A stretch of DNA of 64,000 nucleotides from positions 108,454 through 172,453 of the forward strand of contig NZ_BANT01000014.1 of assembly GCF_000333015.1 (NCBI RefSeq), read 5' to 3'. This stretch comes from Gordonia hirsuta DSM 44140 = NBRC 16056 (GTDB lineage: Bacteria; Actinomycetota; Actinomycetes; Mycobacteriales; Mycobacteriaceae). A program made the position numbers and the translations under genes. Under the pieces are notes generated by a model. That model had not been told where the DNA came from, made no database searches, and was given only the letters and a program-made list of their open reading frames with translations. This document shows positions 1 through 64,000 of the stretch, piece by piece (the stretch's first letter is position 1; each line of letters begins with the position of its first letter).

Positions 1-50
1 GGCGACCCGCGCCGATCCCCGCAGCCCGGATGACCACCCGGAAAAGCGAA

Positions 51-93
51 ATCCCGGGGTGGGTGCGGATGTTCTCCGCGCCCACCCCGGGAT
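51..93 (-). terminator. Intrinsic terminator of aceA
   Basis: A 19-bp stem (51-69 with 75-93, one G-T wobble) closes a 5-base loop. It lies about 40 bases beyond the aceA stop. On the minus strand the stem is followed by a T-rich stretch (revcomp of 40-50), as expected for Rho-independent termination. Confidence 0.8.
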
Positions 94-131
94 CGCCGTC
101 TGCGCTTACCTCAGCCGAGGAGCGGCAGTTC

Positions 132-1427
132 CTAGTGGAACTGGCCCTCTTCGGTCGAGCCCTTCAGGGCTGCGGTCGAGGTGTTCGGGTCGACCGTGGT
201 GGCGATCTGGTCGAAGTAGCCGGCGCCGACCTCACGCTGGTGCTTGATGGCGGTGAAGCCGCGCTCCTCGGCGGCCTTGAACTCGCGCTCCTGCAGGTCG
301 ACGAAGGCGGTCATGCCCTCGCGAGCGTAGCCGTGAGCCAGGTCGAACATGCCGTAGTTCAGCGAGTGGAAGCCGGCCAGGGTGATGAACTGGAACTTGA
401 AGCCCATGGCGCCCAGTTCCTTCTGGAACTTGGCGATCGTGGCGTCGTCCAGGTGCGCCTTCCAGTTGAAGGACGGGCTGCAGTTGTAGGCCAGCAGCTG
501 GTCCGGGAAGTCGGCCTTGACAGCCTCGGCGAACTTCTTGGCGACCTCGAGATCCGGCACACCGGTCTCCATCCAGATCAGGTCGGCGTACGGCGCGTAG
601 GCCTTGGCGCGGGCGATCGACGGCTCGATGCCGTTCTTCACGCCGAAGAAGCCCTCGCTGGTGCGGGTGCCGTCCAGGAACTCGACGTCGCGCTCGTCCA
701 CGTCCGAGGTGATCAGCGTGGCGGCCTCGGCGTCGGTGCGGGCGATGACAACGGTCGGCACGCCGGCGACGTCAGCGGCCAGGCGAGCCGAGGTCAGGGT
801 ACGGATGTGCTGCTGGGTCGGGATCAGCACCTTGCCACCGAGGTGGCCGCACTTCTTCTCCGACGCGAGCTGGTCCTCCCAGTGCGAACCGGCGACACCG
901 GCAGCGATCATGGCCTTCTGCAGCTCGTAGACGTTCAGGGCGCCACCGAAGCCGGCCTCACCGTCGGCGACGATCGGCACGAGCCAGTTGGGGACCGAGT
1001 CGTCACCCTCGACGCGGGAGATCTCGTCGGCGCGCAGCAGCGCGTTGTTGATGCGGCGAACGACCTGCGGGACCGAGTTGGCCGGGTAGAGCGACTGGTC
1101 CGGGTAGGTGTGGCCCGAGAGGTTCGCGTCACCGGCGACCTGCCAGCCGGACAGGTAGATGGCCTTGAGGCCCGCGCGGACCTGCTGCACCGCCTGGTTA
1201 CCGGTCAGGGCACCCAGGGAGTTGATGTAGCTGTCGTCCTTCTTGCTGACACCGTCCCAGAGGATCTCGGCGCCGCGGCGAGCAAGGGTGTGCTCCTCGA
1301 CGACGTTGCCCTGCAGCTCGGCAACCTGCTCGGCGGTGTAATCGCGGGTGATGCCGTTCCAGCGCGGATTGGTGTCCCAATCCTTCTGGATCTCCGCGGC
1401 GGTACGGGGCTGGCCAACGTTGGTCAT
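132..1427 (-). CDS. aceA: Isocitrate lyase
   Basis: This enzyme cleaves isocitrate to glyoxylate and succinate, the first step of the glyoxylate shunt used for growth on acetate and fatty acids. The 431-residue protein has the normal length for the short bacterial/mycobacterial Icl1 type. It contains the signature KKCGHLGGK with the catalytic cysteine at about residue 190. It starts with ATG after a purine-rich stretch and ends just before a strong terminator, so it appears monocistronic. A long 5' leader region with palindromes lies upstream. In M. tuberculosis the orthologue (Rv0467) sits at the same end of the same syntenic block as lpdC, and both are seen here. Two acetate-type symporters at 36-41 kb fit the same carbon metabolism. 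Confidence 0.97.
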
Positions 1428-1785
1428 AAGCCTTCGCTTTCTACTCCACTGCCATCTCCGGCAGCGCTTTGGGGATATCCGGGGTCATCGGACCGACAGG
1501 ACCAGACGACATCCCGAGGCAAAGCCTGTGACCACTGTGCCACAGGACAAACCTGCAGGTCCAGACAACGCGGATTGAGACAGTCCGCCCTGGCAACGGG
1601 CGGCTGGATGTTCCCCGCCGCAGCCGCGGAGGCCGTGTGAAGACGCTGCCGGCCAAAAAGTACGCGCGTACTGGGAAAACCTTTGACCGGCGGGTAACTT
1701 AACGCTCCGCCCCCGTGGCCCGGATGCTCGATTCGCCGGTCTCGCGTACGAATCGAACGTGGGTGATCTCACAGATCGAGATGCC
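1428..1785. promoter_or_regulatory. aceA upstream regulatory region
   Basis: This 358-base stretch holds no convincing gene. Its open reading frames have no recognisable family and run on both strands. It contains an inverted repeat CCTGTG-N10-CACAGG at 1525-1546 and a perfect 14-bp palindrome AGTACGCGCGTACT at 1659-1672. Isocitrate lyase genes of this group are regulated by RamA/RamB/GlxR-type proteins. Neither repeat is a clean match to the GlxR/CRP consensus (TGTGA-N6-TCACA), so the binding factors are unknown. The right part also covers the 3' flank of the minus-strand lipoprotein gene. Confidence 0.45.
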
Positions 1786-2523
1786 TCACCGGGCCGCGCG
1801 AGCCACGGCTTCGTCGACGAGTTTCCGATACTCGTCCTCATTCATCGGCGCCTCGATACGGTCGGGAACCGCCGGTTTGACGGTGCCGTCGTTGGTTCCG
1901 ACATTGAGCATCACGGTGACGAGTTCCCCGTTGGGCCGGCGCACGAGCACGGTGGCCAACAGCGCACTGCGCACCCGGAACTGCGCCTCTTGGCCGGCCA
2001 GGGTGGTGACGCTGTCACTGCGCAGCACCAGAGCCTGCTCCACCGCCTCACCGGTCGGCGCGGGCAGTTCCGTGGAAGTGGTCACGATGCGGGCCCCGGC
2101 CAATGTGCCCTGGGCCGGGACTGCGGTGACCACCCGGCACGGACCGGTCGTCGCTCGGCGGTCGGCGTCGATATCCCGGCGCACGGTGGTCACCACCTCC
2201 GACAGGGTCGCGGTATCCGATTCAGCGACCAGTACGGCCGTGTTGTCCGGGTCCAGACGCGGATTGAACTCGGCATCGGCGGTGGGGGTGCACTGGGCCG
2301 GCTCGAAGTCCACGGTCTCGGCCTGCTTCAGCGTCTGCTGGTTGGCGCTCACCAGGTCCTCGACGGTGGCTCCGAGCACCTGGTAGCTGATCGGCAGGCT
2401 CGCCGAGGCCAGAACCAGCCCGGTCAGCGGCGCCGGGGCCTCTTCCACTCCGCATCCCGACAGCAGAGCCAGCCCGACCGAGCCGGCCAGAAGAACGAGC
2501 AGCGAGCGGCGCACAGCAGTCAC
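1786..2523 (-). CDS. Putative secreted lipoprotein
   Basis: This is a lipoprotein of about 245 residues and unknown function. The chosen GTG start (2523; 2529 is equally possible) begins a classic signal peptide: basic VRR, a hydrophobic run, then the lipobox LLSGC. An in-frame ATG at 2628 would add a hydrophilic extension before the signal and would overlap the divergent gene at 2599, so it is unlikely. The mature part is soluble. It contains a conserved-looking Cys pair (PAQCTP and GPCRVV) and resembles the small sensor-like or PknH_C-type extracellular domains common in mycolic-acid bacteria, but I cannot assign a family with certainty. It is divergent from the AhpD-like gene, with about 75 bases between the starts. 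Confidence 0.7.
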   Translation of the reverse strand: MTAVRRSLLVLLAGSVGLALLSGCGVEEAPAPLTGLVLASASLPISYQVLGATVEDLVSANQQTLKQAETVDFEPAQCTPTADAEFNPRLDPDNTAVLVAESDTATLSEVVTTVRRDIDADRRATTGPCRVVTAVPAQGTLAGARIVTTSTELPAPTGEAVEQALVLRSDSVTTLAGQEAQFRVRSALLATVLVRRPNGELVTVMLNVGTNDGTVKPAVPDRIEAPMNEDEYRKLVDEAVARAAR

Positions 2524-2598
2524 AGACACCTGGTCACCGTACCGATCGGGCCGGGCGAGGCGGCCACGAACCACCTGGGTACACGCTAACGTCGCACC

Positions 2599-3132
2599 AT
2601 GAGTACCGCACGCGTCGCACCGGGGCACCTCCGCGAGCTGGGCCCGATCAACTGGGCCGTCGTCCGCGCCATGTCACTGGCCACCGGCACCGACAATGCC
2701 CACATCTTCGCCACCCTGGGCCGCAGCAAGGGATTGTTCCGCGGCTGGCTGCACTTCTCCAGTCGCATGATGCCCTTCGGTGAACTGTCCCGTCGCGAGA
2801 CCGAGATGATCATCATCCGGGTCGCACACCTGCGGGACTGCGACTACGAACTGGACCATCATCGCCGTCTGGGCGCCAAGGCCGGAATCGACGCGGCGAC
2901 CTTCGAGCGCATCCTCGCCGGCCCCGACGCCGGCTGGGGAGACCGCGAAGCCACCCTGTTGCGGGCCACCGACCAGTTGGTCAACGAGCGTGATATCACC
3001 GACGACACCTGGCAGGCCCTGCGCCGGCATCTCAGCGAGCGCAAGGCGATCGCGTTCGTCCTCCTGGTCGGCCAATACGACATGCTCGCCACCACGATCT
3101 CGACCTTGCGTGTCGAGCGCGACACCTTCTAG
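2599..3132 (+). CDS. Carboxymuconolactone decarboxylase (AhpD-like) family protein
   Basis: This 177-residue all-helical protein belongs to the AhpD/CMD fold. The central segment (RETEMIIIRVAHLRDCDYEL) is the typical family core, but the usual Cys-x-x-Cys pair of peroxidase-active AhpD proteins is reduced to a single Cys (residue about 75), followed by HH. A redox role is therefore uncertain. The M. tuberculosis gene between lpdC and icl1 (Rv0464c) is of this kind, so this is probably its orthologue. The next gene, a methyltransferase, starts 12 bases after the stop, suggesting a two-gene operon. Confidence 0.75.
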   Translation: MSTARVAPGHLRELGPINWAVVRAMSLATGTDNAHIFATLGRSKGLFRGWLHFSSRMMPFGELSRRETEMIIIRVAHLRDCDYELDHHRRLGAKAGIDAATFERILAGPDAGWGDREATLLRATDQLVNERDITDDTWQALRRHLSERKAIAFVLLVGQYDMLATTISTLRVERDTF

Positions 3133-3144
3133 GACGCCGCCGCC

Positions 3145-3792
3145 ATGGCCTCGATCGCCGAACAGCTGATGCACAACCGACACTTCTCGCAGGTCTACCA
3201 ACACCTGTGGCGCCCGGTGTTCACCCGGGGCTTCAGTCTCGGCGCCTCGGAAACCGTCGACTACGACCGTGCTCTGCGCGCCTATCTGCGTCGTCCCGGC
3301 GCCCGGCGAATACTCGACGTGGCCTGCGGTCCGGGCAACTACGCCGCCGACGCCGCCGCCGGCCTGACCGGCGACGGCTGCTATGTGGGCCTGGACTTCT
3401 CGCAGGCGATGCTCGCCCAGGCCGATCGCAGCAACCGCGTCGAACGCGCTACCTTCGTCCGGGGCGATGCCCACCACCTGCCGTTCCGGTCGGGATCGTT
3501 CGACACCGTCACCTGTCTGGCCGCGCTCTACCTGATCCCCGACCCGCTGTCGGCGATCGACGAGATGGTGCGCGTCCTGGCTCCCGGCGGGGAACTGATC
3601 CTCTTCACCTCGGTGCGCGCGAGCATCGCGGCCCTGCCCGGAGCCGCCGGGCTGGCCGGCCTGGCCGGCCTGCGGCTGTTCGGCCGCACCGAACTGACCC
3701 GCCATCTGCAGGCGCACGATCTGATCGAGGTGGAGCAGACCATTACCGGCGTCGGTCAGTACGTGCACGCCCGCAGGGCCCGGCCGCGCTGA
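3145..3792 (+). CDS. Class I SAM-dependent methyltransferase
   Basis: This 215-residue methyltransferase has the Methyltransf_11/25 type of Rossmann fold. SAM-binding motif I is ILDVACGPGNYA (residues about 55-66), followed by the acidic strand end YVGLDFS. A later AHHLPFRSGSFDTVTCLAAL stretch matches motifs II/III, and LAPGGELILF the post-motif strand. The substrate cannot be told from the sequence. It follows the AhpD-like gene by 12 bases and is probably co-transcribed with it. A gap with a candidate iron box separates it from the next methyltransferase gene, which is not closely similar. Confidence 0.85.
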   Translation: MASIAEQLMHNRHFSQVYQHLWRPVFTRGFSLGASETVDYDRALRAYLRRPGARRILDVACGPGNYAADAAAGLTGDGCYVGLDFSQAMLAQADRSNRVERATFVRGDAHHLPFRSGSFDTVTCLAALYLIPDPLSAIDEMVRVLAPGGELILFTSVRASIAALPGAAGLAGLAGLRLFGRTELTRHLQAHDLIEVEQTITGVGQYVHARRARPR

Positions 3793-3938
3793 GAGACTCC
3801 AGCTGCACTGGGCACGTCCCGCCCGCATCCACCGCCGCGAAAATCCGGCCGCACCCCGGCCGCGCAATCCCCGCTGCGGTATCGACCGCCACCGGCCCGT
3901 CACGACGATTCGGGTCCATGGGCCCTGCCGGCAACAAT

Positions 3939-3957
3939 TTAGGTAAGGGTAGGCTAT
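3939..3957 (+). promoter_or_regulatory. Candidate IdeR/DtxR iron box
   Basis: TTAGGTAAGGGTAGGCTAT matches the IdeR/DtxR consensus TTAGGTTAGSCTAACCTAA at 14 of 19 positions, including the whole left half-site. It lies 61 bases before the start of the methyltransferase/cupin/regulator operon, a normal place for iron-dependent repression. Confidence 0.6.
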
Positions 3958-4018
3958 TTTAGGGACCGGGTTTGAACGGAACTCGATCCGCCCGATCCGC
4001 CCACCGAATGGAGTCGCC

Positions 4019-4831
4019 ATGTCCGAACCCGCCACCGCCGACCTACCTCTGGCCGCCCGCAAAGACCAGGACCTGCCCGGCCACTGGCTGCTGGCCCGGA
4101 TGGGCAAGCGCGTCCTGCGACCCGGTGGCCTGGAGCTGACCAACCAGATGCTCGCCGACGCCGCACTGCCCGGCGCCGATGTCGTCGAACTGGCACCGGG
4201 CCTGGGCAAGACCGCCGCCGACATCCTGGCCACCGGCCCGAAGAGCTACGTGGGCGTGGAAGCCGATCCCGATGCGGTCACGCTGACCCAGAAGGTCGTC
4301 GGCAGCCGCGGACGTCTGGTCGAGGCCGATGCGGCCGCCACCGGACTGGCGGCCGACAGCGGTGATGTGGTGGTCGGCGAGGCGATGCTGACCATGCAGT
4401 CCGAACGCGGTAAGGACGCCATCATCAGCGAAGCCTTCCGCGTGCTGCGCCCCGGTGGCCGCTACGCGATCCACGAGTTGGCCCTGGAGCCCGACAGCCT
4501 GAGCGACGAGCAGAAGACCGAGATCCGGCAGGCCCTGGCGCGCTCCATCAAGGTGAACGCCCGCCCACTGACCGAGGCCGAGTGGCGCGAACGACTCACC
4601 GCCAACGGCTTCGAGATCGAGAAGGTCGGCTTCGCCCGCATGGCACTGCTGGAGCCGCGCCGGGTGATCGCCGACGAGGGGGCGCTGCGCGCCCTGAAGA
4701 TCGTCGGCAACGTCCTGCGCAACGGCGACGCCCGGCGGCGTATCCTGGGGATGCGCAGCGTTTTCCGCAAGTACCGCAATGAGCTCGCTGCGATCGAGAT
4801 CATCGCCCGAAAGCCGGTGGACAATGAGTGA
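4019..4831 (+). CDS. Class I SAM-dependent methyltransferase, iron-box operon
   Basis: This 270-residue SAM-dependent methyltransferase is the first gene of a three-gene operon preceded by a candidate iron box. Motif I reads VVELAPGLGKTAADIL with the acidic VGVEADP that follows; VVVGEAMLTM and LRPGGRYAIHEL are the later core strands. The N-terminal about 45 residues and the helical C-terminal part (residues 165-270) are extra to the core and probably bind the substrate, which is unknown. The stop overlaps the ATG of the cupin gene (ATGAGTGA), showing translational coupling. The neighbours (cupin, SufR-like regulator) suggest a role in iron limitation or Fe-S stress, but this is inference. Confidence 0.85.
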   Translation: MSEPATADLPLAARKDQDLPGHWLLARMGKRVLRPGGLELTNQMLADAALPGADVVELAPGLGKTAADILATGPKSYVGVEADPDAVTLTQKVVGSRGRLVEADAAATGLAADSGDVVVGEAMLTMQSERGKDAIISEAFRVLRPGGRYAIHELALEPDSLSDEQKTEIRQALARSIKVNARPLTEAEWRERLTANGFEIEKVGFARMALLEPRRVIADEGALRALKIVGNVLRNGDARRRILGMRSVFRKYRNELAAIEIIARKPVDNE

Positions 4832-5149
4832 CGACGACACCCCGACCTGGAACTACCTGACCGGTCTGAACGATCCCAATATCGACGGCGACCGAAGATC
4901 AAAGTGCTCCACCGCGGGGACAGCGAGACGATCATCCTGGCCTTCCGGGCCGGCCAGAAGATGACCGAGCACACCGCGGCCCACCCGATCGTTGTCCTCG
5001 GCCAGGTCGGCGCGATCGACTTCACTGTCGGCGGCCAGACCAGTGAGCTCACCGGGGGCACCGCGATCCGCGTGGACACCCGGGTCCCGCACTCGCTGCT
5101 GGCGCGCACCGACGGTACCGCCACCCTCATCGTGGTGCATGGCCGATGA
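4824..5149 (+). pseudogene. Small cupin-domain protein, frame broken by one base
   Basis: The first 23 codons from ATG 4824 encode a plausible N-terminus (MSDDDTPTWNYLTGLNDPN). The reading then leaves frame, and the cupin body continues in the -1 frame from about 4892 to the stop at 5149. Adding one C to the CC at 4892-4893 gives DGDPKIKV and a continuous protein of about 108 residues. The body has a cupin barrel pattern (HTAAHPIVVLGQVG, then VDTRVPHSLLAR). A GTG at 4904 could in principle start an 81-residue product, but it would lack the first strand. The gene overlaps its neighbours at both ends, which argues that the intact form is the real one. Confidence 0.7.
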
Positions 5150-5805
5150 CTCCACGCCAGCGCGACAAGGTCCGCTCACTCGTTGCCGAATCCGGGGCGC
5201 CGATCGACGCTCAGACGATCGCCGCCGCTCTCGACGTCCACGTCACCACCGCACGATTCCATCTGAACAACCTCGTCTCGGAGGGTTCGGCGGTCACCGT
5301 CACCCTTCCACCGGACGGCGTCGGACGACCGCGGGTGGGTTACCAGGTGGTGATTCCACCGCCCATCGACGACCTGCTGATCATGCTGATCACCCGGATC
5401 GGCACCACTCCGGAGGCCCGCGAAGAGCTGGCCGCCGAGGTAGGCCGGGCCTGGGCGAGCAAGCACCTGCCCGTGACGGTCCAGCCCTCCGATGCCGACA
5501 GGCTGCCGGATCCGGTGGTACTCGCCGAGACCATCCTCACCCGACTGGGTTTCCGTATCACCGAGGTACTCAGCGCCTTCGGCGATCATGAGATCACCAT
5601 CGGCGGCTGCCCGCTGCAAGAACTGGAGGCCGACCTGCCGGAGGTGGCCCGAGGTGTGGTCCGAGGCATGCTCGAAGCAGCACTGAGCGCCGGTTCCGCG
5701 ACCCTGGGTTCCAGCTATGCCGTCACCGTCCAGCCCGACAGCCGGGCCGGAGCATGTGAACTGCATCTCCAGCTGGCCCGCGTCCCCGCCACATCACACA
5801 AGTAA
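5146..5805 (+). CDS. HTH transcriptional regulator, SufR/ArsR-like
   Basis: This 219-residue regulator has an N-terminal winged helix (residues 1-65, recognition region DVHVTTARFHLNNL). Its C-terminal sensor domain ends in the pattern GGCPLQELEADLPEVARGV and GACELHL. This matches the actinobacterial HTH family typified by SufR-like proteins, whose C-terminal cysteines (CPF...HPE.VC...CCV) bind an iron-sulfur cluster. Here only two of those cysteines remain (GGCP and GACE), and the HPE.VC position reads LPEVAR, so cluster binding is doubtful. It is the last gene of the iron-box operon, overlapping the cupin stop by four bases. Its stop codon lies inside the next iron box. Confidence 0.75.
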   Translation: MTPRQRDKVRSLVAESGAPIDAQTIAAALDVHVTTARFHLNNLVSEGSAVTVTLPPDGVGRPRVGYQVVIPPPIDDLLIMLITRIGTTPEAREELAAEVGRAWASKHLPVTVQPSDADRLPDPVVLAETILTRLGFRITEVLSAFGDHEITIGGCPLQELEADLPEVARGVVRGMLEAALSAGSATLGSSYAVTVQPDSRAGACELHLQLARVPATSHK

Positions 5806-5816
5806 GGCTTGCCTCA
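5798..5816 (+). promoter_or_regulatory. Candidate IdeR/DtxR iron box
   Basis: ACAAGTAAGGCTTGCCTCA matches the IdeR consensus at 12 of 19 positions and keeps the central AAGGCTTGCCT core found in DtxR-type sites. It is 29 bases upstream of the MTB12-like secreted protein start and overlaps the stop of the preceding regulator gene. Confidence 0.5.
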
Positions 5817-5844
5817 GCTATCTTACTGGGGTTAGGTTCACATC

Positions 5845-6318
5845 ATGATCAATCGCATGCGTCTGCTGCTCCTGGCCGCACTGGCCTCCGTCGCCACCCT
5901 GGCAGGACTCACTCTCACCGCACCCGCGGCGCAGGCCCTGCCGGCTGATTTCACACTCACCGAGGAGAACCCGACCGCCGAGGGCCTGAGCCAGGTCGTC
6001 GAGTTCCTGGTTGCCACACCCGCCTCCGATGCCGCCAAGGCCCGGAATCTCGAGGGCGGAATGGACGCGGTGATCGTGCCGAAGACCGTCTACAACCTCG
6101 GCCTGTTCCGCGCGCCGCGCGGCTCCAGCTCGATCACCGAGGTCACCGGGCGCAGCGGTAACTCCGTCCACGCCAAACTGCAGGCGGCGTCGGCAGGACG
6201 TCCGACCGTCAACATGACGATCGAGTTCAAGAAGATCGACGGCAACTGGCGTCTGGCCAACAACTCACTGTGCCAGGGCGTCAAGACCGTCGGACTGAAC
6301 ATCTACTGCAACGTCTGA
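5845..6318 (+). CDS. Secreted MTB12-like small antigen-type protein
   Basis: This 157-residue protein has a cleavable signal peptide (basic start, long hydrophobic stretch, cleavage near AQALPAD at about residue 32). The mature domain contains LEGGMDAV, then a strand-rich region ending in KIDGNWRLANNSLCQG and a C-terminal cysteine (IYCNV). The same pattern (LLEGGA, then WLDGRWKLGNKSVC and PCNVR) occurs in the protein at 63526, so the two are paralogues. The pattern resembles the MTB12 low-molecular-weight antigen C-terminal domain, whose function is unknown. The two cysteines probably form a disulfide. It may be iron-regulated through the box 29 bases upstream. Confidence 0.75.
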   Translation: MINRMRLLLLAALASVATLAGLTLTAPAAQALPADFTLTEENPTAEGLSQVVEFLVATPASDAAKARNLEGGMDAVIVPKTVYNLGLFRAPRGSSSITEVTGRSGNSVHAKLQAASAGRPTVNMTIEFKKIDGNWRLANNSLCQGVKTVGLNIYCNV

Positions 6319-6337
6319 TCGCCACCGCCTCGCTTCC

Positions 6338-7084
6338 ATGAGCCGCATCCAGGTGCGTGACCTGCGCATCGAACTCAGCGGCCGCACCATACTGCACGAC
6401 GTCGACTTGTCCGCCGAACCCGGCGAGCTGATCTATCTGCTCGGCCGCAACGGTGCGGGCAAGTCGACGTTGCTTCGCAGTATCTGCGGCATGATCACCC
6501 CGGCCTCCGGCGAGGTTCTGATCGACGGCACACCGGTGCGCCGACTGCCCTCGCCGGCCCGCTCCCTGGGCATGCATCTGGGTACCGAACCGGTCCACCC
6601 GGGGCACACCGCACGACGTCATCTGCGCTGGATCGCCGCCGCCGCCGGAGTCGGCGGCGACCGGATCGACCAGGTTCTGGCGCGCACCGGCGTCGACGCC
6701 TACGGCAACCGGCGCATCGGCGACTACTCGCTGGGGATGCGGCAGCGGCTGGGCATCGCCACCGCGCTGCTGCCGGTCCTCGACGGCGGCGACGGGGCCG
6801 GGGCCCTGGTCTTCGACGAGCCCCTCAACGGTCTGGACGTCGAGGGCATCGTCTGGTTGCGCAACCTGCTCGGCGCCCTGGCCGCCGACGGTCACGCCGT
6901 CCTGGTGGCCTCACACCTGCTCGCCGAGGTGGCGCGCAGTGCCGACCGGATCGTGCTGATCGACCGGCAGACCGCGTCCCCGGCCGTTCCCGTCGCCGAG
7001 TTCCAGGGCCGCCACGACGATCTGGAATCGGCGTATCTGGCAGCGATCGGGGTCCGGGCGGATTCCTCGCAGGTGCCCGGATGA
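6338..7084 (+). CDS. ABC transporter ATP-binding protein
   Basis: This 248-residue ABC ATPase has Walker A LLGRNGAGKSTLL (about residues 34-46), signature YSLGMRQRLGIA, Walker B ALVFDEPLNGLD and the switch histidine in LVASHLL. The order and length match ATPases of ABC-2 type exporters (CcmA/drug-resistance subfamily). The partner permease starts inside its stop codon (ATGA overlap at 7081), and a small membrane protein follows, so these form an export system. The substrate is unknown. Confidence 0.92.
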   Translation: MSRIQVRDLRIELSGRTILHDVDLSAEPGELIYLLGRNGAGKSTLLRSICGMITPASGEVLIDGTPVRRLPSPARSLGMHLGTEPVHPGHTARRHLRWIAAAAGVGGDRIDQVLARTGVDAYGNRRIGDYSLGMRQRLGIATALLPVLDGGDGAGALVFDEPLNGLDVEGIVWLRNLLGALAADGHAVLVASHLLAEVARSADRIVLIDRQTASPAVPVAEFQGRHDDLESAYLAAIGVRADSSQVPG

Positions 7085-7902
7085 GCCCGGCTTCCACCGC
7101 CGCCGGGGCGGCCGCACAAACCCTGCGCGGAGTGCGTGCCGAACACGTTCGCGCCGGAGGTCTGCGCAGTTTCCTGCTGCTGGGTGCCTTTCCCGCCGGT
7201 GTGGTGCTCCCGCTGCTCATCACCTTCGGGATCGCCTTCGTCGCCGAACGGATTTCCCGCCTCAACAGCACCCAGATCTCGGTGAACGCGGCGACGTCGT
7301 CGAACTCGGTGTACTGGATCATCACCTTCACAGCGGTGGTCGGTGCGCTGGCCGCTGCCTATGCGCAGGCCACCGCGATGCGCGGTGCCGCACGCGACAC
7401 CGACCGCTATCTGTATCCGCGTGCGGCCACCTCAGCACTGTCCCGGTGGGTCTACTACGGATTGCTGACCGCGCTGGTCAGCGCCGTGGCGGTCGCCGTG
7501 GTGATGAGTGTGCTGCCGGTGGCCTTCCCCAACGTCTACAGCGAGGTGAACCTCTTCGATGCGGCCGGGATCCGCTTCTTGATCACCGTGCCGATCTATG
7601 CCTTCTTCACCTGTGGTCTGGGCGTCGGGCTGGCCGGGGTAGTCGGCCACCCCGCCGGGTCCCTGGCGATACTGCTGTTCTGGGTGTTCGTCCTCGAGGA
7701 CGCCATCGTCTTCTTCCCCAACGGAACCAAGATCCAGGCGTTCATGCCGTTCCTCAACGGTGTCTGGGGTACCGGACAGGACCTGGTGATCAGCCCGCCG
7801 TGGGGGATCGACGGAGCCCTGGTCTATTTCGCGCTGGTGACGACGGGGGTGTTCCTTCTCGGTGCTTTCGCGCTGGCGGTACGGCGCCGGCGACCGCGCT
7901 AA
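7081..7902 (+). CDS. ABC-2 type transporter permease
   Basis: This 273-residue membrane protein has about six hydrophobic segments, with the first near residues 30-55 and the last near 245-265. It is translationally coupled to the ATPase before it. Segment pattern and context identify it as the permease subunit of an exporter of the ABC-2 class. The C-terminus is short and basic (RRRRPR), consistent with a cytoplasmic end. The exported compound cannot be predicted. Confidence 0.85.
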   Translation: MSPASTAAGAAAQTLRGVRAEHVRAGGLRSFLLLGAFPAGVVLPLLITFGIAFVAERISRLNSTQISVNAATSSNSVYWIITFTAVVGALAAAYAQATAMRGAARDTDRYLYPRAATSALSRWVYYGLLTALVSAVAVAVVMSVLPVAFPNVYSEVNLFDAAGIRFLITVPIYAFFTCGLGVGLAGVVGHPAGSLAILLFWVFVLEDAIVFFPNGTKIQAFMPFLNGVWGTGQDLVISPPWGIDGALVYFALVTTGVFLLGAFALAVRRRRPR

Positions 7903-7914
7903 TACGCTGGCCGC

Positions 7915-8547
7915 ATGAGCGCCACGTCCCGGTCTTCCCCCGCCCGCCCGCGTCCAGCGGTGATCCTGCTCGTCGCGATGCTGGCCGCAGCGGGCCTGAT
8001 CGGCGGCGCCTGGGGGACCTGGACGCAGCAGGACTATCGCGTTTCGGCCGCCGGGACCACACCGGTGGCCGCCCACGTCGATGTCACCGGGCTCGGCGAG
8101 GTCGCGGTGCACTGGCCCCGGCCGGACTCGAACACTCCGGAGGGCGCCGCCATACTTGAGCTGTGGACCGATGCCGCCTCCGTCACGATCGAACGTGAAC
8201 TGTCTCCGGCGGCCTCCGACACCGGATTGTGGACGCTGGCCTTCGGGGTGGTGGTCGCCGCCGGTGCGGTGGCGACCGTGTTCTCGCGCCGCTACGGCGG
8301 TCTGGCCATGATCGCCGCCGGGCTGATGTCGACCGTCACCGCGGCCGTCGCCGTCGCCGACCCGGGCCGCATGCTCGACGACACCGGCAGCGGGCTCGAC
8401 CTGTTCCCCGACTCGACGGCGAGCGTGGGCGCGGGCCTGTGGCTCACCCTGGCCGGGGCCGTCCTGGCGCTCGTCGTCGGCGCCGTGACCTTGCTGACGT
8501 CGTTTCCGGTCCGCACCGCATCGACCGGAACACCGCACCGACGCTGA
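7915..8547 (+). CDS. Hypothetical membrane protein
   Basis: This 210-residue protein follows the ABC permease by 12 bases. It has a hydrophobic segment at residues 15-38, an extracytoplasmic domain of about 70 residues (THVDV-type strands, acidic), then three hydrophobic segments between residues 100 and 195. It has no recognised family. Its position suggests an accessory part of the ABC exporter, or a protein translated with it. Confidence 0.65.
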   Translation: MSATSRSSPARPRPAVILLVAMLAAAGLIGGAWGTWTQQDYRVSAAGTTPVAAHVDVTGLGEVAVHWPRPDSNTPEGAAILELWTDAASVTIERELSPAASDTGLWTLAFGVVVAAGAVATVFSRRYGGLAMIAAGLMSTVTAAVAVADPGRMLDDTGSGLDLFPDSTASVGAGLWLTLAGAVLALVVGAVTLLTSFPVRTASTGTPHRR

Positions 8548-8570
8548 TCGCTTCTTGAGACAATCCCGCT

Positions 8571-9941
8571 ATGAGCCCATTGCTGGAAGAACTCGCCGCC
8601 ATCGTCGGACCTGCTCATGTGCTGACCGCACCGGAGCTGGTGGCAGGACAGGTCACCGACTGGACCGGCTACTGGACCGGACACACCACGGCGGTGGTGC
8701 GGCCGGCCGACACCGCACAGGTCGCGGCCGTCCTGGCAGCCTGCCACCGTGCGGGACAACCGGTGGTCCCCCAGGGCGGCAACACGGGTCTGGTCGGCGG
8801 GTCCATCCCCCTCGAGGGTGAGCTCGTGCTGAGCACCCTGCGACTCAATCGCATCGAACAGGTCGACCCCCTCGGCCGCACGCTGGCCGCCGGCGCCGGA
8901 GTGACCGTCGCCGCCGCCCAGCAGGCGGCCGCCGAACACGGCCTGCTGCTTGGTACCGACCTGGCCTCCCGGGATTCGGCGACCCTCGGCGGCATCGTGG
9001 CCACCAATGCCGGCGGAGTCGCGATGGTCAAATACGGCAGCACCCGGTCGCGAGTACTCGGGGTCGAAGCGGCCCTGGCCGACGGCCGGGTATTGACCCG
9101 GTGGATCCCGCTGGTCAAAGACAACATCGGCTATGACCTGCCGGGACTGTTGACCGGTTCGGAGGGAACGCTCGCGGTGATCACCCGGGTCCTCCTGCGC
9201 CTGGTGGTGCCGGCCCGGCACACCGCGACGGTGCTGGCCGGAGTCGACTCGGTGGTCACCGCACTGGCGCTGCGCGATGCGGTCAATCGTGCCGGACTGA
9301 CACTGGAGGCGGCCGAGCTGCTCACCGCCGCCGGGCTGGATCTGGTCTGCACCCGGCAGGGTCTGCGCCACCCGTTCTCTGAGCCGACGCCGTACGCGGT
9401 GCTGATGGAGGTCTCCGGTCCGGCCGAGGTCGCCGAGATCCTCGCCGAGGCCCTCACCTCGGTCGACGGTCTGGCCGATGCCGCCCTGGAGGAGGGACAT
9501 TCGGCGCGGCTGTGGCACTACCGGGAAAGTCACACCGAGACGATCGCCGCCTCGTCGTCGACCCCGGCGGTCAAACTCGACGTCGCCGTCCCGCTGGGAC
9601 ATCAGGAAGAATTCCTGGGCCGGCTCGGCCCGTTGCTCGGCGAGCGCTTCCCGACGGCCCGGCCGATCTGCTTCGGTCACTTCGCTGATGGCAACATCCA
9701 CGTGAACGTGCTGGACGTGAGCGCCGACGAGCGGGATGCGGTCAGCGACGCCGTCTTCACTCTGGTGCGCAGGTATGGCGGCAGCATCAGTGCCGAACAC
9801 GGCATCGGCCGCGCCAAGAACCGCTGGATCGGTCTGGGCCGTAGCCCCGCGGACCGGGCGGCGATGGCCGCGATCCGCACCGCTCTGGATCCGGCGGGGT
9901 TGCTGAACCCGGCCGTCCTGCGGTTCGACACCGACCGGTGA
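8571..9941 (+). CDS. FAD-linked oxidase (2-hydroxyacid dehydrogenase type)
   Basis: This 456-residue flavoprotein has the vanillyl-alcohol-oxidase fold. The N-terminal FAD_binding_4 domain includes PQGGNTGLVGGS and the ATLGGIVATNAGG stretch that contacts FAD. The C-terminal FAD-oxidase domain carries CFGHFADGNIHVNV, AEHGIGRAKN and the closing DPAGLLNPAVL. The pattern matches GlcD/D-lactate/D-2-hydroxyglutarate dehydrogenases, which oxidise a D-2-hydroxyacid to the 2-oxoacid. No GlcE/F partner is nearby, favouring the single-subunit D-2-hydroxyglutarate or D-lactate type. The exact substrate is not readable. Confidence 0.88.
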   Translation: MSPLLEELAAIVGPAHVLTAPELVAGQVTDWTGYWTGHTTAVVRPADTAQVAAVLAACHRAGQPVVPQGGNTGLVGGSIPLEGELVLSTLRLNRIEQVDPLGRTLAAGAGVTVAAAQQAAAEHGLLLGTDLASRDSATLGGIVATNAGGVAMVKYGSTRSRVLGVEAALADGRVLTRWIPLVKDNIGYDLPGLLTGSEGTLAVITRVLLRLVVPARHTATVLAGVDSVVTALALRDAVNRAGLTLEAAELLTAAGLDLVCTRQGLRHPFSEPTPYAVLMEVSGPAEVAEILAEALTSVDGLADAALEEGHSARLWHYRESHTETIAASSSTPAVKLDVAVPLGHQEEFLGRLGPLLGERFPTARPICFGHFADGNIHVNVLDVSADERDAVSDAVFTLVRRYGGSISAEHGIGRAKNRWIGLGRSPADRAAMAAIRTALDPAGLLNPAVLRFDTDR

Positions 9942-10117
9942 GCACCAGAAGGTCCACAGCGGACAATCCGTGCCGACGTGCGAGGCGGCTTGCGCCAAGC
10001 TTGACGATGCGGGTGCGAGGGTGACATAGGCTGAAGCCAGAGGGCTGCCCGCCACCTGCCCACAGCGCAGTCGATCGCACCCGGGCCCTCCCATCGAAGA
10101 GAAAGTGAACCGCATAT

Positions 10118-11236
10118 ATGTGCACTCGTGTGATGTGGCCGGACGCTAACGGAACCGTCGTCGTCGGACGCAACATGGACTTCCACCAGGACCTGCACAC
10201 CAACCTGTGGAAGCTCCCCCGGGGCGTCAAGCGCAACGACCGCGTCGAAGGCAAGCTCGAGTGGACCGCCAAATACGGCAGCGTCGTCTCCGGCGTCTAC
10301 GACATCCTCTCCGCGGACGGCATGAACGAGAAGGGGCTGGCCGGTCACATCCTGTGGCTCGCCGAATCGGAGTACGGCACCCCGGACCCGGAACGGCCGC
10401 AGCTGGCGATGTCGGTGTGGCTGCAGTACTACCTGGACAACTTCGCCTCCGTCGGCGAGGCCGTCGCCTGGACCGAGAAGAACAACCCGCAGGTGGTCCC
10501 GATGGCCGACCCGACCGGCGGCAGCCATCCGGCCCTGCACCTGGCGCTCGACGATGCCAGCGGCGACTCGGTGATCTTCGAGTACATCGACGGCAAACTG
10601 GACATCTACCACAGCCGTGACTACCTGGTGATGACCAATTCGCCGACCTACGATAAGCAGTTGGAACTGGTCAAGAAGTACAAGGGTCTCGGCGGCGACG
10701 ATGCTCTGCCCGGCACCTGCGATGCCGCCGATCGCTTCGCCCGCGCCCTCTACTACGTCGAACATCAGGAGCAGCCGAAGAACAATCTGCAGGCCATCGC
10801 CGCGATGTTCAGCATCATCCGCAACGCCGCGCAGCCCTTCCGGACCCCGGAGCCCGGCAAGCCCGATGCTTCCCAGACCCTGTGGCAGACCGTCAGCGAC
10901 CTGACCAACCTGCGCTACGTCTTCGAATCGTCCACCCGCCCCAACATCGTGTGGGTCGATCTGCCCGAACTCGACTTCAGCGAGGGCTCAGGCGAAGCCA
11001 AGCTCGACCTGATCAACGACCTGGCGGTCGAGGACGGGCTGTCGGGCAACGTCACCCACAAGTTCAAGAAGCACCGCAAGTTCCACATCGTCTCGATCGA
11101 GCAGGCCAAACTGATCGGTGAGGTCGTCGCCAAGGCAAGTGCTGCGATCGGCAAGACCAAGCCGGCCGAGGGCGTCGCGCACAAGATCCAGGAGAGTGTG
11201 AACGCCAAGCTCACCGAGTTCGTCGACGCCGAGTAG
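10118..11236 (+). CDS. Linear amide C-N hydrolase (Ntn, penicillin-V-acylase-like)
   Basis: This 372-residue Ntn hydrolase belongs to the choloylglycine-hydrolase family. It starts Met-Cys, so removal of the initiator Met exposes Cys2 as the nucleophile; VVVGRNMDFHQD supplies the conserved Arg and Asp. The family cleaves amides such as penicillin V, bile salts or acyl-homoserine lactones. No signal peptide is present because the Cys is at position 2, so a cytoplasmic location is expected. The gene stands alone, with an intergenic promoter region on the left and a strong terminator on the right. Confidence 0.88.
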   Translation: MCTRVMWPDANGTVVVGRNMDFHQDLHTNLWKLPRGVKRNDRVEGKLEWTAKYGSVVSGVYDILSADGMNEKGLAGHILWLAESEYGTPDPERPQLAMSVWLQYYLDNFASVGEAVAWTEKNNPQVVPMADPTGGSHPALHLALDDASGDSVIFEYIDGKLDIYHSRDYLVMTNSPTYDKQLELVKKYKGLGGDDALPGTCDAADRFARALYYVEHQEQPKNNLQAIAAMFSIIRNAAQPFRTPEPGKPDASQTLWQTVSDLTNLRYVFESSTRPNIVWVDLPELDFSEGSGEAKLDLINDLAVEDGLSGNVTHKFKKHRKFHIVSIEQAKLIGEVVAKASAAIGKTKPAEGVAHKIQESVNAKLTEFVDAE

Positions 11237-11261
11237 CAGTTCCCGACGCACAGACGACGAA

Positions 11262-11294
11262 GCGGTCCCGGCCTTCGATAAGGGCCGGGACCGC
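11262..11294 (+). terminator. Intrinsic terminator after the Ntn hydrolase
   Basis: A perfect 12-bp G/C-rich stem (11262-11273 with 11283-11294) has a 9-base loop. It lies 25 bases after the stop and is extended by flanking GACGAA/TTCGTC pairing. Confidence 0.75.
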
Positions 11295-11362
11295 TCTTCG
11301 TCACAGCGCTGCCGACCTCACGCTGCCGCATACGGTTCGATACTGAAAACGAAGGTTGAGGA

Positions 11363-12610
11363 ATGACCGAAGCCCAACAAGACGCGTCCGGCAGCAGCGA
11401 CGACAACGATGTCCTGACGCTGATCACCGAGGTCAGCGAATCGATGAGTCGGTCGATGTATCCGGTCTCACAGACCAAACACATCGTCGACGAGATCGAT
11501 GCCGCCTACGGCAACCAGATCTCCACCGAGATCTTCGCCACGTACATGATCGCGCTGGACCGACCGACCGGTCAGGTCGCGGTGGCCAACACCGGATCGA
11601 CATACCGCTTCGACCAGATCGCCGACACCGAATCACTGGTATCGAAACTGACGAAGGGTGCGGTTCCGCCGGCCAAAGCGATCAAAGAACTGCGGGCGAT
11701 CGCCGACACTCCGCCGCCGATGTCACTACTTCTGCGGGTCCTCGGCTTCATGCTGCAAGCGCTGGGCTTCGCGCTGTGTTTCCGGATGAGCCTGTCGGCC
11801 ACGATCCTGGCCGTGGTGATCTCGGCGCCGATCGCCGTGGTCCTGCTCTGGCGCAGCGTCCCGGACATGCTGGCATCACTGATGCCTTTCTTGTTGACCT
11901 TCGCGTCGGCACTGGTCATCGCCCTCTGGGCCGTCCACTCCCACCTCGACGATCCGGTCCGGCTGGCCGTCATCCCGGTGGTGACACTGATTCCCGGCGC
12001 CGGATTAACCATCGCCCTGATCGAACTCACCGCCGGCGATATGATCGCCGGCGCCTCCCGACTGGTGTTCACCCTGGTGATCCTGCTGTCGATGGCCTTC
12101 GGTCTGGCGCTGGCTCTGGACATCGTGGGGCTGTCAGCGGACCGGCTGAAGGATGTGACCGCCGATCTGGCGCCGACCTGGGTGCTGTGGATCGCTGCGC
12201 CGATCTTCGCCATCGGCAACATCCTGTACGCCTGTATCCCCAAACGCATGTGGTTGTGGACCATCATCTTCGCGTTCGGCACGTTCTGGCTCACCCAGGT
12301 GCTGCAGATGACGATGAACGCGGCTTTCGCCGCCGGGCTCGCCATGGGCCTTTGCCTGCTTCTGGCCTTCATCGCCAACACGTACGCGAAGAGCCATCCC
12401 AGCGTCCTGGTGATCTTTCTGCCGACCTTCTGGCTGATGGTCCCCGGTTCGATGGGCTTCGTCGCCATCAGTGGAGCCATCACCGCCGACCGCCAGCTCG
12501 GCGACCTCGGCAGCAGCACCGCCCTGTCGCTGCTGAGCATGGCGATGTGCATGATGATCGCCAGTGTGCTGGCCCCTTACGTCACGCGCAAACCGATGCA
12601 CCGGAAGTGA
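11363..12610 (+). CDS. ThrE-family threonine/serine exporter-like membrane protein
   Basis: This 415-residue protein has the ThrE layout: a soluble N-terminal part of about 120 residues (DUF1212-like, with PVSQTKHIVDEI and a following strand-rich stretch) and then about ten hydrophobic segments to the C-terminus. ThrE proteins of corynebacteria export threonine and serine. Here the N-terminal domain is shorter and more divergent than in C. glutamicum ThrE, so the substrate is not certain. The gene is monocistronic and converges on the WS/DGAT gene, with seven bases between the stops. Confidence 0.78.
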   Translation: MTEAQQDASGSSDDNDVLTLITEVSESMSRSMYPVSQTKHIVDEIDAAYGNQISTEIFATYMIALDRPTGQVAVANTGSTYRFDQIADTESLVSKLTKGAVPPAKAIKELRAIADTPPPMSLLLRVLGFMLQALGFALCFRMSLSATILAVVISAPIAVVLLWRSVPDMLASLMPFLLTFASALVIALWAVHSHLDDPVRLAVIPVVTLIPGAGLTIALIELTAGDMIAGASRLVFTLVILLSMAFGLALALDIVGLSADRLKDVTADLAPTWVLWIAAPIFAIGNILYACIPKRMWLWTIIFAFGTFWLTQVLQMTMNAAFAAGLAMGLCLLLAFIANTYAKSHPSVLVIFLPTFWLMVPGSMGFVAISGAITADRQLGDLGSSTALSLLSMAMCMMIASVLAPYVTRKPMHRK

Positions 12611-12617
12611 GGTCCGG

Positions 12618-14059
12618 TTACCGCGCTGCCGATCCCTCGGCGCGCAACTCGGCCAGTCCGGCCAGCCAGCCATCGGTGACCTCCCACGCATCGGGCACGT
12701 TGTCCGGACACGCGGTCACGCCGAGGCCGAACCGCCCGGCGTAGGAGATCGCCGTGAGGTTCAGGTTCATATCGGCGAACAGCGGCCCCATCGGGTAGAT
12801 CCCCTCCAGTCGGGCTCCGTCGAGCCACAACTCCTCCCGCGGCCCGGGCACATTGGAGCAGGCCGCATGGAAGAGCGGCGGCCGCAGACCGTTCAGTTGT
12901 TTCGAGACGTAGGCCGACGCCGCGGCCCCGAGCAACCGCGGCGGGACCAACTGAATCACGTCGGCGAAGTCGACCGACGGTCCGCGCCCGGCTCGGCCCG
13001 TCTTGACCCTGTTGGTGGCAGCCGTGATGAGCTCCAGCCGGGTCACCGGATCGTCGACGAAGACTGGTAATCGGACCAGGGCCAGGCTCCAGCTATTGGG
13101 CACCTCATCGTCGACATCGCGCGTGCTGATCGGCACGAACGCCTGCAGCGGACCGTCGGGCAGGGTGTCGTGCCGCTGCAGCCAGTCCCGCATCGCCGAC
13201 AGCGCAGCGGCCAGGAACACGTCGTTCACACTCGCCCCGAAACCAGTGCCCAGTTCTTTGAGCTCGGCCAGCGGAACCGACACGTAGGCGGTGTTGCGGC
13301 GCTCGGTGATGGGACTGTTCAGGCCTGTCCGCACCGGAGCGTTCTGCAGGCGCCGCTGCCAGTACGACGGCATCGGACCCACCGGCCGGCGCAGCGGCGC
13401 CGTCGCCGTCGTCCACAGCAGCCCCGCGGCCCCGCGCACCAGCGCCCGAGTCCCCGAGCTCACCACCTTGACCGCTCCGGCGACGTTGCCCGCGGTCTCC
13501 TTGACCACGTCCACCAGCAGATCCGCGCGGCCGGGCAGCTCCGGCGGCGGCCCCGACGGCGGGTAATCGACGTCGCGCGCGGGGTCGGTGGACAGGATCG
13601 TCGGCAGGATTCTGGTGACCGCCCCCACCCCGTCGGACAGGGTGTGGGAGAACTTCACGGCCACCGCCAGACGGCCGTCGGCCAGCCCCTCCAGAATCCA
13701 GGCCTCCCAGAGCGGTTTATCGTGCGAGAGTCGGTGCCGGTGGATCTGGTCGAGTTGCTCGGCCACCTGCCGCGGGCCGCCCGGCGACGGCACCCCAACG
13801 CGGTGCAGGTGCCGCCGTACGTCGAAGTCGGGATCGTTGACGAAGAGCGGTTGCCCGATCCGCAGCGGCTTGTGCACGAGCCGCTGCGGATCGCCGGGTT
13901 CACCGGCAGTCGACGGCACAGGTATCGGTACAGATGTGCGGCGTCGTAGTGGCTTCCGGACGGGGCCGGGTCGATCACCAACAACGCGGTGATGTGGATG
14001 TTCATGACCCCCGCCTCCGCGTTGACCGCCAAGGCATCGAGTCCGCTCAACCGCTGCAT
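12618..14059 (-). pseudogene. Wax ester synthase/diacylglycerol acyltransferase-like gene, frame broken
   Basis: The N-terminus (MQRLSGLDALAVNAEAGVMN, from ATG 14059) and the body (PLRIGQPLFVNDPDF to the end) are both clear WS/DGAT sequence but lie in different frames. The switch is at about 13881-13891. One added base there gives a continuous protein of about 480 residues reading NPAIRQRLVHKPLRIG. The family joins acyl-CoA to alcohols or diacylglycerol to make wax esters or storage triacylglycerol. The active-site motif HHxxxDG reads SHTLSDG here: the catalytic second His, Asp and Gly are kept but the first His is Ser. The C-terminal half (NVPGPREELWLDGA) is normal. The frame break may be a sequencing error. 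Confidence 0.8.
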
Positions 14060-14110
14060 GGTCCCCCTCGTCCACACCTCGGCCGCTCTCGCCGCGGGCG
14101 CCGGCGGCAG

Positions 14111-15496
14111 CTACAGGTTGATCATGTGCCCGATCGCACCGTGGAAGGTCTCCTGCATCGCCTCGCTCATCGTCGGATGCGTGTGCACGTTGCGCGCCAG
14201 TTCCTTGGCGGTCAGGTCCCATTTCTGAGCCAGCGTCATCTCCGGCAGCATCTCCGAGACGTTGTCGCCGACCAGATGACCACCGAGCAGTTCGTCGGTG
14301 TCGGCGTTGGTGACCAGTTTGGCGAAGCCCGCGGTGGCTCCCATGCCTAGCGCCTTGCCGTTCGCCGAGAACGGGAACTTGCTGACCTTGACGTTCGGGT
14401 ACTCCTCCTTGGCCTGTGCCTCGGTGAGTCCGAAGGACGCCACTTGCGGCTGGCAGAAGGTGGCCCGTGGCATGTTGCGGTAGTCACCCAGGGTCATCGT
14501 CTCGGCTCCGGCGATGGTCTCGGCGGCCACCACGCCCTGCGCCTCGGCGACGTGGGCCAGCATCAGCTTGGCGGTGACGTCGCCGATCGCGTAGACACCC
14601 GGCACGTTGGTGCGCATGTGGTCGTCGATCGCGATGGCGCCGCGGTCGGTGAGCGCCACCCCGGTCGTCTCCAGCCCGTAGCCCTCGGTGCGCGGGGCAA
14701 AGCCCACCGACATGAGGACCTTGTCAACGGTGATGCTGCCGTCGTTGCCTTTGTCATCCCGATACGTCACGACGACCTGTGAACCCTGGTCGTCGACCGT
14801 CTGGACCGCGGTTCCGGTCAGGATCGTGATACCCAGCTTCTTGTAGGCCTTGGCGATCTCCTTGGAGACGTCTTCATCCTCGTTGGGCAGCACCCGCGGC
14901 AGGTACTCGATGATGGTGACGTCCACACCGTAGTTGGCCAGAACGTAACCGAACTCCATCCCGATCGCGCCGGCGCCGACGATGACGATCGAGCCGGGCA
15001 GCTCGCGGGTCAGGATCTGCTTCTCGTAGGTGACGACGTTGTCCGACAGCTCCACCCCCGGCAGCAAGCGCACCTGCGAGCCGGTGTCGATGATGACGTT
15101 GTCGAAGGTGATCACCCGATCGTCGACCTGAATCGTCTTGGCATCGGTGAACACGCCGTAACCGTCGATCTCGGTGATGCCGTTCTTCTTCATCAGGAAG
15201 TGAACGCCCTTGACGATGCCGTCGGAGACCTTGCGACTGCGGTCGAAGGCAGCACCGAAGTCGAACGAGACCTCACCGGAGATACCGAAGGTCTTGGCGT
15301 CGTGGTTGAACACGTGCGCCAGCTCCGCGTTGCGCAACAGCGCCTTGGACGGGATGCAGCCCACGTTCAGACACACACCTCCCCACCACTTCTCCTCGAT
15401 GACGGCGGTTTTCATGCCGAGCTGGGCGCACCGGATCGCGGCTACATACCCACCTGGACCGGCTCCAAGGACAACGGTGTCGAAGTGTTCAGTCAC
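14111..15496 (-). CDS. lpd: Dihydrolipoyl dehydrogenase
   Basis: This 461-residue E3 flavoprotein reoxidises dihydrolipoamide for the 2-oxoacid dehydrogenase complexes. In mycobacteria LpdC also serves the peroxiredoxin-reducing system. The GTG start at 15496 ([19 protein letters not shown]) places the FAD-binding GxGxxG at the expected N-terminus; the longer frame to 15568 has no family sequence. The redox pair is in [10 protein letters not shown], the NAD-binding motif in [14 protein letters not shown], and the catalytic His-Glu region in [12 protein letters not shown]. Position and neighbours match Rv0462. Confidence 0.96.
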
Positions 15497-15751
15497 GGCG
15501 TCCAGCGTAGTCCGCACCGCCGGACTCCGCAGGCGCGTTGCCGGCCAGCTCGGCCCCCGGCCGCACACACCGACACCCCGGAAGAAAACACACGTTCGAA
15601 GCCCCGTTGGCGGATCTCGCTAGATCCGTCAACGCCGCAGGTCAGTGACGCCATCGACGACGTCCGACAACACCGAAGAGCGGCTGCCGGCGGGATTTCA
15701 CCGCCGGACCCGAGTAGAGGTCGATGAGTCAGTCAGACGAACGGGAGCACT

Positions 15752-17185
15752 TTGTCCACACCGAAACCCGAACGCGAGTCGGCCACGGGTCCGGCCTACA
15801 CCCGCGAGATCCACCAGCTGCCGGACGCGGCGCCGCCGCCGGTCCCGCCGCAGGTGATCCGCAAGGCCATCGCCGCCTCCGCGGTCGGCAACGCCACCGA
15901 ATGGTACGACTACGGCGTCTACGCGGCCACCGCCACCTACCTGACGCAGGCCTTCTTCCCCGGGTCGCTCGGCGCCATCGGCACCATGCTCGGCTTCGCG
16001 ATCTCGTTCGTGCTGCGCCCGCTGGGCGGCTTCGTCTGGGGCCCGCTCGGTGACCGGGTCGGCCGCAAACACGTGTTGGCGATCACCATTCTGCTGATCG
16101 CGCTGGCCACGAGCCTCATCGGCGTCCTGCCGACCCATGCGGTCGCCGGTGTCTGGGCGCCGATCATGCTCATCGCCCTGCGCGTGATCCAGGGTTTCTC
16201 CACCGGCGGCGAATACGGCGGCGCGGCGACCTTCATGGCCGAATACTCCCCGGACACCAAACGCGGCCGATTCGGCAGCTTCCTGGAGTTCGGCACCCTG
16301 GCCGGATTCGCCAGCGGTACCGCGCTGGTGCTGCTGCTGAACCTGGCCCTCGACGACGACCAGATGTACTCCTGGGGCTGGCGCATCCCGTTCCTGCTGG
16401 CCCTGCCGCTGGGACTGGTGGGCCTATACCTGCGCTCACAGCTGGAGGACTCCCCGGTCTTCAGCGAGGTGGAGGAGCATCTGAGCGAGGAGGTCTCGAT
16501 CTCCAACACCGCCAAGCTCAAACAGACCGTCGTGGAGTACTGGCAGCCGATCGCGATCATGTTCGGCATGGTGGTCGCCCTGAACGTCGCCAACTACACA
16601 CTGCTGGCCTTCCAGCCCGAGTACCTGAAGAACACCATCGGCCTGTCCGAAGACTCCGGCTCCATCGTGGTCCTGATCGGGCAGGTCGCGATGATGGCGC
16701 TGATCCCGTTCTTCGGCCGCTGGTCCGACCGGACCGGGCGCAAACCGATGTGGTGGGCCTCCCTGATCGGCCTGTTCGCACTCTCCCTGCCCATGTACTG
16801 GCTGATGGGACAGGGCTTCGGCTGGGCGATCGTGGGCTTCGTGGTCCTGGGCGTCCTCTACATCCCCCAGCTGGCCACCATTTCGGCCACCTTCCCGGCC
16901 ATGTTCCCCACCCACGTGCGCTACGCCGGCTTCGCGATCTCGTACAACATGTCCACCGCACTGTTCGGCGGCACCGCGCCACTGGTGAACGAGGCCGTGG
17001 TCAGCACCACCGGCTGGAACCTGTTTCCGGCGGTCTACCTGATGGGCGCCTGCCTCATCGGCATGGTCGCGCTGGCGTTCCTGCGCGAGACGGCCGGCTG
17101 TTCGCTGCGCGGCACCGCGATCCCCGGCGAGGATCCGCACGACGCGGAGAACCTGGCCGATCTGGCCGGACTCGCCGGCCGCTGA
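15752..17185 (+). CDS. MFS transporter, metabolite:H+ symporter (ProP-like)
   Basis: This 477-residue twelve-segment transporter belongs to the MHS branch of the major facilitator superfamily, which includes proline/betaine, citrate and alpha-ketoglutarate carriers. The family hallmark AVGNATEWYDYGVYA precedes the first membrane segment, and motif A is GPLGDRVGRKHVL. The likely start is TTG at 15752, with a GGGAG Shine-Dalgarno sequence five bases upstream; no ATG in this frame lies before the first membrane segment. The hydrophilic, proline-rich first 35 residues are cytoplasmic. The substrate is not readable. Confidence 0.87.
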   Translation: MSTPKPERESATGPAYTREIHQLPDAAPPPVPPQVIRKAIAASAVGNATEWYDYGVYAATATYLTQAFFPGSLGAIGTMLGFAISFVLRPLGGFVWGPLGDRVGRKHVLAITILLIALATSLIGVLPTHAVAGVWAPIMLIALRVIQGFSTGGEYGGAATFMAEYSPDTKRGRFGSFLEFGTLAGFASGTALVLLLNLALDDDQMYSWGWRIPFLLALPLGLVGLYLRSQLEDSPVFSEVEEHLSEEVSISNTAKLKQTVVEYWQPIAIMFGMVVALNVANYTLLAFQPEYLKNTIGLSEDSGSIVVLIGQVAMMALIPFFGRWSDRTGRKPMWWASLIGLFALSLPMYWLMGQGFGWAIVGFVVLGVLYIPQLATISATFPAMFPTHVRYAGFAISYNMSTALFGGTAPLVNEAVVSTTGWNLFPAVYLMGACLIGMVALAFLRETAGCSLRGTAIPGEDPHDAENLADLAGLAGR

Positions 17186-17230
17186 ATCCAGTCCCGGGGG
17201 GCGACCCCTCGATTCCTGGGCCCTCCCGGT

Positions 17231-17249
17231 TTTCAATCACTGATTGAAA
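17231..17249. promoter_or_regulatory. TetR-type operator palindrome
   Basis: TTTCAATCA-C-TGATTGAAA is a perfect inverted repeat with 9-bp arms. It lies 22 bases before the start of the TetR regulator gene. Shape and place are typical for autoregulation of a TetR-controlled operon. Confidence 0.75.
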
Positions 17250-17271
17250 CAATGATGGGCACTGTGGTCGA

Positions 17272-17925
17272 ATGGGATTCATGCCTCCGGCCCGCACCGC
17301 GCGCGACACCCGTGAGCGGCTCCTGGATGCCGCCGAGGAACTGCTGTCCCGGTCCGGGTACGACGAGGTGTCCGTGCGGGGCATCTGCGCCCACGCCCAA
17401 GCCAATCCGGCGGCTGTGCACTACCACTTCGGCTCCAAGGAGCAGTTGGTGGCGGCGCTGCTCGAGTCGCGGCTGGCACCGATGTGGACCGACCGGCTCG
17501 ACCGCGTCCGGGCCGATCCGAGTGTCGCCGGACTGGTCGATGCGACCCTGGCACCGCTGAACCGGCTGCTGGCAGATCCGGTCGGGGCCATGCGCCTGTC
17601 CCTGCTGGCCCGCTTCGCCCTCGCCCACCCCCAGACCCGCTGGCAGGCCCCCTGGTTCAGTCTGGACGAGTGGACCGCCGTACTGTGCGCCGCGATCCCC
17701 GGACTCGATGCCCAGACGGCACGACGCCGCTGCCGGCTCGCCTTCGCACTGCTGCTGCCGCAACTGGCCCCCGGCAGCCCGCTCTCCCCCGCCGCGGCCG
17801 GGGCGCTGCGTGACTTCCTCATCGCCGGGCTGACCGGGACCGGAGAACCCGCGCCCCGACTCGCCGAAATCCCCACTCCCACATCTCCCAGTCCCACATT
17901 CCCCAGCCCAGGAGACAGCCTGTGA
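17272..17925 (+). CDS. TetR/AcrR family transcriptional regulator
   Basis: This 217-residue regulator has a TetR_N DNA-binding domain (residues 10-55: TRERLLDAAEELLSRSGYDE, then NPAAVHYHFGSKEQLV as the recognition region). The variable ligand-binding helices follow. The very C-terminus is a low-complexity Pro/Ser/Thr stretch. The start could be ATG 17272 or 17281. It is translationally coupled to the flavin oxidoreductase gene (ATG/GTGA overlap at 17922) and preceded by a perfect palindrome, so it probably represses its own two-gene operon. Confidence 0.9.
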   Translation: MGFMPPARTARDTRERLLDAAEELLSRSGYDEVSVRGICAHAQANPAAVHYHFGSKEQLVAALLESRLAPMWTDRLDRVRADPSVAGLVDATLAPLNRLLADPVGAMRLSLLARFALAHPQTRWQAPWFSLDEWTAVLCAAIPGLDAQTARRRCRLAFALLLPQLAPGSPLSPAAAGALRDFLIAGLTGTGEPAPRLAEIPTPTSPSPTFPSPGDSL

Positions 17926-19175
17926 ACACCACCGGATCCGATATCAGCGGCCACGGAGTACCCGATCCGCTGGCTCCGGCACGGCTGGGTCCGCTGACCC
18001 TGCGCAACCGGTTGATCAAATCCGCCACCTTCGAGGGGATGACCCCCGATGCGCTGGTCACCGACGAGCTGATCGAGTTCCACCGTGAGCACGCCGCCGG
18101 CGGGGTGGCGATCAGCACCGTCGCCTACTGCGCGATCTCGCCGGAGGGCCGTACCGATCGGCATCAGATCTGGATGCGCGAAGAGGCCGTCCCGGGCCTG
18201 CGCCGGCTCACCGACGCGATCCACGCCGAGGGGGCCCTGGCGGCCGCGCAGCTCGGTCACGCCGGCGCCGTCGCCAATTCCGCGTCGAACGGGGCCAAGG
18301 CCTTGGGCCCGAGCGTCATTCCCGCACCGATGGGGATGTCCCTGACCCACAAGGTTGCCGTCGAGGAGATCCCCACGCTGCGCCGGACGTTCGCCGACGC
18401 TGCGCGCCGGGCGGTCGACTCCGGTTTCGATGCACTCGAGATCCACTGCGGGCACAACTATCTGATCAGCTCCTTCCTGTCTCCGCTGCTCAATCGTCGC
18501 CGCGATGCCTACGGCGGTTCGCTGGTGAACCGGGCACGGCTGGCCCGCGAGGTGCTCGAATCGGTGCGCGAGGCGGTGGGGCCGCAGATCGCTGTCTGGG
18601 CCAAACTCAACATGTACGACGGCGTCGGCCGGCCCGGGCCCGGCCGCGGTCCGCGGCCGTGGCGTGGGTTCAACGTCGACGAGGCCTGCGAGACCGCCCG
18701 GCTGTTCGAGGCCGACGGCTTCCTCGATGCGATCGAACCCACCGCCGGCAGTTCCCTGCTGAACCCGATGTACCTGTTCCACGGTGAGGCCCCGCGCAAG
18801 GCCTTCGCCCAGGCTTTCTCCGGTGTGATGAAGACCGGACTGCAGGTGGGCGGGCCGTTGTTCCTCAAGCACTACCCCTACCACGACGCCTACCTGCTGC
18901 CGCTGGCCCAGGAGCTGCGCAAGTCCGTCGGACTGCCGATCATCCTGTTGGGCGGCATCACCGACCGGGCCGGCATGGAGCTGGCGATGGAATCGGGATT
19001 CGAGTACGTGGCGATGGCCCGGTCACTGCTGCGGGAGCCGGATCTGCCGCGTCGTATCCTGGCCGATCCGGCCACCCGGAGCCGGTGCGTGCACTGCAAT
19101 CTGTGTATGCCGACCATCTATTCGCAGACCCGCTGCCCCATCCGCACCGGTGAGGTTCCCGACCCGCTGGGCTGA
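17922..19175 (+). CDS. NADH:flavin oxidoreductase (old yellow enzyme family)
   Basis: This 417-residue FMN enzyme has the OYE TIM barrel. PLTLRNRLIKSATFEGM is the N-terminal FMN-contact region, EIHCGHNYLISSFLSPLLNR the catalytic His/Asn/Tyr region, and LGGITDRAGMELAMES plus YVAMARSLLREPD the phosphate-binding end. After the barrel comes CVHCNLC and a further Cys ten residues on, which resembles the 4Fe-4S site of 2,4-dienoyl-CoA reductase-type members. However, the FAD/NADPH domain those enzymes carry is absent. The regulator upstream suggests a xenobiotic or enone substrate. The GTG start overlaps the tetR stop. Confidence 0.88.
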   Translation: MNTTGSDISGHGVPDPLAPARLGPLTLRNRLIKSATFEGMTPDALVTDELIEFHREHAAGGVAISTVAYCAISPEGRTDRHQIWMREEAVPGLRRLTDAIHAEGALAAAQLGHAGAVANSASNGAKALGPSVIPAPMGMSLTHKVAVEEIPTLRRTFADAARRAVDSGFDALEIHCGHNYLISSFLSPLLNRRRDAYGGSLVNRARLAREVLESVREAVGPQIAVWAKLNMYDGVGRPGPGRGPRPWRGFNVDEACETARLFEADGFLDAIEPTAGSSLLNPMYLFHGEAPRKAFAQAFSGVMKTGLQVGGPLFLKHYPYHDAYLLPLAQELRKSVGLPIILLGGITDRAGMELAMESGFEYVAMARSLLREPDLPRRILADPATRSRCVHCNLCMPTIYSQTRCPIRTGEVPDPLG

Positions 19176-19192
19176 CCCGATAGCCTGGGCCT

Positions 19193-21271
19193 GTGGAGCA
19201 CATCGAGACCGCGGCCGGCCCGCACGACGACCCCCATCTCTGGCTCGAAGACGTCACCGGCGAGGCGGCACTGGACTGGGTCCGCGACCATAACCAGCCG
19301 ACCGTCGACGAGTTGACCGGTTCCCCGCGTTTCGAGGATCTGCGCACCGGCGCCCTGGAGGTCCTCGACACCGAGGCGAAGATCCCGTACGTGCGCCGGC
19401 GCGGCGACTATCTCTACAACTTCTGGCGGGACGCCCGCAATCCGAAGGGCCTGTGGCGGCGGACGACCCTGGAGTCCTATCGCACCGATGTCCCCGACTG
19501 GGATGTCCTGATCGATGTCGACGCCCTGGCCGCGGCCGAGGACGAGAACTGGGTGTGGGCCGGGGTCGGCCTGCGCTACCCGGATTACGACCGTGCCCTG
19601 GTCTCGCTGTCTCGCGGCGGCGCCGATGCCTCGGTCATCCGCGAATTCGATATGACCACCCGCGACTGGGTGGCGCCCGAAGACGGCGGCTTCGTCCTGC
19701 CCGAGGCCAAGAGCTCGATGAGCTGGATCGACCGGGACACCGTCTACGTCGGAACCGACTTCTCCTCGACCCCCGACGGCGAACCGGCACTGACCACCTC
19801 GGGGTATCCGCGGACCGCCCGCCGCTGGACGCGCGGCACGCCGCTCGACCAGGCCCCGACGGTCTTCGCCGGTGCCGTCACCGATGTCGCGGCCGGTGCC
19901 AGCTACGATCACACGCCCGGTTTCGAGCGTCATTTCGTGTCGCGTTCGACCGACTTCTTCAACGCCCTGGAGTACCAACTCGTCGACGGCGAACCGGTCC
20001 TGATCGACGTGCCCACCGACTCGGTGGCGGCGGTGCACCGCGATCACCTGCTGGTGATGCCGCGATCACCGTGGACCGTCGACGGTCAGAGTCACCGGCC
20101 CGGCTCCCTGCTGCTGTTCGACTACCCGGCCTACCTCGCCGGCGACCGCTCGGCCCGGGTGCTGTTCGCCCCCGACGATCACACCAGCCTGCAGGATTAC
20201 GCCTTCACCAAATCGCGGTTGGTGCTGGTGACTCTGCACGACGTCGCCACCCGGGTCGAGTTCCTGCGCCTGGACGACTGGACACCGGCCCCGATCACCG
20301 GTCTGCCCGAACTGGCGACCCTGGCGGTGATCGGTACCGATCCGGAGGAGAGCGACGAGATCTGGCTCACCGCGAGCTCGTTCACGCAGGCGCCGAGTCT
20401 GCTGCACGGGGATGCGACCACCGGTGTGCAGGTCATCAAGTCCACTCCGGAGTTCTTCGACGCCGACGGGGTGAGCACCGAGCAGTTCTTCGCCACCTCC
20501 GACGACGGCACCCAGATCCCCTACTTCGTGGTGAGGCGGACCGGTCCAGGCGGCACCGACGGCCCCCGCCCGACGCTGCTGTACGGCTACGGCGGCTTCG
20601 GCAATTCGCTGCTTCCGGGATATTCGGCGATCGCCGGACGCAGCTGGATCAGCCGCGGCGGCATCTACGTGATCGCCAATATCCGCGGCGGCGGCGAGTA
20701 CGGCCCGCACTGGCACACACAGTCGCAGAAGGCCGGCCGGCACCTGGTGTACGAGGACTTCGCGGCAGTGGCCCGTGATCTGGTGGACCGGGGCCTGACC
20801 ACCGTCGACCAGCTGGCGGCCCAGGGCGGGTCCAACGGTGGACTGCTGATGGGGGTTATGGCCACCAGCTATCCGGAACTGTTCGGGGCGCTGGTCTGTC
20901 AGGTTCCGCTGATCGACATGCGCCGCTACCACCTGTTGCTGGCCGGCGCCTCCTGGATGGCCGAGTACGGCGATCCCGATGATCCCGAGGAATGGGAGTT
21001 CATCAGCGCCTACTCCCCGTATCAGCGCCTGCGCGCCCAGGTCCGGTATCCGGAGCTGCTGGTCACTACCTCGACCCGCGACGATCGGGTCCACCCCGGA
21101 CACGCCCGCAAACTCGTGGCCCGGCTCGAGGAGCTGGGGCATCGGCCCGCGTACTACGAGAACATCGAGGGCGGGCACGGGGGCGCCGCCGACAATGCCC
21201 AGGCGGCGTTCAAATCGGCGCTGGCCTACGAATTCCTGTGGCGCACCGTGGGGTCGGCTGCCGGGAACTGA
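19193..21271 (+). CDS. Prolyl oligopeptidase family serine peptidase (S9A)
   Basis: This 692-residue S9A peptidase has an N-terminal seven-bladed propeller (residues about 60-410) that filters substrates and a C-terminal alpha/beta hydrolase. The nucleophile is in GGSNGGLLMG (Ser at about 547), the acid in STRDDRVHPGHA (about 631) and the base in IEGGHGGA (His at about 662). The family cuts short peptides after proline. There is no signal peptide, so it is cytoplasmic. It starts with GTG and begins 17 bases after the flavin oxidoreductase stop. It matches the position of the M. tuberculosis peptidase Rv0457c. Its 3' end overlaps the convergent membrane-protein gene by 46 bases. Confidence 0.93.
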   Translation: MEHIETAAGPHDDPHLWLEDVTGEAALDWVRDHNQPTVDELTGSPRFEDLRTGALEVLDTEAKIPYVRRRGDYLYNFWRDARNPKGLWRRTTLESYRTDVPDWDVLIDVDALAAAEDENWVWAGVGLRYPDYDRALVSLSRGGADASVIREFDMTTRDWVAPEDGGFVLPEAKSSMSWIDRDTVYVGTDFSSTPDGEPALTTSGYPRTARRWTRGTPLDQAPTVFAGAVTDVAAGASYDHTPGFERHFVSRSTDFFNALEYQLVDGEPVLIDVPTDSVAAVHRDHLLVMPRSPWTVDGQSHRPGSLLLFDYPAYLAGDRSARVLFAPDDHTSLQDYAFTKSRLVLVTLHDVATRVEFLRLDDWTPAPITGLPELATLAVIGTDPEESDEIWLTASSFTQAPSLLHGDATTGVQVIKSTPEFFDADGVSTEQFFATSDDGTQIPYFVVRRTGPGGTDGPRPTLLYGYGGFGNSLLPGYSAIAGRSWISRGGIYVIANIRGGGEYGPHWHTQSQKAGRHLVYEDFAAVARDLVDRGLTTVDQLAAQGGSNGGLLMGVMATSYPELFGALVCQVPLIDMRRYHLLLAGASWMAEYGDPDDPEEWEFISAYSPYQRLRAQVRYPELLVTTSTRDDRVHPGHARKLVARLEELGHRPAYYENIEGGHGGAADNAQAAFKSALAYEFLWRTVGSAAGN

Positions 21272-22182
21272 ACCGTCGGGTCGTCCGGGGACCAACCGCC
21301 GCGGCCGCCCGGATACCCGGGCCCGGAGCCGGGCGCGCTCGGATAGGCCGGGCCGGCCGGTGCCTGCGGTCCCGGCCGGCGACTCAGGATCAGCGCGGCG
21401 AAGGTGCCGAGAACGGCCACCACCACGCCGACGATGCCGACGATCATCGAGGTCCGGGTCAATCCGTCGAGGACGTCGGCGGTGACCACCTTGACGGTCG
21501 TCTGCGTCGGCGCGTCACTGCCGGTGACACTGCGGGACACCTGGTCCACGGCGACCACCGACAGTACCCAGCCGACCAGGCCGGCCAGCGCCGCACCCAC
21601 CCCGAGCCAGGCCAGGACCCCTGCCCGGTTGCGTCCGGCGGTCAACGCCAGGACTCCGGCGAGCACCGCCACCACCAGTGCGACCCAGCCGACGACGGTG
21701 ACCTGCTTCCCCGGTGCCTCCAGTGAACCGGCGGTCAGATGATTCTGGTCGACCGGCACGGTGACCTGCTGTGCCACGTCGACCGGGATGGGCGCCTTCC
21801 CGAGGACGTTGTTCACCATCGGGGTGATGTCCAACTCCATCTGGTGCCGGCTCACTCCGGGTCCGGGCGCGGTGAACAGCCAGTCGTGCTGCTGCCGGGC
21901 GATCAGCGTGAAATCGGTGACGAAGTCCTGACTGCGCGTATACCGCTCGGCGAGCGGTTTGACGATGTCGCCGGCGAGTGGAACCGACGTCGACGAGGCG
22001 ACCTCGTCGGAGATCTGCTGGGCGAAGAACTCCTGCACCTCTGGTTGTTCGGCGGCGTCGGCAGCCGAATCGGCGAAACCGCTGGGGGACACGACGTTGA
22101 GCGAGACCCACAGCGAGGGCAGTGCGACCACCATCGCGATCGCCGCGATGACGACCAGCAGGCCGGCAGAAAGCGATCGCAC
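21226..22182 (-). CDS. Hypothetical membrane protein with Pro/Gly-rich tail
   Basis: This 318-residue protein has a hydrophobic N-terminal segment (residues 5-28), an extracytoplasmic domain of about 125 residues, and three hydrophobic segments between residues 138 and 262. The cytoplasmic tail is rich in Pro, Gly and Tyr (PGPQAPAGPAYPSAPGSGPG). No family is recognised. Its start is two bases from the stop of the PPK2 gene, so the two are probably co-transcribed. The tail-to-tail overlap with the peptidase gene covers the last 15 codons. Confidence 0.7.
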   Translation of the reverse strand: MRSLSAGLLVVIAAIAMVVALPSLWVSLNVVSPSGFADSAADAAEQPEVQEFFAQQISDEVASSTSVPLAGDIVKPLAERYTRSQDFVTDFTLIARQQHDWLFTAPGPGVSRHQMELDITPMVNNVLGKAPIPVDVAQQVTVPVDQNHLTAGSLEAPGKQVTVVGWVALVVAVLAGVLALTAGRNRAGVLAWLGVGAALAGLVGWVLSVVAVDQVSRSVTGSDAPTQTTVKVVTADVLDGLTRTSMIVGIVGVVVAVLGTFAALILSRRPGPQAPAGPAYPSAPGSGPGYPGGRGGWSPDDPTVQFPAADPTVRHRNS

Positions 22183-22184
22183 AA

Positions 22185-23138
22185 TCAGTCGCCGATGGTG
22201 TCGCGTGCGCGCGCCACGATCAACGGATCGGGTTCACCGACCAGTTCGTGGTCCTTGCCGTCGTATTCGTGCAGACTCAGCACGTACCGCATCGCGTTCA
22301 GTCGGGCGCGCTTCTTATCGTTGCTCTTGACCACGGTCCACGGCGCCCAGTCGGTGTCGGTGTGGGCGAACATGTTCTCCTTGGCATCGGAGTAGGAGTT
22401 CCACCGGTCCAGCGATGCCAGGTCCATCGGCGAGAGCTTCCACTGCCGCACCGGATCGATCTGCCGGATCGCGAATCGGGTGCGCTGTTCCAGCGGGCTC
22501 ACCGAGAACCAGAACTTGACCAGGTTGATACCGTCGTCGACCAGCATCTTCTCGAATGCCGGTGCCTGAGCCAGGAACTGCTCGTACTGGTCGGGGGTGC
22601 AGAAGCTCATCACCCGTTCCACGCCGGCCCGGTTGTACCAGGAGCGGTCGAAGAAGACCATCTCCCCGGCCGCGGGCAGGTGCTGGACGTACCGCTGGAA
22701 GTACCATTCGGTCGCTTCGCGCGCGGTCGGCTTCTCCAGCGCGACGGTGTGCGCACCGCGCGGGTTGAGGTGCTCGTTGAAGCGTTTGATGGTGCCGCCC
22801 TTGCCGGCGGCGTCTCGGCCCTCGAACACCAGCAGATGGCGGATGCCGTTCTGCTTGGTCCACTTCTGCAATTTGAGCAGTTCCACCTGCAGCAACCGCT
22901 TCTGCGACTCGTAGTCGGCGCGGTCCATCCGCTCCTCGTACGGATAGTCCTCGCGCCAAGTGTCGACCACATTGCGCTGGGGCAGGGTCAGCAGGATGGG
23001 GTCGTCGTCGTCGTCATCGACGACGACGAAACCGCGGGTGTCGGTCAGGTCGACGATACCCTGCAGGGCCTTGCGCCCGGAGACCTTGCTCAGGTCTTCA
23101 CCGATCTCGACGTTCTTGGGGGAGAGATAGTCGTCCAC
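22185..23138 (-). CDS. ppk2: Polyphosphate kinase 2 family protein
   Basis: This 317-residue kinase transfers phosphate between polyphosphate and nucleotides. Walker A is FEGRDAAGKGGTIKRF, followed by the lid and the second catalytic region VFFDRSWYNRAGVERVM, both diagnostic of PPK2. The length and the sequence around WYFQRYVQHLPAAGE fit class I (NDP to NTP). The N-terminal 75 residues include an acidic DDDDDD stretch, encoded by a GTC/GTCATC repeat near 23010. A different PPK2 of another class lies 4 kb away at 27265. The two flank the phosphatase and groEL2 genes. Confidence 0.93.
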   Translation of the reverse strand: MDDYLSPKNVEIGEDLSKVSGRKALQGIVDLTDTRGFVVVDDDDDDPILLTLPQRNVVDTWREDYPYEERMDRADYESQKRLLQVELLKLQKWTKQNGIRHLLVFEGRDAAGKGGTIKRFNEHLNPRGAHTVALEKPTAREATEWYFQRYVQHLPAAGEMVFFDRSWYNRAGVERVMSFCTPDQYEQFLAQAPAFEKMLVDDGINLVKFWFSVSPLEQRTRFAIRQIDPVRQWKLSPMDLASLDRWNSYSDAKENMFAHTDTDWAPWTVVKSNDKKRARLNAMRYVLSLHEYDGKDHELVGEPDPLIVARARDTIGD

Positions 23139-23207
23139 GGCTCTAGCCTATCGGGCCGCCCACCGCGTCGTGCGAGGAAGCCCGATAGCGCGAGATGCCC
23201 CACACCG

Positions 23208-23651
23208 TCACTGGGCGAAACGGCGCTCGGCTTCGGCGGTCAGTCCCTTCTTCGCGGTTTCGGCGGCGGACTTCTGCCCCTTCTTCACCAGGAAACCGGG
23301 GAGCTTGATCTTCAGGTCGATCTCCAGATCGAACTTCACGTGGGTCTTGTCGGGCGCGACCTCGGTCAGGGTGTACGTGCCGGTCTGCTCGGCCAGCTGC
23401 GAGCTCTCCAGCAGGCTCCACGAGCAGACGGTGTCGGTCCAGGTGTACTTCAGCTTCTGGGTGTCGTTGATCCCGACCATGCCGACGGTGATGCTGACCT
23501 CGTCCGGGGTGCCGTCGGGGTACTCGGTGAGTACCTCGGCCGCACTGTGCGGGCCCGACCAGTCGGGCAGGGCCGGAACGTCCTGCAGGACCTCCATGAC
23601 GACCGAGAGGGGAGCGTTGATGTCGAATTCGTTGGATACCGAGACAGCCAT
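23208..23651 (-). CDS. SRPBCC (polyketide cyclase/dehydrase-like) protein
   Basis: This 147-residue START-like protein has the usual opening VSNEFDINAPLSVVMEVLQDVP and a mixed strand/helix pattern forming a hydrophobic cavity. The C-terminal helix is basic (KKGQKSAAETAKKGLTAEAE). Mycobacterial proteins of this kind are often encoded beside lipid or cell-wall genes, but the ligand is unknown. It starts at ATG 23651 after a well-spaced purine-rich site. The protein at 46085 is a second family member, not a close copy. Confidence 0.82.
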   Translation of the reverse strand: MAVSVSNEFDINAPLSVVMEVLQDVPALPDWSGPHSAAEVLTEYPDGTPDEVSITVGMVGINDTQKLKYTWTDTVCSWSLLESSQLAEQTGTYTLTEVAPDKTHVKFDLEIDLKIKLPGFLVKKGQKSAAETAKKGLTAEAERRFAQ

Positions 23652-23676
23652 GAGAAGAACCTACCCCGCGGCCGGA

Positions 23677-24489
23677 TCAGCCGAGCAGGTATCCGTCGCG
23701 CAGCCGCCCCTGGGCGTCGGCATCGATCCCCAGGCCGCGGGCGAAGTATCCGGTCACGTTCCCGTAGGTCGAGGCCATCTCGTCGAAGGCCGCGTCCAGG
23801 TAGTCGCGCTGCACCCCCAGCAGGGGTCGCAGCACCTCCGGATCGCCGCCGGCGGCCGCGAAAGCGTCGAACACCGGGGTCAGGGCGGGCAGCAGGCGCT
23901 CGTTGGTCTCCAGGTAGTCGCGGTAGACGTCGTCGCGGTCCACTCCCATCAGGCTCAGGAAACTGGCGGCGGCCCAGCCCGTGCGGTCCTTGCCGGTGGT
24001 GCAGTGGAACAGGGCCGGCCCGCGGTCCGCGCCGAGCAATCCCAGGTACAGGCGCCGGTAGGCGCTGCGGGCGCTGTCGGTGCTGACGAACCTGCGGTAC
24101 ACCCCGGCCATCAGATCGGCGGCCTTGCCGCCGGCATCGGCATCGAGGTGCGCGACCACTGCGGGGTCGGCGAACAGCTGGAGGAAATCGGCCGGAATGG
24201 CGTCCCGGTCATCGGCCAGCACGTCCAGCGCGATACCGGCGACGCCGTCGAGGGCCGGATCGGGCAGTGCCTGGCGTTCGGCGGCCGATCGCAGATCGTA
24301 GATGGTGCGCAGCCCCAGCCGGCTCAGCTGCTGCTGCGCCTGGCCGTCTACCGCGCGGAAGTCGGTGGACCGGAACACCCGGCCCGGGCGCACCGGCCTG
24401 CCGTCGGCGCCGGCCCACCCGCCCAGGTCACGCAGATTCGGCAGCGCGGCGATCGGGCTGGGAGCCGGCAGCAGCAGGGCGTCGGTCAT
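23677..24489 (-). CDS. PtpB-like tyrosine/dual-specificity phosphatase (second copy)
   Basis: This 270-residue phosphatase belongs to the Y_phosphatase3 family, which includes secreted mycobacterial PtpB. The P-loop CTTGKDRTG carries the catalytic Cys and Arg (about residue 164). The conserved opening LPNLRDLGGWAGADGR and the general-acid region (VYRDYLETNERLL) are present. There is no signal peptide. The ATG overlaps the stop of the upstream paralogue (ATGA at 24486-24489), so the two are made together. Both share the whole domain plan and clearly arose by tandem duplication. Confidence 0.9.
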   Translation of the reverse strand: MTDALLLPAPSPIAALPNLRDLGGWAGADGRPVRPGRVFRSTDFRAVDGQAQQQLSRLGLRTIYDLRSAAERQALPDPALDGVAGIALDVLADDRDAIPADFLQLFADPAVVAHLDADAGGKAADLMAGVYRRFVSTDSARSAYRRLYLGLLGADRGPALFHCTTGKDRTGWAAASFLSLMGVDRDDVYRDYLETNERLLPALTPVFDAFAAAGGDPEVLRPLLGVQRDYLDAAFDEMASTYGNVTGYFARGLGIDADAQGRLRDGYLLG

Positions 24490-25295
24490 GCCGGATCGAT
24501 CAGGTAGCGGTCGCGCAGTGCCTGCTGTCCGGCGGCATCGATGCCCAGACCGGCGGCGAAGTAGTTCTCCAGAGTCCCCCACCGCTGGGTCAGTGCGGCG
24601 AAGGCCTCGTCCAGGTAGCTCGCGTCCACCCCGAGCACCAGGGTGAGGGCCTCCTTGTCGGCGCCGGCGGCGGTCAGTTTGTCCAGGATCGGGGCCAGCG
24701 CGGGAAGCAGCCGCGCATTGGTCAGCAGATAGTCGGCGTAGACGTCCTCTGCGGACACCCCCATCAGGCTGAGGAACCCGGCGGCCAGCCAGCCCGTGCG
24801 GTCCTTTCCGGTGGTGCAGTGGAATGCCGTCGGCGTCACATCGTCGTCGAGCAGCAGGATGTAGAACTCGCGGTACCGCTTCAGCGCGCTGTCGGAGGTG
24901 ACCAGTTCGCGGTAGGTCTGGATCATCACCTTCCGGGCGAAATCGACCGTGAGGCTCTTGATGGCGGCGGGATCGCTGATGAACTGGGCCGGATTGGCTC
25001 CGCCCATCTCCGGGGAGTCTTCCAGGATGTTGAGCCACAGCGGACCGATCCCGGGGTAGACCGGATCCGGGCACGCGGCCCGTTCTCCGGTGGTGCGCAG
25101 ATCGACGATGGTCGCCAGTCCGAGTTCGCCGACGGCTTTGATGTCCTCGTCGCTGGTGTGCAGGAACTCGGTGGTCCGGTAGATCATCTCGGGCCGGACG
25201 ATCTTGCCGTCGGCGGCCGGCCAGTAACCCAGGTCGCGCCAGTTCGGCAGGGATCGGAACGGACTGGGAGCACCGGGGGTCGCGGTTGCGGTCAT
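24486..25295 (-). CDS. PtpB-like tyrosine/dual-specificity phosphatase (first copy)
   Basis: This 269-residue phosphatase is paralogous to the downstream gene. The start at ATG 25295 (MTATATPGAPSPFRSLPNWR) fits the family; the longer frame to 25334 runs into the terminator palindrome. The catalytic loop is HCTTGKDRTGW, and the opening NWRDLGYWPAADGKIVRPE is conserved. The PtpB family dephosphorylates phosphotyrosine, phosphoserine and phosphoinositides. A host-directed role cannot be inferred here, because no export signal is seen. The gene is translationally coupled to its copy. Confidence 0.9.
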   Translation of the reverse strand: MTATATPGAPSPFRSLPNWRDLGYWPAADGKIVRPEMIYRTTEFLHTSDEDIKAVGELGLATIVDLRTTGERAACPDPVYPGIGPLWLNILEDSPEMGGANPAQFISDPAAIKSLTVDFARKVMIQTYRELVTSDSALKRYREFYILLLDDDVTPTAFHCTTGKDRTGWLAAGFLSLMGVSAEDVYADYLLTNARLLPALAPILDKLTAAGADKEALTLVLGVDASYLDEAFAALTQRWGTLENYFAAGLGIDAAGQQALRDRYLIDPA

Positions 25296-25318
25296 GGGCC
25301 TCACTGTAGGACAACGAC

Positions 25319-25358
25319 GACACGAGCCGGTCACCCGTACGGGTGACCGGCTCGTGTC
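25319..25358. terminator. Perfect 40-bp palindrome, terminator of groEL2
   Basis: The two 20-base halves are exact reverse complements (first half GACACGAGCCGGTCACCCGT), giving an 18-bp stem with a GTAC loop. It lies between the groEL2 stop (25396) and the start of the phosphatase operon (25295), where transcription of groEL2 should end. Confidence 0.8.
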
Positions 25359-25395
25359 TTGTCTACTGCGCTGGGCAGCGCCTCCGATCAGTCGA

Positions 25396-27264
<1,869 letters not shown>

Positions 27265-28155
27265 TCAGTCGCTGAGCTGGGCGATCAACCGCTGGCGATA
27301 GGTGCTCAGATCAGCCCGTTCGGCTGCCGAGACCGCCGGATACTGGGGATCGATGCGCTTGATCGCCTCCAGCAGCACCGCGAAGGTCGCCAGGTGCCCG
27401 GCCCATTTGTGATCGGCAGGGATCACATGCCAGGGCGCGTGCGGGGTGCTGGTGTGGCTCAGCATATCGCCGAAGGCGCGCTGGTAGTCCGGCCACAGAT
27501 CCCGCTCGGCCATATCGGTCTTGGAGAACTTCCAGTTCTTGGTCTCGGTATCGATCCGCGCCAGAAAGCGGCGGGCCTGCTCGTCCGGGGAGACGTTGAG
27601 GAACAGTTTGACCACGACGGTGCCGTTGTCGGTGAGGTACTTCTCCCAGGCGTTGATGTCCTTGTAACGCTGCTTCCAGATGCCCTCGGTCGGCAGCGCC
27701 GACGTCTTAGGCCAGAGCAGTTCCGGATGCACGCGGGTCACCAGAACGTTCTCGTAATGGGAGCGGTTGAAGATGCCGATCCGGCCCAGCGGCGGTACTG
27801 CTTTCTGGTGCCGCCACAGGTAGCCGTGCTCACGCTCTTCCGCCGAGGGCTGTTTGAACGAGTGCACATCCACGCCCTCGGGATTGATCCCGGACATGAC
27901 GTGCTTGATGGTGCCGTCCTTCCCCGCCGCGTCGATCGCCTGCAGCACGATCAGTACCGAGCGATCGCCCTGCGCATACAACTTGTCCTGCAGGTCGAAC
28001 AGCTCGAGCTTGCCCGCCTCCAGTTGTTTGAGGCCGTCCTTCTTGTCCATCCCCCGCGGCCGCGCATCGGCGGCGAAGTCGGCGAGCCGGACGGCGCTCC
28101 CGGCCTCGACCCGCGTCGACTCTGCCAGTTTCTTCCACTTGACTGTGGCCCCCAT
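27265..28155 (-). CDS. Polyphosphate kinase 2 family protein (second type)
   Basis: This 296-residue protein belongs to the PPK2-related family (often class III, AMP/ADP-phosphorylating). Walker A is LQAIDAAGKDGTIKHVM, and the second site is GIFNRSHYENVLVTRV. The HKWAGHLATFAVLLEAIKRI stretch near the C-terminus is typical of this class and absent from the 22185 protein. The N-terminal 40 residues are a basic lead. The gene is separated from the upstream ligase operon by a strong hairpin and has its own promoter region. Confidence 0.92.
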   Translation of the reverse strand: MGATVKWKKLAESTRVEAGSAVRLADFAADARPRGMDKKDGLKQLEAGKLELFDLQDKLYAQGDRSVLIVLQAIDAAGKDGTIKHVMSGINPEGVDVHSFKQPSAEEREHGYLWRHQKAVPPLGRIGIFNRSHYENVLVTRVHPELLWPKTSALPTEGIWKQRYKDINAWEKYLTDNGTVVVKLFLNVSPDEQARRFLARIDTETKNWKFSKTDMAERDLWPDYQRAFGDMLSHTSTPHAPWHVIPADHKWAGHLATFAVLLEAIKRIDPQYPAVSAAERADLSTYRQRLIAQLSD

Positions 28156-28270
28156 GCCATCCTCCCTGTCTCAGACGCCGTCGTATCGCCGACACCGCCG
28201 GTACGTTGCCTGCCTGATACCTCCACTGTGCCTGATCGGTCGGATGACCTCGGCTCCTTCCCCGAAAACA

Positions 28271-28320
28271 CCGAACACCTGCGACATCTCGACACGTCGG
28301 AAGACGCCGCAGGTGTTCGG
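28271..28320 (-). terminator. Hairpin terminator of the ligase/cyclase operon
   Basis: Arms CCGAACACCTGCG (28271-28283) and CGCAGGTGTTCGG (28308-28320) are perfectly complementary, with a small hairpin inside the 24-base loop. It begins 24 bases after the ligase stop and precedes the PPK2 gene. Confidence 0.65.
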
Positions 28321-28343
28321 CGGGGCGAGCTGTGGGAGGGGGA

Positions 28344-30014
28344 TCAGCTCGCCGCATCGCGCAGTTGCCTGCGCAGGATCTTTCCGGTGACGGTCTTGGG
28401 CAGTTCGTCGACGATCTCGACGCTGCGCGGATACTTGTAGGCGGCCATCTGCTCCTTGGCGAAGGAGATCAGTTCCTCCGGACCGACCTGCACATCCGGG
28501 TGCAAGGACACGAACGCCTTGACCGTCTCGCCGCGGTACTCGTCGGGCACACCGATCACCGCGGCCTCCCGCACCGCCGGATGGGTGTAGAGCACGTCCT
28601 CGACCTCCCGGGGCCACACCTTGTAGCCGGAAGCGTTGATCATGTCCTTCTTCCGGTCGACGACGTAGTACCAGCCGTCGGTGTCCATGAATCCCACGTC
28701 CCCGGTGTGCAGTTCCCCGCCGGGGATCGAGGAGGCCGTGGCCTCGGGTTTGTTCCAGTAACCCGGAACCACCTGCGGACCGGAGGTGACGAACTCGCCG
28801 ACCTCACCGGGCGGCAGATCGTTCCCGTCGGCACCGACCACCCGCACCATCGTGTTGAACACCGGGACACCGACCGACAGCGCTCCCGAATCCGGGTCGA
28901 CCGGTGCGCGCACCCCCAGCGGCACCGCGTGCGAGGGGGAGTTGGTCTCGGTCAGCCCGTAGATGTTGTGGATGTAGGCACCCAGGGTCTCCTGGAGCCG
29001 GTCCCCGACTGCCGGGGCGATCGGCGCGCCGCCGGAGTAGAGGACCCGCAGGCTGGCGAAGTCCTCCGGAGTCGCCCCCGGCGCCGCTGCCAGCGCACCG
29101 AAGGCGGTGATCGCGCCGATGGTGAACACCGGCCGGTACTCGCGGATCGCATCGAGCATCACCGACGGCTCGAAGCGGTGCGCCAGCACCAGCGGCGACC
29201 GGATCAGCATGGCAGCCATGATGTGACCGACCAGTCCGGTGATGTGGAACAGCGGAGCGATCCCGAGGATCCCTTCGCCGGGCTGCAGCCCCGTCCAGTC
29301 GCGGTAGACCTGCGCGTTGAAGGCGAAGTTCCCGTGGGTGTTCATCGCCCCCTTCGGATCACCGGTGGTTCCCGAGGTGTAGGCGAGCACCGCCACGTCG
29401 TCGGGCCCCAGTGCCGGGTCGGGCAGCTCGGCCCCGGCCTGTTCCCCGGCGGCGGCGATCAGCTCGGCCAGATCCAGGGTTCCGTCGGTGCGGATGCGTT
29501 CCAGCCCGTCGAACAGCCGCGGATCGTTCCGGTCCTGCATGTCCAGCGCCGAGCAGGTGACCACGGTCTGCACCTGGGTCTGTCCCGACTCGACCACCGG
29601 CGCACCGATCTGCGCGTACAGATCGTCCAGTGCCAGCAGCGCGGTCGCGCCGGAGTCCTTGAGCAGGTAGGTCAGCTCGCGTTCCTTGTTCATCGGATTG
29701 ATGGCCACCGCGACGCCACCCAGACGCCAGGCCGCGATCATGCCGATGATGAAGGCCGGGTTGTTCTGCACATACAGTGCCAGCCGGTCACCGGCGCCGA
29801 ATCCGCGTTCGGCGAGTGCAACCGCCAGGGCCCGTGCGGCCCGGTCGACCTCGGCGAAGGTCTGCGAGGTGCCGAAGTACTGCAGGAACTCCGCCTGCGG
29901 CACGGCCTCGACGGCCGCATCGAAGACCGCCAGGGCCGAGGGGTACTCGGCGGTGATGTCAGCCGGCGTCCCCTCGGGGTAGCGGGCCAGCCACGGCCGG
30001 TCTGCGTAGCTCAC
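28344..30014 (-). CDS. AMP-forming acyl-CoA ligase (first paralogue)
   Basis: This 556-residue ANL-superfamily enzyme activates a carboxylic acid with ATP and joins it to CoA. The P-loop is YTSGTTGDPKGAMNTH, the adenine-contact region NIYGLTETNSPSHAVP, the hinge YVVDRKKDMINASGYKV and the catalytic lysine is in TVTGKILRR. The chain-length specificity is not readable. ATG 30014 overlaps the stop of the cyclase gene (four bases), so the two are one operon transcribed from about 31 kb. The gene at 32024, on the other side of the regulator, encodes a full-length paralogue. Confidence 0.92.
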   Translation of the reverse strand: MSYADRPWLARYPEGTPADITAEYPSALAVFDAAVEAVPQAEFLQYFGTSQTFAEVDRAARALAVALAERGFGAGDRLALYVQNNPAFIIGMIAAWRLGGVAVAINPMNKERELTYLLKDSGATALLALDDLYAQIGAPVVESGQTQVQTVVTCSALDMQDRNDPRLFDGLERIRTDGTLDLAELIAAAGEQAGAELPDPALGPDDVAVLAYTSGTTGDPKGAMNTHGNFAFNAQVYRDWTGLQPGEGILGIAPLFHITGLVGHIMAAMLIRSPLVLAHRFEPSVMLDAIREYRPVFTIGAITAFGALAAAPGATPEDFASLRVLYSGGAPIAPAVGDRLQETLGAYIHNIYGLTETNSPSHAVPLGVRAPVDPDSGALSVGVPVFNTMVRVVGADGNDLPPGEVGEFVTSGPQVVPGYWNKPEATASSIPGGELHTGDVGFMDTDGWYYVVDRKKDMINASGYKVWPREVEDVLYTHPAVREAAVIGVPDEYRGETVKAFVSLHPDVQVGPEELISFAKEQMAAYKYPRSVEIVDELPKTVTGKILRRQLRDAAS

Positions 30015-30967
30015 TTGATGACCACCGGGTTCACCGGGGAGCCGGAGGCCCGGTGGATCTTCAGCGGCGCGGCGACGTAGAAGAAGTCGTAGACCCCGTC
30101 CTGGGCGCAGTCGGCCGCGAGCTTCTCCAGGTCGCAGATCTCGGTGAAGGCGACACCCAGATTGCGCATCAGCGCGTTGTGCAGCACCAGCGCGGCCCCG
30201 CTTTCGGGGTCATAGGTGACCTCGTTGGCGATGGTGTCGGTGACCAGGTTCGGAATCTCCATATCGGCGAACCACTGCACCAGTTCCGGCGAGTAGGTCA
30301 GGCCCGGCTCACCGAAGTCGGCGTAGAAGCCGTCGGCATCGACGAAGAACAGCGCCAGGTGGTTGGTGCGCAGGATCAGGATGTCCCGCGGACGCAGCTC
30401 CACACCCTGCGCCTTCGCGCACTCCTGCAGGTCGTTGTGGTCGAAGGACTCCTTGGGCCCGAGTGCGTCCACGCCGCGCCAGCGGGCCAGGTCCAGCAGC
30501 ACGGCACGGCCGGCCACCCCACGTTCGGCGATGGGCTCGACGCTGGCCTTCTCCAGGCCGCCGATGGTGGTCCGTGCGTCGTAGCCGTTCCAGATCTGGC
30601 CGCCGTACCAGACATGGCCGAGGGCGTCGTACTGCGTGGATCCCTGCAGGAATGCCTCGAGTTTGTCATCGGCGTAGTGCAATCCGCCGGGGAAGGCCGG
30701 ACCTTCGCCGCCCTCGTCCCAGTCGGACTCGTCGTAGACCATCTCCTTGGTGGCCGGGCTGCGGCCGGGCCACACCGGGTCGCCGTTGGGATCGCCGATG
30801 AGCCGCTGAAGGGTGAACAGTTCCCCGCGCTTGATCAGCGAAACACCCTTGAGGACCTGTTCGGCGGTCAGATAGTTCAGGCTGCCGACCTCATCGTCGG
30901 CACCCCACTTGCCCCAGTTGCTGGGCGAGTCGGCGAGCAGTTCGGTGAGTTCAGGTACTTCAGTCAT
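30011..30967 (-). CDS. Cyclase-family (kynurenine-formamidase-like) metal hydrolase
   Basis: This 318-residue protein belongs to the cyclase family (PF04199), which uses a divalent metal to hydrolyse amides or cyclic esters; kynurenine formamidase and isatin hydrolase are examples. The typical opening NWGKWGADDEVGSLNYLT and the metal-region TQYDALGHVWYGG (family: D-x-x-x-H) are present. RGVAGRAVLLDLARWRGVDAL is the second conserved block. It is the first gene of a two-gene operon with an acyl-CoA ligase. Ring opening followed by CoA activation would make a sensible catabolic pair. The start is ATG with a strong AAGGAAAGG site. Confidence 0.85.
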   Translation of the reverse strand: MTEVPELTELLADSPSNWGKWGADDEVGSLNYLTAEQVLKGVSLIKRGELFTLQRLIGDPNGDPVWPGRSPATKEMVYDESDWDEGGEGPAFPGGLHYADDKLEAFLQGSTQYDALGHVWYGGQIWNGYDARTTIGGLEKASVEPIAERGVAGRAVLLDLARWRGVDALGPKESFDHNDLQECAKAQGVELRPRDILILRTNHLALFFVDADGFYADFGEPGLTYSPELVQWFADMEIPNLVTDTIANEVTYDPESGAALVLHNALMRNLGVAFTEICDLEKLAADCAQDGVYDFFYVAAPLKIHRASGSPVNPVVIK

Positions 30968-31121
30968 CTCGATGAGCCTTTCCTTGAGATTCGTCGCGCC
31001 GGGGTGAACGAGCGTTTACTCGACGGCTTGGGATGAGAATCACAGAAGAAAGTTTCAACGTCAAGAGTTGAACGAAATCGTTACTACCTGCAGGTATTCG
31101 AACGATGGAGGCCGTATCCAC

Positions 31122-31140
31122 TGTTCAGTTTCACTGAACA
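31122..31140. promoter_or_regulatory. Operator A of the XRE-TetR regulator
   Basis: TGTTCAGT-TTC-ACTGAACA is a perfect 8-bp-arm palindrome overlapping the last codons and stop of the regulator gene. It is 155 bases upstream of the cyclase/ligase operon. Its arms are identical to those at 31960. A weaker repeat (TTCAAC-N7-GTTGAA, 31054-31072) lies closer to the cyclase start. Confidence 0.75.
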
Positions 31141-31970
31141 ACCGCCCCCATCATCGCCAAAGCCAGTGCCGCGTACTCGTCGGCAAGCACATCGGCGGCG
31201 GGCGGAACCTCCCCGTCGAGGCGGAAGGGGACGGCCAGACACAGCGAGACCACCGCCCGCGCGCCCGCCGCCGGCGCCTCGGTACCGAACTCCCCCGCAT
31301 CGACCGCCGCCTGCGCCATATCGACGAAACGCCGCTGAACCCCGCGCCGGATCGCACCGATCCGGCCGCGGTCGGGCTCGTCCAGGCTGCGCAGTTCGGT
31401 CTCGACGATGAAAGCCAGTTCCCGTCGCTGCACCTGGCCGCGCACCAGGACGCGGACCAGTTCGGCGAACGCCCGGCCGGGCGAGTCCGCGGATCCGGCG
31501 GCAGCCTCGATGCGCCAGAGCAGATCGTCGAACCAGGCGTCGATCAAGGCCACCAGAAGCCGCTGCTTGCTGCGGTGATAGCGGTAGATGCCGGCGACGC
31601 TGAGATCCGCGGCGGCCGCGACCAGGCGCATGGTCGCACCGTGGTAGCCCGTATCGGCGAAGACGTCGACGGTGGCGGCGAGCACCGGGTCCAGCGGCAG
31701 CGGCGGATAGGTCCGCCAGTCGGGGCCGCCGACGGGTGTCGGCGCGGCGATAGGCACACTCAGCGGATCCACCAGATCGGCGACCGGAACACCCAGCACC
31801 GCCGAGACCTCGTTGAGCCGCCCCACGGTGACGGCCACCTTGCCGTTCTCGATCGCACTCATGGTGCCGGGACTGACACCGAGTTCGGCCGCCAGCGCGC
31901 GCAGGGTCAACCCGCGCGCCCGGCGGACGGCGCGGACCGTCGTTCCCAGTCCGACGCTTTGTTCAGTCAT
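31131..31970 (-). CDS. XRE-TetR fusion transcriptional regulator
   Basis: This 279-residue regulator has two DNA-binding domains in one chain. Residues about 6-60 are an XRE/Cro helix-turn-helix (LTLRALAAELGVSPGTMSAI). Residues about 95-140 are a TetR_N domain (TMRLVAAAADLSVAGIYRYH), followed by TetR-like ligand-binding helices. The start is ATG 31970; upstream sequence in this frame is not homologous, and the ATG lies inside operator B. A hydrophobic cavity in the C-terminal half suggests sensing of an acyl-CoA or related ligand. Both ends of the gene carry the same palindrome, so autoregulation and control of both flanking transcription units are likely. Confidence 0.88.
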   Translation of the reverse strand: MTEQSVGLGTTVRAVRRARGLTLRALAAELGVSPGTMSAIENGKVAVTVGRLNEVSAVLGVPVADLVDPLSVPIAAPTPVGGPDWRTYPPLPLDPVLAATVDVFADTGYHGATMRLVAAAADLSVAGIYRYHRSKQRLLVALIDAWFDDLLWRIEAAAGSADSPGRAFAELVRVLVRGQVQRRELAFIVETELRSLDEPDRGRIGAIRRGVQRRFVDMAQAAVDAGEFGTEAPAAGARAVVSLCLAVPFRLDGEVPPAADVLADEYAALALAMMGAVVQ

Positions 31971-31978
31971 ACTGAACA
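31960..31978. promoter_or_regulatory. Operator B of the XRE-TetR regulator
   Basis: TGTTCAGT-CAT-ACTGAACA is a perfect palindrome whose arms equal those of operator A. It covers the regulator start codon and lies 46 bases before the divergent ligase gene, so one bound dimer could repress both. Confidence 0.8.
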
Positions 31979-32023
31979 CTCTAGTCGGCCGTCCTGCAGC
32001 CGGCTCGCGCTTAGACTGGCCGG

Positions 32024-33688
32024 GTGACCGGCTACGACGAACGGCCCTGGCTCGCGGCGTATCCCCCGGGACGGCGGCCCCACCTGCGCCGCGAGTTCGC
32101 CACGGCACTCGACCTGTTCGAATCGGCCGCCGCGACCGCACCGGACGGCCCGGCCTTGCACTACTTCGATCAGACTCTGACGTGGTCGCAGGTCGACGCC
32201 GCGGCCGCCGCGTTGGCGGCTCTCCTGGTGGCCCGGGGTTTTGCTCCCGGGGACCGGCTGGCGCTGTGTCTGCAGAACGATCCGGCCTTTGTGATCGGTC
32301 TGGTCGCTGCGTGGAAGGCGGGCGGCACCGCGGCCCCGCTGAGCCCGATGTCGACCACCGGTGAGCTGGCGCGCAGCTTCGGCAACGTGGAACCGTCGGC
32401 GCTGCTGGTCCTTGAGGACCTCTACCTGGACCGGATCCGGCCGGTCCTGGCGACCGGAACCACCTCGGTCCGGGTGGTGGTGACGGTCAGCCCGCTCGAC
32501 GGCCAGCACACCGCCGACCCGCGGATCTTCGCCGGGAGCACCCGTCTGCGGCCCGCCGATACCGTCGATCTGACCGAATTGATCGCCGCCTACACCAGCG
32601 CACCACCCCTGCCGGACTCCCCCGAGCGCCGTGTCGGTCCGTCGGATGTGGCCGTCCTGGCAGCCACGTCCGGGACGTCCGGTCCGTCGAAGGATGCCCA
32701 GATCACCCATGCGAACCTCGCGTTCAGTGCGCAGGTGTACCGAGACTGGACCGGACTGTCGGCCGGAGAACCGATCCTTGCCCTGGCACCGGTCTTTCAT
32801 GTGACCGGCCTGGTCGGCGGGGTGGTCCTGGCCATGCTGACCGCCTCGCCACTGGTGCTGACCCACCGCTTCCACGCCGGTGTGATCGCCGAGGCCACCC
32901 GCCGGCACCGGCCCGTCTTCTGCGCTGCGGTCATCACCGCCTACATCGCCCTGGCCGAGGACCCCGATGTCCGCGCCGCCGATCTGGAGTCGCTGCGGCT
33001 GCGCTACTCCGGCGGAGCGCCGATCGACCCCGAGATCGCCGACCGGCTGGAAGAGCAGCTCGGCGGCTACATTCACAACATCTACGGGCAGACCGAGACC
33101 AGCTCTCCCTCGCATGCGGTGCCACCGGGCACGCGCTCCCCGGTCGACCCCGAATCCGGGGTGATGTCGGTGGGCGTCCCCGTCTTCGACACCGACGTGC
33201 GGGTGGTCGACGACGACGGCAACGACCTGCCGGTCGGCGAGATCGGCGAACTGGTCACCATGGGCCCCCAGGTGATCCCCGGTTATTGGCGTGATCCGAT
33301 CGCCACCGCCGAAACCTTCTCCGGCGGTGCGCTGCACACCGGCGATGTCGGCTTCATGGACGCCGACGGCTGGTTCTACGTCGTCGACCGGAAGAAGGAT
33401 CAGATCAATGCCGCCGGCTACAAGGTCTGGCCGTCGGAGGTCGAACGGGTTCTGGCCACCCATCCCGATATCGAGGAGGCGGCGGTGATCGGGATCCCGG
33501 ACGAATACCGCGGGGAGACGGTGAAGGCCTTCGTCGTCCCGGCAGCCGGCGTCGACCTGGCCCCGGCCGAGGTGATCGCCTACTGCCGGGACCGGCTGGC
33601 GGCCTACAAGTATCCACGCGAAGTGGAGGTCCTCACCGCCCTGCCCCGCACCGCCACCGGCAAGATCCTGCGACGCAAGCTGCGCTGA
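32024..33688 (+). CDS. AMP-forming acyl-CoA ligase (second paralogue)
   Basis: This 554-residue ANL enzyme is closely related along its whole length to the 28344 product (shared ERPWLA-type opening, FHVTGLVG, NIYGQTETSSPSHAVP, YVVDRKKDQINAAGYKVWP, ATGKILRR). The P-loop reads ATSGTSGPSKDAQITH: the usual PKG is SKD, with the lysine kept and the glycine replaced by Asp, so activity or specificity may differ. It starts with GTG, divergent from the regulator. The gene is followed by an 85-base gap before the histidine kinase. Confidence 0.9.
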   Translation: MTGYDERPWLAAYPPGRRPHLRREFATALDLFESAAATAPDGPALHYFDQTLTWSQVDAAAAALAALLVARGFAPGDRLALCLQNDPAFVIGLVAAWKAGGTAAPLSPMSTTGELARSFGNVEPSALLVLEDLYLDRIRPVLATGTTSVRVVVTVSPLDGQHTADPRIFAGSTRLRPADTVDLTELIAAYTSAPPLPDSPERRVGPSDVAVLAATSGTSGPSKDAQITHANLAFSAQVYRDWTGLSAGEPILALAPVFHVTGLVGGVVLAMLTASPLVLTHRFHAGVIAEATRRHRPVFCAAVITAYIALAEDPDVRAADLESLRLRYSGGAPIDPEIADRLEEQLGGYIHNIYGQTETSSPSHAVPPGTRSPVDPESGVMSVGVPVFDTDVRVVDDDGNDLPVGEIGELVTMGPQVIPGYWRDPIATAETFSGGALHTGDVGFMDADGWFYVVDRKKDQINAAGYKVWPSEVERVLATHPDIEEAAVIGIPDEYRGETVKAFVVPAAGVDLAPAEVIAYCRDRLAAYKYPREVEVLTALPRTATGKILRRKLR

Positions 33689-33773
33689 CCGGGCCGGCGG
33701 CCCGGCACGGGGGCGGCACCTGCGAGGAAGCCGCTCGGGCGGCCCGGAACACCCGGTAGGTTCGGCAGACAAG

Positions 33774-35003
33774 ATGACCGGAGAACTCGTCGCGATCGTG
33801 GTGCTGGGTGCGGCACTGGCACTGGTGCTGTTCGTCGTCGCCCTGCGCACCCGCGTGGTGATCTCCACCCCGCACGAACGCGCCGTGCACGACACGCTGG
33901 CGGCGGCCGCGGCCGCCGCCCATCCGCTGCGCGACGGGTTGACCGTCGCCTCGGCCGGCGAAGCCGCCGGTCCGCTGCGCGCACTCACCGGGGCCGAGGG
34001 CGTCGCCCTGTTCGATGCCGACGGCACCCTGCTCGCCCGCGACGGCGAACCCGATATCTGGACCTCGACGGTGCTGACATCGGCCGCTGCCCTGGCCCGC
34101 GAGACCCTCGACAGCCGGCGGCGCGCGCTGACCGACGATCCGGCCGGCAGCGGCGGCGCGGTCCGCAGACTGGTCGCCGCCCCGCTGGTGACCGACGGCG
34201 TCAGTTCCGGGGTGCTGGTGGTGGCGACCATCGGCCGTCCCGGGCCGGGACAGATCGGCGCCATCACCGAAGTCGCCAACTATGCGGCCACCCAGCTGCA
34301 GCTGGCCGAACTGGACGCCTCCCGCGCCCGCCTGGACCGGGCCGAGGTGCTGGCTCTGCGCGCCCAGATCGATCCGCATTTCATCTACAACGCCCTGGGC
34401 ACCATCGCCTCGTTCGTGCGTACCGACCCGGCCCGGGCCCGCGAGCTGATCCTGGACTTCGCCGATTTCACCCGCTATTCGTTCCGCGCCGCCGGTCAGT
34501 ACACCGCGTTGGCCGACGAACTGCGCAACATCGACCGCTACCTGACCCTCGAACGCGCTCGCTTCGGTGCGGGCCTGGACGTGCGCCTGCAGGTGGATCC
34601 GGAGGTCTTGGGGGTGGTGGTGCCGTTCCTGGCGCTGCAACCGCTGGTGGAGAACGCGGTGCGGCACGGTCTGGCCGGCCGGCGCAGCGGACTGATCACC
34701 ATCACCGCTCGCAGCGCCGGGACCGCCTGCGAGATCAGCGTCGAAGACGACGGCGTCGGCATGGACCCGGAGCTGCTGCGGACCGGCGCCATCGACGCGC
34801 TCAGTCCCCCGGACATCCTCGCCAGTGACAGCGACGGTGCACATGTGGGCCTGACCAATGTGGATCAACGCCTGCGCTCGGCCTTCGGGAACGACTACGG
34901 TTTGGTCGTCGAGACGGGCATCGGCGCGGGCACCCGAGTCAGCATGCGGGTGCCGAAGTTCGCCGCGGGGATCCGCGCCGGCCAGGAAGGACCGCAGCGA
35001 TGA
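33774..35003 (+). CDS. LytS-type sensor histidine kinase
   Basis: This 409-residue kinase has one N-terminal membrane segment (residues 4-24), a GAF-like sensory region (about 50-175), and a His_kinase domain whose phospho-acceptor is in AQIDPHFIYNAL (His at about 202). An HATPase domain follows with LVENAVRHG and EDDGVGMDPE. It belongs to the LytS/YehU group that partners LytTR regulators. The response regulator starts in its stop codon. The downstream symporter genes suggest that it senses or controls uptake of small organic acids. Confidence 0.92.
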   Translation: MTGELVAIVVLGAALALVLFVVALRTRVVISTPHERAVHDTLAAAAAAAHPLRDGLTVASAGEAAGPLRALTGAEGVALFDADGTLLARDGEPDIWTSTVLTSAAALARETLDSRRRALTDDPAGSGGAVRRLVAAPLVTDGVSSGVLVVATIGRPGPGQIGAITEVANYAATQLQLAELDASRARLDRAEVLALRAQIDPHFIYNALGTIASFVRTDPARARELILDFADFTRYSFRAAGQYTALADELRNIDRYLTLERARFGAGLDVRLQVDPEVLGVVVPFLALQPLVENAVRHGLAGRRSGLITITARSAGTACEISVEDDGVGMDPELLRTGAIDALSPPDILASDSDGAHVGLTNVDQRLRSAFGNDYGLVVETGIGAGTRVSMRVPKFAAGIRAGQEGPQR

Positions 35004-35800
35004 GCGCAGACCTGCTGCGGGTGCTGGCCGTCGACGACGAGGCACCCGCACTCGATGAGCTGGTCTATCTGCTCGGCGAGCACCGTGCCGTCGGCGACGT
35101 GGTGGCCGCCGGCGATGCGACCGAGGCGCTGCGGCTGTTGTCCGAGCAGGCCGTCGACGCCGCTTTCCTCGACATCTCGATGCCCGGGCTGACCGGGATG
35201 GAGCTGGCCGCGGTCCTGACCCGCTACGCCAGCCCGCCGGCGCTGGTGTTCGTCACCGCCCACGACGACCGCGCCGTCGACGCCTTCGATGTCGGCGCCG
35301 TGGACTATGTGCTCAAACCGCTGCGTGCCGAACGTCTGGCGCAGGCCATCGAACGCGTTCTCGCCGCCCGCGGTGCGGTCTCGCCTCCGCCGGAGGAGAC
35401 CGCCCACGCCGCCGAGATCGGCGCCGCCGAGGTGATTCCGGTCGAACGCGGCGGAGTCACCTCGTTGATCCGCCGCGATTCGATCTCCTGGGTCGAAGCC
35501 GTCGGCGACTACGCCCGCCTGCACAGCGACTCCGGCTCCTATCTGGTGCGCGTGACCCTGTCCACCCTCGAATCACACTGGGCAGCCGCCGGGTTCGCGC
35601 GCGTTCACCGGTCGTATCTGGTCGCCCTGCCGATGGTAACCGGGCTGCGCTCGGCGGGAACGGCCACCAAGGTGCTGGTGCGGGCCAACGGCCAGACCCC
35701 CGAAGTGGAGTTGCCGGTGAGCCGGCGCCAGGTCCGTGAACTCAAAGATCGTCTGGTGCGCGATCCGCTGCGGTCGTTCCGCTCGGCCCGGACCGATTAG
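35000..35800 (+). CDS. LytTR-family response regulator
   Basis: This 266-residue regulator has an N-terminal receiver with the phosphorylated Asp in AFLDISMPGLTG (about residue 58) and the Lys in VLKPLRAERL. The C-terminal LytTR DNA-binding domain (about 150-250) is seen in SWVEAVGDYARLH and FARVHRSYLVAL. LytTR regulators of this kind control acid transporters (for example YpdB and BtsR). The gene overlaps the kinase by four bases and is followed 15 bases later by a small membrane protein and a symporter, its likely targets. Confidence 0.92.
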   Translation: MSADLLRVLAVDDEAPALDELVYLLGEHRAVGDVVAAGDATEALRLLSEQAVDAAFLDISMPGLTGMELAAVLTRYASPPALVFVTAHDDRAVDAFDVGAVDYVLKPLRAERLAQAIERVLAARGAVSPPPEETAHAAEIGAAEVIPVERGGVTSLIRRDSISWVEAVGDYARLHSDSGSYLVRVTLSTLESHWAAAGFARVHRSYLVALPMVTGLRSAGTATKVLVRANGQTPEVELPVSRRQVRELKDRLVRDPLRSFRSARTD

Positions 35801-35815
35801 ACGGGATCTTCTGCG

Positions 35816-36199
35816 ATGTCCCCGGACTCTCCGCGCCGCGAGCGCGTCGTCCTGTCACAGCGGCGCGGTGCCCGGCCGGTCCGCACCCGCGCCGAAGTGG
35901 CCGAGCAGACCCGGTTCGGGGAACACCTGGTGCGCAGCCTGGTCCGGGCCCAGCTCGGGCTCGCCCTGCGCATCGGGCTGGCCGTGGTGGTGGTCCTGCT
36001 GGCGATCCCCGTAGCGGGATCGGCGATCGACGGTTTCGCCTCGGCGACCCTGTTCGGCATCACCCTCAACTGGATCGTGCTGGCACTGCTGCCCTATCCG
36101 GTGCTGTACCTGGCCGGACGGATCTACATCCGGCTGGCCGAACAGGCCGAACGTGACTTCATAAAGCTCATGGACGACGAGGAGCAGCGCCGATGCTGA
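35816..36199 (+). CDS. Small membrane partner of the symporter
   Basis: This 127-residue protein has a basic N-terminus of about 45 residues, two hydrophobic segments (about 48-75 and 80-103) and a charged C-terminus (EQAERDFIKLMDDEEQ). It resembles the DUF485-type proteins encoded just before sodium:solute symporters, but only loosely. Its stop overlaps the next start by seven bases. A role in assembling or modulating the symporter is inferred from context. Confidence 0.72.
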   Translation: MSPDSPRRERVVLSQRRGARPVRTRAEVAEQTRFGEHLVRSLVRAQLGLALRIGLAVVVVLLAIPVAGSAIDGFASATLFGITLNWIVLALLPYPVLYLAGRIYIRLAEQAERDFIKLMDDEEQRRC

Positions 36200-37926
36200 C
36201 CGGCACCGGGGCTGCACTGGTGATCGCCGCCGTCGTGCTGGCCACCGTCGGCACCGTGGCGATCGGCGCCTACGGCGGGCGCGGGGCCCGGTCCACCTCG
36301 GACTTCCTGGTCGCCTCCCGCAGCATCGGCGCCAGTTGGAATGCCGCGGCCATCGCCGGGGAATACCTGTCGGCCGCCTCGTTTCTGGGCGTGGCCGGTC
36401 TGGTCGCCAAATACGGGGCCGACGCCCTCTGGTACCCGATCGGGTTCACCGCCGGATACCTGGCGTTGCTGCTGTTCGTCGCCGCCCCGCTGCGACGTTC
36501 GGGGGCCTACACGGTGCCCGATTTCGCCGAGTTCCGGCTCGACTCGCTGCGGGCCCGGCGGGTGGCGATGGTCGTGGTGGTGCTGGTCTGCGTGCTCTAT
36601 CTGGTGCCGCAGTTGCAGGGCGCCGGTTTGACGCTGAACATCCTGCTGGGACTGCCGGGCTGGGTCGGCGTCGTCGTCGTCGGCACCGCGTTGATCGTCA
36701 ACGTGGTCGGCGGCGGTATGCGTTCGGTGACCTTCGCCCAGGCCGTCCAGTACTGGCTCAAACTCACCGCCATCGCCGTACCCGCACTGGTGGCCGTCCT
36801 CCACTTCACCGGGCAGCCGGCCGATCTGGGTGAGCCGCTGCCCGCCCGGGTACCGGTGGCCACCACCATCTCGGTGCCCACCGAGGTCTCGGTGACGGTC
36901 ACCGACCCGGTCGGTGTGCACGTCTCGGGAACCGTCGACGGCGCACCGGTTCGCGCTGCCCCACTGGCACCGGGCACGGTGGTCGTGGGCGAGGGCTCGA
37001 CGCTGACGCTGGCCGCCGGTGCAGCCACTCCGGTGGTCTCCGACGCCCCGCAGACCGGGGCGGCCTGGTCCCGCTCGGGCGGCGGACTCGGCGGCGGCCA
37101 CCCGCTGTATCAGGTGCTGTCGCTGATGATCGCCACCTTCCTGGGTGCGCTCGGTCTGCCGCATGTTCTGGTCCGCTTCTACACCAACCGCACCGGCGCC
37201 GATGCCCGGCGGACCGCGCTGACGGTGATCGTGCTGCTGGCCGCGTTCTATCTGTTTCCCACGGTGCTGGGCGTGCTGTCCCGGATCTACGTCCCGCAGG
37301 TGCTGGCCACCGGAACCTCCGATGCCGCCGTGCTGCTGATCCCGACGGCCCTGGCCGGTGGGCTGGGCGGGGAACTGCTGGCCGCCCTGGTCGCCGCGGG
37401 TGCGATCGCCGCGTTCCTGGCGACCTCCTCGGGACTGCTCATCAGCATCGCGGGCGTGGTGTCCACCGATCTGCTCACCGCCGGGGTACGCAGCTTCCGG
37501 ATCTGCGCGCTGATCGGCGGACTGATCCCCATCGGGCTGGCGCTGGCCGCCGGCACCCTGGAGCTGTCGCGGTCGGTCGGGCTGGTCTTCGCCGTCTCCG
37601 CAGCGACCCTGTGCCCGCTGCTGGTGCTGGGCATCTGGTGGCGCGGATTGACCGCCACGGGGGCGATCACCGGGATGGCAGTCGGCGCGTTCACCTCCGG
37701 TTTCGCCGTCCTGGCCGGGGCCTTCTGGCTCTCCGGTGACGGCTGGGCCACCGCGATCGTCACCTTTCCGGCCGCGATCACCGTGCCGCTCACCTTCGCC
37801 ACCATGATCACGGTGTCGCTACTGACTCGCCGCACCCTGCGCAGCGATGTGGCCACCGTCTTCGCCCGCATGCACGTTCCCGAACGCTTCGGCCTGGTCC
37901 TCGAGCGCACGCCGCCGGGAGATTGA
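36193..37926 (+). CDS. Sodium:solute symporter (SSS family)
   Basis: This 577-residue transporter has about 13 membrane segments and the family pattern near the start (SDFLVASRSIGASWNAAAIA, EYLSAASFLG), which contains the first sodium-site residues. It also has GLPHVLVRFYTN in the middle. These are characteristic of acetate/monocarboxylate members. A Val/Thr-rich extracytoplasmic loop (about residues 206-300) is larger than usual and predicted to be strand-rich. It is the last gene of the LytS/LytTR operon. A related symporter with a different small partner is encoded at 39212. Confidence 0.88.
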   Translation: MLTGTGAALVIAAVVLATVGTVAIGAYGGRGARSTSDFLVASRSIGASWNAAAIAGEYLSAASFLGVAGLVAKYGADALWYPIGFTAGYLALLLFVAAPLRRSGAYTVPDFAEFRLDSLRARRVAMVVVVLVCVLYLVPQLQGAGLTLNILLGLPGWVGVVVVGTALIVNVVGGGMRSVTFAQAVQYWLKLTAIAVPALVAVLHFTGQPADLGEPLPARVPVATTISVPTEVSVTVTDPVGVHVSGTVDGAPVRAAPLAPGTVVVGEGSTLTLAAGAATPVVSDAPQTGAAWSRSGGGLGGGHPLYQVLSLMIATFLGALGLPHVLVRFYTNRTGADARRTALTVIVLLAAFYLFPTVLGVLSRIYVPQVLATGTSDAAVLLIPTALAGGLGGELLAALVAAGAIAAFLATSSGLLISIAGVVSTDLLTAGVRSFRICALIGGLIPIGLALAAGTLELSRSVGLVFAVSAATLCPLLVLGIWWRGLTATGAITGMAVGAFTSGFAVLAGAFWLSGDGWATAIVTFPAAITVPLTFATMITVSLLTRRTLRSDVATVFARMHVPERFGLVLERTPPGD

Positions 37927-37982
37927 GACCGGACCGCGCGCCGCACCGATGGGTCGCCGGATCGACGGGCAAGATACTTCCC

Positions 37983-38597
37983 ATGCCAGATCGCCCCCGT
38001 CTGACCGCCGAGGACATCCACGATGCCGTCTTCCACACACCACCGTTCGGCAAGCGCGGCTACAACGAGGATCAGGTCGACGAGTTCCTCGACGCCCTCG
38101 AAGCGAAGTTCACCGACCCGGGGTCACCGCAGCTGGCCTGGTTGACTCCCGAGGCGGTGTCCGGCCGCACTTTCGGGACCCCGCCGATCGGCAAGCGCGG
38201 CTACAACAAAGACGACGTCGACACGCTGTTGCGTCTGGCCGCCGCCGATCTGGCCCGACTGCTGCACGCGCAGCCCGCCCGGGACGCGTTGCCGATGACA
38301 CCACCGCCGCCGGGTGCAGCGATGGCCGCGGAGATCGCCCGTGTGCACTTCGCCAAGCCGCCGTTCCTCCGGCGCGGATACCGCGAGACCCAGGTCGACG
38401 ACTACCTCGACGCCTTGGCCGCCAAGTTCCGTGATCCGCAGGACCCGGCCGTGGCCTGGCTGACCCCCGAGGCCCTCGGTGAGGCGAGTTTCGCTCCGGC
38501 CCCGCGCGGTTCGGCCGGTTACCGGATCGACGACGTCGACCGGTTCCTGGTGCACTGCCGCGAGGAACTCACCCGCCTCCTGCGTGATCTGCCCTGA
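37983..38597 (+). CDS. Four-repeat DivIVA-domain protein
   Basis: This 204-residue protein is made of four DivIVA-like motifs of about 35-50 residues: PPFGKRGYNEDQVDEFLD, PPIGKRGYNKDDVDTLLR, PPFLRRGYRETQVDDYLD and APRGSAGYRIDDVDRFLV. Repeats 1 and 3, and 2 and 4, match best, pointing to duplication of a two-repeat unit. Unlike true DivIVA/Wag31 there is no long coiled coil. This fits the small actinobacterial DivIVA-repeat family. The chosen ATG at 37983 begins the first repeat; an in-frame start at 37923 would overlap the symporter. The function is unknown, possibly binding of curved membrane or of Wag31. Confidence 0.85.
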   Translation: MPDRPRLTAEDIHDAVFHTPPFGKRGYNEDQVDEFLDALEAKFTDPGSPQLAWLTPEAVSGRTFGTPPIGKRGYNKDDVDTLLRLAAADLARLLHAQPARDALPMTPPPPGAAMAAEIARVHFAKPPFLRRGYRETQVDDYLDALAAKFRDPQDPAVAWLTPEALGEASFAPAPRGSAGYRIDDVDRFLVHCREELTRLLRDLP

Positions 38598-38720
38598 CCG
38601 TTCACCGGCCCAGAGCCTGAGCGAACGACCCGCGCGGACGCGGGAGGCGCGCCCGCCCCGTCACCGTTTGTCGGTGCCGACGAACCGTTCATCGCACAGC
38701 ATCCAGTCCTCGTCGCCTGG

Positions 38721-38744
38721 CTCACAGATTCCATTGTCTGTGAG
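38721..38744. promoter_or_regulatory. Inverted repeat upstream of the actP operon
   Basis: CTCACAGA-N8-TCTGTGAG is a perfect inverted repeat 64 bases before the start of the DUF485 gene. It is a likely operator for the DUF485-actP operon. It does not match the GlxR/CRP spacing (TGTGA-N6-TCACA), and the binding protein is unknown. Confidence 0.5.
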
Positions 38745-38807
38745 TTAGGTCTCCGTGGAGAGTTCTCGGCAAGGCCGCGTCTCGCGGCATCGCACCGAGG
38801 AGGTCCC

Positions 38808-39215
38808 GTGTCCGCCAACCTAGATCACCCGGCGATGAAACTGTCGTCGCCGTCGGCCGAGGAGTTCATCGCGGCTCAGCAGAGCCCCGAGTATCAGCGC
38901 CTGCGCCACACGCTGCGCGGCTTCGTCTTCCCGATGACCGCGTTCTTCCTGGCCTGGTACCTGCTGTACCTGTGCCTCGGCGTCTTCGCCGACGGCTTCA
39001 TGGGCACCCCCGTGTGGGGCAACATCAACGTCGGCCTGATCCTGGGCCTGCTGCAGTTCGTGACCACCTTCGCCATCACCGGGGCCTATATCTACTTCGC
39101 CAATCACCGGCTCGATCCGCAGGCGCAGGCCGTCCGGGACGGCTTCACCGACGGTGAATACGCCCGCGAGGCCGCGGTCCTCAGCGAAAGCACCCCGAAG
39201 GTAGGCCAGCTGTGA
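38808..39215 (+). CDS. DUF485 membrane protein
   Basis: This 135-residue protein of the DUF485 (YjcH-like) family has a short soluble N-terminus, the family motif SPEYQRLRHTLRGFVFPMTA and two membrane segments (residues 46-68 and 80-104). Such proteins are encoded with, and probably assist, ActP-type symporters. It starts with GTG after GGAGG. Its stop overlaps the symporter start, showing coupling. Confidence 0.88.
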   Translation: MSANLDHPAMKLSSPSAEEFIAAQQSPEYQRLRHTLRGFVFPMTAFFLAWYLLYLCLGVFADGFMGTPVWGNINVGLILGLLQFVTTFAITGAYIYFANHRLDPQAQAVRDGFTDGEYAREAAVLSESTPKVGQL

Positions 39216-40903
39216 AACATCTCCTCCTGGCCGAGAGCGACTCGGTCGACACCGGCAACTCGACCCTCAACATCATGATCTTCGTGGCCTTCGTGGTCGT
39301 GACCCTGGTCGTGGTGGTCAAGGTGAGCAAGGTCGGCACCAGCAGCGCCTCCGAATTCTTTACCGGCAGCGGCGGCTTCTCCGGCACGCAGAACGGGATC
39401 GCGATCGCCGGCGACTACCTGTCGGCAGCCAGCTTCCTGGGTATCGCCGGGGCCATCGCGATCTACGGATACGACGGCTTCCTCTACTCGATCGGCTTCC
39501 TGGTCGCCTGGCTGGTGGCCCTGCTACTCGTCGCCGAGCTCTTGCGCAATACCGGAAAATTCACCATGGCCGACGTCCTGAGCTTCCGGCTCAAGCAGCG
39601 ACCGGTGCGCCTGGCCGCATCGATCAGCACCCTGACGGTGTCGATCTTCTACCTGCTGGCCCAGATGGCCGGAGCCGGAGCATTGGTGGCCCTGCTGCTG
39701 AACATCAAGAGCGACGCCGGTCAGGCGACCGTCATCACGATCGTCGGCCTGCTGATGATCGCCTACGTCCTGATCGGCGGCATGAAGGGCACCACCTGGG
39801 TGCAGATCATCAAGGCGGTGCTGCTGATCAGCGGTGTCCTGGTGATGACCCTGTGGGTGCTGCTGCAGCCGGAGGTGCTGTTCAACTTCTCGAACCTGCT
39901 GGGGATGGCCCAGGATGCGGTCAACAACGCCGTCCACGGCGGACAGCTCTCGGAGAAGGGCCAGGCGATGCTGGCCAATGCCGACGGCACCCCGCACAAC
40001 ATCATGGCTCCCGGCGCCCAGTACGGCGCGAACACGACGTCCAAGGTCAACATGATCTCGCTGGGTCTGGCGCTGGTGCTGGGCACCGCCGGTCTGCCGC
40101 ACGTGCTCATGCGCTTCTACACCGTCCCCACCGCCAAGGAGGCCCGCAAGTCCGTGGTCTGGGCGATCGCCCTGATCGGCGCCTTCTACCTGTTCACACT
40201 GGTGCTGGGTTACGGTGCTGCCGCACTGGTCGGACCGGAGAAGATCCTCAGCGCCCCCGGCGGCGTGAACTCCGCGGCGCCGCTGCTCGCCCTGGAACTC
40301 GGCGGCGAGATCCTGCTGGGACTGATCGCCGGCGTGGCGTTTGCGACCATCCTCGCGGTGGTGGCAGGTTTGGCGATCACCGCCTCGGCGTCGTTCGCCC
40401 ACGACATCTACGCCAGCGTGATCAAGAAGAACGGCGCCTCCGAGGAGGAGCAGGTCAGGGTCTCGCGGATCACCGTTGTGGTCCTGGGCGTGATCGGCAT
40501 CGTGCTGGGAATCCTCGCCAAGGACCAGAACATCGCCTTCCTGGTGGCACTGGCCTTCGCGATCGCCGCCTCGGCCAACCTGCCGACCATCCTGTACTCG
40601 CTGTTCTGGCGGCGGTTCAACACCCGCGGCGCCCTGTTCAGCATGTACGGCGGCCTGGCCATCACCCTGACCCTGATCGTCTTCTCCCCGGCGGTCTCCG
40701 GTAAGCCGACCTCGATGCTGCCCGACGCGGACTTCGCATGGTTCCCGCTGGCCAACCCCGGTCTGGTCTCGATTCCCGCAGCCTTCCTGCTGGGCATCAT
40801 CGGCACGCTGACCTCGCGGGAGAAGCCCGATGTGGCCCGGCGCGCCGAGATGGAGGTGCGTTCGCTCACCGGCGTCGGTGCCGAGCAGGCACTCGTGCAC
40901 TGA
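39212..40903 (+). CDS. actP: Cation:acetate symporter
   Basis: This 563-residue SSS-family symporter takes up acetate and related monocarboxylates with sodium or protons. ASEFFTGSGGFSGTQNG and IAGDYLSAASFLGIAG form the N-terminal signature; GTAGLPHVLMRFYTVP and the ASASFAHDIYASVIKKNG segment are typical of ActP. It has about 13 membrane segments and a hydrophilic loop at about residues 230-285. GTG 39212 overlaps the DUF485 stop. Together with isocitrate lyase and the acyl-CoA genes it supports growth on acetate-type substrates. Confidence 0.93.
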   Translation: MKHLLLAESDSVDTGNSTLNIMIFVAFVVVTLVVVVKVSKVGTSSASEFFTGSGGFSGTQNGIAIAGDYLSAASFLGIAGAIAIYGYDGFLYSIGFLVAWLVALLLVAELLRNTGKFTMADVLSFRLKQRPVRLAASISTLTVSIFYLLAQMAGAGALVALLLNIKSDAGQATVITIVGLLMIAYVLIGGMKGTTWVQIIKAVLLISGVLVMTLWVLLQPEVLFNFSNLLGMAQDAVNNAVHGGQLSEKGQAMLANADGTPHNIMAPGAQYGANTTSKVNMISLGLALVLGTAGLPHVLMRFYTVPTAKEARKSVVWAIALIGAFYLFTLVLGYGAAALVGPEKILSAPGGVNSAAPLLALELGGEILLGLIAGVAFATILAVVAGLAITASASFAHDIYASVIKKNGASEEEQVRVSRITVVVLGVIGIVLGILAKDQNIAFLVALAFAIAASANLPTILYSLFWRRFNTRGALFSMYGGLAITLTLIVFSPAVSGKPTSMLPDADFAWFPLANPGLVSIPAAFLLGIIGTLTSREKPDVARRAEMEVRSLTGVGAEQALVH

Positions 40904-40919
40904 AGCCTGTACGGCCGCA

Positions 40920-40961
40920 GGACGGGCCCGGTGGATCCTCGTCGATCCGCCGGGCCCGTCC
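40920..40961 (+). terminator. Intrinsic terminator after actP
   Basis: A stem of 12 bp, one G-T pair and 5 bp (40920-40937 with 44-base complement 40944-40961) closes a six-base loop. It begins 16 bases after the actP stop. Confidence 0.8.
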
Positions 40962-41035
40962 GGTTCTGGCCGCAGCACCGGGCCCGGCCCGCCGATGGTT
41001 CGGCGGGTTCGGCGGCGCTGCTAGCCTCGACCACC

Positions 41036-41657
41036 ATGGACCTTCGCCACCGCTCTGCCCGCCCCTGCTCGCCGCCGGGACCGTGGTACTGGGAGTCGGA
41101 CTGCTGGTCGGCTGCTCGAGCACCGACGACACCGACTCCCACCAGACCGCCGCACCGGGTTGCGCCTCGGTCGACGAGCCGCTGATCCAGGCCGGCGGCG
41201 CCGCCGACCAGCCCACGGTTCGCGTCCCGCAGCCGTCGGGCTGGGACCGGGTCGGGGACGCCGAGCAGGCCCCGTCACCCTGGCGCTGGCCAACCGGAAC
41301 CTCGCCGTCGACGGCTTCGCACCGAATCTGGTCGTCACCGAGGTGCCCTCCCAGGGAAGCTTCGATGCCATCATCGAGAACGAGATGCAGCAGCTGCGCA
41401 GCATGACCCCCACCGTGCCCACCGGCCAGAAGGGCGCGCTCTGCGGATCCGACTCCTACACCGTGACCTACCCGGGGCCGCCGCAGGAGAACGTGCCCGC
41501 ACGCGAGGTCACCTCACGGCTGGTCGTCGTTCCCACCGCCGGGGACTCCTCGACCACCGTGGTGATGACCGTCCAGGCCATCAACGCGCAGGACCAGACC
41601 TACCGCGCCGACACCGCAAAGATGCTCGACGGAGTGCAGATCAGCCCCGCACAGTAG
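41036..41657 (+). pseudogene. LpqN-like lipoprotein, two frame breaks
   Basis: Three parts of one lipoprotein lie in three frames. ATG 41036 starts a basic MDLRHRSARP. After the CCCC at 41062-41065 the -1 frame gives a signal peptide with the lipobox LLVGCSS, then CASVDEPLIQAGG and VPQPSGWDRVGD. After the CCCC at 41270-41273 the next -1 frame gives VTLALANRNLAVDGFAPNLVV and the rest to 41657. Adding one C at each site gives a continuous product of about 208 residues. The body matches LpqN/LpqT-type mycobacterial lipoproteins, secreted proteins of unknown mechanism linked to envelope biogenesis. Confidence 0.72.
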
Positions 41658-41684
41658 CCGGGGCCTCAGCTGCCCTGATTCAGC

Positions 41685-43091
41685 TCAGCGGTCCTGAATC
41701 CGGACGAACGGCCGGGCCGCTTCCAGCTCGTAGGACAGCTCCAGCAGCGTGCGTTCGCCGCCGAGATCGGCCGAGAAGTGCACGCCGATCGGCAACCCGT
41801 CGGCCGAGGTGCCCAGCGGCAGCGACACCGCAGGTGCGCCCGAGGTGTTGTTGGCGGGGGTATAGGCGACGTACTTGATCAACCGATCGAGAACCTCGTC
41901 GAAGTCGCCGGCCGGATCCAGGTACCCCAGTTTCGGGGTGGTGTGCGCCAGCGTCGGCGACATGATCACGTCGAACGACGACATCGCCTCCCGGAAGTGT
42001 GCGGTGGCACGTTTGAGCCCGACGATCGAGGCCGGTGCCCGATAGAAGCCGCGGCCGAAGCGCCGGCCGAGCGAGTGGGTGAACGGATCGAGTTTGCTCC
42101 GGTCGAAACCGGGACCGGTCAGCCGACCGCCGAAGTGATCGAGGAAGTAGGCGAGCATCGCCCAGTAGTCGACGAACTGCCGGATATAGGCCGGACTGAT
42201 CGGGATGGGCACCTCTTCGACGTGGTGCCCGAGTTCGCTGAGCAGATCCACGGTCCCGGTCAGCGCGCTGCGGGTGTCGGCATCGATGGGCTGTCCGGTG
42301 ATCGAGTCGGTGACCAGGCCGATGCGCAGCCGGCGCTGCGCCGGCCCCTCCACCAGGCCGATCGGTTCGAGTTTCACCGACCGCTGGCGTTCCAGGTCCG
42401 CCAGGAAATAGGCGGTGTCGCGCACCGACCGGGAGACGATGCCGTTGCACACCAGATCGATCGGCGCCGTCTTGGCCATCGGCGAGGGCGCCGTGCGCCC
42501 GCGGGTCGGCTTGAGCCCCACCAGTCCGCACGCCGCCGCCGGGATCCGGATGGAGCCGCCGCCGTCGTTGGCATGCGCGATCGGCACCGCCCCCGCAGCG
42601 ACCAGCGCGGCTGAACCACCGGACGAGGCGCCCGCCGAATATTCGGTGTCCCACGGATTCCGGGTCGGTTCGCGGTCGACGAACTCGGTCGTCGCGGTCA
42701 GGCCGAACGGCGGCAGCGTAGAGGCACCGAGCAGATTGACTCCGGTCCCGAGAAACTCGTCGGTGAAAGGCTCGTTTCTGGCCGCCGGGCGGTCGCCGAC
42801 GGCCGCCGACCCCTGGCGGGTCGGCACGCCGGCGAAGGCCGTGTTGTTCTTGATCAGCGCCGGCACCCCGGCGAACACGCCGCTGAAACCGTTCCCTCCG
42901 GCCCGCAGCCGGGCGCGCTCGCGGTCGTCGAAGGCGACGGCGCCCAGCGTGCCGTTGACCGCATCGATCCGGGCCAGAGCGGCCTCGGTGGCTTCGGCGG
43001 CAGTGAAGTCCCCGGCCGCGATCGCCCGGGCCACACCGACGGCATCGAGTTCGCCCATAACGTCTCCGGCAAAGGAATGAACGTGTTTCAT
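41685..43091 (-). CDS. Amidase (amidase-signature family)
   Basis: This 468-residue amidase hydrolyses carboxylic amides. The Ser-cisSer-Lys triad is visible: the Lys in ALIKNNTAFAG, the Ser in SAGASSGGSAALVAAG, and the conserved GGSIRIPAAACGLVGLKP that follows. The start is either ATG 43091 or ATG 43058; the second has the better-spaced GGAGA site. The frame up to 43232 is not homologous and would cover the divergent promoter. No signal peptide is seen. It shares a 58-base divergent control region with the acyl-CoA dehydrogenase pair. Confidence 0.9.
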   Translation of the reverse strand: MKHVHSFAGDVMGELDAVGVARAIAAGDFTAAEATEAALARIDAVNGTLGAVAFDDRERARLRAGGNGFSGVFAGVPALIKNNTAFAGVPTRQGSAAVGDRPAARNEPFTDEFLGTGVNLLGASTLPPFGLTATTEFVDREPTRNPWDTEYSAGASSGGSAALVAAGAVPIAHANDGGGSIRIPAAACGLVGLKPTRGRTAPSPMAKTAPIDLVCNGIVSRSVRDTAYFLADLERQRSVKLEPIGLVEGPAQRRLRIGLVTDSITGQPIDADTRSALTGTVDLLSELGHHVEEVPIPISPAYIRQFVDYWAMLAYFLDHFGGRLTGPGFDRSKLDPFTHSLGRRFGRGFYRAPASIVGLKRATAHFREAMSSFDVIMSPTLAHTTPKLGYLDPAGDFDEVLDRLIKYVAYTPANNTSGAPAVSLPLGTSADGLPIGVHFSADLGGERTLLELSYELEAARPFVRIQDR

Positions 43092-43119
43092 AAATGACAA
43101 ACTACTCCGCCCACTTCTA

Positions 43120-43133
43120 AGCAAGCGCTCGAT
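43120..43133. promoter_or_regulatory. Candidate TetR (KstR2-like) operator
   Basis: AGCAAGCGCTCGAT differs at one base from the KstR2-type pattern AnCAAGnnCTTGnT. It lies between the divergent amidase and acyl-CoA dehydrogenase genes, 16 bases before the latter's start. Other TetR repressors of fatty-acid genes use similar sites, so the regulator is uncertain. Confidence 0.4.
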
Positions 43134-43149
43134 CATGTAGGAATGAACC

Positions 43150-44313
43150 ATGCAACTGCGATTCACCCCCGACGAGGAAGCCTTCCGCGAAGAGATCCGG
43201 AAAACGCTCCTGGCCGCCGTCCCCGAAGACATCCGTCACCGCAACGAGGCGGGCGAACTCAACTATCCCGACGACGTGGTGGCCACCACCCGGGCGCTCA
43301 ACGCCGAGGGGCTGGCCGTGACGCACTGGCCGGTGGAGTGGGGCGGTAAGGACTGGACCCCGGTTCAGCGCCATATCTTCAGCGAGGAGATGGCGCTGAA
43401 CTTCATCCCCGATCTGCTGCCGTTCAACGCCGGCATGGTCGGGCCGGTGATCGCCCACTTCGGCACCGAGGAGCAGAAGCAGCAGTTCCTGCCCGCGACC
43501 GCCAACCTCGACATCTGGTGGTGCCAGGGATTCTCCGAACCCGAAGCCGGCAGCGACCTGGCCTCCCTGAAGACCCGCGCGGTGCGCGACGGCGACGAGT
43601 ACGTCATCAACGGCCAGAAGACCTGGACCACCCTGGGCCAGTACGCCGACTGGATCTTCGCCCTGGTGCGCACCGACCCGGACGTCAAGAAGCAGGCGGG
43701 CATCAGCTTCGTCCTGTTCCCGATGGACACCCCGGGAGTGGAGCTGCGCCCGATCGAACTGATCGACGGCGGTTTCGAGGTCAACGAGGTGTTCTTCAAC
43801 AACGTCCGCGTCCCGGTGTCCAGCCTGGTCGGCGAGGAGAATCAGGGCTGGACCATCGCCAAATTCCTGCTGGGCAACGAGCGCACCGGCATAGCCCGCG
43901 TCGGCTGGACCAAGACCAAACTGGCCAAGGCCAAGAAGCTCGCCGCCCAGACCCCCGCACCCGGTGGCGGGGTGATGCTCGACGAACCACTGTTCACCGC
44001 CCGGTTGGCCGGCCTGGAGAACGAACTGCTCGCGCTGGAGCTGACCCAGCTGCGGGTGGTCGCCTCCTCGGCCGACGGCAAACCGAACCCGGCCTCGTCG
44101 TTGCTCAAACTGCGCGGCTCCCAGCTGCAGCAGGAGGCGCTGGAGCTGCTGGCAGATCTGGCCGGCCCCCAGTCGCTGCCCGTGGATGCCGCCGGCGCCG
44201 ACTGGACCAATGCGACCGTGCCGGACTACCTGAACTACCGCAAGGTGACCATTTACGGCGGCTCCTCCGAGGTGCAGCGCCAGATCATCGACAAGGCCGT
44301 CCTCGGGCTCTGA
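43150..44313 (+). CDS. Acyl-CoA dehydrogenase
   Basis: This 387-residue flavoprotein oxidises acyl-CoA to enoyl-CoA. WWCQGFSEPEAGSDLASL is the FAD/substrate-contact motif, INGQKTWTT the middle strand block, and YGGSSEVQRQIIDKAVLGL the C-terminal signature. It is followed 32 bases later by a second, different acyl-CoA dehydrogenase. Such pairs form alpha2beta2 enzymes in sterol side-chain degradation (for example FadE26-FadE27, FadE28-FadE29) with one FAD per heterodimer, and this pair has that look. The actual substrate is not readable. Confidence 0.93.
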   Translation: MQLRFTPDEEAFREEIRKTLLAAVPEDIRHRNEAGELNYPDDVVATTRALNAEGLAVTHWPVEWGGKDWTPVQRHIFSEEMALNFIPDLLPFNAGMVGPVIAHFGTEEQKQQFLPATANLDIWWCQGFSEPEAGSDLASLKTRAVRDGDEYVINGQKTWTTLGQYADWIFALVRTDPDVKKQAGISFVLFPMDTPGVELRPIELIDGGFEVNEVFFNNVRVPVSSLVGEENQGWTIAKFLLGNERTGIARVGWTKTKLAKAKKLAAQTPAPGGGVMLDEPLFTARLAGLENELLALELTQLRVVASSADGKPNPASSLLKLRGSQLQQEALELLADLAGPQSLPVDAAGADWTNATVPDYLNYRKVTIYGGSSEVQRQIIDKAVLGL

Positions 44314-44345
44314 CCTGAGCACGAACGACGAAGAAAGAAGCGAAC

Positions 44346-45464
44346 ATGGATTTCGACCTCTCCGACGAACAGGTCATGCTCCGCGACACCGTGCGCGGGG
44401 CGCTCACCCGCGCCTACGACATCGAGACCCTGCGGCAGGTCACCGACACCCCGCTGGGCTGGAGCAAGCAGGTGTGGACCTCCCTGGCCGAGATCGGCAT
44501 TCTCGGCCTGGTCTTCGCCGAGGAGTACGGCGGCATGGGTGCCGGCCCCGAGGAGCTCTCGGCTGTGATGGGCGAGTTCGGTGCCGCCCTGGCGCCCGAG
44601 CCCTTCCTGGATTCGGTGGTGGTGCCCGGACTGTTGGTCGAACGCTCGACCGCCGAGGACACGACGAAAGCCGAATTCCTGGGTCCGCTGGCCGAGGGGC
44701 AGCGGTTGGCCGCCTTCGCGCACCTGGAGGCTGGGGACCGCTGGCCGAGTTCCACCGTCGCCTCGACGGTCACCGGGGGCAGGCTGACCGGGACCAAACC
44801 GTTGGTCCCGCACGGCGACTGCGCCGACGTCTTCGTGGTCTCCGCCCGCGACGAGACCGGCACCGTCGGCCTCTACCTGGTCGACGCCGACGCCGAGGGC
44901 GTGACCCGCACCGGCTATCGCACCCATGACCGCCGACGCGGCGCCCAGGTCGCGTTCGACGGCGTCGCGGCCACCCGGTTGGGCGGCGGCGATGCCTCCG
45001 CGGTGATCGCGGAGGTCGAACTGGTCGAGCAGAGCGCACTGTGCGCCGAAGCGGTCGGTGCGATGACCAAGTCCCTGCACATGACCGTCGACTACCTCAA
45101 ACAGCGCAAGCAGTTCGGGGTGCCCCTGGCCAGCTTCCAGGCGCTGACCCACCGCGCGGCCGATATGTACTCCGATCTGGAGCTGGCCTCGAGTATGAGC
45201 CTGTATCTGACCGCCGCGCTGGCCGACGGGACCGCCGATACCGTGGCCGGTTCACGCGCCAAACTGCAGATCTGCCGCAGCGGGCGGCACATCGGCCAGG
45301 AGGCCATCCAGATGCACGGCGGCATCGGCGTCACCGCCGAATATCCGATCGGCCACTACGTCAGCCGGCTCACCGCGATCAGCCACACTCTCGGCGATGC
45401 GGATGCGCACCTGGCGGCGCTGTCCGGGCGGCTGCGCGACTGGGACATGGTCACGGTCGGCTGA
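44346..45464 (+). CDS. Acyl-CoA dehydrogenase (partner subunit)
   Basis: This 372-residue acyl-CoA dehydrogenase is more divergent than its neighbour. DFDLSDEQVMLRDTVRG is the N-terminal helix, VDYLKQRKQFGVPLASFQAL the FAD-arginine block and QMHGGIGVTAEYPIGHYV the C-terminal block. The middle FAD-contact motif is weak, as in the non-catalytic half of heterotetrameric enzymes. It is likely the beta-type subunit of a complex with the 43150 product. Confidence 0.88.
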   Translation: MDFDLSDEQVMLRDTVRGALTRAYDIETLRQVTDTPLGWSKQVWTSLAEIGILGLVFAEEYGGMGAGPEELSAVMGEFGAALAPEPFLDSVVVPGLLVERSTAEDTTKAEFLGPLAEGQRLAAFAHLEAGDRWPSSTVASTVTGGRLTGTKPLVPHGDCADVFVVSARDETGTVGLYLVDADAEGVTRTGYRTHDRRRGAQVAFDGVAATRLGGGDASAVIAEVELVEQSALCAEAVGAMTKSLHMTVDYLKQRKQFGVPLASFQALTHRAADMYSDLELASSMSLYLTAALADGTADTVAGSRAKLQICRSGRHIGQEAIQMHGGIGVTAEYPIGHYVSRLTAISHTLGDADAHLAALSGRLRDWDMVTVG

Positions 45465-45526
45465 TCTCCGGTGCGGGCCCGGCGTAACACCCCGGTCCCC
45501 GCATCGGGGCGCACTACAGTGGGCCC

Positions 45527-45982
45527 ATGGATTCCCTGACGACGCTGCGCGACAACCTCGCCGACCTCACCTCGTACGGGCTGGTGTCCGTGGCCGTGCT
45601 GATCATCGGCTTCATCGGGCTGGACCTGGTGACCCCCGGCAGCCTGCGCACCCTGATCTGGCGGGAGAACAACCGGACGGCGACCGTGCTCGCGGTGGCC
45701 CAGGCCCTGGGGCTGATGATCGCTCTGGCCGCCGGCATCGGTGCCGCGCCGGGTCTGGAGCTGTGGCGCGGTGTGCTGTACACGGCGGTCTACGGCGTCA
45801 TCACCGTGGCGTTGATGATGTTCTCGTTCGTGCTGGTGGACGCGCTCACACCGGGGCGGCTCGGCTCGCTGTTGCTCGATCACAAGACACCGGGCGGCGG
45901 CGCAGCGCATCCGGCGGTCTGGCTCAACGCGGTCCTGTTCGTGGCGATCGGCGTCTTCGTCTACTCCGCACTCGGACTGTAG
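45527..45982 (+). CDS. DUF350 membrane protein
   Basis: This 151-residue protein has four hydrophobic segments arranged as two similar halves, the hallmark of the DUF350 family. The GLVSVAVLIIGFIGLDLVTP and MMFSFVLVDALTPG motifs mark equivalent positions of the halves. The function is unknown; relatives are found beside SPFH or envelope-stress genes. It has its own promoter region after the dehydrogenase stop. Confidence 0.82.
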   Translation: MDSLTTLRDNLADLTSYGLVSVAVLIIGFIGLDLVTPGSLRTLIWRENNRTATVLAVAQALGLMIALAAGIGAAPGLELWRGVLYTAVYGVITVALMMFSFVLVDALTPGRLGSLLLDHKTPGGGAAHPAVWLNAVLFVAIGVFVYSALGL

Positions 45983-46084
45983 GTCCGACGACGGACCCAC
46001 AGGTTCTCCCGGGCAGCGGTTTCGCATAGGGTTTGGACCAGCAACCACCGACCGCACCGGTCGGTCACCCGAAGGAGTCACCTC

Positions 46085-46543
46085 ATGGCCGCACCCGTCA
46101 TCGAAGAATCCATCCAGATCGCCGGCACCCCCGAACAGGTCTGGTCGGTGGTCTCGGACCTGGGCCGCATGGGCGAGTGGAGCCCGCAGTGCAAGAAGAT
46201 GTTCATCTTCTCCGGACCGGTCAAACTGGGCACCCGGACCCTCAACATCAACCGCCGCGGCCTGCTGGTGTGGCCGACCCAGTCCAAGGTGGTGGCGTTC
46301 ACGCCCAACCGGGAGATCGCCTGGCGGATCGCCGAGAACAACACCGTCTGGGGTTTCGAGATCGCCGAGACCGACGGCGGCGTCACCTTGACTCAGGCCC
46401 GCAAGGCCGCCGGCGGCCAGACCAGCAAGGTCTCGTCGTTCCTGGTGGACAAGGTCTTCGGCGGCAACGACGATTTCGAGACCGAGCTGGCCACCGGGAT
46501 GCGCGACACCCTGGGCAAGATCAAGAACGCCGTCGAGGGCTGA
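46085..46543 (+). CDS. SRPBCC family protein
   Basis: This 152-residue START-like protein has the family opening IEESIQIAGTPEQVWSVVSD, a characteristic GEWSPQCKKM segment and a long C-terminal helix. It probably binds a hydrophobic ligand. It lies just before psd-pssA (eight bases) and may be co-transcribed with them, suggesting a lipid link. Confidence 0.85.
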   Translation: MAAPVIEESIQIAGTPEQVWSVVSDLGRMGEWSPQCKKMFIFSGPVKLGTRTLNINRRGLLVWPTQSKVVAFTPNREIAWRIAENNTVWGFEIAETDGGVTLTQARKAAGGQTSKVSSFLVDKVFGGNDDFETELATGMRDTLGKIKNAVEG

Positions 46544-46550
46544 CGCGCTC

Positions 46551-47261
46551 GTGGCACGACGCCCCGCCCAGCCCGGTGACCGCACCGGGCCGGCGCACCT
46601 GCTCGATCTGATCGGCCAGACGGTTCCGCCGATCCACCCCAAGGGACTGCCGTTCGTCATCGCGCCGGCCGCCGTCGCGTTGCTCGGGCGCCGCAGACCG
46701 TGGCTGTTCCGCCCGGCCGCGACTCTTGCCGCGGCCAGCGCCTTCTTCTTCCGGCATCCGCGCCGGGTGCCGCCCACCGCACCCGGGGCGGTCGCCGCAC
46801 CCGCCGACGGCACCGTCGCCCTGGTCGATACGGCCGTCCCCCCGCCCGAACTGGGCCTGGGCACCGAGCCGTTGCCCCGGGTCAGTACCTTCCTATCCGT
46901 CTTCGACGTGCACGTGCAACGCATCCCGCTCGCCGGGACCGTCGAATCGGTGCAGCACACTCCCGGCGAGTTCCTGTCCGCCGATCTCCCGGAGGCCAGC
47001 GACCGCAACGAACGCACCTGCCTGCGGCTGCGCACCGAGGCCGGAGACGCGGTCGGCGTGGTGCAGATCGCCGGTCTGATCGCCCGCCGCATCGTGTGCG
47101 AGGTGAGCCCTGGTGACACGGTCACTCGAGGCCAGACCTACGGCCTGATCCGTTTCGGCTCCCGCGTCGACGTCTATCTTCCGGCCGGAACCCCGGTTCG
47201 CGTCGCCGTCGGCCAACACACCATCGGTGCCGAGACGGTACTGGCGGAGTTGCCCCGATGA
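46551..47261 (+). CDS. psd: Phosphatidylserine decarboxylase
   Basis: This 236-residue enzyme converts phosphatidylserine to phosphatidylethanolamine. The self-cleavage site is in GLIRFGSRVDVY, where the Ser (about residue 204) becomes the pyruvoyl group. SVFDVHVQRIPLAG supplies the conserved His. The short length and FGSR form match the actinobacterial Psd type (Rv0437c). It starts with GTG, and the last four bases overlap pssA. Confidence 0.93.
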   Translation: MARRPAQPGDRTGPAHLLDLIGQTVPPIHPKGLPFVIAPAAVALLGRRRPWLFRPAATLAAASAFFFRHPRRVPPTAPGAVAAPADGTVALVDTAVPPPELGLGTEPLPRVSTFLSVFDVHVQRIPLAGTVESVQHTPGEFLSADLPEASDRNERTCLRLRTEAGDAVGVVQIAGLIARRIVCEVSPGDTVTRGQTYGLIRFGSRVDVYLPAGTPVRVAVGQHTIGAETVLAELPR

Positions 47262-48250
47262 CCACGCTCCGGCCGGTACCACGACGCCGCTCAGTGGCCG
47301 GCCGGGGACGAGTGCGCCGTACCGGCCCTGACCACCGGAACGACCGTCCCACCCGGCCCGGGCTGCTCTTCGTCCCCTCGGCGCTGACCATCCTGGCCAT
47401 CTGCGCCGCCCTGACGGCGATGCGGATGGCCGACGCCGACCGCGTGGACCTAGCGTTGCTGCTGCTGGTGGTCGCCGCCGTGCTCGACGGCCTCGACGGC
47501 CGCGTCGCCCGCATGATGGGCGTCAGCAGCAGACTCGGTGCCGAACTGGATTCGTTGGCCGATGCGATCAACTTCGGTGTCGTCCCGGCGATCATGGTCT
47601 ACACCGTGCTGCTGCGGGACGAGTCGGACTCGCTGCAGGGCATCGGCTGGGTCCTGACGTTGATCTACTGTTCGGCGATCGTCCTGCGGTTGGCCCGGTT
47701 CAACACCCTGCTCGACGACGACTCGGCGCCCGGCTACACCAGAGACTTCTTCGTCGGCGTGCCCGCACCGGCCGCGGCGGTGATGGTGCTGTTACCGATC
47801 GGTCTGCGCGAACAGTTCGGCGAAGGCTGGTGGACCGGACCGGTGTTCGTCGGCTGCTGGCTGGTGTTCATCGCGGCATTGGCGGTCTGCCGGGTCCCCA
47901 CACTCAGCTTCAAATCGACGCGGCTCCGGGCGCGGGCGCTGGCTCCGATCCTGATCCTGGTTGCCGCCATGGCGGCGCTGCTGTTCACGTTCCCGTACGT
48001 GTTGATGATCATCCTGGTCGCCGCCTACCTGATCCACATCCCCTTCGCCTGGCGCATGCAGTACTGGGTGCGCACCCGCCCCGAGTACTGGGAGACCGCG
48101 CCGCGCGATCGCCGGCATGCGCGACGCGACACCCGGCGGGCGGAGGTGGCCGCCGGCACCCGGCGCCGGGTGATCCCGGTCCGCAAGTCGTCGGCGCGCC
48201 TGGGGCTCCGGCAGCCCGCGGCCGCCGCCGAACCGCGACCTCGCGACTGA
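47258..48250 (+). CDS. pssA: CDP-diacylglycerol-serine O-phosphatidyltransferase
   Basis: This 330-residue membrane enzyme makes phosphatidylserine from CDP-diacylglycerol and serine, feeding Psd. The CDP-alcohol phosphotransferase motif reads DGLDGRVARMMGVSSRLGAE followed by LDSLAD. It has about seven membrane segments between residues 35 and 265. The N-terminal 30 and C-terminal 50 residues are basic and probably cytoplasmic. ATGA overlap with psd confirms the operon, as in Rv0436c-Rv0437c. Confidence 0.94.
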   Translation: MTTLRPVPRRRSVAGRGRVRRTGPDHRNDRPTRPGLLFVPSALTILAICAALTAMRMADADRVDLALLLLVVAAVLDGLDGRVARMMGVSSRLGAELDSLADAINFGVVPAIMVYTVLLRDESDSLQGIGWVLTLIYCSAIVLRLARFNTLLDDDSAPGYTRDFFVGVPAPAAAVMVLLPIGLREQFGEGWWTGPVFVGCWLVFIAALAVCRVPTLSFKSTRLRARALAPILILVAAMAALLFTFPYVLMIILVAAYLIHIPFAWRMQYWVRTRPEYWETAPRDRRHARRDTRRAEVAAGTRRRVIPVRKSSARLGLRQPAAAAEPRPRD

Positions 48251-48286
48251 ACCCGGCGCGCGGACCTCTCAGTTGGCCGGAGCCTG

Positions 48287-48756
48287 TCAGCTGACCGGAG
48301 CCTGCGGAGGCGGTTCCGGTGCCGGCTCGCCCGGGGTCGGATCGGTCGGGGTCGGATCGGTCGGGGTCGGATCGGTCGGGGTCGGATCGGTCGGGGTGGC
48401 GGGGCCCCCGTACCGCTGACCGTGACCGGGGCCGAGGTTGTCGTGGAACGGCCCCCGATTGTCCTGGAATCGGCCGTGCCCGTGTCGGCCGTAGTCGCCT
48501 CCCGGGCCACCGCCGTGGGTCCCGGGGCGGTGCAGTTCGGTATAGCGTCCCCGTTCACCGTGGTTCCCGACCTGGTCCCCGGTGACGTAGCCGACGCCGA
48601 AGCCGATCAGGAACAGGGCCAGGCCCCCGGCCACCGCCGCCCAGATCATCCAGGTCTTGGCACCGGTCCCGGCGGTGCGGGCAGCCGGCGCGGCGGCTGC
48701 GCGGGACCGTCCGGATCACGGCCCGGATCCGGATTCTCCGCGTCCTGGTCGGTCAT
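48287..48756 (-). pseudogene. Single-pass membrane protein with Pro-Thr repeat tail, frame broken
   Basis: ATG 48756, with a strong GGGAGG site, starts MTDQDAENPDPGRDPDGP. The rest (A-rich linker, TGAKTWMIWAAVAGGLALFL, then a His/Gly/Arg-rich domain and a TPTDP repeat tail) is in the -1 frame. Adding one base to the GGG at 48703-48705 (CCC on the coding strand) joins them into about 156 residues. Without the repair, translation could begin at ATG 48649, but the KTWMIW pattern typical of small actinobacterial anchor proteins spans that codon. No family function is known. Confidence 0.6.
48333..48397. repeat. 15-bp minisatellite inside the membrane-protein gene
   Basis: Four exact copies of GGGGTCGGATCGGTC run from 48333 to 48392, plus a partial fifth. 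They encode repeated TPTDP on the minus strand. Copy number is likely to vary between strains. Confidence 0.9.
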
Positions 48757-48905
48757 CGAAGATCCTCCCTCTCCCGGTAGGCGCCGGCACCGCCGTAGGG
48801 CACGACACCTGCACCGAGCTTCCTCTGACGTCCAGGATGACCCAGATTCCTGATCCCGGCCAGTCCGCCGGACCGTCGTGAATCCGGTGGCTGCGCTTTC
48901 TGCGG

Positions 48906-49310
48906 CTAGTCGGCGGTCACCAGGTATAACAGGGTCGTTCGTGCCGCGGAGGCCGAGGCCGAGATCCCCACGGTGACCCAATAGGTGGTCCCGTCGTCGG
49001 TCTTGGACAGCACCACCGACTTCTCGGTCCCGGTCTCGCTGCGGCTGGCCTCGGTATACCCGGCCCCGGTCAGCAGGGTCACCGCCTCCTCGAAGGCGTT
49101 GGCCTCGGTCGCCGGGGCCTGGACCGTCACCTGCCACTGCGTGCCTCCGCCGTCGGCGGACTGGATCGCCCCGTCGATCAGCGGAACCTGAGCGACTGGA
49201 AAGTCCTTCGGAAGCGCCCCAGTGTCTTCTTCGCTACCGCAGGCACCCAGCGTGACCAGCACGAAAACCGTCACGAACAAGACGAACAGGACTCTGCCGA
49301 AGGACCTCAT
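48906..49310 (-). CDS. Small secreted lipoprotein
   Basis: This 134-residue lipoprotein has the signal MRSFGRVLFVLFVTVFVLVTL and lipobox LGAC. The mature domain of about 110 residues alternates strands and one helix (EANAFEEAVTLLTGAGYTEA), a fold seen in several small actinobacterial lipoproteins of unknown role. The start is ATG 49310; the enormous open frame running further upstream is antisense to mrpA and not coding. It is divergent from the Mrp operon, with a 93-base shared control region. Confidence 0.8.
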   Translation of the reverse strand: MRSFGRVLFVLFVTVFVLVTLGACGSEEDTGALPKDFPVAQVPLIDGAIQSADGGGTQWQVTVQAPATEANAFEEAVTLLTGAGYTEASRSETGTEKSVVLSKTDDGTTYWVTVGISASASAARTTLLYLVTAD

Positions 49311-49403
49311 ACCCCCAAACGGTAAAGTAATCCCCGGCGGAACGCTTTCCGCCGCCCCCATAGCACCGCCACCCCGCCCGTACCCGACCGACGGAGTGCC
49401 CTC

Positions 49404-52310
49404 GTGATCCAGGTCCTGCTTGCGCTGGGGATCGGTGCGCTGCTGGCGCCGCCCATCATGCGCGCGCTGGGGACCCGCGGGTTCTACGTCCTGGCGCTGA
49501 TGCCCGCCGGCGCGCTGGTCTGGCTGATCCTGAACTGGCCGTCCGCGGAAGCGCCGCTCACCCAGAACGTCTCCTGGGTTCCGAGTCTGCAGATGGATCT
49601 GACACTGCGGATGGACACCCTCTCGGCGGTGATGTCGGTGCTGATCCTGGGCGTGGGCGCACTGGTCCTGGTCTACTGCGCCAATTACTTCGACGAGATG
49701 CGCCGTCGGGTCGAGGTCTTCGGCGGTGAACTGGTCGCCTTCGCTGCGGCCATGTTCGGCCTGGTGGTCAGCGACAACATGCTGGTGCTGTACGTGTTCT
49801 GGGAGGCCACGACGGTCCTGTCGTTCATGCTGGTGGGCTTCTTCGGCTTCCGGGCCACCGCTCGCCGGGCAGCCACTCAGGCGCTGCTGGTCACCACCTT
49901 CGGCGGGCTGGCGATGCTGGTGGGCATCATCATGCTCGGCGAACGGACCGGCAGCTACCTGCTCTCGGAGGTGATCGCGCACCCGCCGGGCGGCACCTAC
50001 GCGGCCGTGGCCGTGGCGCTGATCCTGATCGGCGCACTGAGCAAGTCGGCCATCGTGCCCTTCCACTTCTGGCTGCCCGGTGCGATGGCGGCGCCGACGC
50101 CGGTCAGCGCCTACCTGCACGCCGCGGCCATGGTGAAGGCCGGCGTCTACCTGGTGGCCCGGCTGGCACCGGCCTTTCACTCCCAGGTCGGCTGGCAGGT
50201 CATCGTCGTCAGCCTGGGCCTGTTCACCATGATCCTGGGCGGATGGCGGTCCCTGCGCGAACTGGACCTCAAACTCATCCTGGCCTTCGGCACCGTCTCC
50301 CAGCTCGGTCTGATCACCGTGCTGGTGGGGCTGGGCGACCGCAACGTCGCGCTGGCCGGCCTGGCGATGATCCTCGCGCACGGGTTGTTCAAGGCCAGCC
50401 TGTTCATGGTCGTCGGCATCATCGACCACTCCACCGGCACCCGCGACATCCGGCGCCTGGCCCGCCTGGGGAACCGGTTCCCGGTCTTGGCGGCCGTAGC
50501 CGGACTGGCTGGTGCCAGCATGGCCGGGCTCCCCTTCACCCTGGGCTTCATCGGCAAGGAGGCCGCCTTCGGTGCGGTGTGGGACACGCAAGGCTATACG
50601 CCCTGGCTGGCACACACCGTCGACCTGATTCTGGTAGTCGGCTCGATCATCACCTTCGCCTACACGACCCGATTCCTGTGGGGAGCCTTCGGACGCAAGG
50701 TCCGCTCCCTGCCCACCCGCGCGGTGGCGCAGGCGCACCGCCCCTCGGTGATGTTCCTGCTGCCACCGGCACTGCTGGCAGCCTTCGGCGTCGTCGCCTC
50801 CTTCCTGGCACCGTGGATCGGCGACCTCATCGAGCCGTACGCGCAGACCCTGCCGCCGTATGACCAGCCGATCGAGCATCTGGCCCTCTGGCACGGTTTC
50901 GGCCTGCCGGTGGTCCTGACGATCATCGTCTACCTCGCCGGCCCGGCCCTGTTCCTGATCCTGCGCCGCATCCGCGACCAGCTCTTCGACCATCCCCCGC
51001 GACTGAACGCCGACCACGCCTACGACCGCGTGCTGCGCGGTGCCGACAGCCTGTCGCTGTGGGTCACCCGCAACACCCAGCGCGGCAGCCTGCCGATTAC
51101 GCAGGGGGTGATCTTGTCGACGGCGGTGCTGCTGCCGCTGGGCGCGTTGTTCCTCGGGGCCCGCGACCGTCTGGTCCCGGCCGGTTTCGACAACGTCGAG
51201 CAGGCGGTGATCGGCGTGGTCATCGTCGGTGCCGCCCTCACCGCGACCATGCTGCGCAACCGCCTGGCCGGCGCCCTGACCGTCGGGATCACCGGCTACG
51301 GCGTCGGCACCCTGTTCGCCATCTACGGAGCTCCCGATCTGGCCCTGACCCAGTTCCTGGTGGAGAGCCTGACGCTGGTGATCTTCGTGCTGGTGCTGCG
51401 TAAGCTGGCCGCTGAGCCACAGCCGCGGCACAAGACCGGATTCCGTCCCCTGCGCGCCCTGATCGCGCTGGCCTTCGGCGCGATGCTCGTGCTGATCGGG
51501 CTGTTCGCGGCGGCCGCCCGCAGCGCGCAGCCGCTGTATGTGGATCTGGGCGAAGCCGCCTACAAGTTCGGTCACGGCGGGAACACCGTCAACGTGCTGC
51601 TGGTCGACATCCGCGCCTGGGACACCCTCGGTGAGGTCTCGGTGCTGATCGTGGCGGCCACCGGTGTGGCCTCGATGGTCTTCCGCAGCCGCCGGTTCGG
51701 TGCCGCACCGCGCGTCACCGACGTGGCCCGCTCCGAGGCCGGACTCGGCAGCGGCGACATGATCCCCGACCGGACCGTGTGGCTGCGCGGCAGCGAGCTC
51801 GGCCGGCCCGAACACCGCTCGATGGTGTTGGAGGCCACCACCCGGCTGGTCTTCCCCACCCTGGTGGTGTTGTCGCTCTACTTCTTCTTCGCCGGCCACA
51901 ACGCTCCCGGCGGCGGCTTCGCCGGCGGCCTGGTGATGGGTCTGGCGCTGGTGCTGCGCTATCTCGCCGGGGGCCGCTACGAGCTGGGGGAGGCGCTGCC
52001 GGTGGAGGCCGGCACCATTCTGGGCACCGGTCTGCTGGTCTCGGCGACCACCGCCGTGACCTCTCTGGCCCTGGGCGCCCCCGCCCTGTCGTCGGCGGTC
52101 TTCGAACTGCAGCTGCCGATCTTCGGCGAGGTGCACGTGGTCACCGCCATGTTCTTCGACGCCGGCATCTATCTGATCGTCGTCGGTCTGGTGCTCGATG
52201 TACTGCGCAGTCTGGGTGCCCGGCTGGATTCGGACACCCCGCAGGGCGCCGAATCGCTGCCCGAACCGGCGGCCGGCAGCTGCACCGTCGCCGAGGAGGC
52301 AGGCCGATGA
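49404..52310 (+). CDS. mrpA: Mrp-type Na+/H+ antiporter subunit A (A/B fusion)
   Basis: This 968-residue protein is the largest Mrp subunit, related to complex I NuoL. The NuoL-like core (residues 60-500) has DNMLVLYVFWEATTVLSFML, SAIVPFHFWLPGAMAAPTPV and the HAAAMVKAGVYL lysine helix. After a MrpA C-terminal part, residues about 810-935 are an MnhB domain (VVLSLYFFFAGHNAPGGGFA), so no separate mrpB exists. It starts with GTG and heads a six-gene operon in which each stop overlaps the next start. The complex exports Na+ (or other cations) in exchange for H+. Confidence 0.96.
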   Translation: MIQVLLALGIGALLAPPIMRALGTRGFYVLALMPAGALVWLILNWPSAEAPLTQNVSWVPSLQMDLTLRMDTLSAVMSVLILGVGALVLVYCANYFDEMRRRVEVFGGELVAFAAAMFGLVVSDNMLVLYVFWEATTVLSFMLVGFFGFRATARRAATQALLVTTFGGLAMLVGIIMLGERTGSYLLSEVIAHPPGGTYAAVAVALILIGALSKSAIVPFHFWLPGAMAAPTPVSAYLHAAAMVKAGVYLVARLAPAFHSQVGWQVIVVSLGLFTMILGGWRSLRELDLKLILAFGTVSQLGLITVLVGLGDRNVALAGLAMILAHGLFKASLFMVVGIIDHSTGTRDIRRLARLGNRFPVLAAVAGLAGASMAGLPFTLGFIGKEAAFGAVWDTQGYTPWLAHTVDLILVVGSIITFAYTTRFLWGAFGRKVRSLPTRAVAQAHRPSVMFLLPPALLAAFGVVASFLAPWIGDLIEPYAQTLPPYDQPIEHLALWHGFGLPVVLTIIVYLAGPALFLILRRIRDQLFDHPPRLNADHAYDRVLRGADSLSLWVTRNTQRGSLPITQGVILSTAVLLPLGALFLGARDRLVPAGFDNVEQAVIGVVIVGAALTATMLRNRLAGALTVGITGYGVGTLFAIYGAPDLALTQFLVESLTLVIFVLVLRKLAAEPQPRHKTGFRPLRALIALAFGAMLVLIGLFAAAARSAQPLYVDLGEAAYKFGHGGNTVNVLLVDIRAWDTLGEVSVLIVAATGVASMVFRSRRFGAAPRVTDVARSEAGLGSGDMIPDRTVWLRGSELGRPEHRSMVLEATTRLVFPTLVVLSLYFFFAGHNAPGGGFAGGLVMGLALVLRYLAGGRYELGEALPVEAGTILGTGLLVSATTAVTSLALGAPALSSAVFELQLPIFGEVHVVTAMFFDAGIYLIVVGLVLDVLRSLGARLDSDTPQGAESLPEPAAGSCTVAEEAGR

Positions 52311-53236
52311 CGGTGAACCTGGGACTGCTGGTGGTGGTCGGCGTGCTCGGCGCCACGGGCGTTTATCTGCTGATGGAACGCAGCCTGGTCCGGATGCTGC
52401 TGGGGCTGATGCTGGTCGGCAACGGCGTCAACGTCCTGATCGTGATCCTGGCCGGAGGCCCGGGAAAACCGCCCGTGCGCGGTGCCGAATCGCTCGGCTC
52501 GACCACCGAGGCCGATCCCCTCGCCCAGGGGATGGTGCTCACCGCCATCGTGATCACGATGGGCGTGGCCGCCTTCATCCTGGCCTTGACCTACCGGCTG
52601 TTCGTCATCAACCGTCAGGACGACGATCTGGAAGACGATTCCGAGGACGTCAAACTCCGGGAAGCCACCCTCCGCGACTCCAGCGAGCGCGACCGCAGCG
52701 CCGATCCGGTGACCGGAGCGCCCACTGTCGGCGGTGACCTGTTCGACGAGGACGGCAACCCGCTGACTCCCGAGGAGTTCGTCGCGGCGCACCTCGGCGT
52801 CATCGAGACCGATCTGATGCCTGCCGATGCCGCCATCCTGGACCATCTGCCCAGTGCCAGCCCCGACGAGATGCCCGACGACGAGCCCCGGAGCGGGGAC
52901 GACACCGACGGCCCCGGCGAGCGCACCGCCGCCGACGGCCGCAGCACCGTCGACCAGTCCGTCGACGTATCGGAGAGCGAGCAGACCCCGGCCGTAGAGA
53001 CCCCCCATGCAGACAGCGGGGACGGCGACGACGACGACGTGATCCTGCAGGACCCGAACATCGACCTGAACCTCGACGATCCGACCGAGGACATCGACGA
53101 CGAGGATCTGGACGAGGAGGAGGTCTTACGCCTGACCCTGGAGGGTCCCGACAGCCTGCCCGAGGACGACACCGACCACGACGTCGTCGACGAGGACCCT
53201 TTCGATGATGACCTGCCCGACGGGGGACAATCATGA
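52307..53236 (+). CDS. mrpC: Mrp antiporter subunit C with long acidic tail
   Basis: This 309-residue protein has the normal NuoK-like core in residues 1-110: three membrane segments with ERSLVRMLLGLMLVGNGVNV and QGMVLTAIVITMGVAAFI. Usual MrpC proteins end there (about 115 residues). Here a hydrophilic tail of about 195 residues follows, extremely rich in Asp and Glu (for example DDPTEDIDDEDLDEEEVLRL), without Cys and with little predicted structure. It is predicted cytoplasmic. The tail is in frame and ends in the normal overlap with mrpD, so it is not a sequencing artefact. Confidence 0.93.
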   Translation: MTVNLGLLVVVGVLGATGVYLLMERSLVRMLLGLMLVGNGVNVLIVILAGGPGKPPVRGAESLGSTTEADPLAQGMVLTAIVITMGVAAFILALTYRLFVINRQDDDLEDDSEDVKLREATLRDSSERDRSADPVTGAPTVGGDLFDEDGNPLTPEEFVAAHLGVIETDLMPADAAILDHLPSASPDEMPDDEPRSGDDTDGPGERTAADGRSTVDQSVDVSESEQTPAVETPHADSGDGDDDDVILQDPNIDLNLDDPTEDIDDEDLDEEEVLRLTLEGPDSLPEDDTDHDVVDEDPFDDDLPDGGQS

Positions 53237-54855
53237 TCCCAGCCCCGTCGTGGATCACCGTGCTGATCGCCCTGCCCACCCTGGTGCCGCTGCTCGCGGC
53301 CGCCCTGACGCTGCTGCGCGGGCGCAATCCCCGATTCCAGCGGGCGGTGACCGTCGGCGCCATCAGCGTCGCGCTGATCGCCTCGGCGATGATGCTGTAT
53401 CTGACCAGCCAGTACGGCACCTTCGCGGTGCGAATCGGCGGCTGGGGAGACAAGGGATACCCGAACGGGCCGCTGGGTATCACGCTGGTCGTCGACCGGC
53501 TCTCGGCCCTGATGCTCGTGGTCTCGACCATCGTCCTGTTGTGCGTGGTGATCTACGCGATCGGTCAGGGTATCCGGGACGGCACCACTCAGCAGCCGGT
53601 GTCGATCTTCCTGCCGTCGTACCTGATCCTGACCGCCGGGGTGTGCAACTCCTTCCTGGCCGGCGACCTGTTCAACATGTACGTCTCCTTCGAGGTGCTG
53701 CTGGCGGCCAGCTTCGTGCTGCTGACGCTGGGCGCCAGCGCGGACCGGGTTCGCGCGGGAGCCTCGTACGTGATGGTCTCGATGGTCTCTTCGCTGATCT
53801 TCCTGGCCGGTATCGCCTTCGCCTACTCGACCACCGGCACCCTGAACCTGGCCGAGATGGCGGTGCGGCTCGAGCACGTGCCCACCGGCACCCGCAACGC
53901 CCTGTTCGCGGTCCTGCTGGTCGCCTTCGGTATCAAAGCGGCGGTCTTCCCGCTGTCGACGTGGCTGCCGGACTCCTACCCGACCGCCCCGGCTCCGGTC
54001 ACCGCCGTCTTCGCCGGTCTGCTCACCAAGGTCGGCGTGTACGCGATCATCCGCACTAATACGCTGCTGTTCCCCGGCGGCACTATGGACAATGTGCTCA
54101 TGGTGGCGGGTCTGGCGACCATGCTGGTCGGTATCTTCGGTGCCATTGCGCAGTCGGACATCAAACGTCTGTTGTCGTTCACCCTGGTCAGCCACATCGG
54201 CTACATGATCTTCGGCATCGCCGTCGGATCGCAGATCTCGATGTCGGCGGCGATCTACTACGTCGCCCACCACATCCTGGTGCAGACCACCCTGTTCCTG
54301 GTGGTCGGCCTGATCGAACGACAGGCCGGTTCGGCCTCGCTGCGCCGCCTGGGCGGGCTCATCGCCAGCCCGGTGCTGGCGGCACTGTTCCTGATCCCGG
54401 CACTGAACCTGGGCGGTATCCCGCCGTTCTCCGGTTTCATCGGCAAGGTCGCCCTGCTCGAGGGCGGTGTCCGCGACGGCTCGGTCCTGGCGTGGCTGCT
54501 GGTCGCCGGTGCGGTGATCACCAGCCTGCTGACCCTGTACGTGGTCGCTCGCGTCTGGGCCAAGGCCTTCTGGCGGCCCCGCGCCGACGCACCCGAGGGC
54601 GAGCTGACCAACAGCACCGCCTCGGCCCTGGTCCCCGAGGGCGTCGACGTGCTCCTGGCCGACCGCGAAGACGTCGGCCGCATGCCGGCGACCATGGTGC
54701 TGCCGACCGCCATGATGGTGGCCGTCGGTCTGGCGTTGACCGTGTGGGCCGGGCCCATCTTCGGTTTCACCGACGACGCGGCCACCGATCTGGTCGATCG
54801 CGAGCCCGGCGTCTGCAGCCCGTACATCACCGCCGTGCTGGGATGTGAGAAATGA
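53233..54855 (+). CDS. mrpD: Mrp antiporter subunit D
   Basis: This 540-residue NuoN/NuoM-like membrane subunit has about 14 segments. FNMYVSFEVLLAASFVLLTL carries the conserved Glu, AVFPLSTWLPDSYPTAPAPV the central lysine region, and ETLLTKVGVY-like sequence (LLTKVGVYAIIRTN) the second lysine. Residues 440-500 form a soluble loop before the last segment. It works with MrpA in proton transfer. It overlaps mrpC and mrpE by four bases each. Confidence 0.96.
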   Translation: MIPAPSWITVLIALPTLVPLLAAALTLLRGRNPRFQRAVTVGAISVALIASAMMLYLTSQYGTFAVRIGGWGDKGYPNGPLGITLVVDRLSALMLVVSTIVLLCVVIYAIGQGIRDGTTQQPVSIFLPSYLILTAGVCNSFLAGDLFNMYVSFEVLLAASFVLLTLGASADRVRAGASYVMVSMVSSLIFLAGIAFAYSTTGTLNLAEMAVRLEHVPTGTRNALFAVLLVAFGIKAAVFPLSTWLPDSYPTAPAPVTAVFAGLLTKVGVYAIIRTNTLLFPGGTMDNVLMVAGLATMLVGIFGAIAQSDIKRLLSFTLVSHIGYMIFGIAVGSQISMSAAIYYVAHHILVQTTLFLVVGLIERQAGSASLRRLGGLIASPVLAALFLIPALNLGGIPPFSGFIGKVALLEGGVRDGSVLAWLLVAGAVITSLLTLYVVARVWAKAFWRPRADAPEGELTNSTASALVPEGVDVLLADREDVGRMPATMVLPTAMMVAVGLALTVWAGPIFGFTDDAATDLVDREPGVCSPYITAVLGCEK

Positions 54856-55664
54856 GCAACACTCCCTACCCGGATCGGCCGCACCCCAAACCGGTCGGCA
54901 AACGACCGATCCCCGCCTTTTTCGGGAATCTGTGGCGCCAGTCCGTGGTGGCCTTCGCCTGGCCGCTGACCTCGGCCATCGTCTGGGTCGCCAGCCGGGT
55001 GTCGATGCCCAAGTGGATGGGCAGCGATCTGCGTGAGTTCGCCGTCCGGCTGTGGAGCCTGGCCTGGCTGGCCTTCGTCTGGGTGCTGCTGTGGGGCGAT
55101 GTGACGTGGGGCAATGTGGTGATCGGCATCGTCTTCGGTGTCGCGGTCCTGGCGATTCTGCCGCTGCCGCGGGTACCGGTCGAAGGCCGGCTGCATCCCC
55201 TTGCCGCCCTGAACCTGCTGATCAGCATGCTGTGGAACTTCCTGATCTCGGCCGCCCAGGTCGCCTGGGCCGCGGTGCGCCCCGGTGAGCCGCCACTGGG
55301 CTGCGTGGTCCGCGTGCACCTGGCGATCAAATCCGACCTGGTCCTGACGCTGGCGGTGGACTATCTGAACCTGGTGCCCGGGACCATGGTGGTGGAGATC
55401 GACCACGTGCATCGGATCCTGTACGTGCACGTCTTCGACGTCCGCACACAGAAGCAGGTGGATCATTTCCGCAAGCAGATGGCTTATGTGGAGCGTCAGT
55501 TCATCCGGGCTTTCGAACGCGACAGTGAATGGCATCCGAGTCCGTACCACGGGATCGACGACGACTACCACCATGTCCCGTTCGCCGACCGCCAGCGCGT
55601 GGCCGACGGCGAACGCGCTCCCCGCCGCCGTCGTCGCCGCCGGAAGGAGCGCCGTCGCTCATGA
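54852..55664 (+). CDS. mrpE: Mrp antiporter subunit E
   Basis: This 270-residue protein contains the MNHE domain (residues about 55-215; VLLWGDVTWGNVVIGIVFGV and the TVDYLNLVPGTMVVEIDH-type motif, here LAVDYLNLVPGTMVVEI). It is longer than the usual 160 residues, having an extra 50-residue N-terminus with a hydrophobic stretch and a very basic C-terminal tail (RRRRRRKERRRS). The basic MrpE tail could in principle pair with the acidic MrpC tail. Confidence 0.93.
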   Translation: MSNTPYPDRPHPKPVGKRPIPAFFGNLWRQSVVAFAWPLTSAIVWVASRVSMPKWMGSDLREFAVRLWSLAWLAFVWVLLWGDVTWGNVVIGIVFGVAVLAILPLPRVPVEGRLHPLAALNLLISMLWNFLISAAQVAWAAVRPGEPPLGCVVRVHLAIKSDLVLTLAVDYLNLVPGTMVVEIDHVHRILYVHVFDVRTQKQVDHFRKQMAYVERQFIRAFERDSEWHPSPYHGIDDDYHHVPFADRQRVADGERAPRRRRRRRKERRRS

Positions 55665-55921
55665 GCATCGTCTGGACCATCAGTGCCACCCTGCTGCTCT
55701 CCGCCAGTCTGCTGACCCTGTACCGGGCGCTGCGCGGGCCGACCACCCTGGACCGGCTCGTCGGCATCGATACGCTGATCGCCCTGGTGATCTGCGGGCT
55801 GGCGGTGTGGGTGGCGGCCACCTTCGACACCACCATCGTCCCGAGCATCGTGGCGTTGTCCCTGGTCAGCTTCATCGGGTCCATCTCGGTGGCCCGCTTC
55901 CGGGTGAGGGACGACGAATGA
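55661..55921 (+). CDS. mrpF: Mrp antiporter subunit F
   Basis: This 86-residue protein has three membrane segments and the MrpF/PhaF pattern RALRGPTTLDRLVGIDTL with the conserved Asp residues that contribute to the cation path. The ATG at 55661 overlaps the mrpE stop, and the stop overlaps mrpG. Confidence 0.93.
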   Translation: MSIVWTISATLLLSASLLTLYRALRGPTTLDRLVGIDTLIALVICGLAVWVAATFDTTIVPSIVALSLVSFIGSISVARFRVRDDE

Positions 55922-56268
55922 TCCGCGACATCTTCACCGCCGTGTTCATCCTGACCGGCAGCCTGATCGCCTTCACCGCCGCTCTGGGCATCGTCCGCTT
56001 CCCCGACACTTTGTCGAGGATGCATGCGGCCACCAAACCGCAGACCTTCGGCATGACCCTGGTGCTGGTCGGCACACTCATCCGGATCGCCGGTCACCCC
56101 GACGCCGGAATGCTGGTCCTGACGGCGCTGTTCATGCTGATCACCGCCCCGGTGATCGCGCAGCGGGTCGGCCGACTGGTCTATCGGGAGCAGCCCGACC
56201 GTCGCCCGCCGATCGACGAGGCGGACCTGAGCGTCCTGCGGCGCAACGAAACCGGCGGGCCGCACTGA
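55918..56268 (+). CDS. mrpG: Mrp antiporter subunit G
   Basis: This 116-residue protein is the last gene of the Mrp operon. It has three membrane segments and the MrpG signature IVRFPDTLSRMHAATKPQTF. The C-terminus is hydrophilic. It overlaps mrpF by four bases. The next gene converges from the other strand. Confidence 0.93.
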   Translation: MIRDIFTAVFILTGSLIAFTAALGIVRFPDTLSRMHAATKPQTFGMTLVLVGTLIRIAGHPDAGMLVLTALFMLITAPVIAQRVGRLVYREQPDRRPPIDEADLSVLRRNETGGPH

Positions 56269-56303
56269 CCGTCCGGGCCGCCGTCCCGGAGACCGGCTCG
56301 GTC

Positions 56304-57443
56304 CTACTGGAGTTCGCCAACCACCGCGTCGACCACTGCCCGCAAGTTCCCGGCCCGTTCGTGCACGGCGTGCTGGCGCTGATAGCTGGCACCGGCGGCG
56401 ATGATCTCGGCGACCGAGGCCAGCTCATCGCTGCATTCCAGATCCGCGGCCACCGGCTCGAGCCGGACCAGCAGATCGGCTAGATCGTCGGTCACCAACC
56501 GCTCATCGCAGGCCGTGTTCTGGATGACGATCGCCTCCAGCCCGTAGCGGGCGGCGCGCCACTTGTTCTCCTGCACCAGCCATGGCGCCAGCTGCGGCAG
56601 CGTCTCACCCGCATCGAGCCGGCGGCTCAGATCGACCACCAGGCAGTGGGTCAGCGCCACCAGTGCAGCCAGCTCACGCCGGTTGGAGACTCCGTCGCAG
56701 ATGCGTACCTCGATGGTCCCCAGGTGCGGCGACGGCCGCACATCCCAGCGGATCTCGTTGAGGTGGTCGATGATGCCGGTGGTCTTCTGGTCGTGGACGA
56801 AGGCCTCGAACTCGCTCCACTGCTGGAACTGGAAGGGCAGCCCAGCCGTCGGCAGCTGCTGGAACATCATCGCGCGGTTACTGGCATAACCGGTTTCCTG
56901 CCCTGCCCACATCGGGGAGGACGCCGAGAGCGCCAACAGGTGCGGATAGTAGTTGAGCAGACCCGACAGGATCGGCAGCACCTTGTCCTGGTGATCGATG
57001 CCCACGTGCACGTGCACGCCCCAGATCAGCATCTGACGGCCCCACCATTGGGTGCGCTCGATCAGCTCGGCGTACCGGCTGCCCGCGGTCAGCTGCTGCC
57101 CGGACCACTCGGCGAACGGGTGCGTTCCGGCCCCGTACAGGTCGATGTCCAGCTCTTCGGTGAGCTCACGGACCTGTGCCAGGGTGGCCCCCAGGTCGTC
57201 CATCGCCTCACCGGTGGTCCGGCAGATCCCGGTGACCAGCTCCACGGTGTTGCGCAGCAACTCCCGGTGGATGCGCTCGGCCCGGGACAGCCCGCGGTCG
57301 GCGATCAGCGTGAACAGCGGGTCGGCGGCGTTGCGCAGATCACGGCTGGCACGATCGACCAACGCCAGTTCCCATTCGACGCCCAGCGTCGGTTCCGCCG
57401 ACGCCCGGAACTCGATCGGGGCGAACGACGACGAGCCGCTCAC
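56304..57443 (-). CDS. Glutamate-cysteine ligase family protein (YbdK-like)
   Basis: This 379-residue carboxylate-amine ligase belongs to the GCS2 family. LGVEWELALVDRASRDLRNA is the conserved ATP/substrate opening, WGVHVHVGIDHQDKVLPIL the metal-binding block, and PHLGTIEVRICDGVSNRREL the C-terminal block. YbdK shows weak glutamate-cysteine ligase activity in E. coli; the natural product here is unknown. The start is ATG 57443. Its position next to the sodC homologue matches Rv0433. Confidence 0.92.
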   Translation of the reverse strand: MSGSSSFAPIEFRASAEPTLGVEWELALVDRASRDLRNAADPLFTLIADRGLSRAERIHRELLRNTVELVTGICRTTGEAMDDLGATLAQVRELTEELDIDLYGAGTHPFAEWSGQQLTAGSRYAELIERTQWWGRQMLIWGVHVHVGIDHQDKVLPILSGLLNYYPHLLALSASSPMWAGQETGYASNRAMMFQQLPTAGLPFQFQQWSEFEAFVHDQKTTGIIDHLNEIRWDVRPSPHLGTIEVRICDGVSNRRELAALVALTHCLVVDLSRRLDAGETLPQLAPWLVQENKWRAARYGLEAIVIQNTACDERLVTDDLADLLVRLEPVAADLECSDELASVAEIIAAGASYQRQHAVHERAGNLRAVVDAVVGELQ

Positions 57444-57457
57444 GGGCGAGCCCGCGA

Positions 57458-58060
57458 TCAGTTCGCGACGATGTTGCCGCAGGCGACGGCGGTGTCACCG
57501 GTCAGGAGCACCACGATCTTGCCGTCGAGGTCGGCCACGTTGACGGTGACGGTCTGTCGGGCTGAGCCGTTGCCCTGCTCGTTGACGGCAATCCCCGGCA
57601 GCGAGCCCCCGGCGATCACGTTGCCGGTGTTGGTGAAGCCACCGACGGGTGCGGCCGTCGGCGAACCGCCCTCGACCTCGACCTCCTTCGGCGCGAAACA
57701 GCTGCTGGCCGAGCGGACCTCGACCTTGTGCGAGCCCGGAGTCATCCCGCTCACCCGCAGGTTGACCTTGGTGCTGTTGCCTTCGGTGACGAAGCTCGCC
57801 GCACCCAGGGCGTCGCCGGAGGGGCTGAGCAGGTTCGCGGTGCCCACAGCCGAGCCCGGCGCGGCCGGCACATCGTCGGCGTTCACCAGGTCACCGGGCT
57901 CCACCTGGTTGCCGGTGATCGGCGCCGGGTTGGTGCCGGGAACGTCCGAGACGTGCTCGTCCGGGGTGCAGGCCGTCAGGCCGAACCCGGCGATTCCGGC
58001 GGCGGCGAGGGTCGCAAGCACACGCTTGGTCGTGACACCGGTGATGAGGCTGGCGGTCAT
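57458..58060 (-). CDS. SodC-like lipoprotein lacking the metal-binding histidines
   Basis: This 200-residue lipoprotein (lipobox GLTAC) has a C-terminal Cu/Zn-superoxide-dismutase-like domain. Blocks align with M. tuberculosis SodC: GMTPGSHKVEVRSASSC (SodC: G.H.HQVGKC), an EVEGGSPTA block, GGSLPGIAV and the closing VACGNI. The His ligands for copper and zinc in all four blocks are replaced, while the disulfide cysteines (SSC and VACG) are kept. It should therefore have the fold without dismutase activity. The start at ATG 58060 has a good AAGGAA site; ATG 58108 would add 16 residues. The gene order (Rv0430-Rv0433) supports sodC ancestry. Confidence 0.82.
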   Translation of the reverse strand: MTASLITGVTTKRVLATLAAAGIAGFGLTACTPDEHVSDVPGTNPAPITGNQVEPGDLVNADDVPAAPGSAVGTANLLSPSGDALGAASFVTEGNSTKVNLRVSGMTPGSHKVEVRSASSCFAPKEVEVEGGSPTAAPVGGFTNTGNVIAGGSLPGIAVNEQGNGSARQTVTVNVADLDGKIVVLLTGDTAVACGNIVAN

Positions 58061-58123
58061 GGCTGTTCCTTCGGCTGTTGTGTTGACGGACTGGGCTGCA
58101 TTGTTCACGGGTTCGGCTCCGGG

Positions 58124-58639
58124 CTACTTGCTCACCACGATGACGGCGATCTCGCCGTCGCAGCGGGTGAAAGCGGCCGGACGTTCTTCGGCCGAAGCAC
58201 CGCCGGGTACCGCTTCGGCGACCTTCTTGGCCGCGTCCTCGTCGCCCTCGGCGTAGAAGACGGTGTTCTCGGTGATGCTGCTGGTCGGCAGGTTGGCCGG
58301 GTCGGTGCCGATCGGGAAGCCGGCCGACTTCAACTCCTCGGAGACCTCACCGGCCAGTCCCGGGATGCTGCCGGCGTTGAGCACGCAGATCTTGGTGTCA
58401 CCGATGTTCTCCGACGGCACGGAGGAGGAGGCCGGCGATGAGCTGGGCGCGGCCGATGCGCTGGTCTCACTGGCGGCCTGCGCGCTCTGACCGGCACCGG
58501 CGAGCTTGTCCTGGGGAGACTCTTTGCCGCTGTCGGAGGCCGATTTGATGCCGAGCAGGAGGAAGACCACGGCAACGGCGAGCAGCAGCATGGCTCCTGC
58601 ACGCAGCGGCAGGCGATTGGGTTCGCGGTCAGCATTCAT
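58124..58639 (-). CDS. LytR_C-domain membrane protein (VirR-like)
   Basis: This 171-residue protein has one N-terminal membrane segment (residues 15-32), a Ser/Ala-rich linker (about 45-75) and a C-terminal LytR_C domain (about 80-171: KICVLNAGSIPGLAGEVSEE and a final AVIVVSK strand). The domain probably binds envelope polymers. In M. tuberculosis the syntenic gene Rv0431 encodes VirR, which controls release of membrane vesicles; this is likely its orthologue. It lies 16 bases upstream of the first possible SodC-like start. Confidence 0.87.
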   Translation of the reverse strand: MNADREPNRLPLRAGAMLLLAVAVVFLLLGIKSASDSGKESPQDKLAGAGQSAQAASETSASAAPSSSPASSSVPSENIGDTKICVLNAGSIPGLAGEVSEELKSAGFPIGTDPANLPTSSITENTVFYAEGDEDAAKKVAEAVPGGASAEERPAAFTRCDGEIAVIVVSK

Positions 58640-58684
58640 CAGGGCAACTCTAACCCACGCGGGCCCGCGGCCCGCGCCGAGACA

Positions 58685-59002
58685 TCAGGTCGGGTCGAAA
58701 CCGAGCCGCCGCGCCGCCCGCGCCTTCTGGCGCGAGGCGCGCAGTCTACGCAGGCGCTTGACGAGCATGGGGTCGGCGGCCAGGGCTTCGGGACGGTCCA
58801 CCAGCGCGTTGAGCACCTGGTAGTAGCGGGTCGACGACAAGCCGAAGAGCTCTTTGATGGCGTCTTCTTTGGAGCCGGAGTACTTCCACCACTGGCGTTC
58901 GAACCCGAGGATGTCGCGCTCCCGGCGCGTCAGTCCGTCGGCGCCGATCTCGTGCGGATCGGGCTGGACCGACTGCTGCTCTGCGGCTGCGCCGTTCGAC
59001 AC
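58685..59002 (-). CDS. DUF3263 protein
   Basis: This 105-residue basic protein of the DUF3263 family has the conserved core LTRRERDILGFERQWWKYSG and SSTRYYQVLNALVDRPEAL. These resemble a small helix-turn-helix, and the C-terminus is strongly basic, so nucleic-acid binding is plausible. It starts with GTG. It matches Rv0430 in family and in position, divergent from def. Confidence 0.88.
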   Translation of the reverse strand: MSNGAAAEQQSVQPDPHEIGADGLTRRERDILGFERQWWKYSGSKEDAIKELFGLSSTRYYQVLNALVDRPEALAADPMLVKRLRRLRASRQKARAARRLGFDPT

Positions 59003-59196
59003 CGGTGGGTCCCCTTCTGTTGCGCGCGGTGGCGCCGTCGTTCACGAATCCGGCGGCCAGGCCGGTGAATGACAGCGATGTGCTTCGGTCAGTATCTAAT
59101 CATGACCGGACGTGCGCGGGCGCGGTGACTCACCGGTGCGGCATCTGATTCGTGCCGGACGCGGCCGGTGCGACCGGCGGCAGTAGAGTTGCCCGC

Positions 59197-59787
59197 ATGG
59201 CGATTCTTCCCATCTGCATCGTCGGCGAACCCGTCCTGCACCAGCCGACCAGCCCGGTCGAGCTGGACGCCGACGGGCGGCCCGCGCCGGAACTGATCGA
59301 ACTGCTCGACGATATGTACGAGACGATGGATGCCGCCAACGGCGTCGGCCTGGCCGCCAACCAGGTCGGCCGGGGGCTGCGGATGTTCGTCTACGACTGC
59401 CCCGACGGCGATCGACGGCGGCGCGGCGAGGTGATCAACCCGGTACTGCAGACCTCGGAACTGCCCGAGACGATGCCCGATCCGGATTCCAACGACGAAG
59501 GCTGTCTCTCGGTTCCCGGAGAAGGCTTCCCCACCGGCCGCGCCGAGTGGGCCAAGGTCACCGGCACCGACCGCGACGGCAATCCGGTGGAGATCGAGGG
59601 CACCGGCTTCTTCGCCCGCATGCTGCAGCACGAGACCGGACATCTTGACGGCTATCTGTATCTGGACGTCCTGGTGGGCCGTAACGCCCGCGCAGCCAAG
59701 AAGGCGGTCAAACGGAACAAGTGGGGCGTGCCGGGTCTGACCTGGCTGCCCGGCTCGGTCGCCGACCCGTTCGGCCACGACGACTGA
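59197..59787 (+). CDS. def: Peptide deformylase
   Basis: This 196-residue metalloenzyme removes the formyl group from the first Met of new proteins. All three motifs are present: [18 protein letters not shown] and QHETGHLDG with the metal-binding HExxH. Asn-terminal extensions in frame (to 59152) are not needed; ATG 59197 fits the family start. The form HETGH, rather than HEIDH, is usual in mycobacterial Def. It is the first gene of a run reading towards xthA. Confidence 0.95.
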
Positions 59788-59794
59788 GTGCCCC

Positions 59795-60481
59795 GTGGAC
59801 CCGCTCATCGGTGATCGCGTTGTGATCCGCTACCGGCTGGGCGCCGGTGGCCCCGACGACTGGCGCGCCGGGTCCGGCCCCAATCCGGCCTTCACGCATG
59901 CGCCGACGCTGTCGGACATCACCGGCATCCTGCGCGAGCACGACGGTCAGGCGCTGGTGATCGAACGCGACGGGCGCGCCGAATCGGTGCCGGTCGCGGC
60001 GATCACCTCGCTTCGGCAACTCTCGGCGCAGACGGTGCGTAACTCGCAGATCCGCCGGGTCGAACGCGCCTTGACCGACGCGACCGTTGCCGCCGAACGC
60101 GTCGAGGTCGACGGCTGGGTGCTCTCGGCCGATCCGGCGAGTTCGGCACCGCGCGCCACCGCGGCTGTGCCGCTGGGCTTCGGCACCAACACCACGGCCC
60201 TGGACACCATCGCCGAGTGGTACCGGCTGCGGGGGCTGCCCACCCGGGTCATCGCCCCCGAACGTCTGCTGCGGCTGGCCGACCTCGGGGCCGGCCCGGG
60301 GATCGGCTACGAGGTGCTGACCCGGGACGGCACGACTCCGGTCGAGGTCCCCGGCAGCGACCTGGACGAGCGGCGGCGCCTGCGCGCCGAAGGCTACGGA
60401 CTGCACCACACCTTCATGCTGCTCACCCTGCCCGGATCGGCTGCGGAGGCGGCCGGGGCATCCGCCGATGACCGGCGCTGA
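59795..60481 (+). CDS. GNAT-like protein (Rv0428c type) lacking the acetyl-CoA core
   Basis: This 228-residue protein starts with an SH3-like domain (GDRVVIRYRLGAGGPDDWRA, to about residue 85), typical of the Rv0428c/cg3035 family. The second part begins like a GNAT domain (RATAAVPLGFGTNTTALDTI, WYRLRGLPTRVIAPE). It then jumps to a short closing segment (LRAEGYGLHHTFML) and lacks the strand-helix core with the acetyl-CoA pyrophosphate motif; family members are about 300 residues. No frame break explains the loss. Activity is therefore doubtful. The GTG start lies seven bases after def, and the end overlaps the RNase gene by 14 bases. Confidence 0.78.
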   Translation: MDPLIGDRVVIRYRLGAGGPDDWRAGSGPNPAFTHAPTLSDITGILREHDGQALVIERDGRAESVPVAAITSLRQLSAQTVRNSQIRRVERALTDATVAAERVEVDGWVLSADPASSAPRATAAVPLGFGTNTTALDTIAEWYRLRGLPTRVIAPERLLRLADLGAGPGIGYEVLTRDGTTPVEVPGSDLDERRRLRAEGYGLHHTFMLLTLPGSAAEAAGASADDRR

Positions 60482-61040
60482 CGGCGGCCGGTCCGGTTGG
60501 CGCAGCCGGGTCGGACCGGCGCTGGGCCTGGTCCTGCTGCTCGTCGCCGTCGTTCTGCTCTGGGCGTTCTCCGACGGCCCCGACGACGGTGTAACGAACA
60601 CCGAGGGCCCGGGCGTGGCCGCCGTTTCCTCGGCGCCGGACACCGGGGCACCGGAGACCTCGCGCGCGCAGCCGTCACAGTCCCGACCCGCCCACTCGCG
60701 CCCCGCGCAGTCCCGCCCCGCGCAATCCCGGCCGCCGTCGGCGCCGGCGGTGCCCGCGCGGGTCACCGCGATACTGGCACTGATCGACGCCGGCCAGTGG
60801 CCGGACGCCGCGAACGCCCCGGGCACCCAGGGCGGGCGCACTTTCGGCAACTACGAGGGCCTGCTCCCGACGACCGGCCCGGACGGGCGGCGCCTGCGGT
60901 TCCAGGAATGGGACGTCAACCCCAAAAAACCCGGCCGGGGCCGGGACGCCGAGCGCATCGTAACCGCGAACGACGGCTCCGCCTGGTACACCTTGGACCA
61001 CTACCGCAGCTTCACACAGATCAGGGGGCCGTCGCGATGA
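60468..61040 (+). CDS. Membrane-anchored or secreted guanyl-specific ribonuclease (RNase Sa/N1 type)
   Basis: This 190-residue protein has an N-terminal hydrophobic segment (residues 16-36), a Pro/Ser/Arg-repeat linker (SRPAHSRPAQSRPAQSRP, about 68-90) and a C-terminal microbial RNase domain of about 95 residues. Catalytic residues known from RNase Sa are present: Glu in RFQEWDV, Arg in AERIVT and His in TLDHYRSF. The family cuts single-stranded RNA after guanine. No disulfide cysteines are present. A barstar-type inhibitor is encoded directly downstream with a stop/start overlap, the expected order for a toxin and its inhibitor. The pair interrupts a gene order otherwise shared with M. tuberculosis. 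Confidence 0.87.
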   Translation: MTGADGGRSGWRSRVGPALGLVLLLVAVVLLWAFSDGPDDGVTNTEGPGVAAVSSAPDTGAPETSRAQPSQSRPAHSRPAQSRPAQSRPPSAPAVPARVTAILALIDAGQWPDAANAPGTQGGRTFGNYEGLLPTTGPDGRRLRFQEWDVNPKKPGRGRDAERIVTANDGSAWYTLDHYRSFTQIRGPSR

Positions 61041-61576
61041 GTCCGGGCGTGAACGACTTTCTGCGCGCAACCCTGCACGGCGGCCCGGCGATCGCCCTGA
61101 CCTCGGCGCGGCTGCGGAACCCCGGATCCGGCGATCCGGGGCTGGTCGCACGCCGGATCGACGGCGCATCGGCCCGCACCCTGCCCGGGCTGTTCGAAGC
61201 CTACGCCTGGGCCTGGGACTTCCCCGGCTACTTCGGCGGCAACAAGGATGCATTCAACGACTGCATGACCGATCTGGACGACGGCCGCTTCTCCCCTGCC
61301 GGAGGTACCGCCACGACCGGCTTTCTGACCGTCGTGACCCGGGCCGAACAGTTCCTGGCCGATGCCCCGCCGGCCGACCGGGCCTGGTTCGCCCAATCCC
61401 AGGCCGGATACCGGGACGACTACCGCACCGTGAACGCCTACGGCGCTGACCGTCCGGTGCCGCTGCAGTTCGGCGTCGTACTGCACACCGACCTGTCGCA
61501 CCTGCGCACCGTCACCGACCGGTGGCGCGCCGCCGGGGCGTCCCCTGCCGTACTGATCACGAACGGAAAGGATTGA
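61037..61576 (+). CDS. Barstar-family ribonuclease inhibitor
   Basis: This 179-residue protein contains a barstar domain in about residues 42-130. The diagnostic sequence is DFPGYFGGNKDAFNDCMTDL with the two acidic residues that, in barstar, block the RNase active site. The remaining N- and C-terminal parts are longer than in the 90-residue Bacillus protein, as is common in actinobacteria. There is no signal peptide, so it acts in the cytoplasm. The ATG lies in the stop codon of the RNase gene, and xthA follows five bases after its stop. Confidence 0.9.
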   Translation: MSPGVNDFLRATLHGGPAIALTSARLRNPGSGDPGLVARRIDGASARTLPGLFEAYAWAWDFPGYFGGNKDAFNDCMTDLDDGRFSPAGGTATTGFLTVVTRAEQFLADAPPADRAWFAQSQAGYRDDYRTVNAYGADRPVPLQFGVVLHTDLSHLRTVTDRWRAAGASPAVLITNGKD

Positions 61577-61580
61577 GATC

Positions 61581-62387
61581 ATGCGCTTGGCCAGCTGGAA
61601 CGTCAACTCGATCCGCGCCCGGAGCGAACAGATCGTCACCTGGATGACCCGCCACGCCGTCGACGTGATCGCCCTGCAGGAGACCAAATGCCGCGACGAC
61701 CAGTTCCCTGTGATGAGTTTTCTGGCCGAGGGATACGACGTCGCGATGACCGGTGACGGCGGCTACAACGGCGTGGCCATCGCCTCGCGGATCGGCCTGG
61801 ACGATGTGCACATCGGTTTCGACGGCCAGCCGTCACTGCGGCCGGGTGAGCCGCCCGAACCGCGTGCCATCTCGGCCACCTGCGGTGGGGTGCGCGTGTG
61901 GAGCCTGTACGCACCCAACGGCAGGCGCGTCGACGATCCTCACTACCGGTACAAGCTGGCCTGGCTGGAGGCACTCGCCGGATTCACCCGGCTGGAACTC
62001 GGACACGATCCGGCCGCCCAGATCGCTCTGGCCGGAGACTGGAACGTCGCACCGCTGGACGAGGACGTCTGGGATCCGGCGTTCTTCGCCGACCGCACCC
62101 ACCTGACACCGCCTGAGCGGGCGGCGTTCGGCGAGTTCCTGCAGGCCGGTTTCATCGACAGCGCCCGGCCGTTCACCCCGGGCCCGGAGGTGTACACCTT
62201 CTGGGATTACACCGCCGGCCGGTTCGCCAAGAACGAGGGGATGCGGATCGATTTCGCGCTCTGCTCTCCGGCCCTGGACGACCGGATCTTCGATGCGTTC
62301 ATCGACCGTGAGGCACGTGCCGCCGCCGGCGCCAGCGATCACGCTCCGCTGGTGCTGGACCTGTCGTCGACCGGCTTCCCCGACTGA
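61581..62387 (+). CDS. xthA: Exodeoxyribonuclease III (AP endonuclease)
   Basis: This 268-residue enzyme of base-excision repair cuts at abasic sites and trims 3' ends. SWNVNSIRAR at the start, ALQETKCRDDQF (catalytic Glu), LAGDWNVAPLDEDVWD (Asp and Asn) and the final GASDHAPLVLDL (Asp-His) are the family's catalytic blocks. It has the normal length. The position matches Rv0427c, but the gene is now the last of a run that includes the RNase/barstar pair. Confidence 0.96.
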   Translation: MRLASWNVNSIRARSEQIVTWMTRHAVDVIALQETKCRDDQFPVMSFLAEGYDVAMTGDGGYNGVAIASRIGLDDVHIGFDGQPSLRPGEPPEPRAISATCGGVRVWSLYAPNGRRVDDPHYRYKLAWLEALAGFTRLELGHDPAAQIALAGDWNVAPLDEDVWDPAFFADRTHLTPPERAAFGEFLQAGFIDSARPFTPGPEVYTFWDYTAGRFAKNEGMRIDFALCSPALDDRIFDAFIDREARAAAGASDHAPLVLDLSSTGFPD

Positions 62388-62425
62388 GAAGAGCTCGCCG
62401 CCGGCGCACCCGCAACACCGGTCAC

Positions 62426-62444
62426 TTAGGTTAGCCTACGCTAT
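62426..62444 (+). promoter_or_regulatory. Strong IdeR/DtxR iron box
   Basis: TTAGGTTAGCCTACGCTAT matches the IdeR consensus TTAGGTTAGSCTAACCTAA at 16 of 19 positions, with the first 13 in a row. It lies nine bases before the start codon of the siderophore-binding protein, so iron-dependent repression is very likely. Confidence 0.88.
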
Positions 62445-62453
62445 TGTCTAACC

Positions 62454-63440
62454 ATGATTCCGGGTCTCTCCCGCCGACTGGCGGTGGCCATCGCCCTTCT
62501 GCTCTCCGTCATCCTCGCCGCCAGCGGGTGCAGCGCCCCCGACGAGGACGCGCCCCGGGGCGGCCCGGTTCAGGTGAACACCCCCCAGGGACCGGTCATG
62601 ATCCCGGGCACCCCGCAGCGGATCGTCACACTGGGCACCCAATGGATCGATACGGCCCTGGCCTTCGGCGTCAGCCCGGTGGCCTATCTGGACCAGAATC
62701 AGATCCTGTCCAAGAAACCGGCACCCTGGGTGGGCGACAAGCTCGAGAACTCCACCGCGTTGAGCATGGAGAATCTGGTCGCCGAGATCGCCAAGGCCAA
62801 GCCGGACCTGATCCTGGCCGAGGGATACATGGCCACGGCCCAGCCGGAGATGTACGGGAAGATCAAAGAGATCGCACCGACGATTCCCGGCGTCACCGGC
62901 AAGCAGATCGACCCCTGGGACGACATGGTTACGCTCTTTGGCACCATCACCCATCGCACGGACCTGGCCGAAGACATCATCAATCGTGTCAACGACGCGA
63001 TCAGCCGGGTCACGACCGACTATCCCGGACTCAAAGACAAGACCTACGCCCTGGCGTACATGTTCTCCAGTGAACAGATCCAGGTGATGGCCGACCCGAC
63101 CGACGGCGCCGGGATCCTGTTCGCCCAGCTCGGCCTGAAGGTGGCACCCACCCTGGCCGCCGAATTCGCGCGCAAGGGCGAGCCGCGGTTCCCGATCTCG
63201 ACCGAGAACGTGCCGATGCTCGACGCCGATCTCCTGGCGGTCACCGCCGGCAGCGAGGCCATGCGCGCCGAACTGCGCAAGCTGCCCGGTTACGCGAACC
63301 TCAAAGCGGTGCGCGACGGTGCGGTCGCTGATCTGAGCGTCACCGAGATCACCGGGCTCAACCAGCCCAGCGCACTGTCGATTCCCTACCTGCTCGACCA
63401 GTTGCGTCCGCAGTTCGAACGAGCCGCGAACGCCCGGTAG
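62454..63440 (+). CDS. Iron-siderophore ABC transporter substrate-binding lipoprotein
   Basis: This 328-residue lipoprotein (lipobox AASGC) belongs to the FecB/FepB helical-backbone binding proteins. The first lobe opens with TPQRIVTLGTQWIDTALAFG, and the second with YALAYMFSSEQIQVMADPTD. The fold binds ferric siderophores at the membrane surface and hands them to an ABC permease. No permease or ATPase genes follow within the window; the gene appears monocistronic and ends at a strong terminator. The iron box just upstream supports the assignment. Confidence 0.92.
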   Translation: MIPGLSRRLAVAIALLLSVILAASGCSAPDEDAPRGGPVQVNTPQGPVMIPGTPQRIVTLGTQWIDTALAFGVSPVAYLDQNQILSKKPAPWVGDKLENSTALSMENLVAEIAKAKPDLILAEGYMATAQPEMYGKIKEIAPTIPGVTGKQIDPWDDMVTLFGTITHRTDLAEDIINRVNDAISRVTTDYPGLKDKTYALAYMFSSEQIQVMADPTDGAGILFAQLGLKVAPTLAAEFARKGEPRFPISTENVPMLDADLLAVTAGSEAMRAELRKLPGYANLKAVRDGAVADLSVTEITGLNQPSALSIPYLLDQLRPQFERAANAR

Positions 63441-63463
63441 CGGCCCCGACCCGTCCGAGCACG

Positions 63464-63500
63464 AGGCCCGGGCTCTCGCATTGTGCGGGAGCCCGGGCCT
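63464..63500. terminator. Bidirectional intrinsic terminator
   Basis: A 17-bp stem (63464-63480 with 63484-63500, one G-T wobble) and a TTG loop lie between two convergent genes, the siderophore-binding protein and the MTB12-like protein. Confidence 0.85.
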
Positions 63501-63525
63501 TGTGGCCGCTGCGCCGGGGCGACCG

Positions 63526-64000
63526 TCAGCGCACGTTGCAGGGGATCTGGGCGAACGACGCCAGCTCGCAGACCGACTTGTTGCCCAGCTTCCAGCGGCC
63601 GTCCAGCCACAGGAAGCGCATGGTCAGGTAGTTCGACTGGTAGCCCGGTGCATACAGCTCCAGCCGCGCGGTGGCGGTGGTGCCGTCCTGCTTGACCGGC
63701 CCCACCAGGCGGTACCCCATTCCCACGGCCTCGAACTGCTTGCCGTAGTTGAGGACCTTGGTCAGCGTGGCCGCTGCGGTGGCGCCACCCTCGAGCAGTT
63801 GCCCCTTCTGCGCATTCGAGCCTCCGCCGCGCAGCACAGCCAGGTCCCGCTGGAAGCCACCGAGCGTCGGAGCCGTGGGCTGCCCTGCCGCCGCAGTGGC
63901 GGCCGGCGCCGATTCGGCAGCCACCGCCGGTGCGGCAGGGGCGACGGGAGCCGCCGGAGATTCGGCGGGCACCGGAGCGGCCGCGGGAGCCTCGGGCACC
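63526..64000 (-). CDS. MTB12-like protein, cut by the window edge
   Basis: At least 157 residues of an MTB12-like protein are seen; the start lies beyond 64000. After a Pro/Ala-rich stretch (about the first 40 visible residues) comes the domain GGFQRDLAVLRGGG, LLEGGATAAATLTKVLNYG, then LWLDGRWKLGNKSVCELA and the closing PCNVR. The same pattern ends the protein at 5845, its paralogue. The two C-terminal cysteines are conserved. A signal peptide is expected outside the window. The function of MTB12-type antigens is unknown. Confidence 0.78.
   Translation of the reverse strand, partial: VPEAPAAAPVPAESPAAPVAPAAPAVAAESAPAATAAAGQPTAPTLGGFQRDLAVLRGGGSNAQKGQLLEGGATAAATLTKVLNYGKQFEAVGMGYRLVGPVKQDGTTATARLELYAPGYQSNYLTMRFLWLDGRWKLGNKSVCELASFAQIPCNVR

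Follow-up and report, generated by a model that had tools for sequence, protein, structure and literature searches.

We analysed a window of 64,000 nucleotides of Gordonia hirsuta DSM 44140 and concentrated on a regulator gene, its neighbours and the palindromes that accompany them. The genes and predicted control elements are listed here, with the basis of each assignment in brackets.

28344-30014, minus strand: acyl-CoA ligase A (Pfam AMP-binding)
30011-30967, minus strand: cyclase-family protein (PF04199), 318 aa (Pfam)
31004-31019, minus strand: candidate operator 3 (op3), TetR-type palindrome GTAAACGCTCGTTCAC with inner AACGCTCGTT at 31007-31016 (position of the core conserved in relatives)
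31036-31041, minus strand: predicted -10 GATTCT of the cyclase-ligase operon (sequence and inference)
31059-31064, minus strand: TTGACG, predicted -35 of the cyclase-ligase operon, 17 bp upstream of its -10 (sequence; TTGAC at this place in relatives)
31122-31140: putative operator 2 (op2), TGTTCAGT-GAA-ACTGAACA, with the regulator stop codon (31131-31133) inside
31131-31970, minus strand: XRE-TetR fusion regulator, 279 aa (Pfam; ATG at 31968-31970, stop at 31131-31133)
31960-31978: putative operator 1 (op1), TGTTCAGT-ATG-ACTGAACA, centred on the regulator start codon
31978-31983, minus strand: TAGAGT, predicted -10 box of the regulator, 7 bp upstream of the ATG (TAnnnT conservation)
32012-32017, plus strand: TAGACT, predicted -10 box of ligase B, 6 bp upstream of the GTG (sequence)
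32024-33688, plus strand: acyl-CoA ligase B, divergent from the regulator (Pfam AMP-binding; start GTG)

The regulator and the enzymes

The regulator contains three Pfam domains, HTH_3 (the XRE head, residues 12-66, 48.4 bits against a cut-off of 23), TetR_N (97-142, 55.8 bits against 24) and TetR_C_24 (PF17932, 168-274, 50 bits against 26.4). HTH_3 and TetR_N bear out the two DNA-binding domains claimed in a first-pass annotation of this DNA, and the TetR_N helices are conserved in the regulator alignment. The AlphaFold2 model (mean pLDDT 89.7) has helices at residues 8-67 and 95-273, joined by a linker of about 27 residues (approximately 68-94) without predicted secondary structure, where pLDDT drops below 50 at 71-78. 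Fold neighbours of the TetR part include PfmR, AibR with isovaleryl-CoA, FadR, KstR2 and BkaR. Since the top match is an uncharacterised TetR protein (3him) and the c-di-AMP receptor DarR ranks alongside the acyl-CoA group, the fold does not settle the ligand class; its similarity to acyl-CoA-bound AibR and FadR makes an acyl-CoA a candidate ligand, with DarR also near.

The two ligases are paralogues, as had been proposed, with 58% identity over 553 alignment columns. Both have the AMP-binding and C-terminal domains (Pfam) and keep the C-terminal TGK motif. Ligase A of the window matches SGTTGxPKG, which we take to be the phosphate-binding loop consensus of ANL enzymes, and ligase B of the window deviates from it; in the 21 other modules of the same gene order ligase B has PKG in 17 cases and PKA or PKS in 4. 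The ligase A gene and the end of the cyclase gene share 4 bases (from the coordinates), and the two genes probably form one operon. The cyclase scores 55.8 bits against PF04199 (cut-off 23.1). Its nearest solved structure, 5ibz (E 4e-52, homologous over query residues 15-318), is labelled uncharacterised, so that no reaction can be deduced from it. At the place of HxGTHxDxxxH, presumably the metal motif of PF04199, the cyclase reads QGSTQYDALGH and 5ibz QGSTQWDALSH, and the "ring-opening-type hydrolase" of the first-pass annotation is a family inference only.

Two types of palindrome around the regulator gene

The sequence TGTTCAGT-N3-ACTGAACA is found without a single mismatch at both ends of the regulator gene, 838 bp apart and differing only in the spacer (ATG or GAA), exactly as first described. 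A scan of the window with up to 3 mismatches recovered just these two sites against 0.04 expected, and 0 of 100 shuffles gave two or more. They are also the sole exact copies in the 3.49 Mb of the own genome, according to the genome-wide search that the first-pass annotation had suggested. As a family signature the exact 19-mer was rejected: it occurs in only 4 of 401 family genomes (own genome counted), being rare because the conserved unit is the shorter GTTCAG-N5-CTGAAC, a 12-base core with half-site centres 11 bp apart.

For comparison we used 69 loci, 30 with the cyclase and 39 related ones without it, and designated as canonical the 22 modules with the same gene order (the window and 21 relatives). 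Op1 and op2 are both present in all 22, that is, the palindromes persist in relatives that keep the regulator. Among the 12 core positions op1 has no mismatch in 11 modules, one in 8 and two in 3, and op2 none in 21 and one in the remaining module. Half-site columns are identical in 20.8 of 22 modules for op1 and 21.9 for op2, compared to 12.5 and 10.4 for the respective flanks, and 200 draws of random 160-bp windows from the same 22 loci contained no site with one mismatch or less. The spacer is equally characteristic: the 69 loci have 53 exact sites at N5, and no other spacer from 0 to 40 gives more than 2. The regulator start codon occupies the same register of op1 in 22/22 modules, and the stop codon falls inside op2 in 15/22 (14 in one register, the window in another). 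The third codon of the regulator is GAA in all 22, compared with 64 GAA and 236 GAG codons in the interior of these genes. A start-proximal site with at most one mismatch is absent for 15 of the 69 regulators. The XRE head is the putative reader of op1 and op2. Alanine or glutamine in its recognition helix tracks C or T in the half-site (T in 0/48 against 6/6), a count from which 15 of the 69 loci were dropped, including L100 (Ala), which shows T at 2 mismatches; this covariation arose only once on the tree (1 independent pair) and is thus not replicated.

Elsewhere in the own genome, where the exact core is confined to op1 and op2, there are 12 further places with one mismatch, against 2 for the backwards control. 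A genome-wide regulon was considered and rejected, as by eye no common pathway emerged from the genes at the 8 of these 12 places that were made into loci.

Next to op1, the TAnnnT box is found at the regulator register in 22/22 modules and at 0 of 12 shifted registers. Its location 7 bp before the ATG indicates that the regulator mRNA is probably leaderless.

The first-pass annotation recognised one palindrome type in two copies and overlooked a second, TetR-type palindrome, op3, just past the predicted cyclase promoter. It had likewise passed over the ATG at the middle of op1, the stop codon within op2 and the TAnnnT boxes ahead of the regulator and of ligase B. In relatives op3 reads CCGAnCGnnCGnTCGG; the window copy has diverged to AACGnnCGTT, which occurs once in the window, at op3. 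With weights chosen after the sites had been seen, the op3 core exceeds the local background (p ≤0.05) in 27/30 cyclase loci, the misses being L072 (p 0.17), L126 (p 0.13) and the window itself (18/24 against the relatives' consensus, p 0.29). CTGAAC and GTTCAG, with at most one mismatch, frame op3 on the left in 24/30, on the right in 20/30 and on both sides in 20/30 cyclase loci; close flanking XRE half-sites were not found in the window, L072, L073, L023, L024 and L126. Beside regulators without the cyclase the core is perfect in 15/39 loci and reaches p ≤0.05 in 20/39, where the background windows could contain the site itself. Both palindrome types are present beside 21 of these 39 regulators. 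The TetR head may be what binds op3. The window, whose core is off the relatives' consensus, is a weak case for this operator.

Gene context and layout

Regulator, cyclase and one ligase recur in 30/30 cyclase loci, and the second ligase in 25/30 (the 22 canonical modules plus L091, L093 and L096). These last three have a one-mismatch XRE-type site at the cyclase promoter despite their inverted gene order. The five loci in which regulator and cyclase are divergent have a single XRE-type site each and a TetR-type core above background in 4/5 (L126 misses). Op2 thus appears to be the partner of the TetR-type site found at the cyclase promoter, and op1 seems to be an additional site that serves the divergent ligase as well as the promoter of the regulator itself. 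What holds of the original proposal is the module as such: an XRE-TetR regulator with a pair of identical operators, the two ligases and the cyclase. Its simple symmetry does not hold, given the single XRE-type site where regulator and cyclase diverge.

The regulator faces an acyl-CoA dehydrogenase gene in 21 of the 39 loci without the cyclase. Subsets of the cyclase loci have an acyl-CoA dehydrogenase, a thiolase or an SDR as neighbour; the next commonest neighbour, acyl-CoA dehydrogenase, reaches 6/30 cyclase loci in a ranking from which clusters antisense to the module genes were set aside by eye, and indicates no substrate. In a phylum sample the cyclase was detected (E ≤1e-60) in 1/198 genomes, the own genome, and the best 120 of 2819 matches of a protein search include close homologues in Nocardioides as well.

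A proposed local catabolic switch and its alternatives

The reading that we favour, with a probability of roughly 0.64, is a local catabolic switch, in which the XRE-TetR fusion likely represses through two different palindromes, one for each head, until a CoA thioester formed by the ligases likely releases it. Its targets would be the cyclase-ligase A operon, ligase B and the regulator gene itself, with the XRE head holding op1 and op2. As op1 covers the first base of the probably leaderless mRNA, a regulator bound to it would silence its own promoter, and the TetR head on op3 would prevent promoter escape at the cyclase operon. The CoA thioester would bind the TetR core domain and the regulator would then let go. 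The ancestral layout may have been one XRE-type and one TetR-type palindrome between regulator and target; in the lineage of the window the regulator would have been turned around, op2 and op3 kept with the cyclase and op1 gained with ligase B. Since both palindromes also accompany relatives without the cyclase, the module appears to be a rearranged representative of a family of two-code regulators.

The same features could also point to a loop former, a dimer or tetramer bridging either the two palindrome types (about 100 bp apart) or op1 and op2. Two unlike DNA-binding domains on the poorly ordered linker of the model would suit this, as would the distances, which are 97-142 bp between op2 and op3 in the 26 cyclase loci scored and 55-133 bp in 21 relatives (85-101 in 16/21). 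However, the spacing has no clear helical phase in the 26 cyclase loci (vector length ≤0.40 for periods of 9.5-12 bp), the values of up to 0.68 (11 bp) come from the 21 relatives, which are phylogenetically clustered, and the op1-op2 distance drifts from 829 to 900 bp among the 22 modules. The spacing gives no clear support to the DNA looping raised by the first-pass annotation, and we regard it as somewhat unlikely.

A dual mode, with op1 repressing the regulator's promoter and activating ligase B, is an unlikely arrangement. A site just upstream of the -35 is a usual activator position, XRE heads can activate as well as repress, and op1 lies just upstream of the expected -35 of ligase B. The distance from op1 to the -10 of ligase B is 25-44 bp in 16/22 modules, but it is inconstant (25-27, 33-35, 44 or 68 bp), TAGACT was not found in 5/22, and TetR-core regulators of matching fold are mostly repressors. 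Unlikely, too, is that the XRE head alone binds DNA, the TetR part being a ligand sensor and dimeriser and op3 a remnant or a target of some other TetR protein. The degenerate window op3 without half-sites would fit, and the own genome does encode a TetR-only relative that shares 43% identity with the TetR part of the regulator; nevertheless, the core recurs at the matching place in the majority of cyclase loci and in the 20/39 relatives given above, and TetR_N is both well above its cut-off and conserved in its helices. The placement of the palindromes, exactly where the gene starts and stops, could also suggest repeats or the termini of a mobile element in place of operators. This is hardly credible, because their spacers differ, they persist while the proteins diverge by about 50% and the flanks vary, and single sites stand beside relatives having other neighbours.

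Extending the local switch to an actinobacterial family of catabolic regulators is more tentative, a little short of even odds. The XRE head would read GTTCAG-N5-CTGAAC and the TetR head CCGAnCGnnCGnTCGG about 100 bp away, many cyclase loci having in addition a composite site (the TetR palindrome framed by outward-facing XRE half-sites). The four HTHs might clamp one stretch or bridge two, and in canonical modules the XRE operator would span the start and usually the stop codon.

Among known systems, the acyl-CoA-responsive TetR repressors PfmR of Thermus thermophilus, AibR, Bacillus FadR, KstR2 and BkaR share the TetR fold and the link to acyl-CoA enzymes. They are not known to have more than one DNA-binding head, whereas the present regulator adds an XRE head and reads a putative second type of operator. 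Another TetR-fold protein, TTHA0973 (PaaR) of T. thermophilus, is not known to carry an XRE head either. PMC6651687 gives its operator consensus as AACnAACGTTnGTT or CNAACGNNCGTTNG, the core of which equals the inner AACGnnCGTT of op3 in the window, L072 and L073. AcuR of Rhodobacter sphaeroides, a TetR repressor heading a leaderless catabolic operon, resembles the present module in this layout and in an operator that overlaps its own promoter; its single operator precedes the start codon instead of being centred on it like op1, and no XRE head is described in the available portion of PMC3017554. ClgR, the XRE regulator of clp genes (3f51), matches residues 7-68 of the XRE head (E 1e-5) and, unlike the present regulator, has no TetR part. 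Its operator is presumably GTTCGC-N5-GCG. A search of the open-access literature found no paper for this operator, and it is not printed in the available part of PMC2905415. We found no description of an XRE-TetR regulator among the matches listed from the open-access PMC literature; in the sources listed such proteins are mostly named plain "TetR family".

Comparison by itself separates two reading codes here and allows each to be given provisionally to one of the heads, so that the role of the second head becomes directly testable. The operator code marks a gene module conserved across Gordonia, Rhodococcus, Dietzia, Pseudonocardia and others, and would allow target prediction in these genera, where the regulator is likely an off-switch for the breakdown of an acid.

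Gene content and conservation of the module

Re-checking confirmed the first-pass annotation in its palindromes, its gene coordinates and its domain assignments. The features of the module are these:

28344-30014, minus strand: acyl-CoA ligase A, downstream of the cyclase
30011-30967, minus strand: PF04199 cyclase
31004-31019: operator 3, candidate TetR-type palindrome at the cyclase promoter
31122-31140: operator 2, palindrome at the regulator end
31131-31970, minus strand: XRE-TetR regulator, XRE head at residues 12-66 and TetR part at 97-274 (Pfam)
31960-31978: operator 1, palindrome at the regulator start
32024-33688, plus strand: acyl-CoA ligase B, divergent from the regulator

Regulator protein matches (E up to 1e-20) were found in 199 of 301 genomes of the family, many of the listed matches covering the TetR part only. 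Named records gave 34 loci, of which 17 (L008-L024) contain a relative of the regulator at full length; 60 stretches were taken around high-scoring matches with the XRE part and the 9 duplicating named loci removed, leaving a final set of 69 loci, window included, whose kinship means that the counts below are not independent. The cyclase is present in 30 of them, 22 with the window's gene order (the canonical modules: the window, L008-L023, of which L008 is from Gordonia aichiensis, and L072-L076) and eight with other orders (L024, L090, L091, L093, L096, L101, L105 and L126); at the score used, it was absent from the other 39. In 21 of these 39 the gene divergent from the regulator belongs to one and the same homology cluster. 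Pfam identifies the single member scanned, that of L087, as an acyl-CoA dehydrogenase; the next genes in that locus code for an APH-type phosphotransferase and an SDR. Extra genes at the cyclase loci, identified by scanning one member of each cluster, are an acyl-CoA dehydrogenase (6/30), a thiolase with an acyl-CoA dehydrogenase (4/30) and an SDR (4/30).

The two ligases of the window are 58% identical across 553 columns. By best match, both types are kept in all 22 canonical modules, which suggests that they derive from an old duplication. The five loci in which regulator and cyclase diverge have a single such ligase; in L091, L093 and L096 there are two, ligase A being the best match for both. 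The phosphate-binding loop of ligase B in the window is unlike that of the other 21 canonical ligase Bs, departing from the consensus at places kept in most of them, and this copy may be less active. The metal motif of the cyclase family is HxGTHxDxxxH; here it reads QGSTQYDALGH, and a similar variant is carried by the nearest solved relative, the uncharacterised 5ibz.

Adjoining the module, 33774-40903 encodes a histidine kinase and a LytTR response regulator. Behind these lie genes for an SSF symporter and a DUF485 protein and, judged by eye, another symporter-like gene, possibly a carboxylate uptake system. On the other side, polyphosphate kinase 2 genes (22185-23138 and 27265-28155) flank a groEL-like gene (by eye), and 23677-25334 contains a Y_phosphatase3 gene (24486-25334) and after it, judged by eye, an apparent further member of that family.

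Operators 1 and 2 and the XRE head

The conserved unit of operators 1 and 2 is GTTCAG-N5-CTGAAC. Exact GTTCAG/CTGAAC pairs occur 53 times at spacer 5 in the 69 loci and at most twice at each of the other spacers between 0 and 40; each of six shuffled half-sites gave at most one site at any spacer. Conservation of the palindromes alongside the regulator was borne out in its relatives, both operators being found in 22 of 22 canonical modules: operator 1 with no mismatch in 11, one in 8 and two in 3, operator 2 with none in 21 and one in the remaining module. The half-site columns are near-invariant; the flanks and most spacer columns drift.

In all 22 the regulator start codon lies at the same place within the operator 1 spacer, and a TAnnnT ends 7 bp before it, a position that would fit the -10 box of a transcript beginning on the start codon. 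In the sections of PMC6448022 that describe M. smegmatis 5'-end maps, ANNNT is placed at -6 to -13 and 24% of transcripts are called leaderless. Upstream of the L012 regulator (about 5950-6001), the predicted -10 region stands in tandem copy just before operator 1. The third regulator codon is GAA in 22 of 22, although the interior of the regulator genes favours GAG (236 vs 64), a sign of constraint on the DNA beyond the protein alone. The regulator stop codon falls inside operator 2 in 15 modules; in the remaining seven, operator 2 starts 1 to 53 bases past it.

Three lines of comparison link this palindrome to the XRE head. It also accompanies regulators with different neighbour genes. Where the cyclase operon is inverted (L091, L093 and L096), there is a one-mismatch site at the cyclase promoter and an exact one at the regulator start. 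Finally, a recognition-helix residue, Ala (SAIE) or Gln (SQIE), covaries with one half-site base: none of the 48 sites beside an Ala regulator has T there, and all 6 beside a Gln regulator do. This count covers the loci having a site with one mismatch or fewer; among the 15 of 69 that lack one, T is seen at two mismatches in L100 (Ala), L122 (Gln) and L127 (Gln). Each trait changes once on the tree, giving one independent pair, so that the covariation is a single, unreplicated event.

A second type of palindrome, at the cyclase promoter

Directly after the predicted -10, the cyclase promoters of relatives carry a distinct palindrome, CCGAnCGnnCGnTCGG. Of the 30 cyclase loci, 27 have this operator 3 core at p 0.05 or less against their local background; the other three are L072, L126 and the window. 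Outward-facing XRE half-sites with at most one mismatch each flank it on both sides in 20 of 30 (left in 24, right in 20), the chance expectation being about one locus per side with eight spacings allowed and equal base frequencies. The left one reads CTAAAC in L090, L101 and L105, matching their operator 2. In the window the core is changed to GTAAACGCTCGTTCAC and the flanking half-sites are absent. Inside it lies AACGnnCGTT, a sequence that the 64 kb contain once and that, of the 30 cyclase promoters, those of the window, L072 and L073 alone possess. The consensus published for the Thermus thermophilus TetR regulator TTHA0973/PaaR has this inner sequence as its core.

The simplest layout places one palindrome of each type between the regulator and its target. 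L024, L090, L101 and L105 have it, and so do many of the cyclase-free relatives; the L126 core does not rise above background. Upstream of the cyclase-free regulators the relatives' core is perfect in 15 of 39 loci and reaches p 0.05 or less in 20, with weights fixed after the sites were seen and background windows that could contain the site. An XRE-type site (at most one mismatch) together with a core of at least 21/24 occurs in 21 of the 39, separated by 55-133 bp (85-101 in 16 of the 21).

A proposed two-headed repressor with two codes

These observations taken together point to a two-headed repressor that would read two types of palindrome and be released by acyl-CoA made by the ligases, an explanation to which, as a whole, we give a little under two chances in three, the uncertainty over the ligand class having weighed on this estimate. 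In the predicted structure of the regulator the XRE head and TetR part are both confident (mean pLDDT 89.7), and the linker (about 68-94) is without helix, with pLDDT below 50 at residues 71-78. By fold, the TetR part is matched best by an uncharacterised TetR; its neighbours include acyl-CoA-sensing repressors, with the c-di-AMP receptor DarR close in rank.

In the layout of the window the regulator would have been turned around, operators 2 and 3 remaining with the cyclase and operator 1 lying on the regulator's own start, upstream of ligase B. The XRE head would occupy operators 1 and 2 and, by covering the base at which a leaderless mRNA begins, would switch off the regulator's own promoter; the TetR head would block the cyclase promoter until released by the acyl-CoA product of the ligases. 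Action by DNA looping, raised in the first-pass annotation, is possible, but the operator spacing lends it no support. No description of an XRE-TetR regulator appears among the papers listed by searches of an open-access library. The parts of the module are of known kinds, and the arrangement of two heads with two codes is, as far as we have checked, a new variant.
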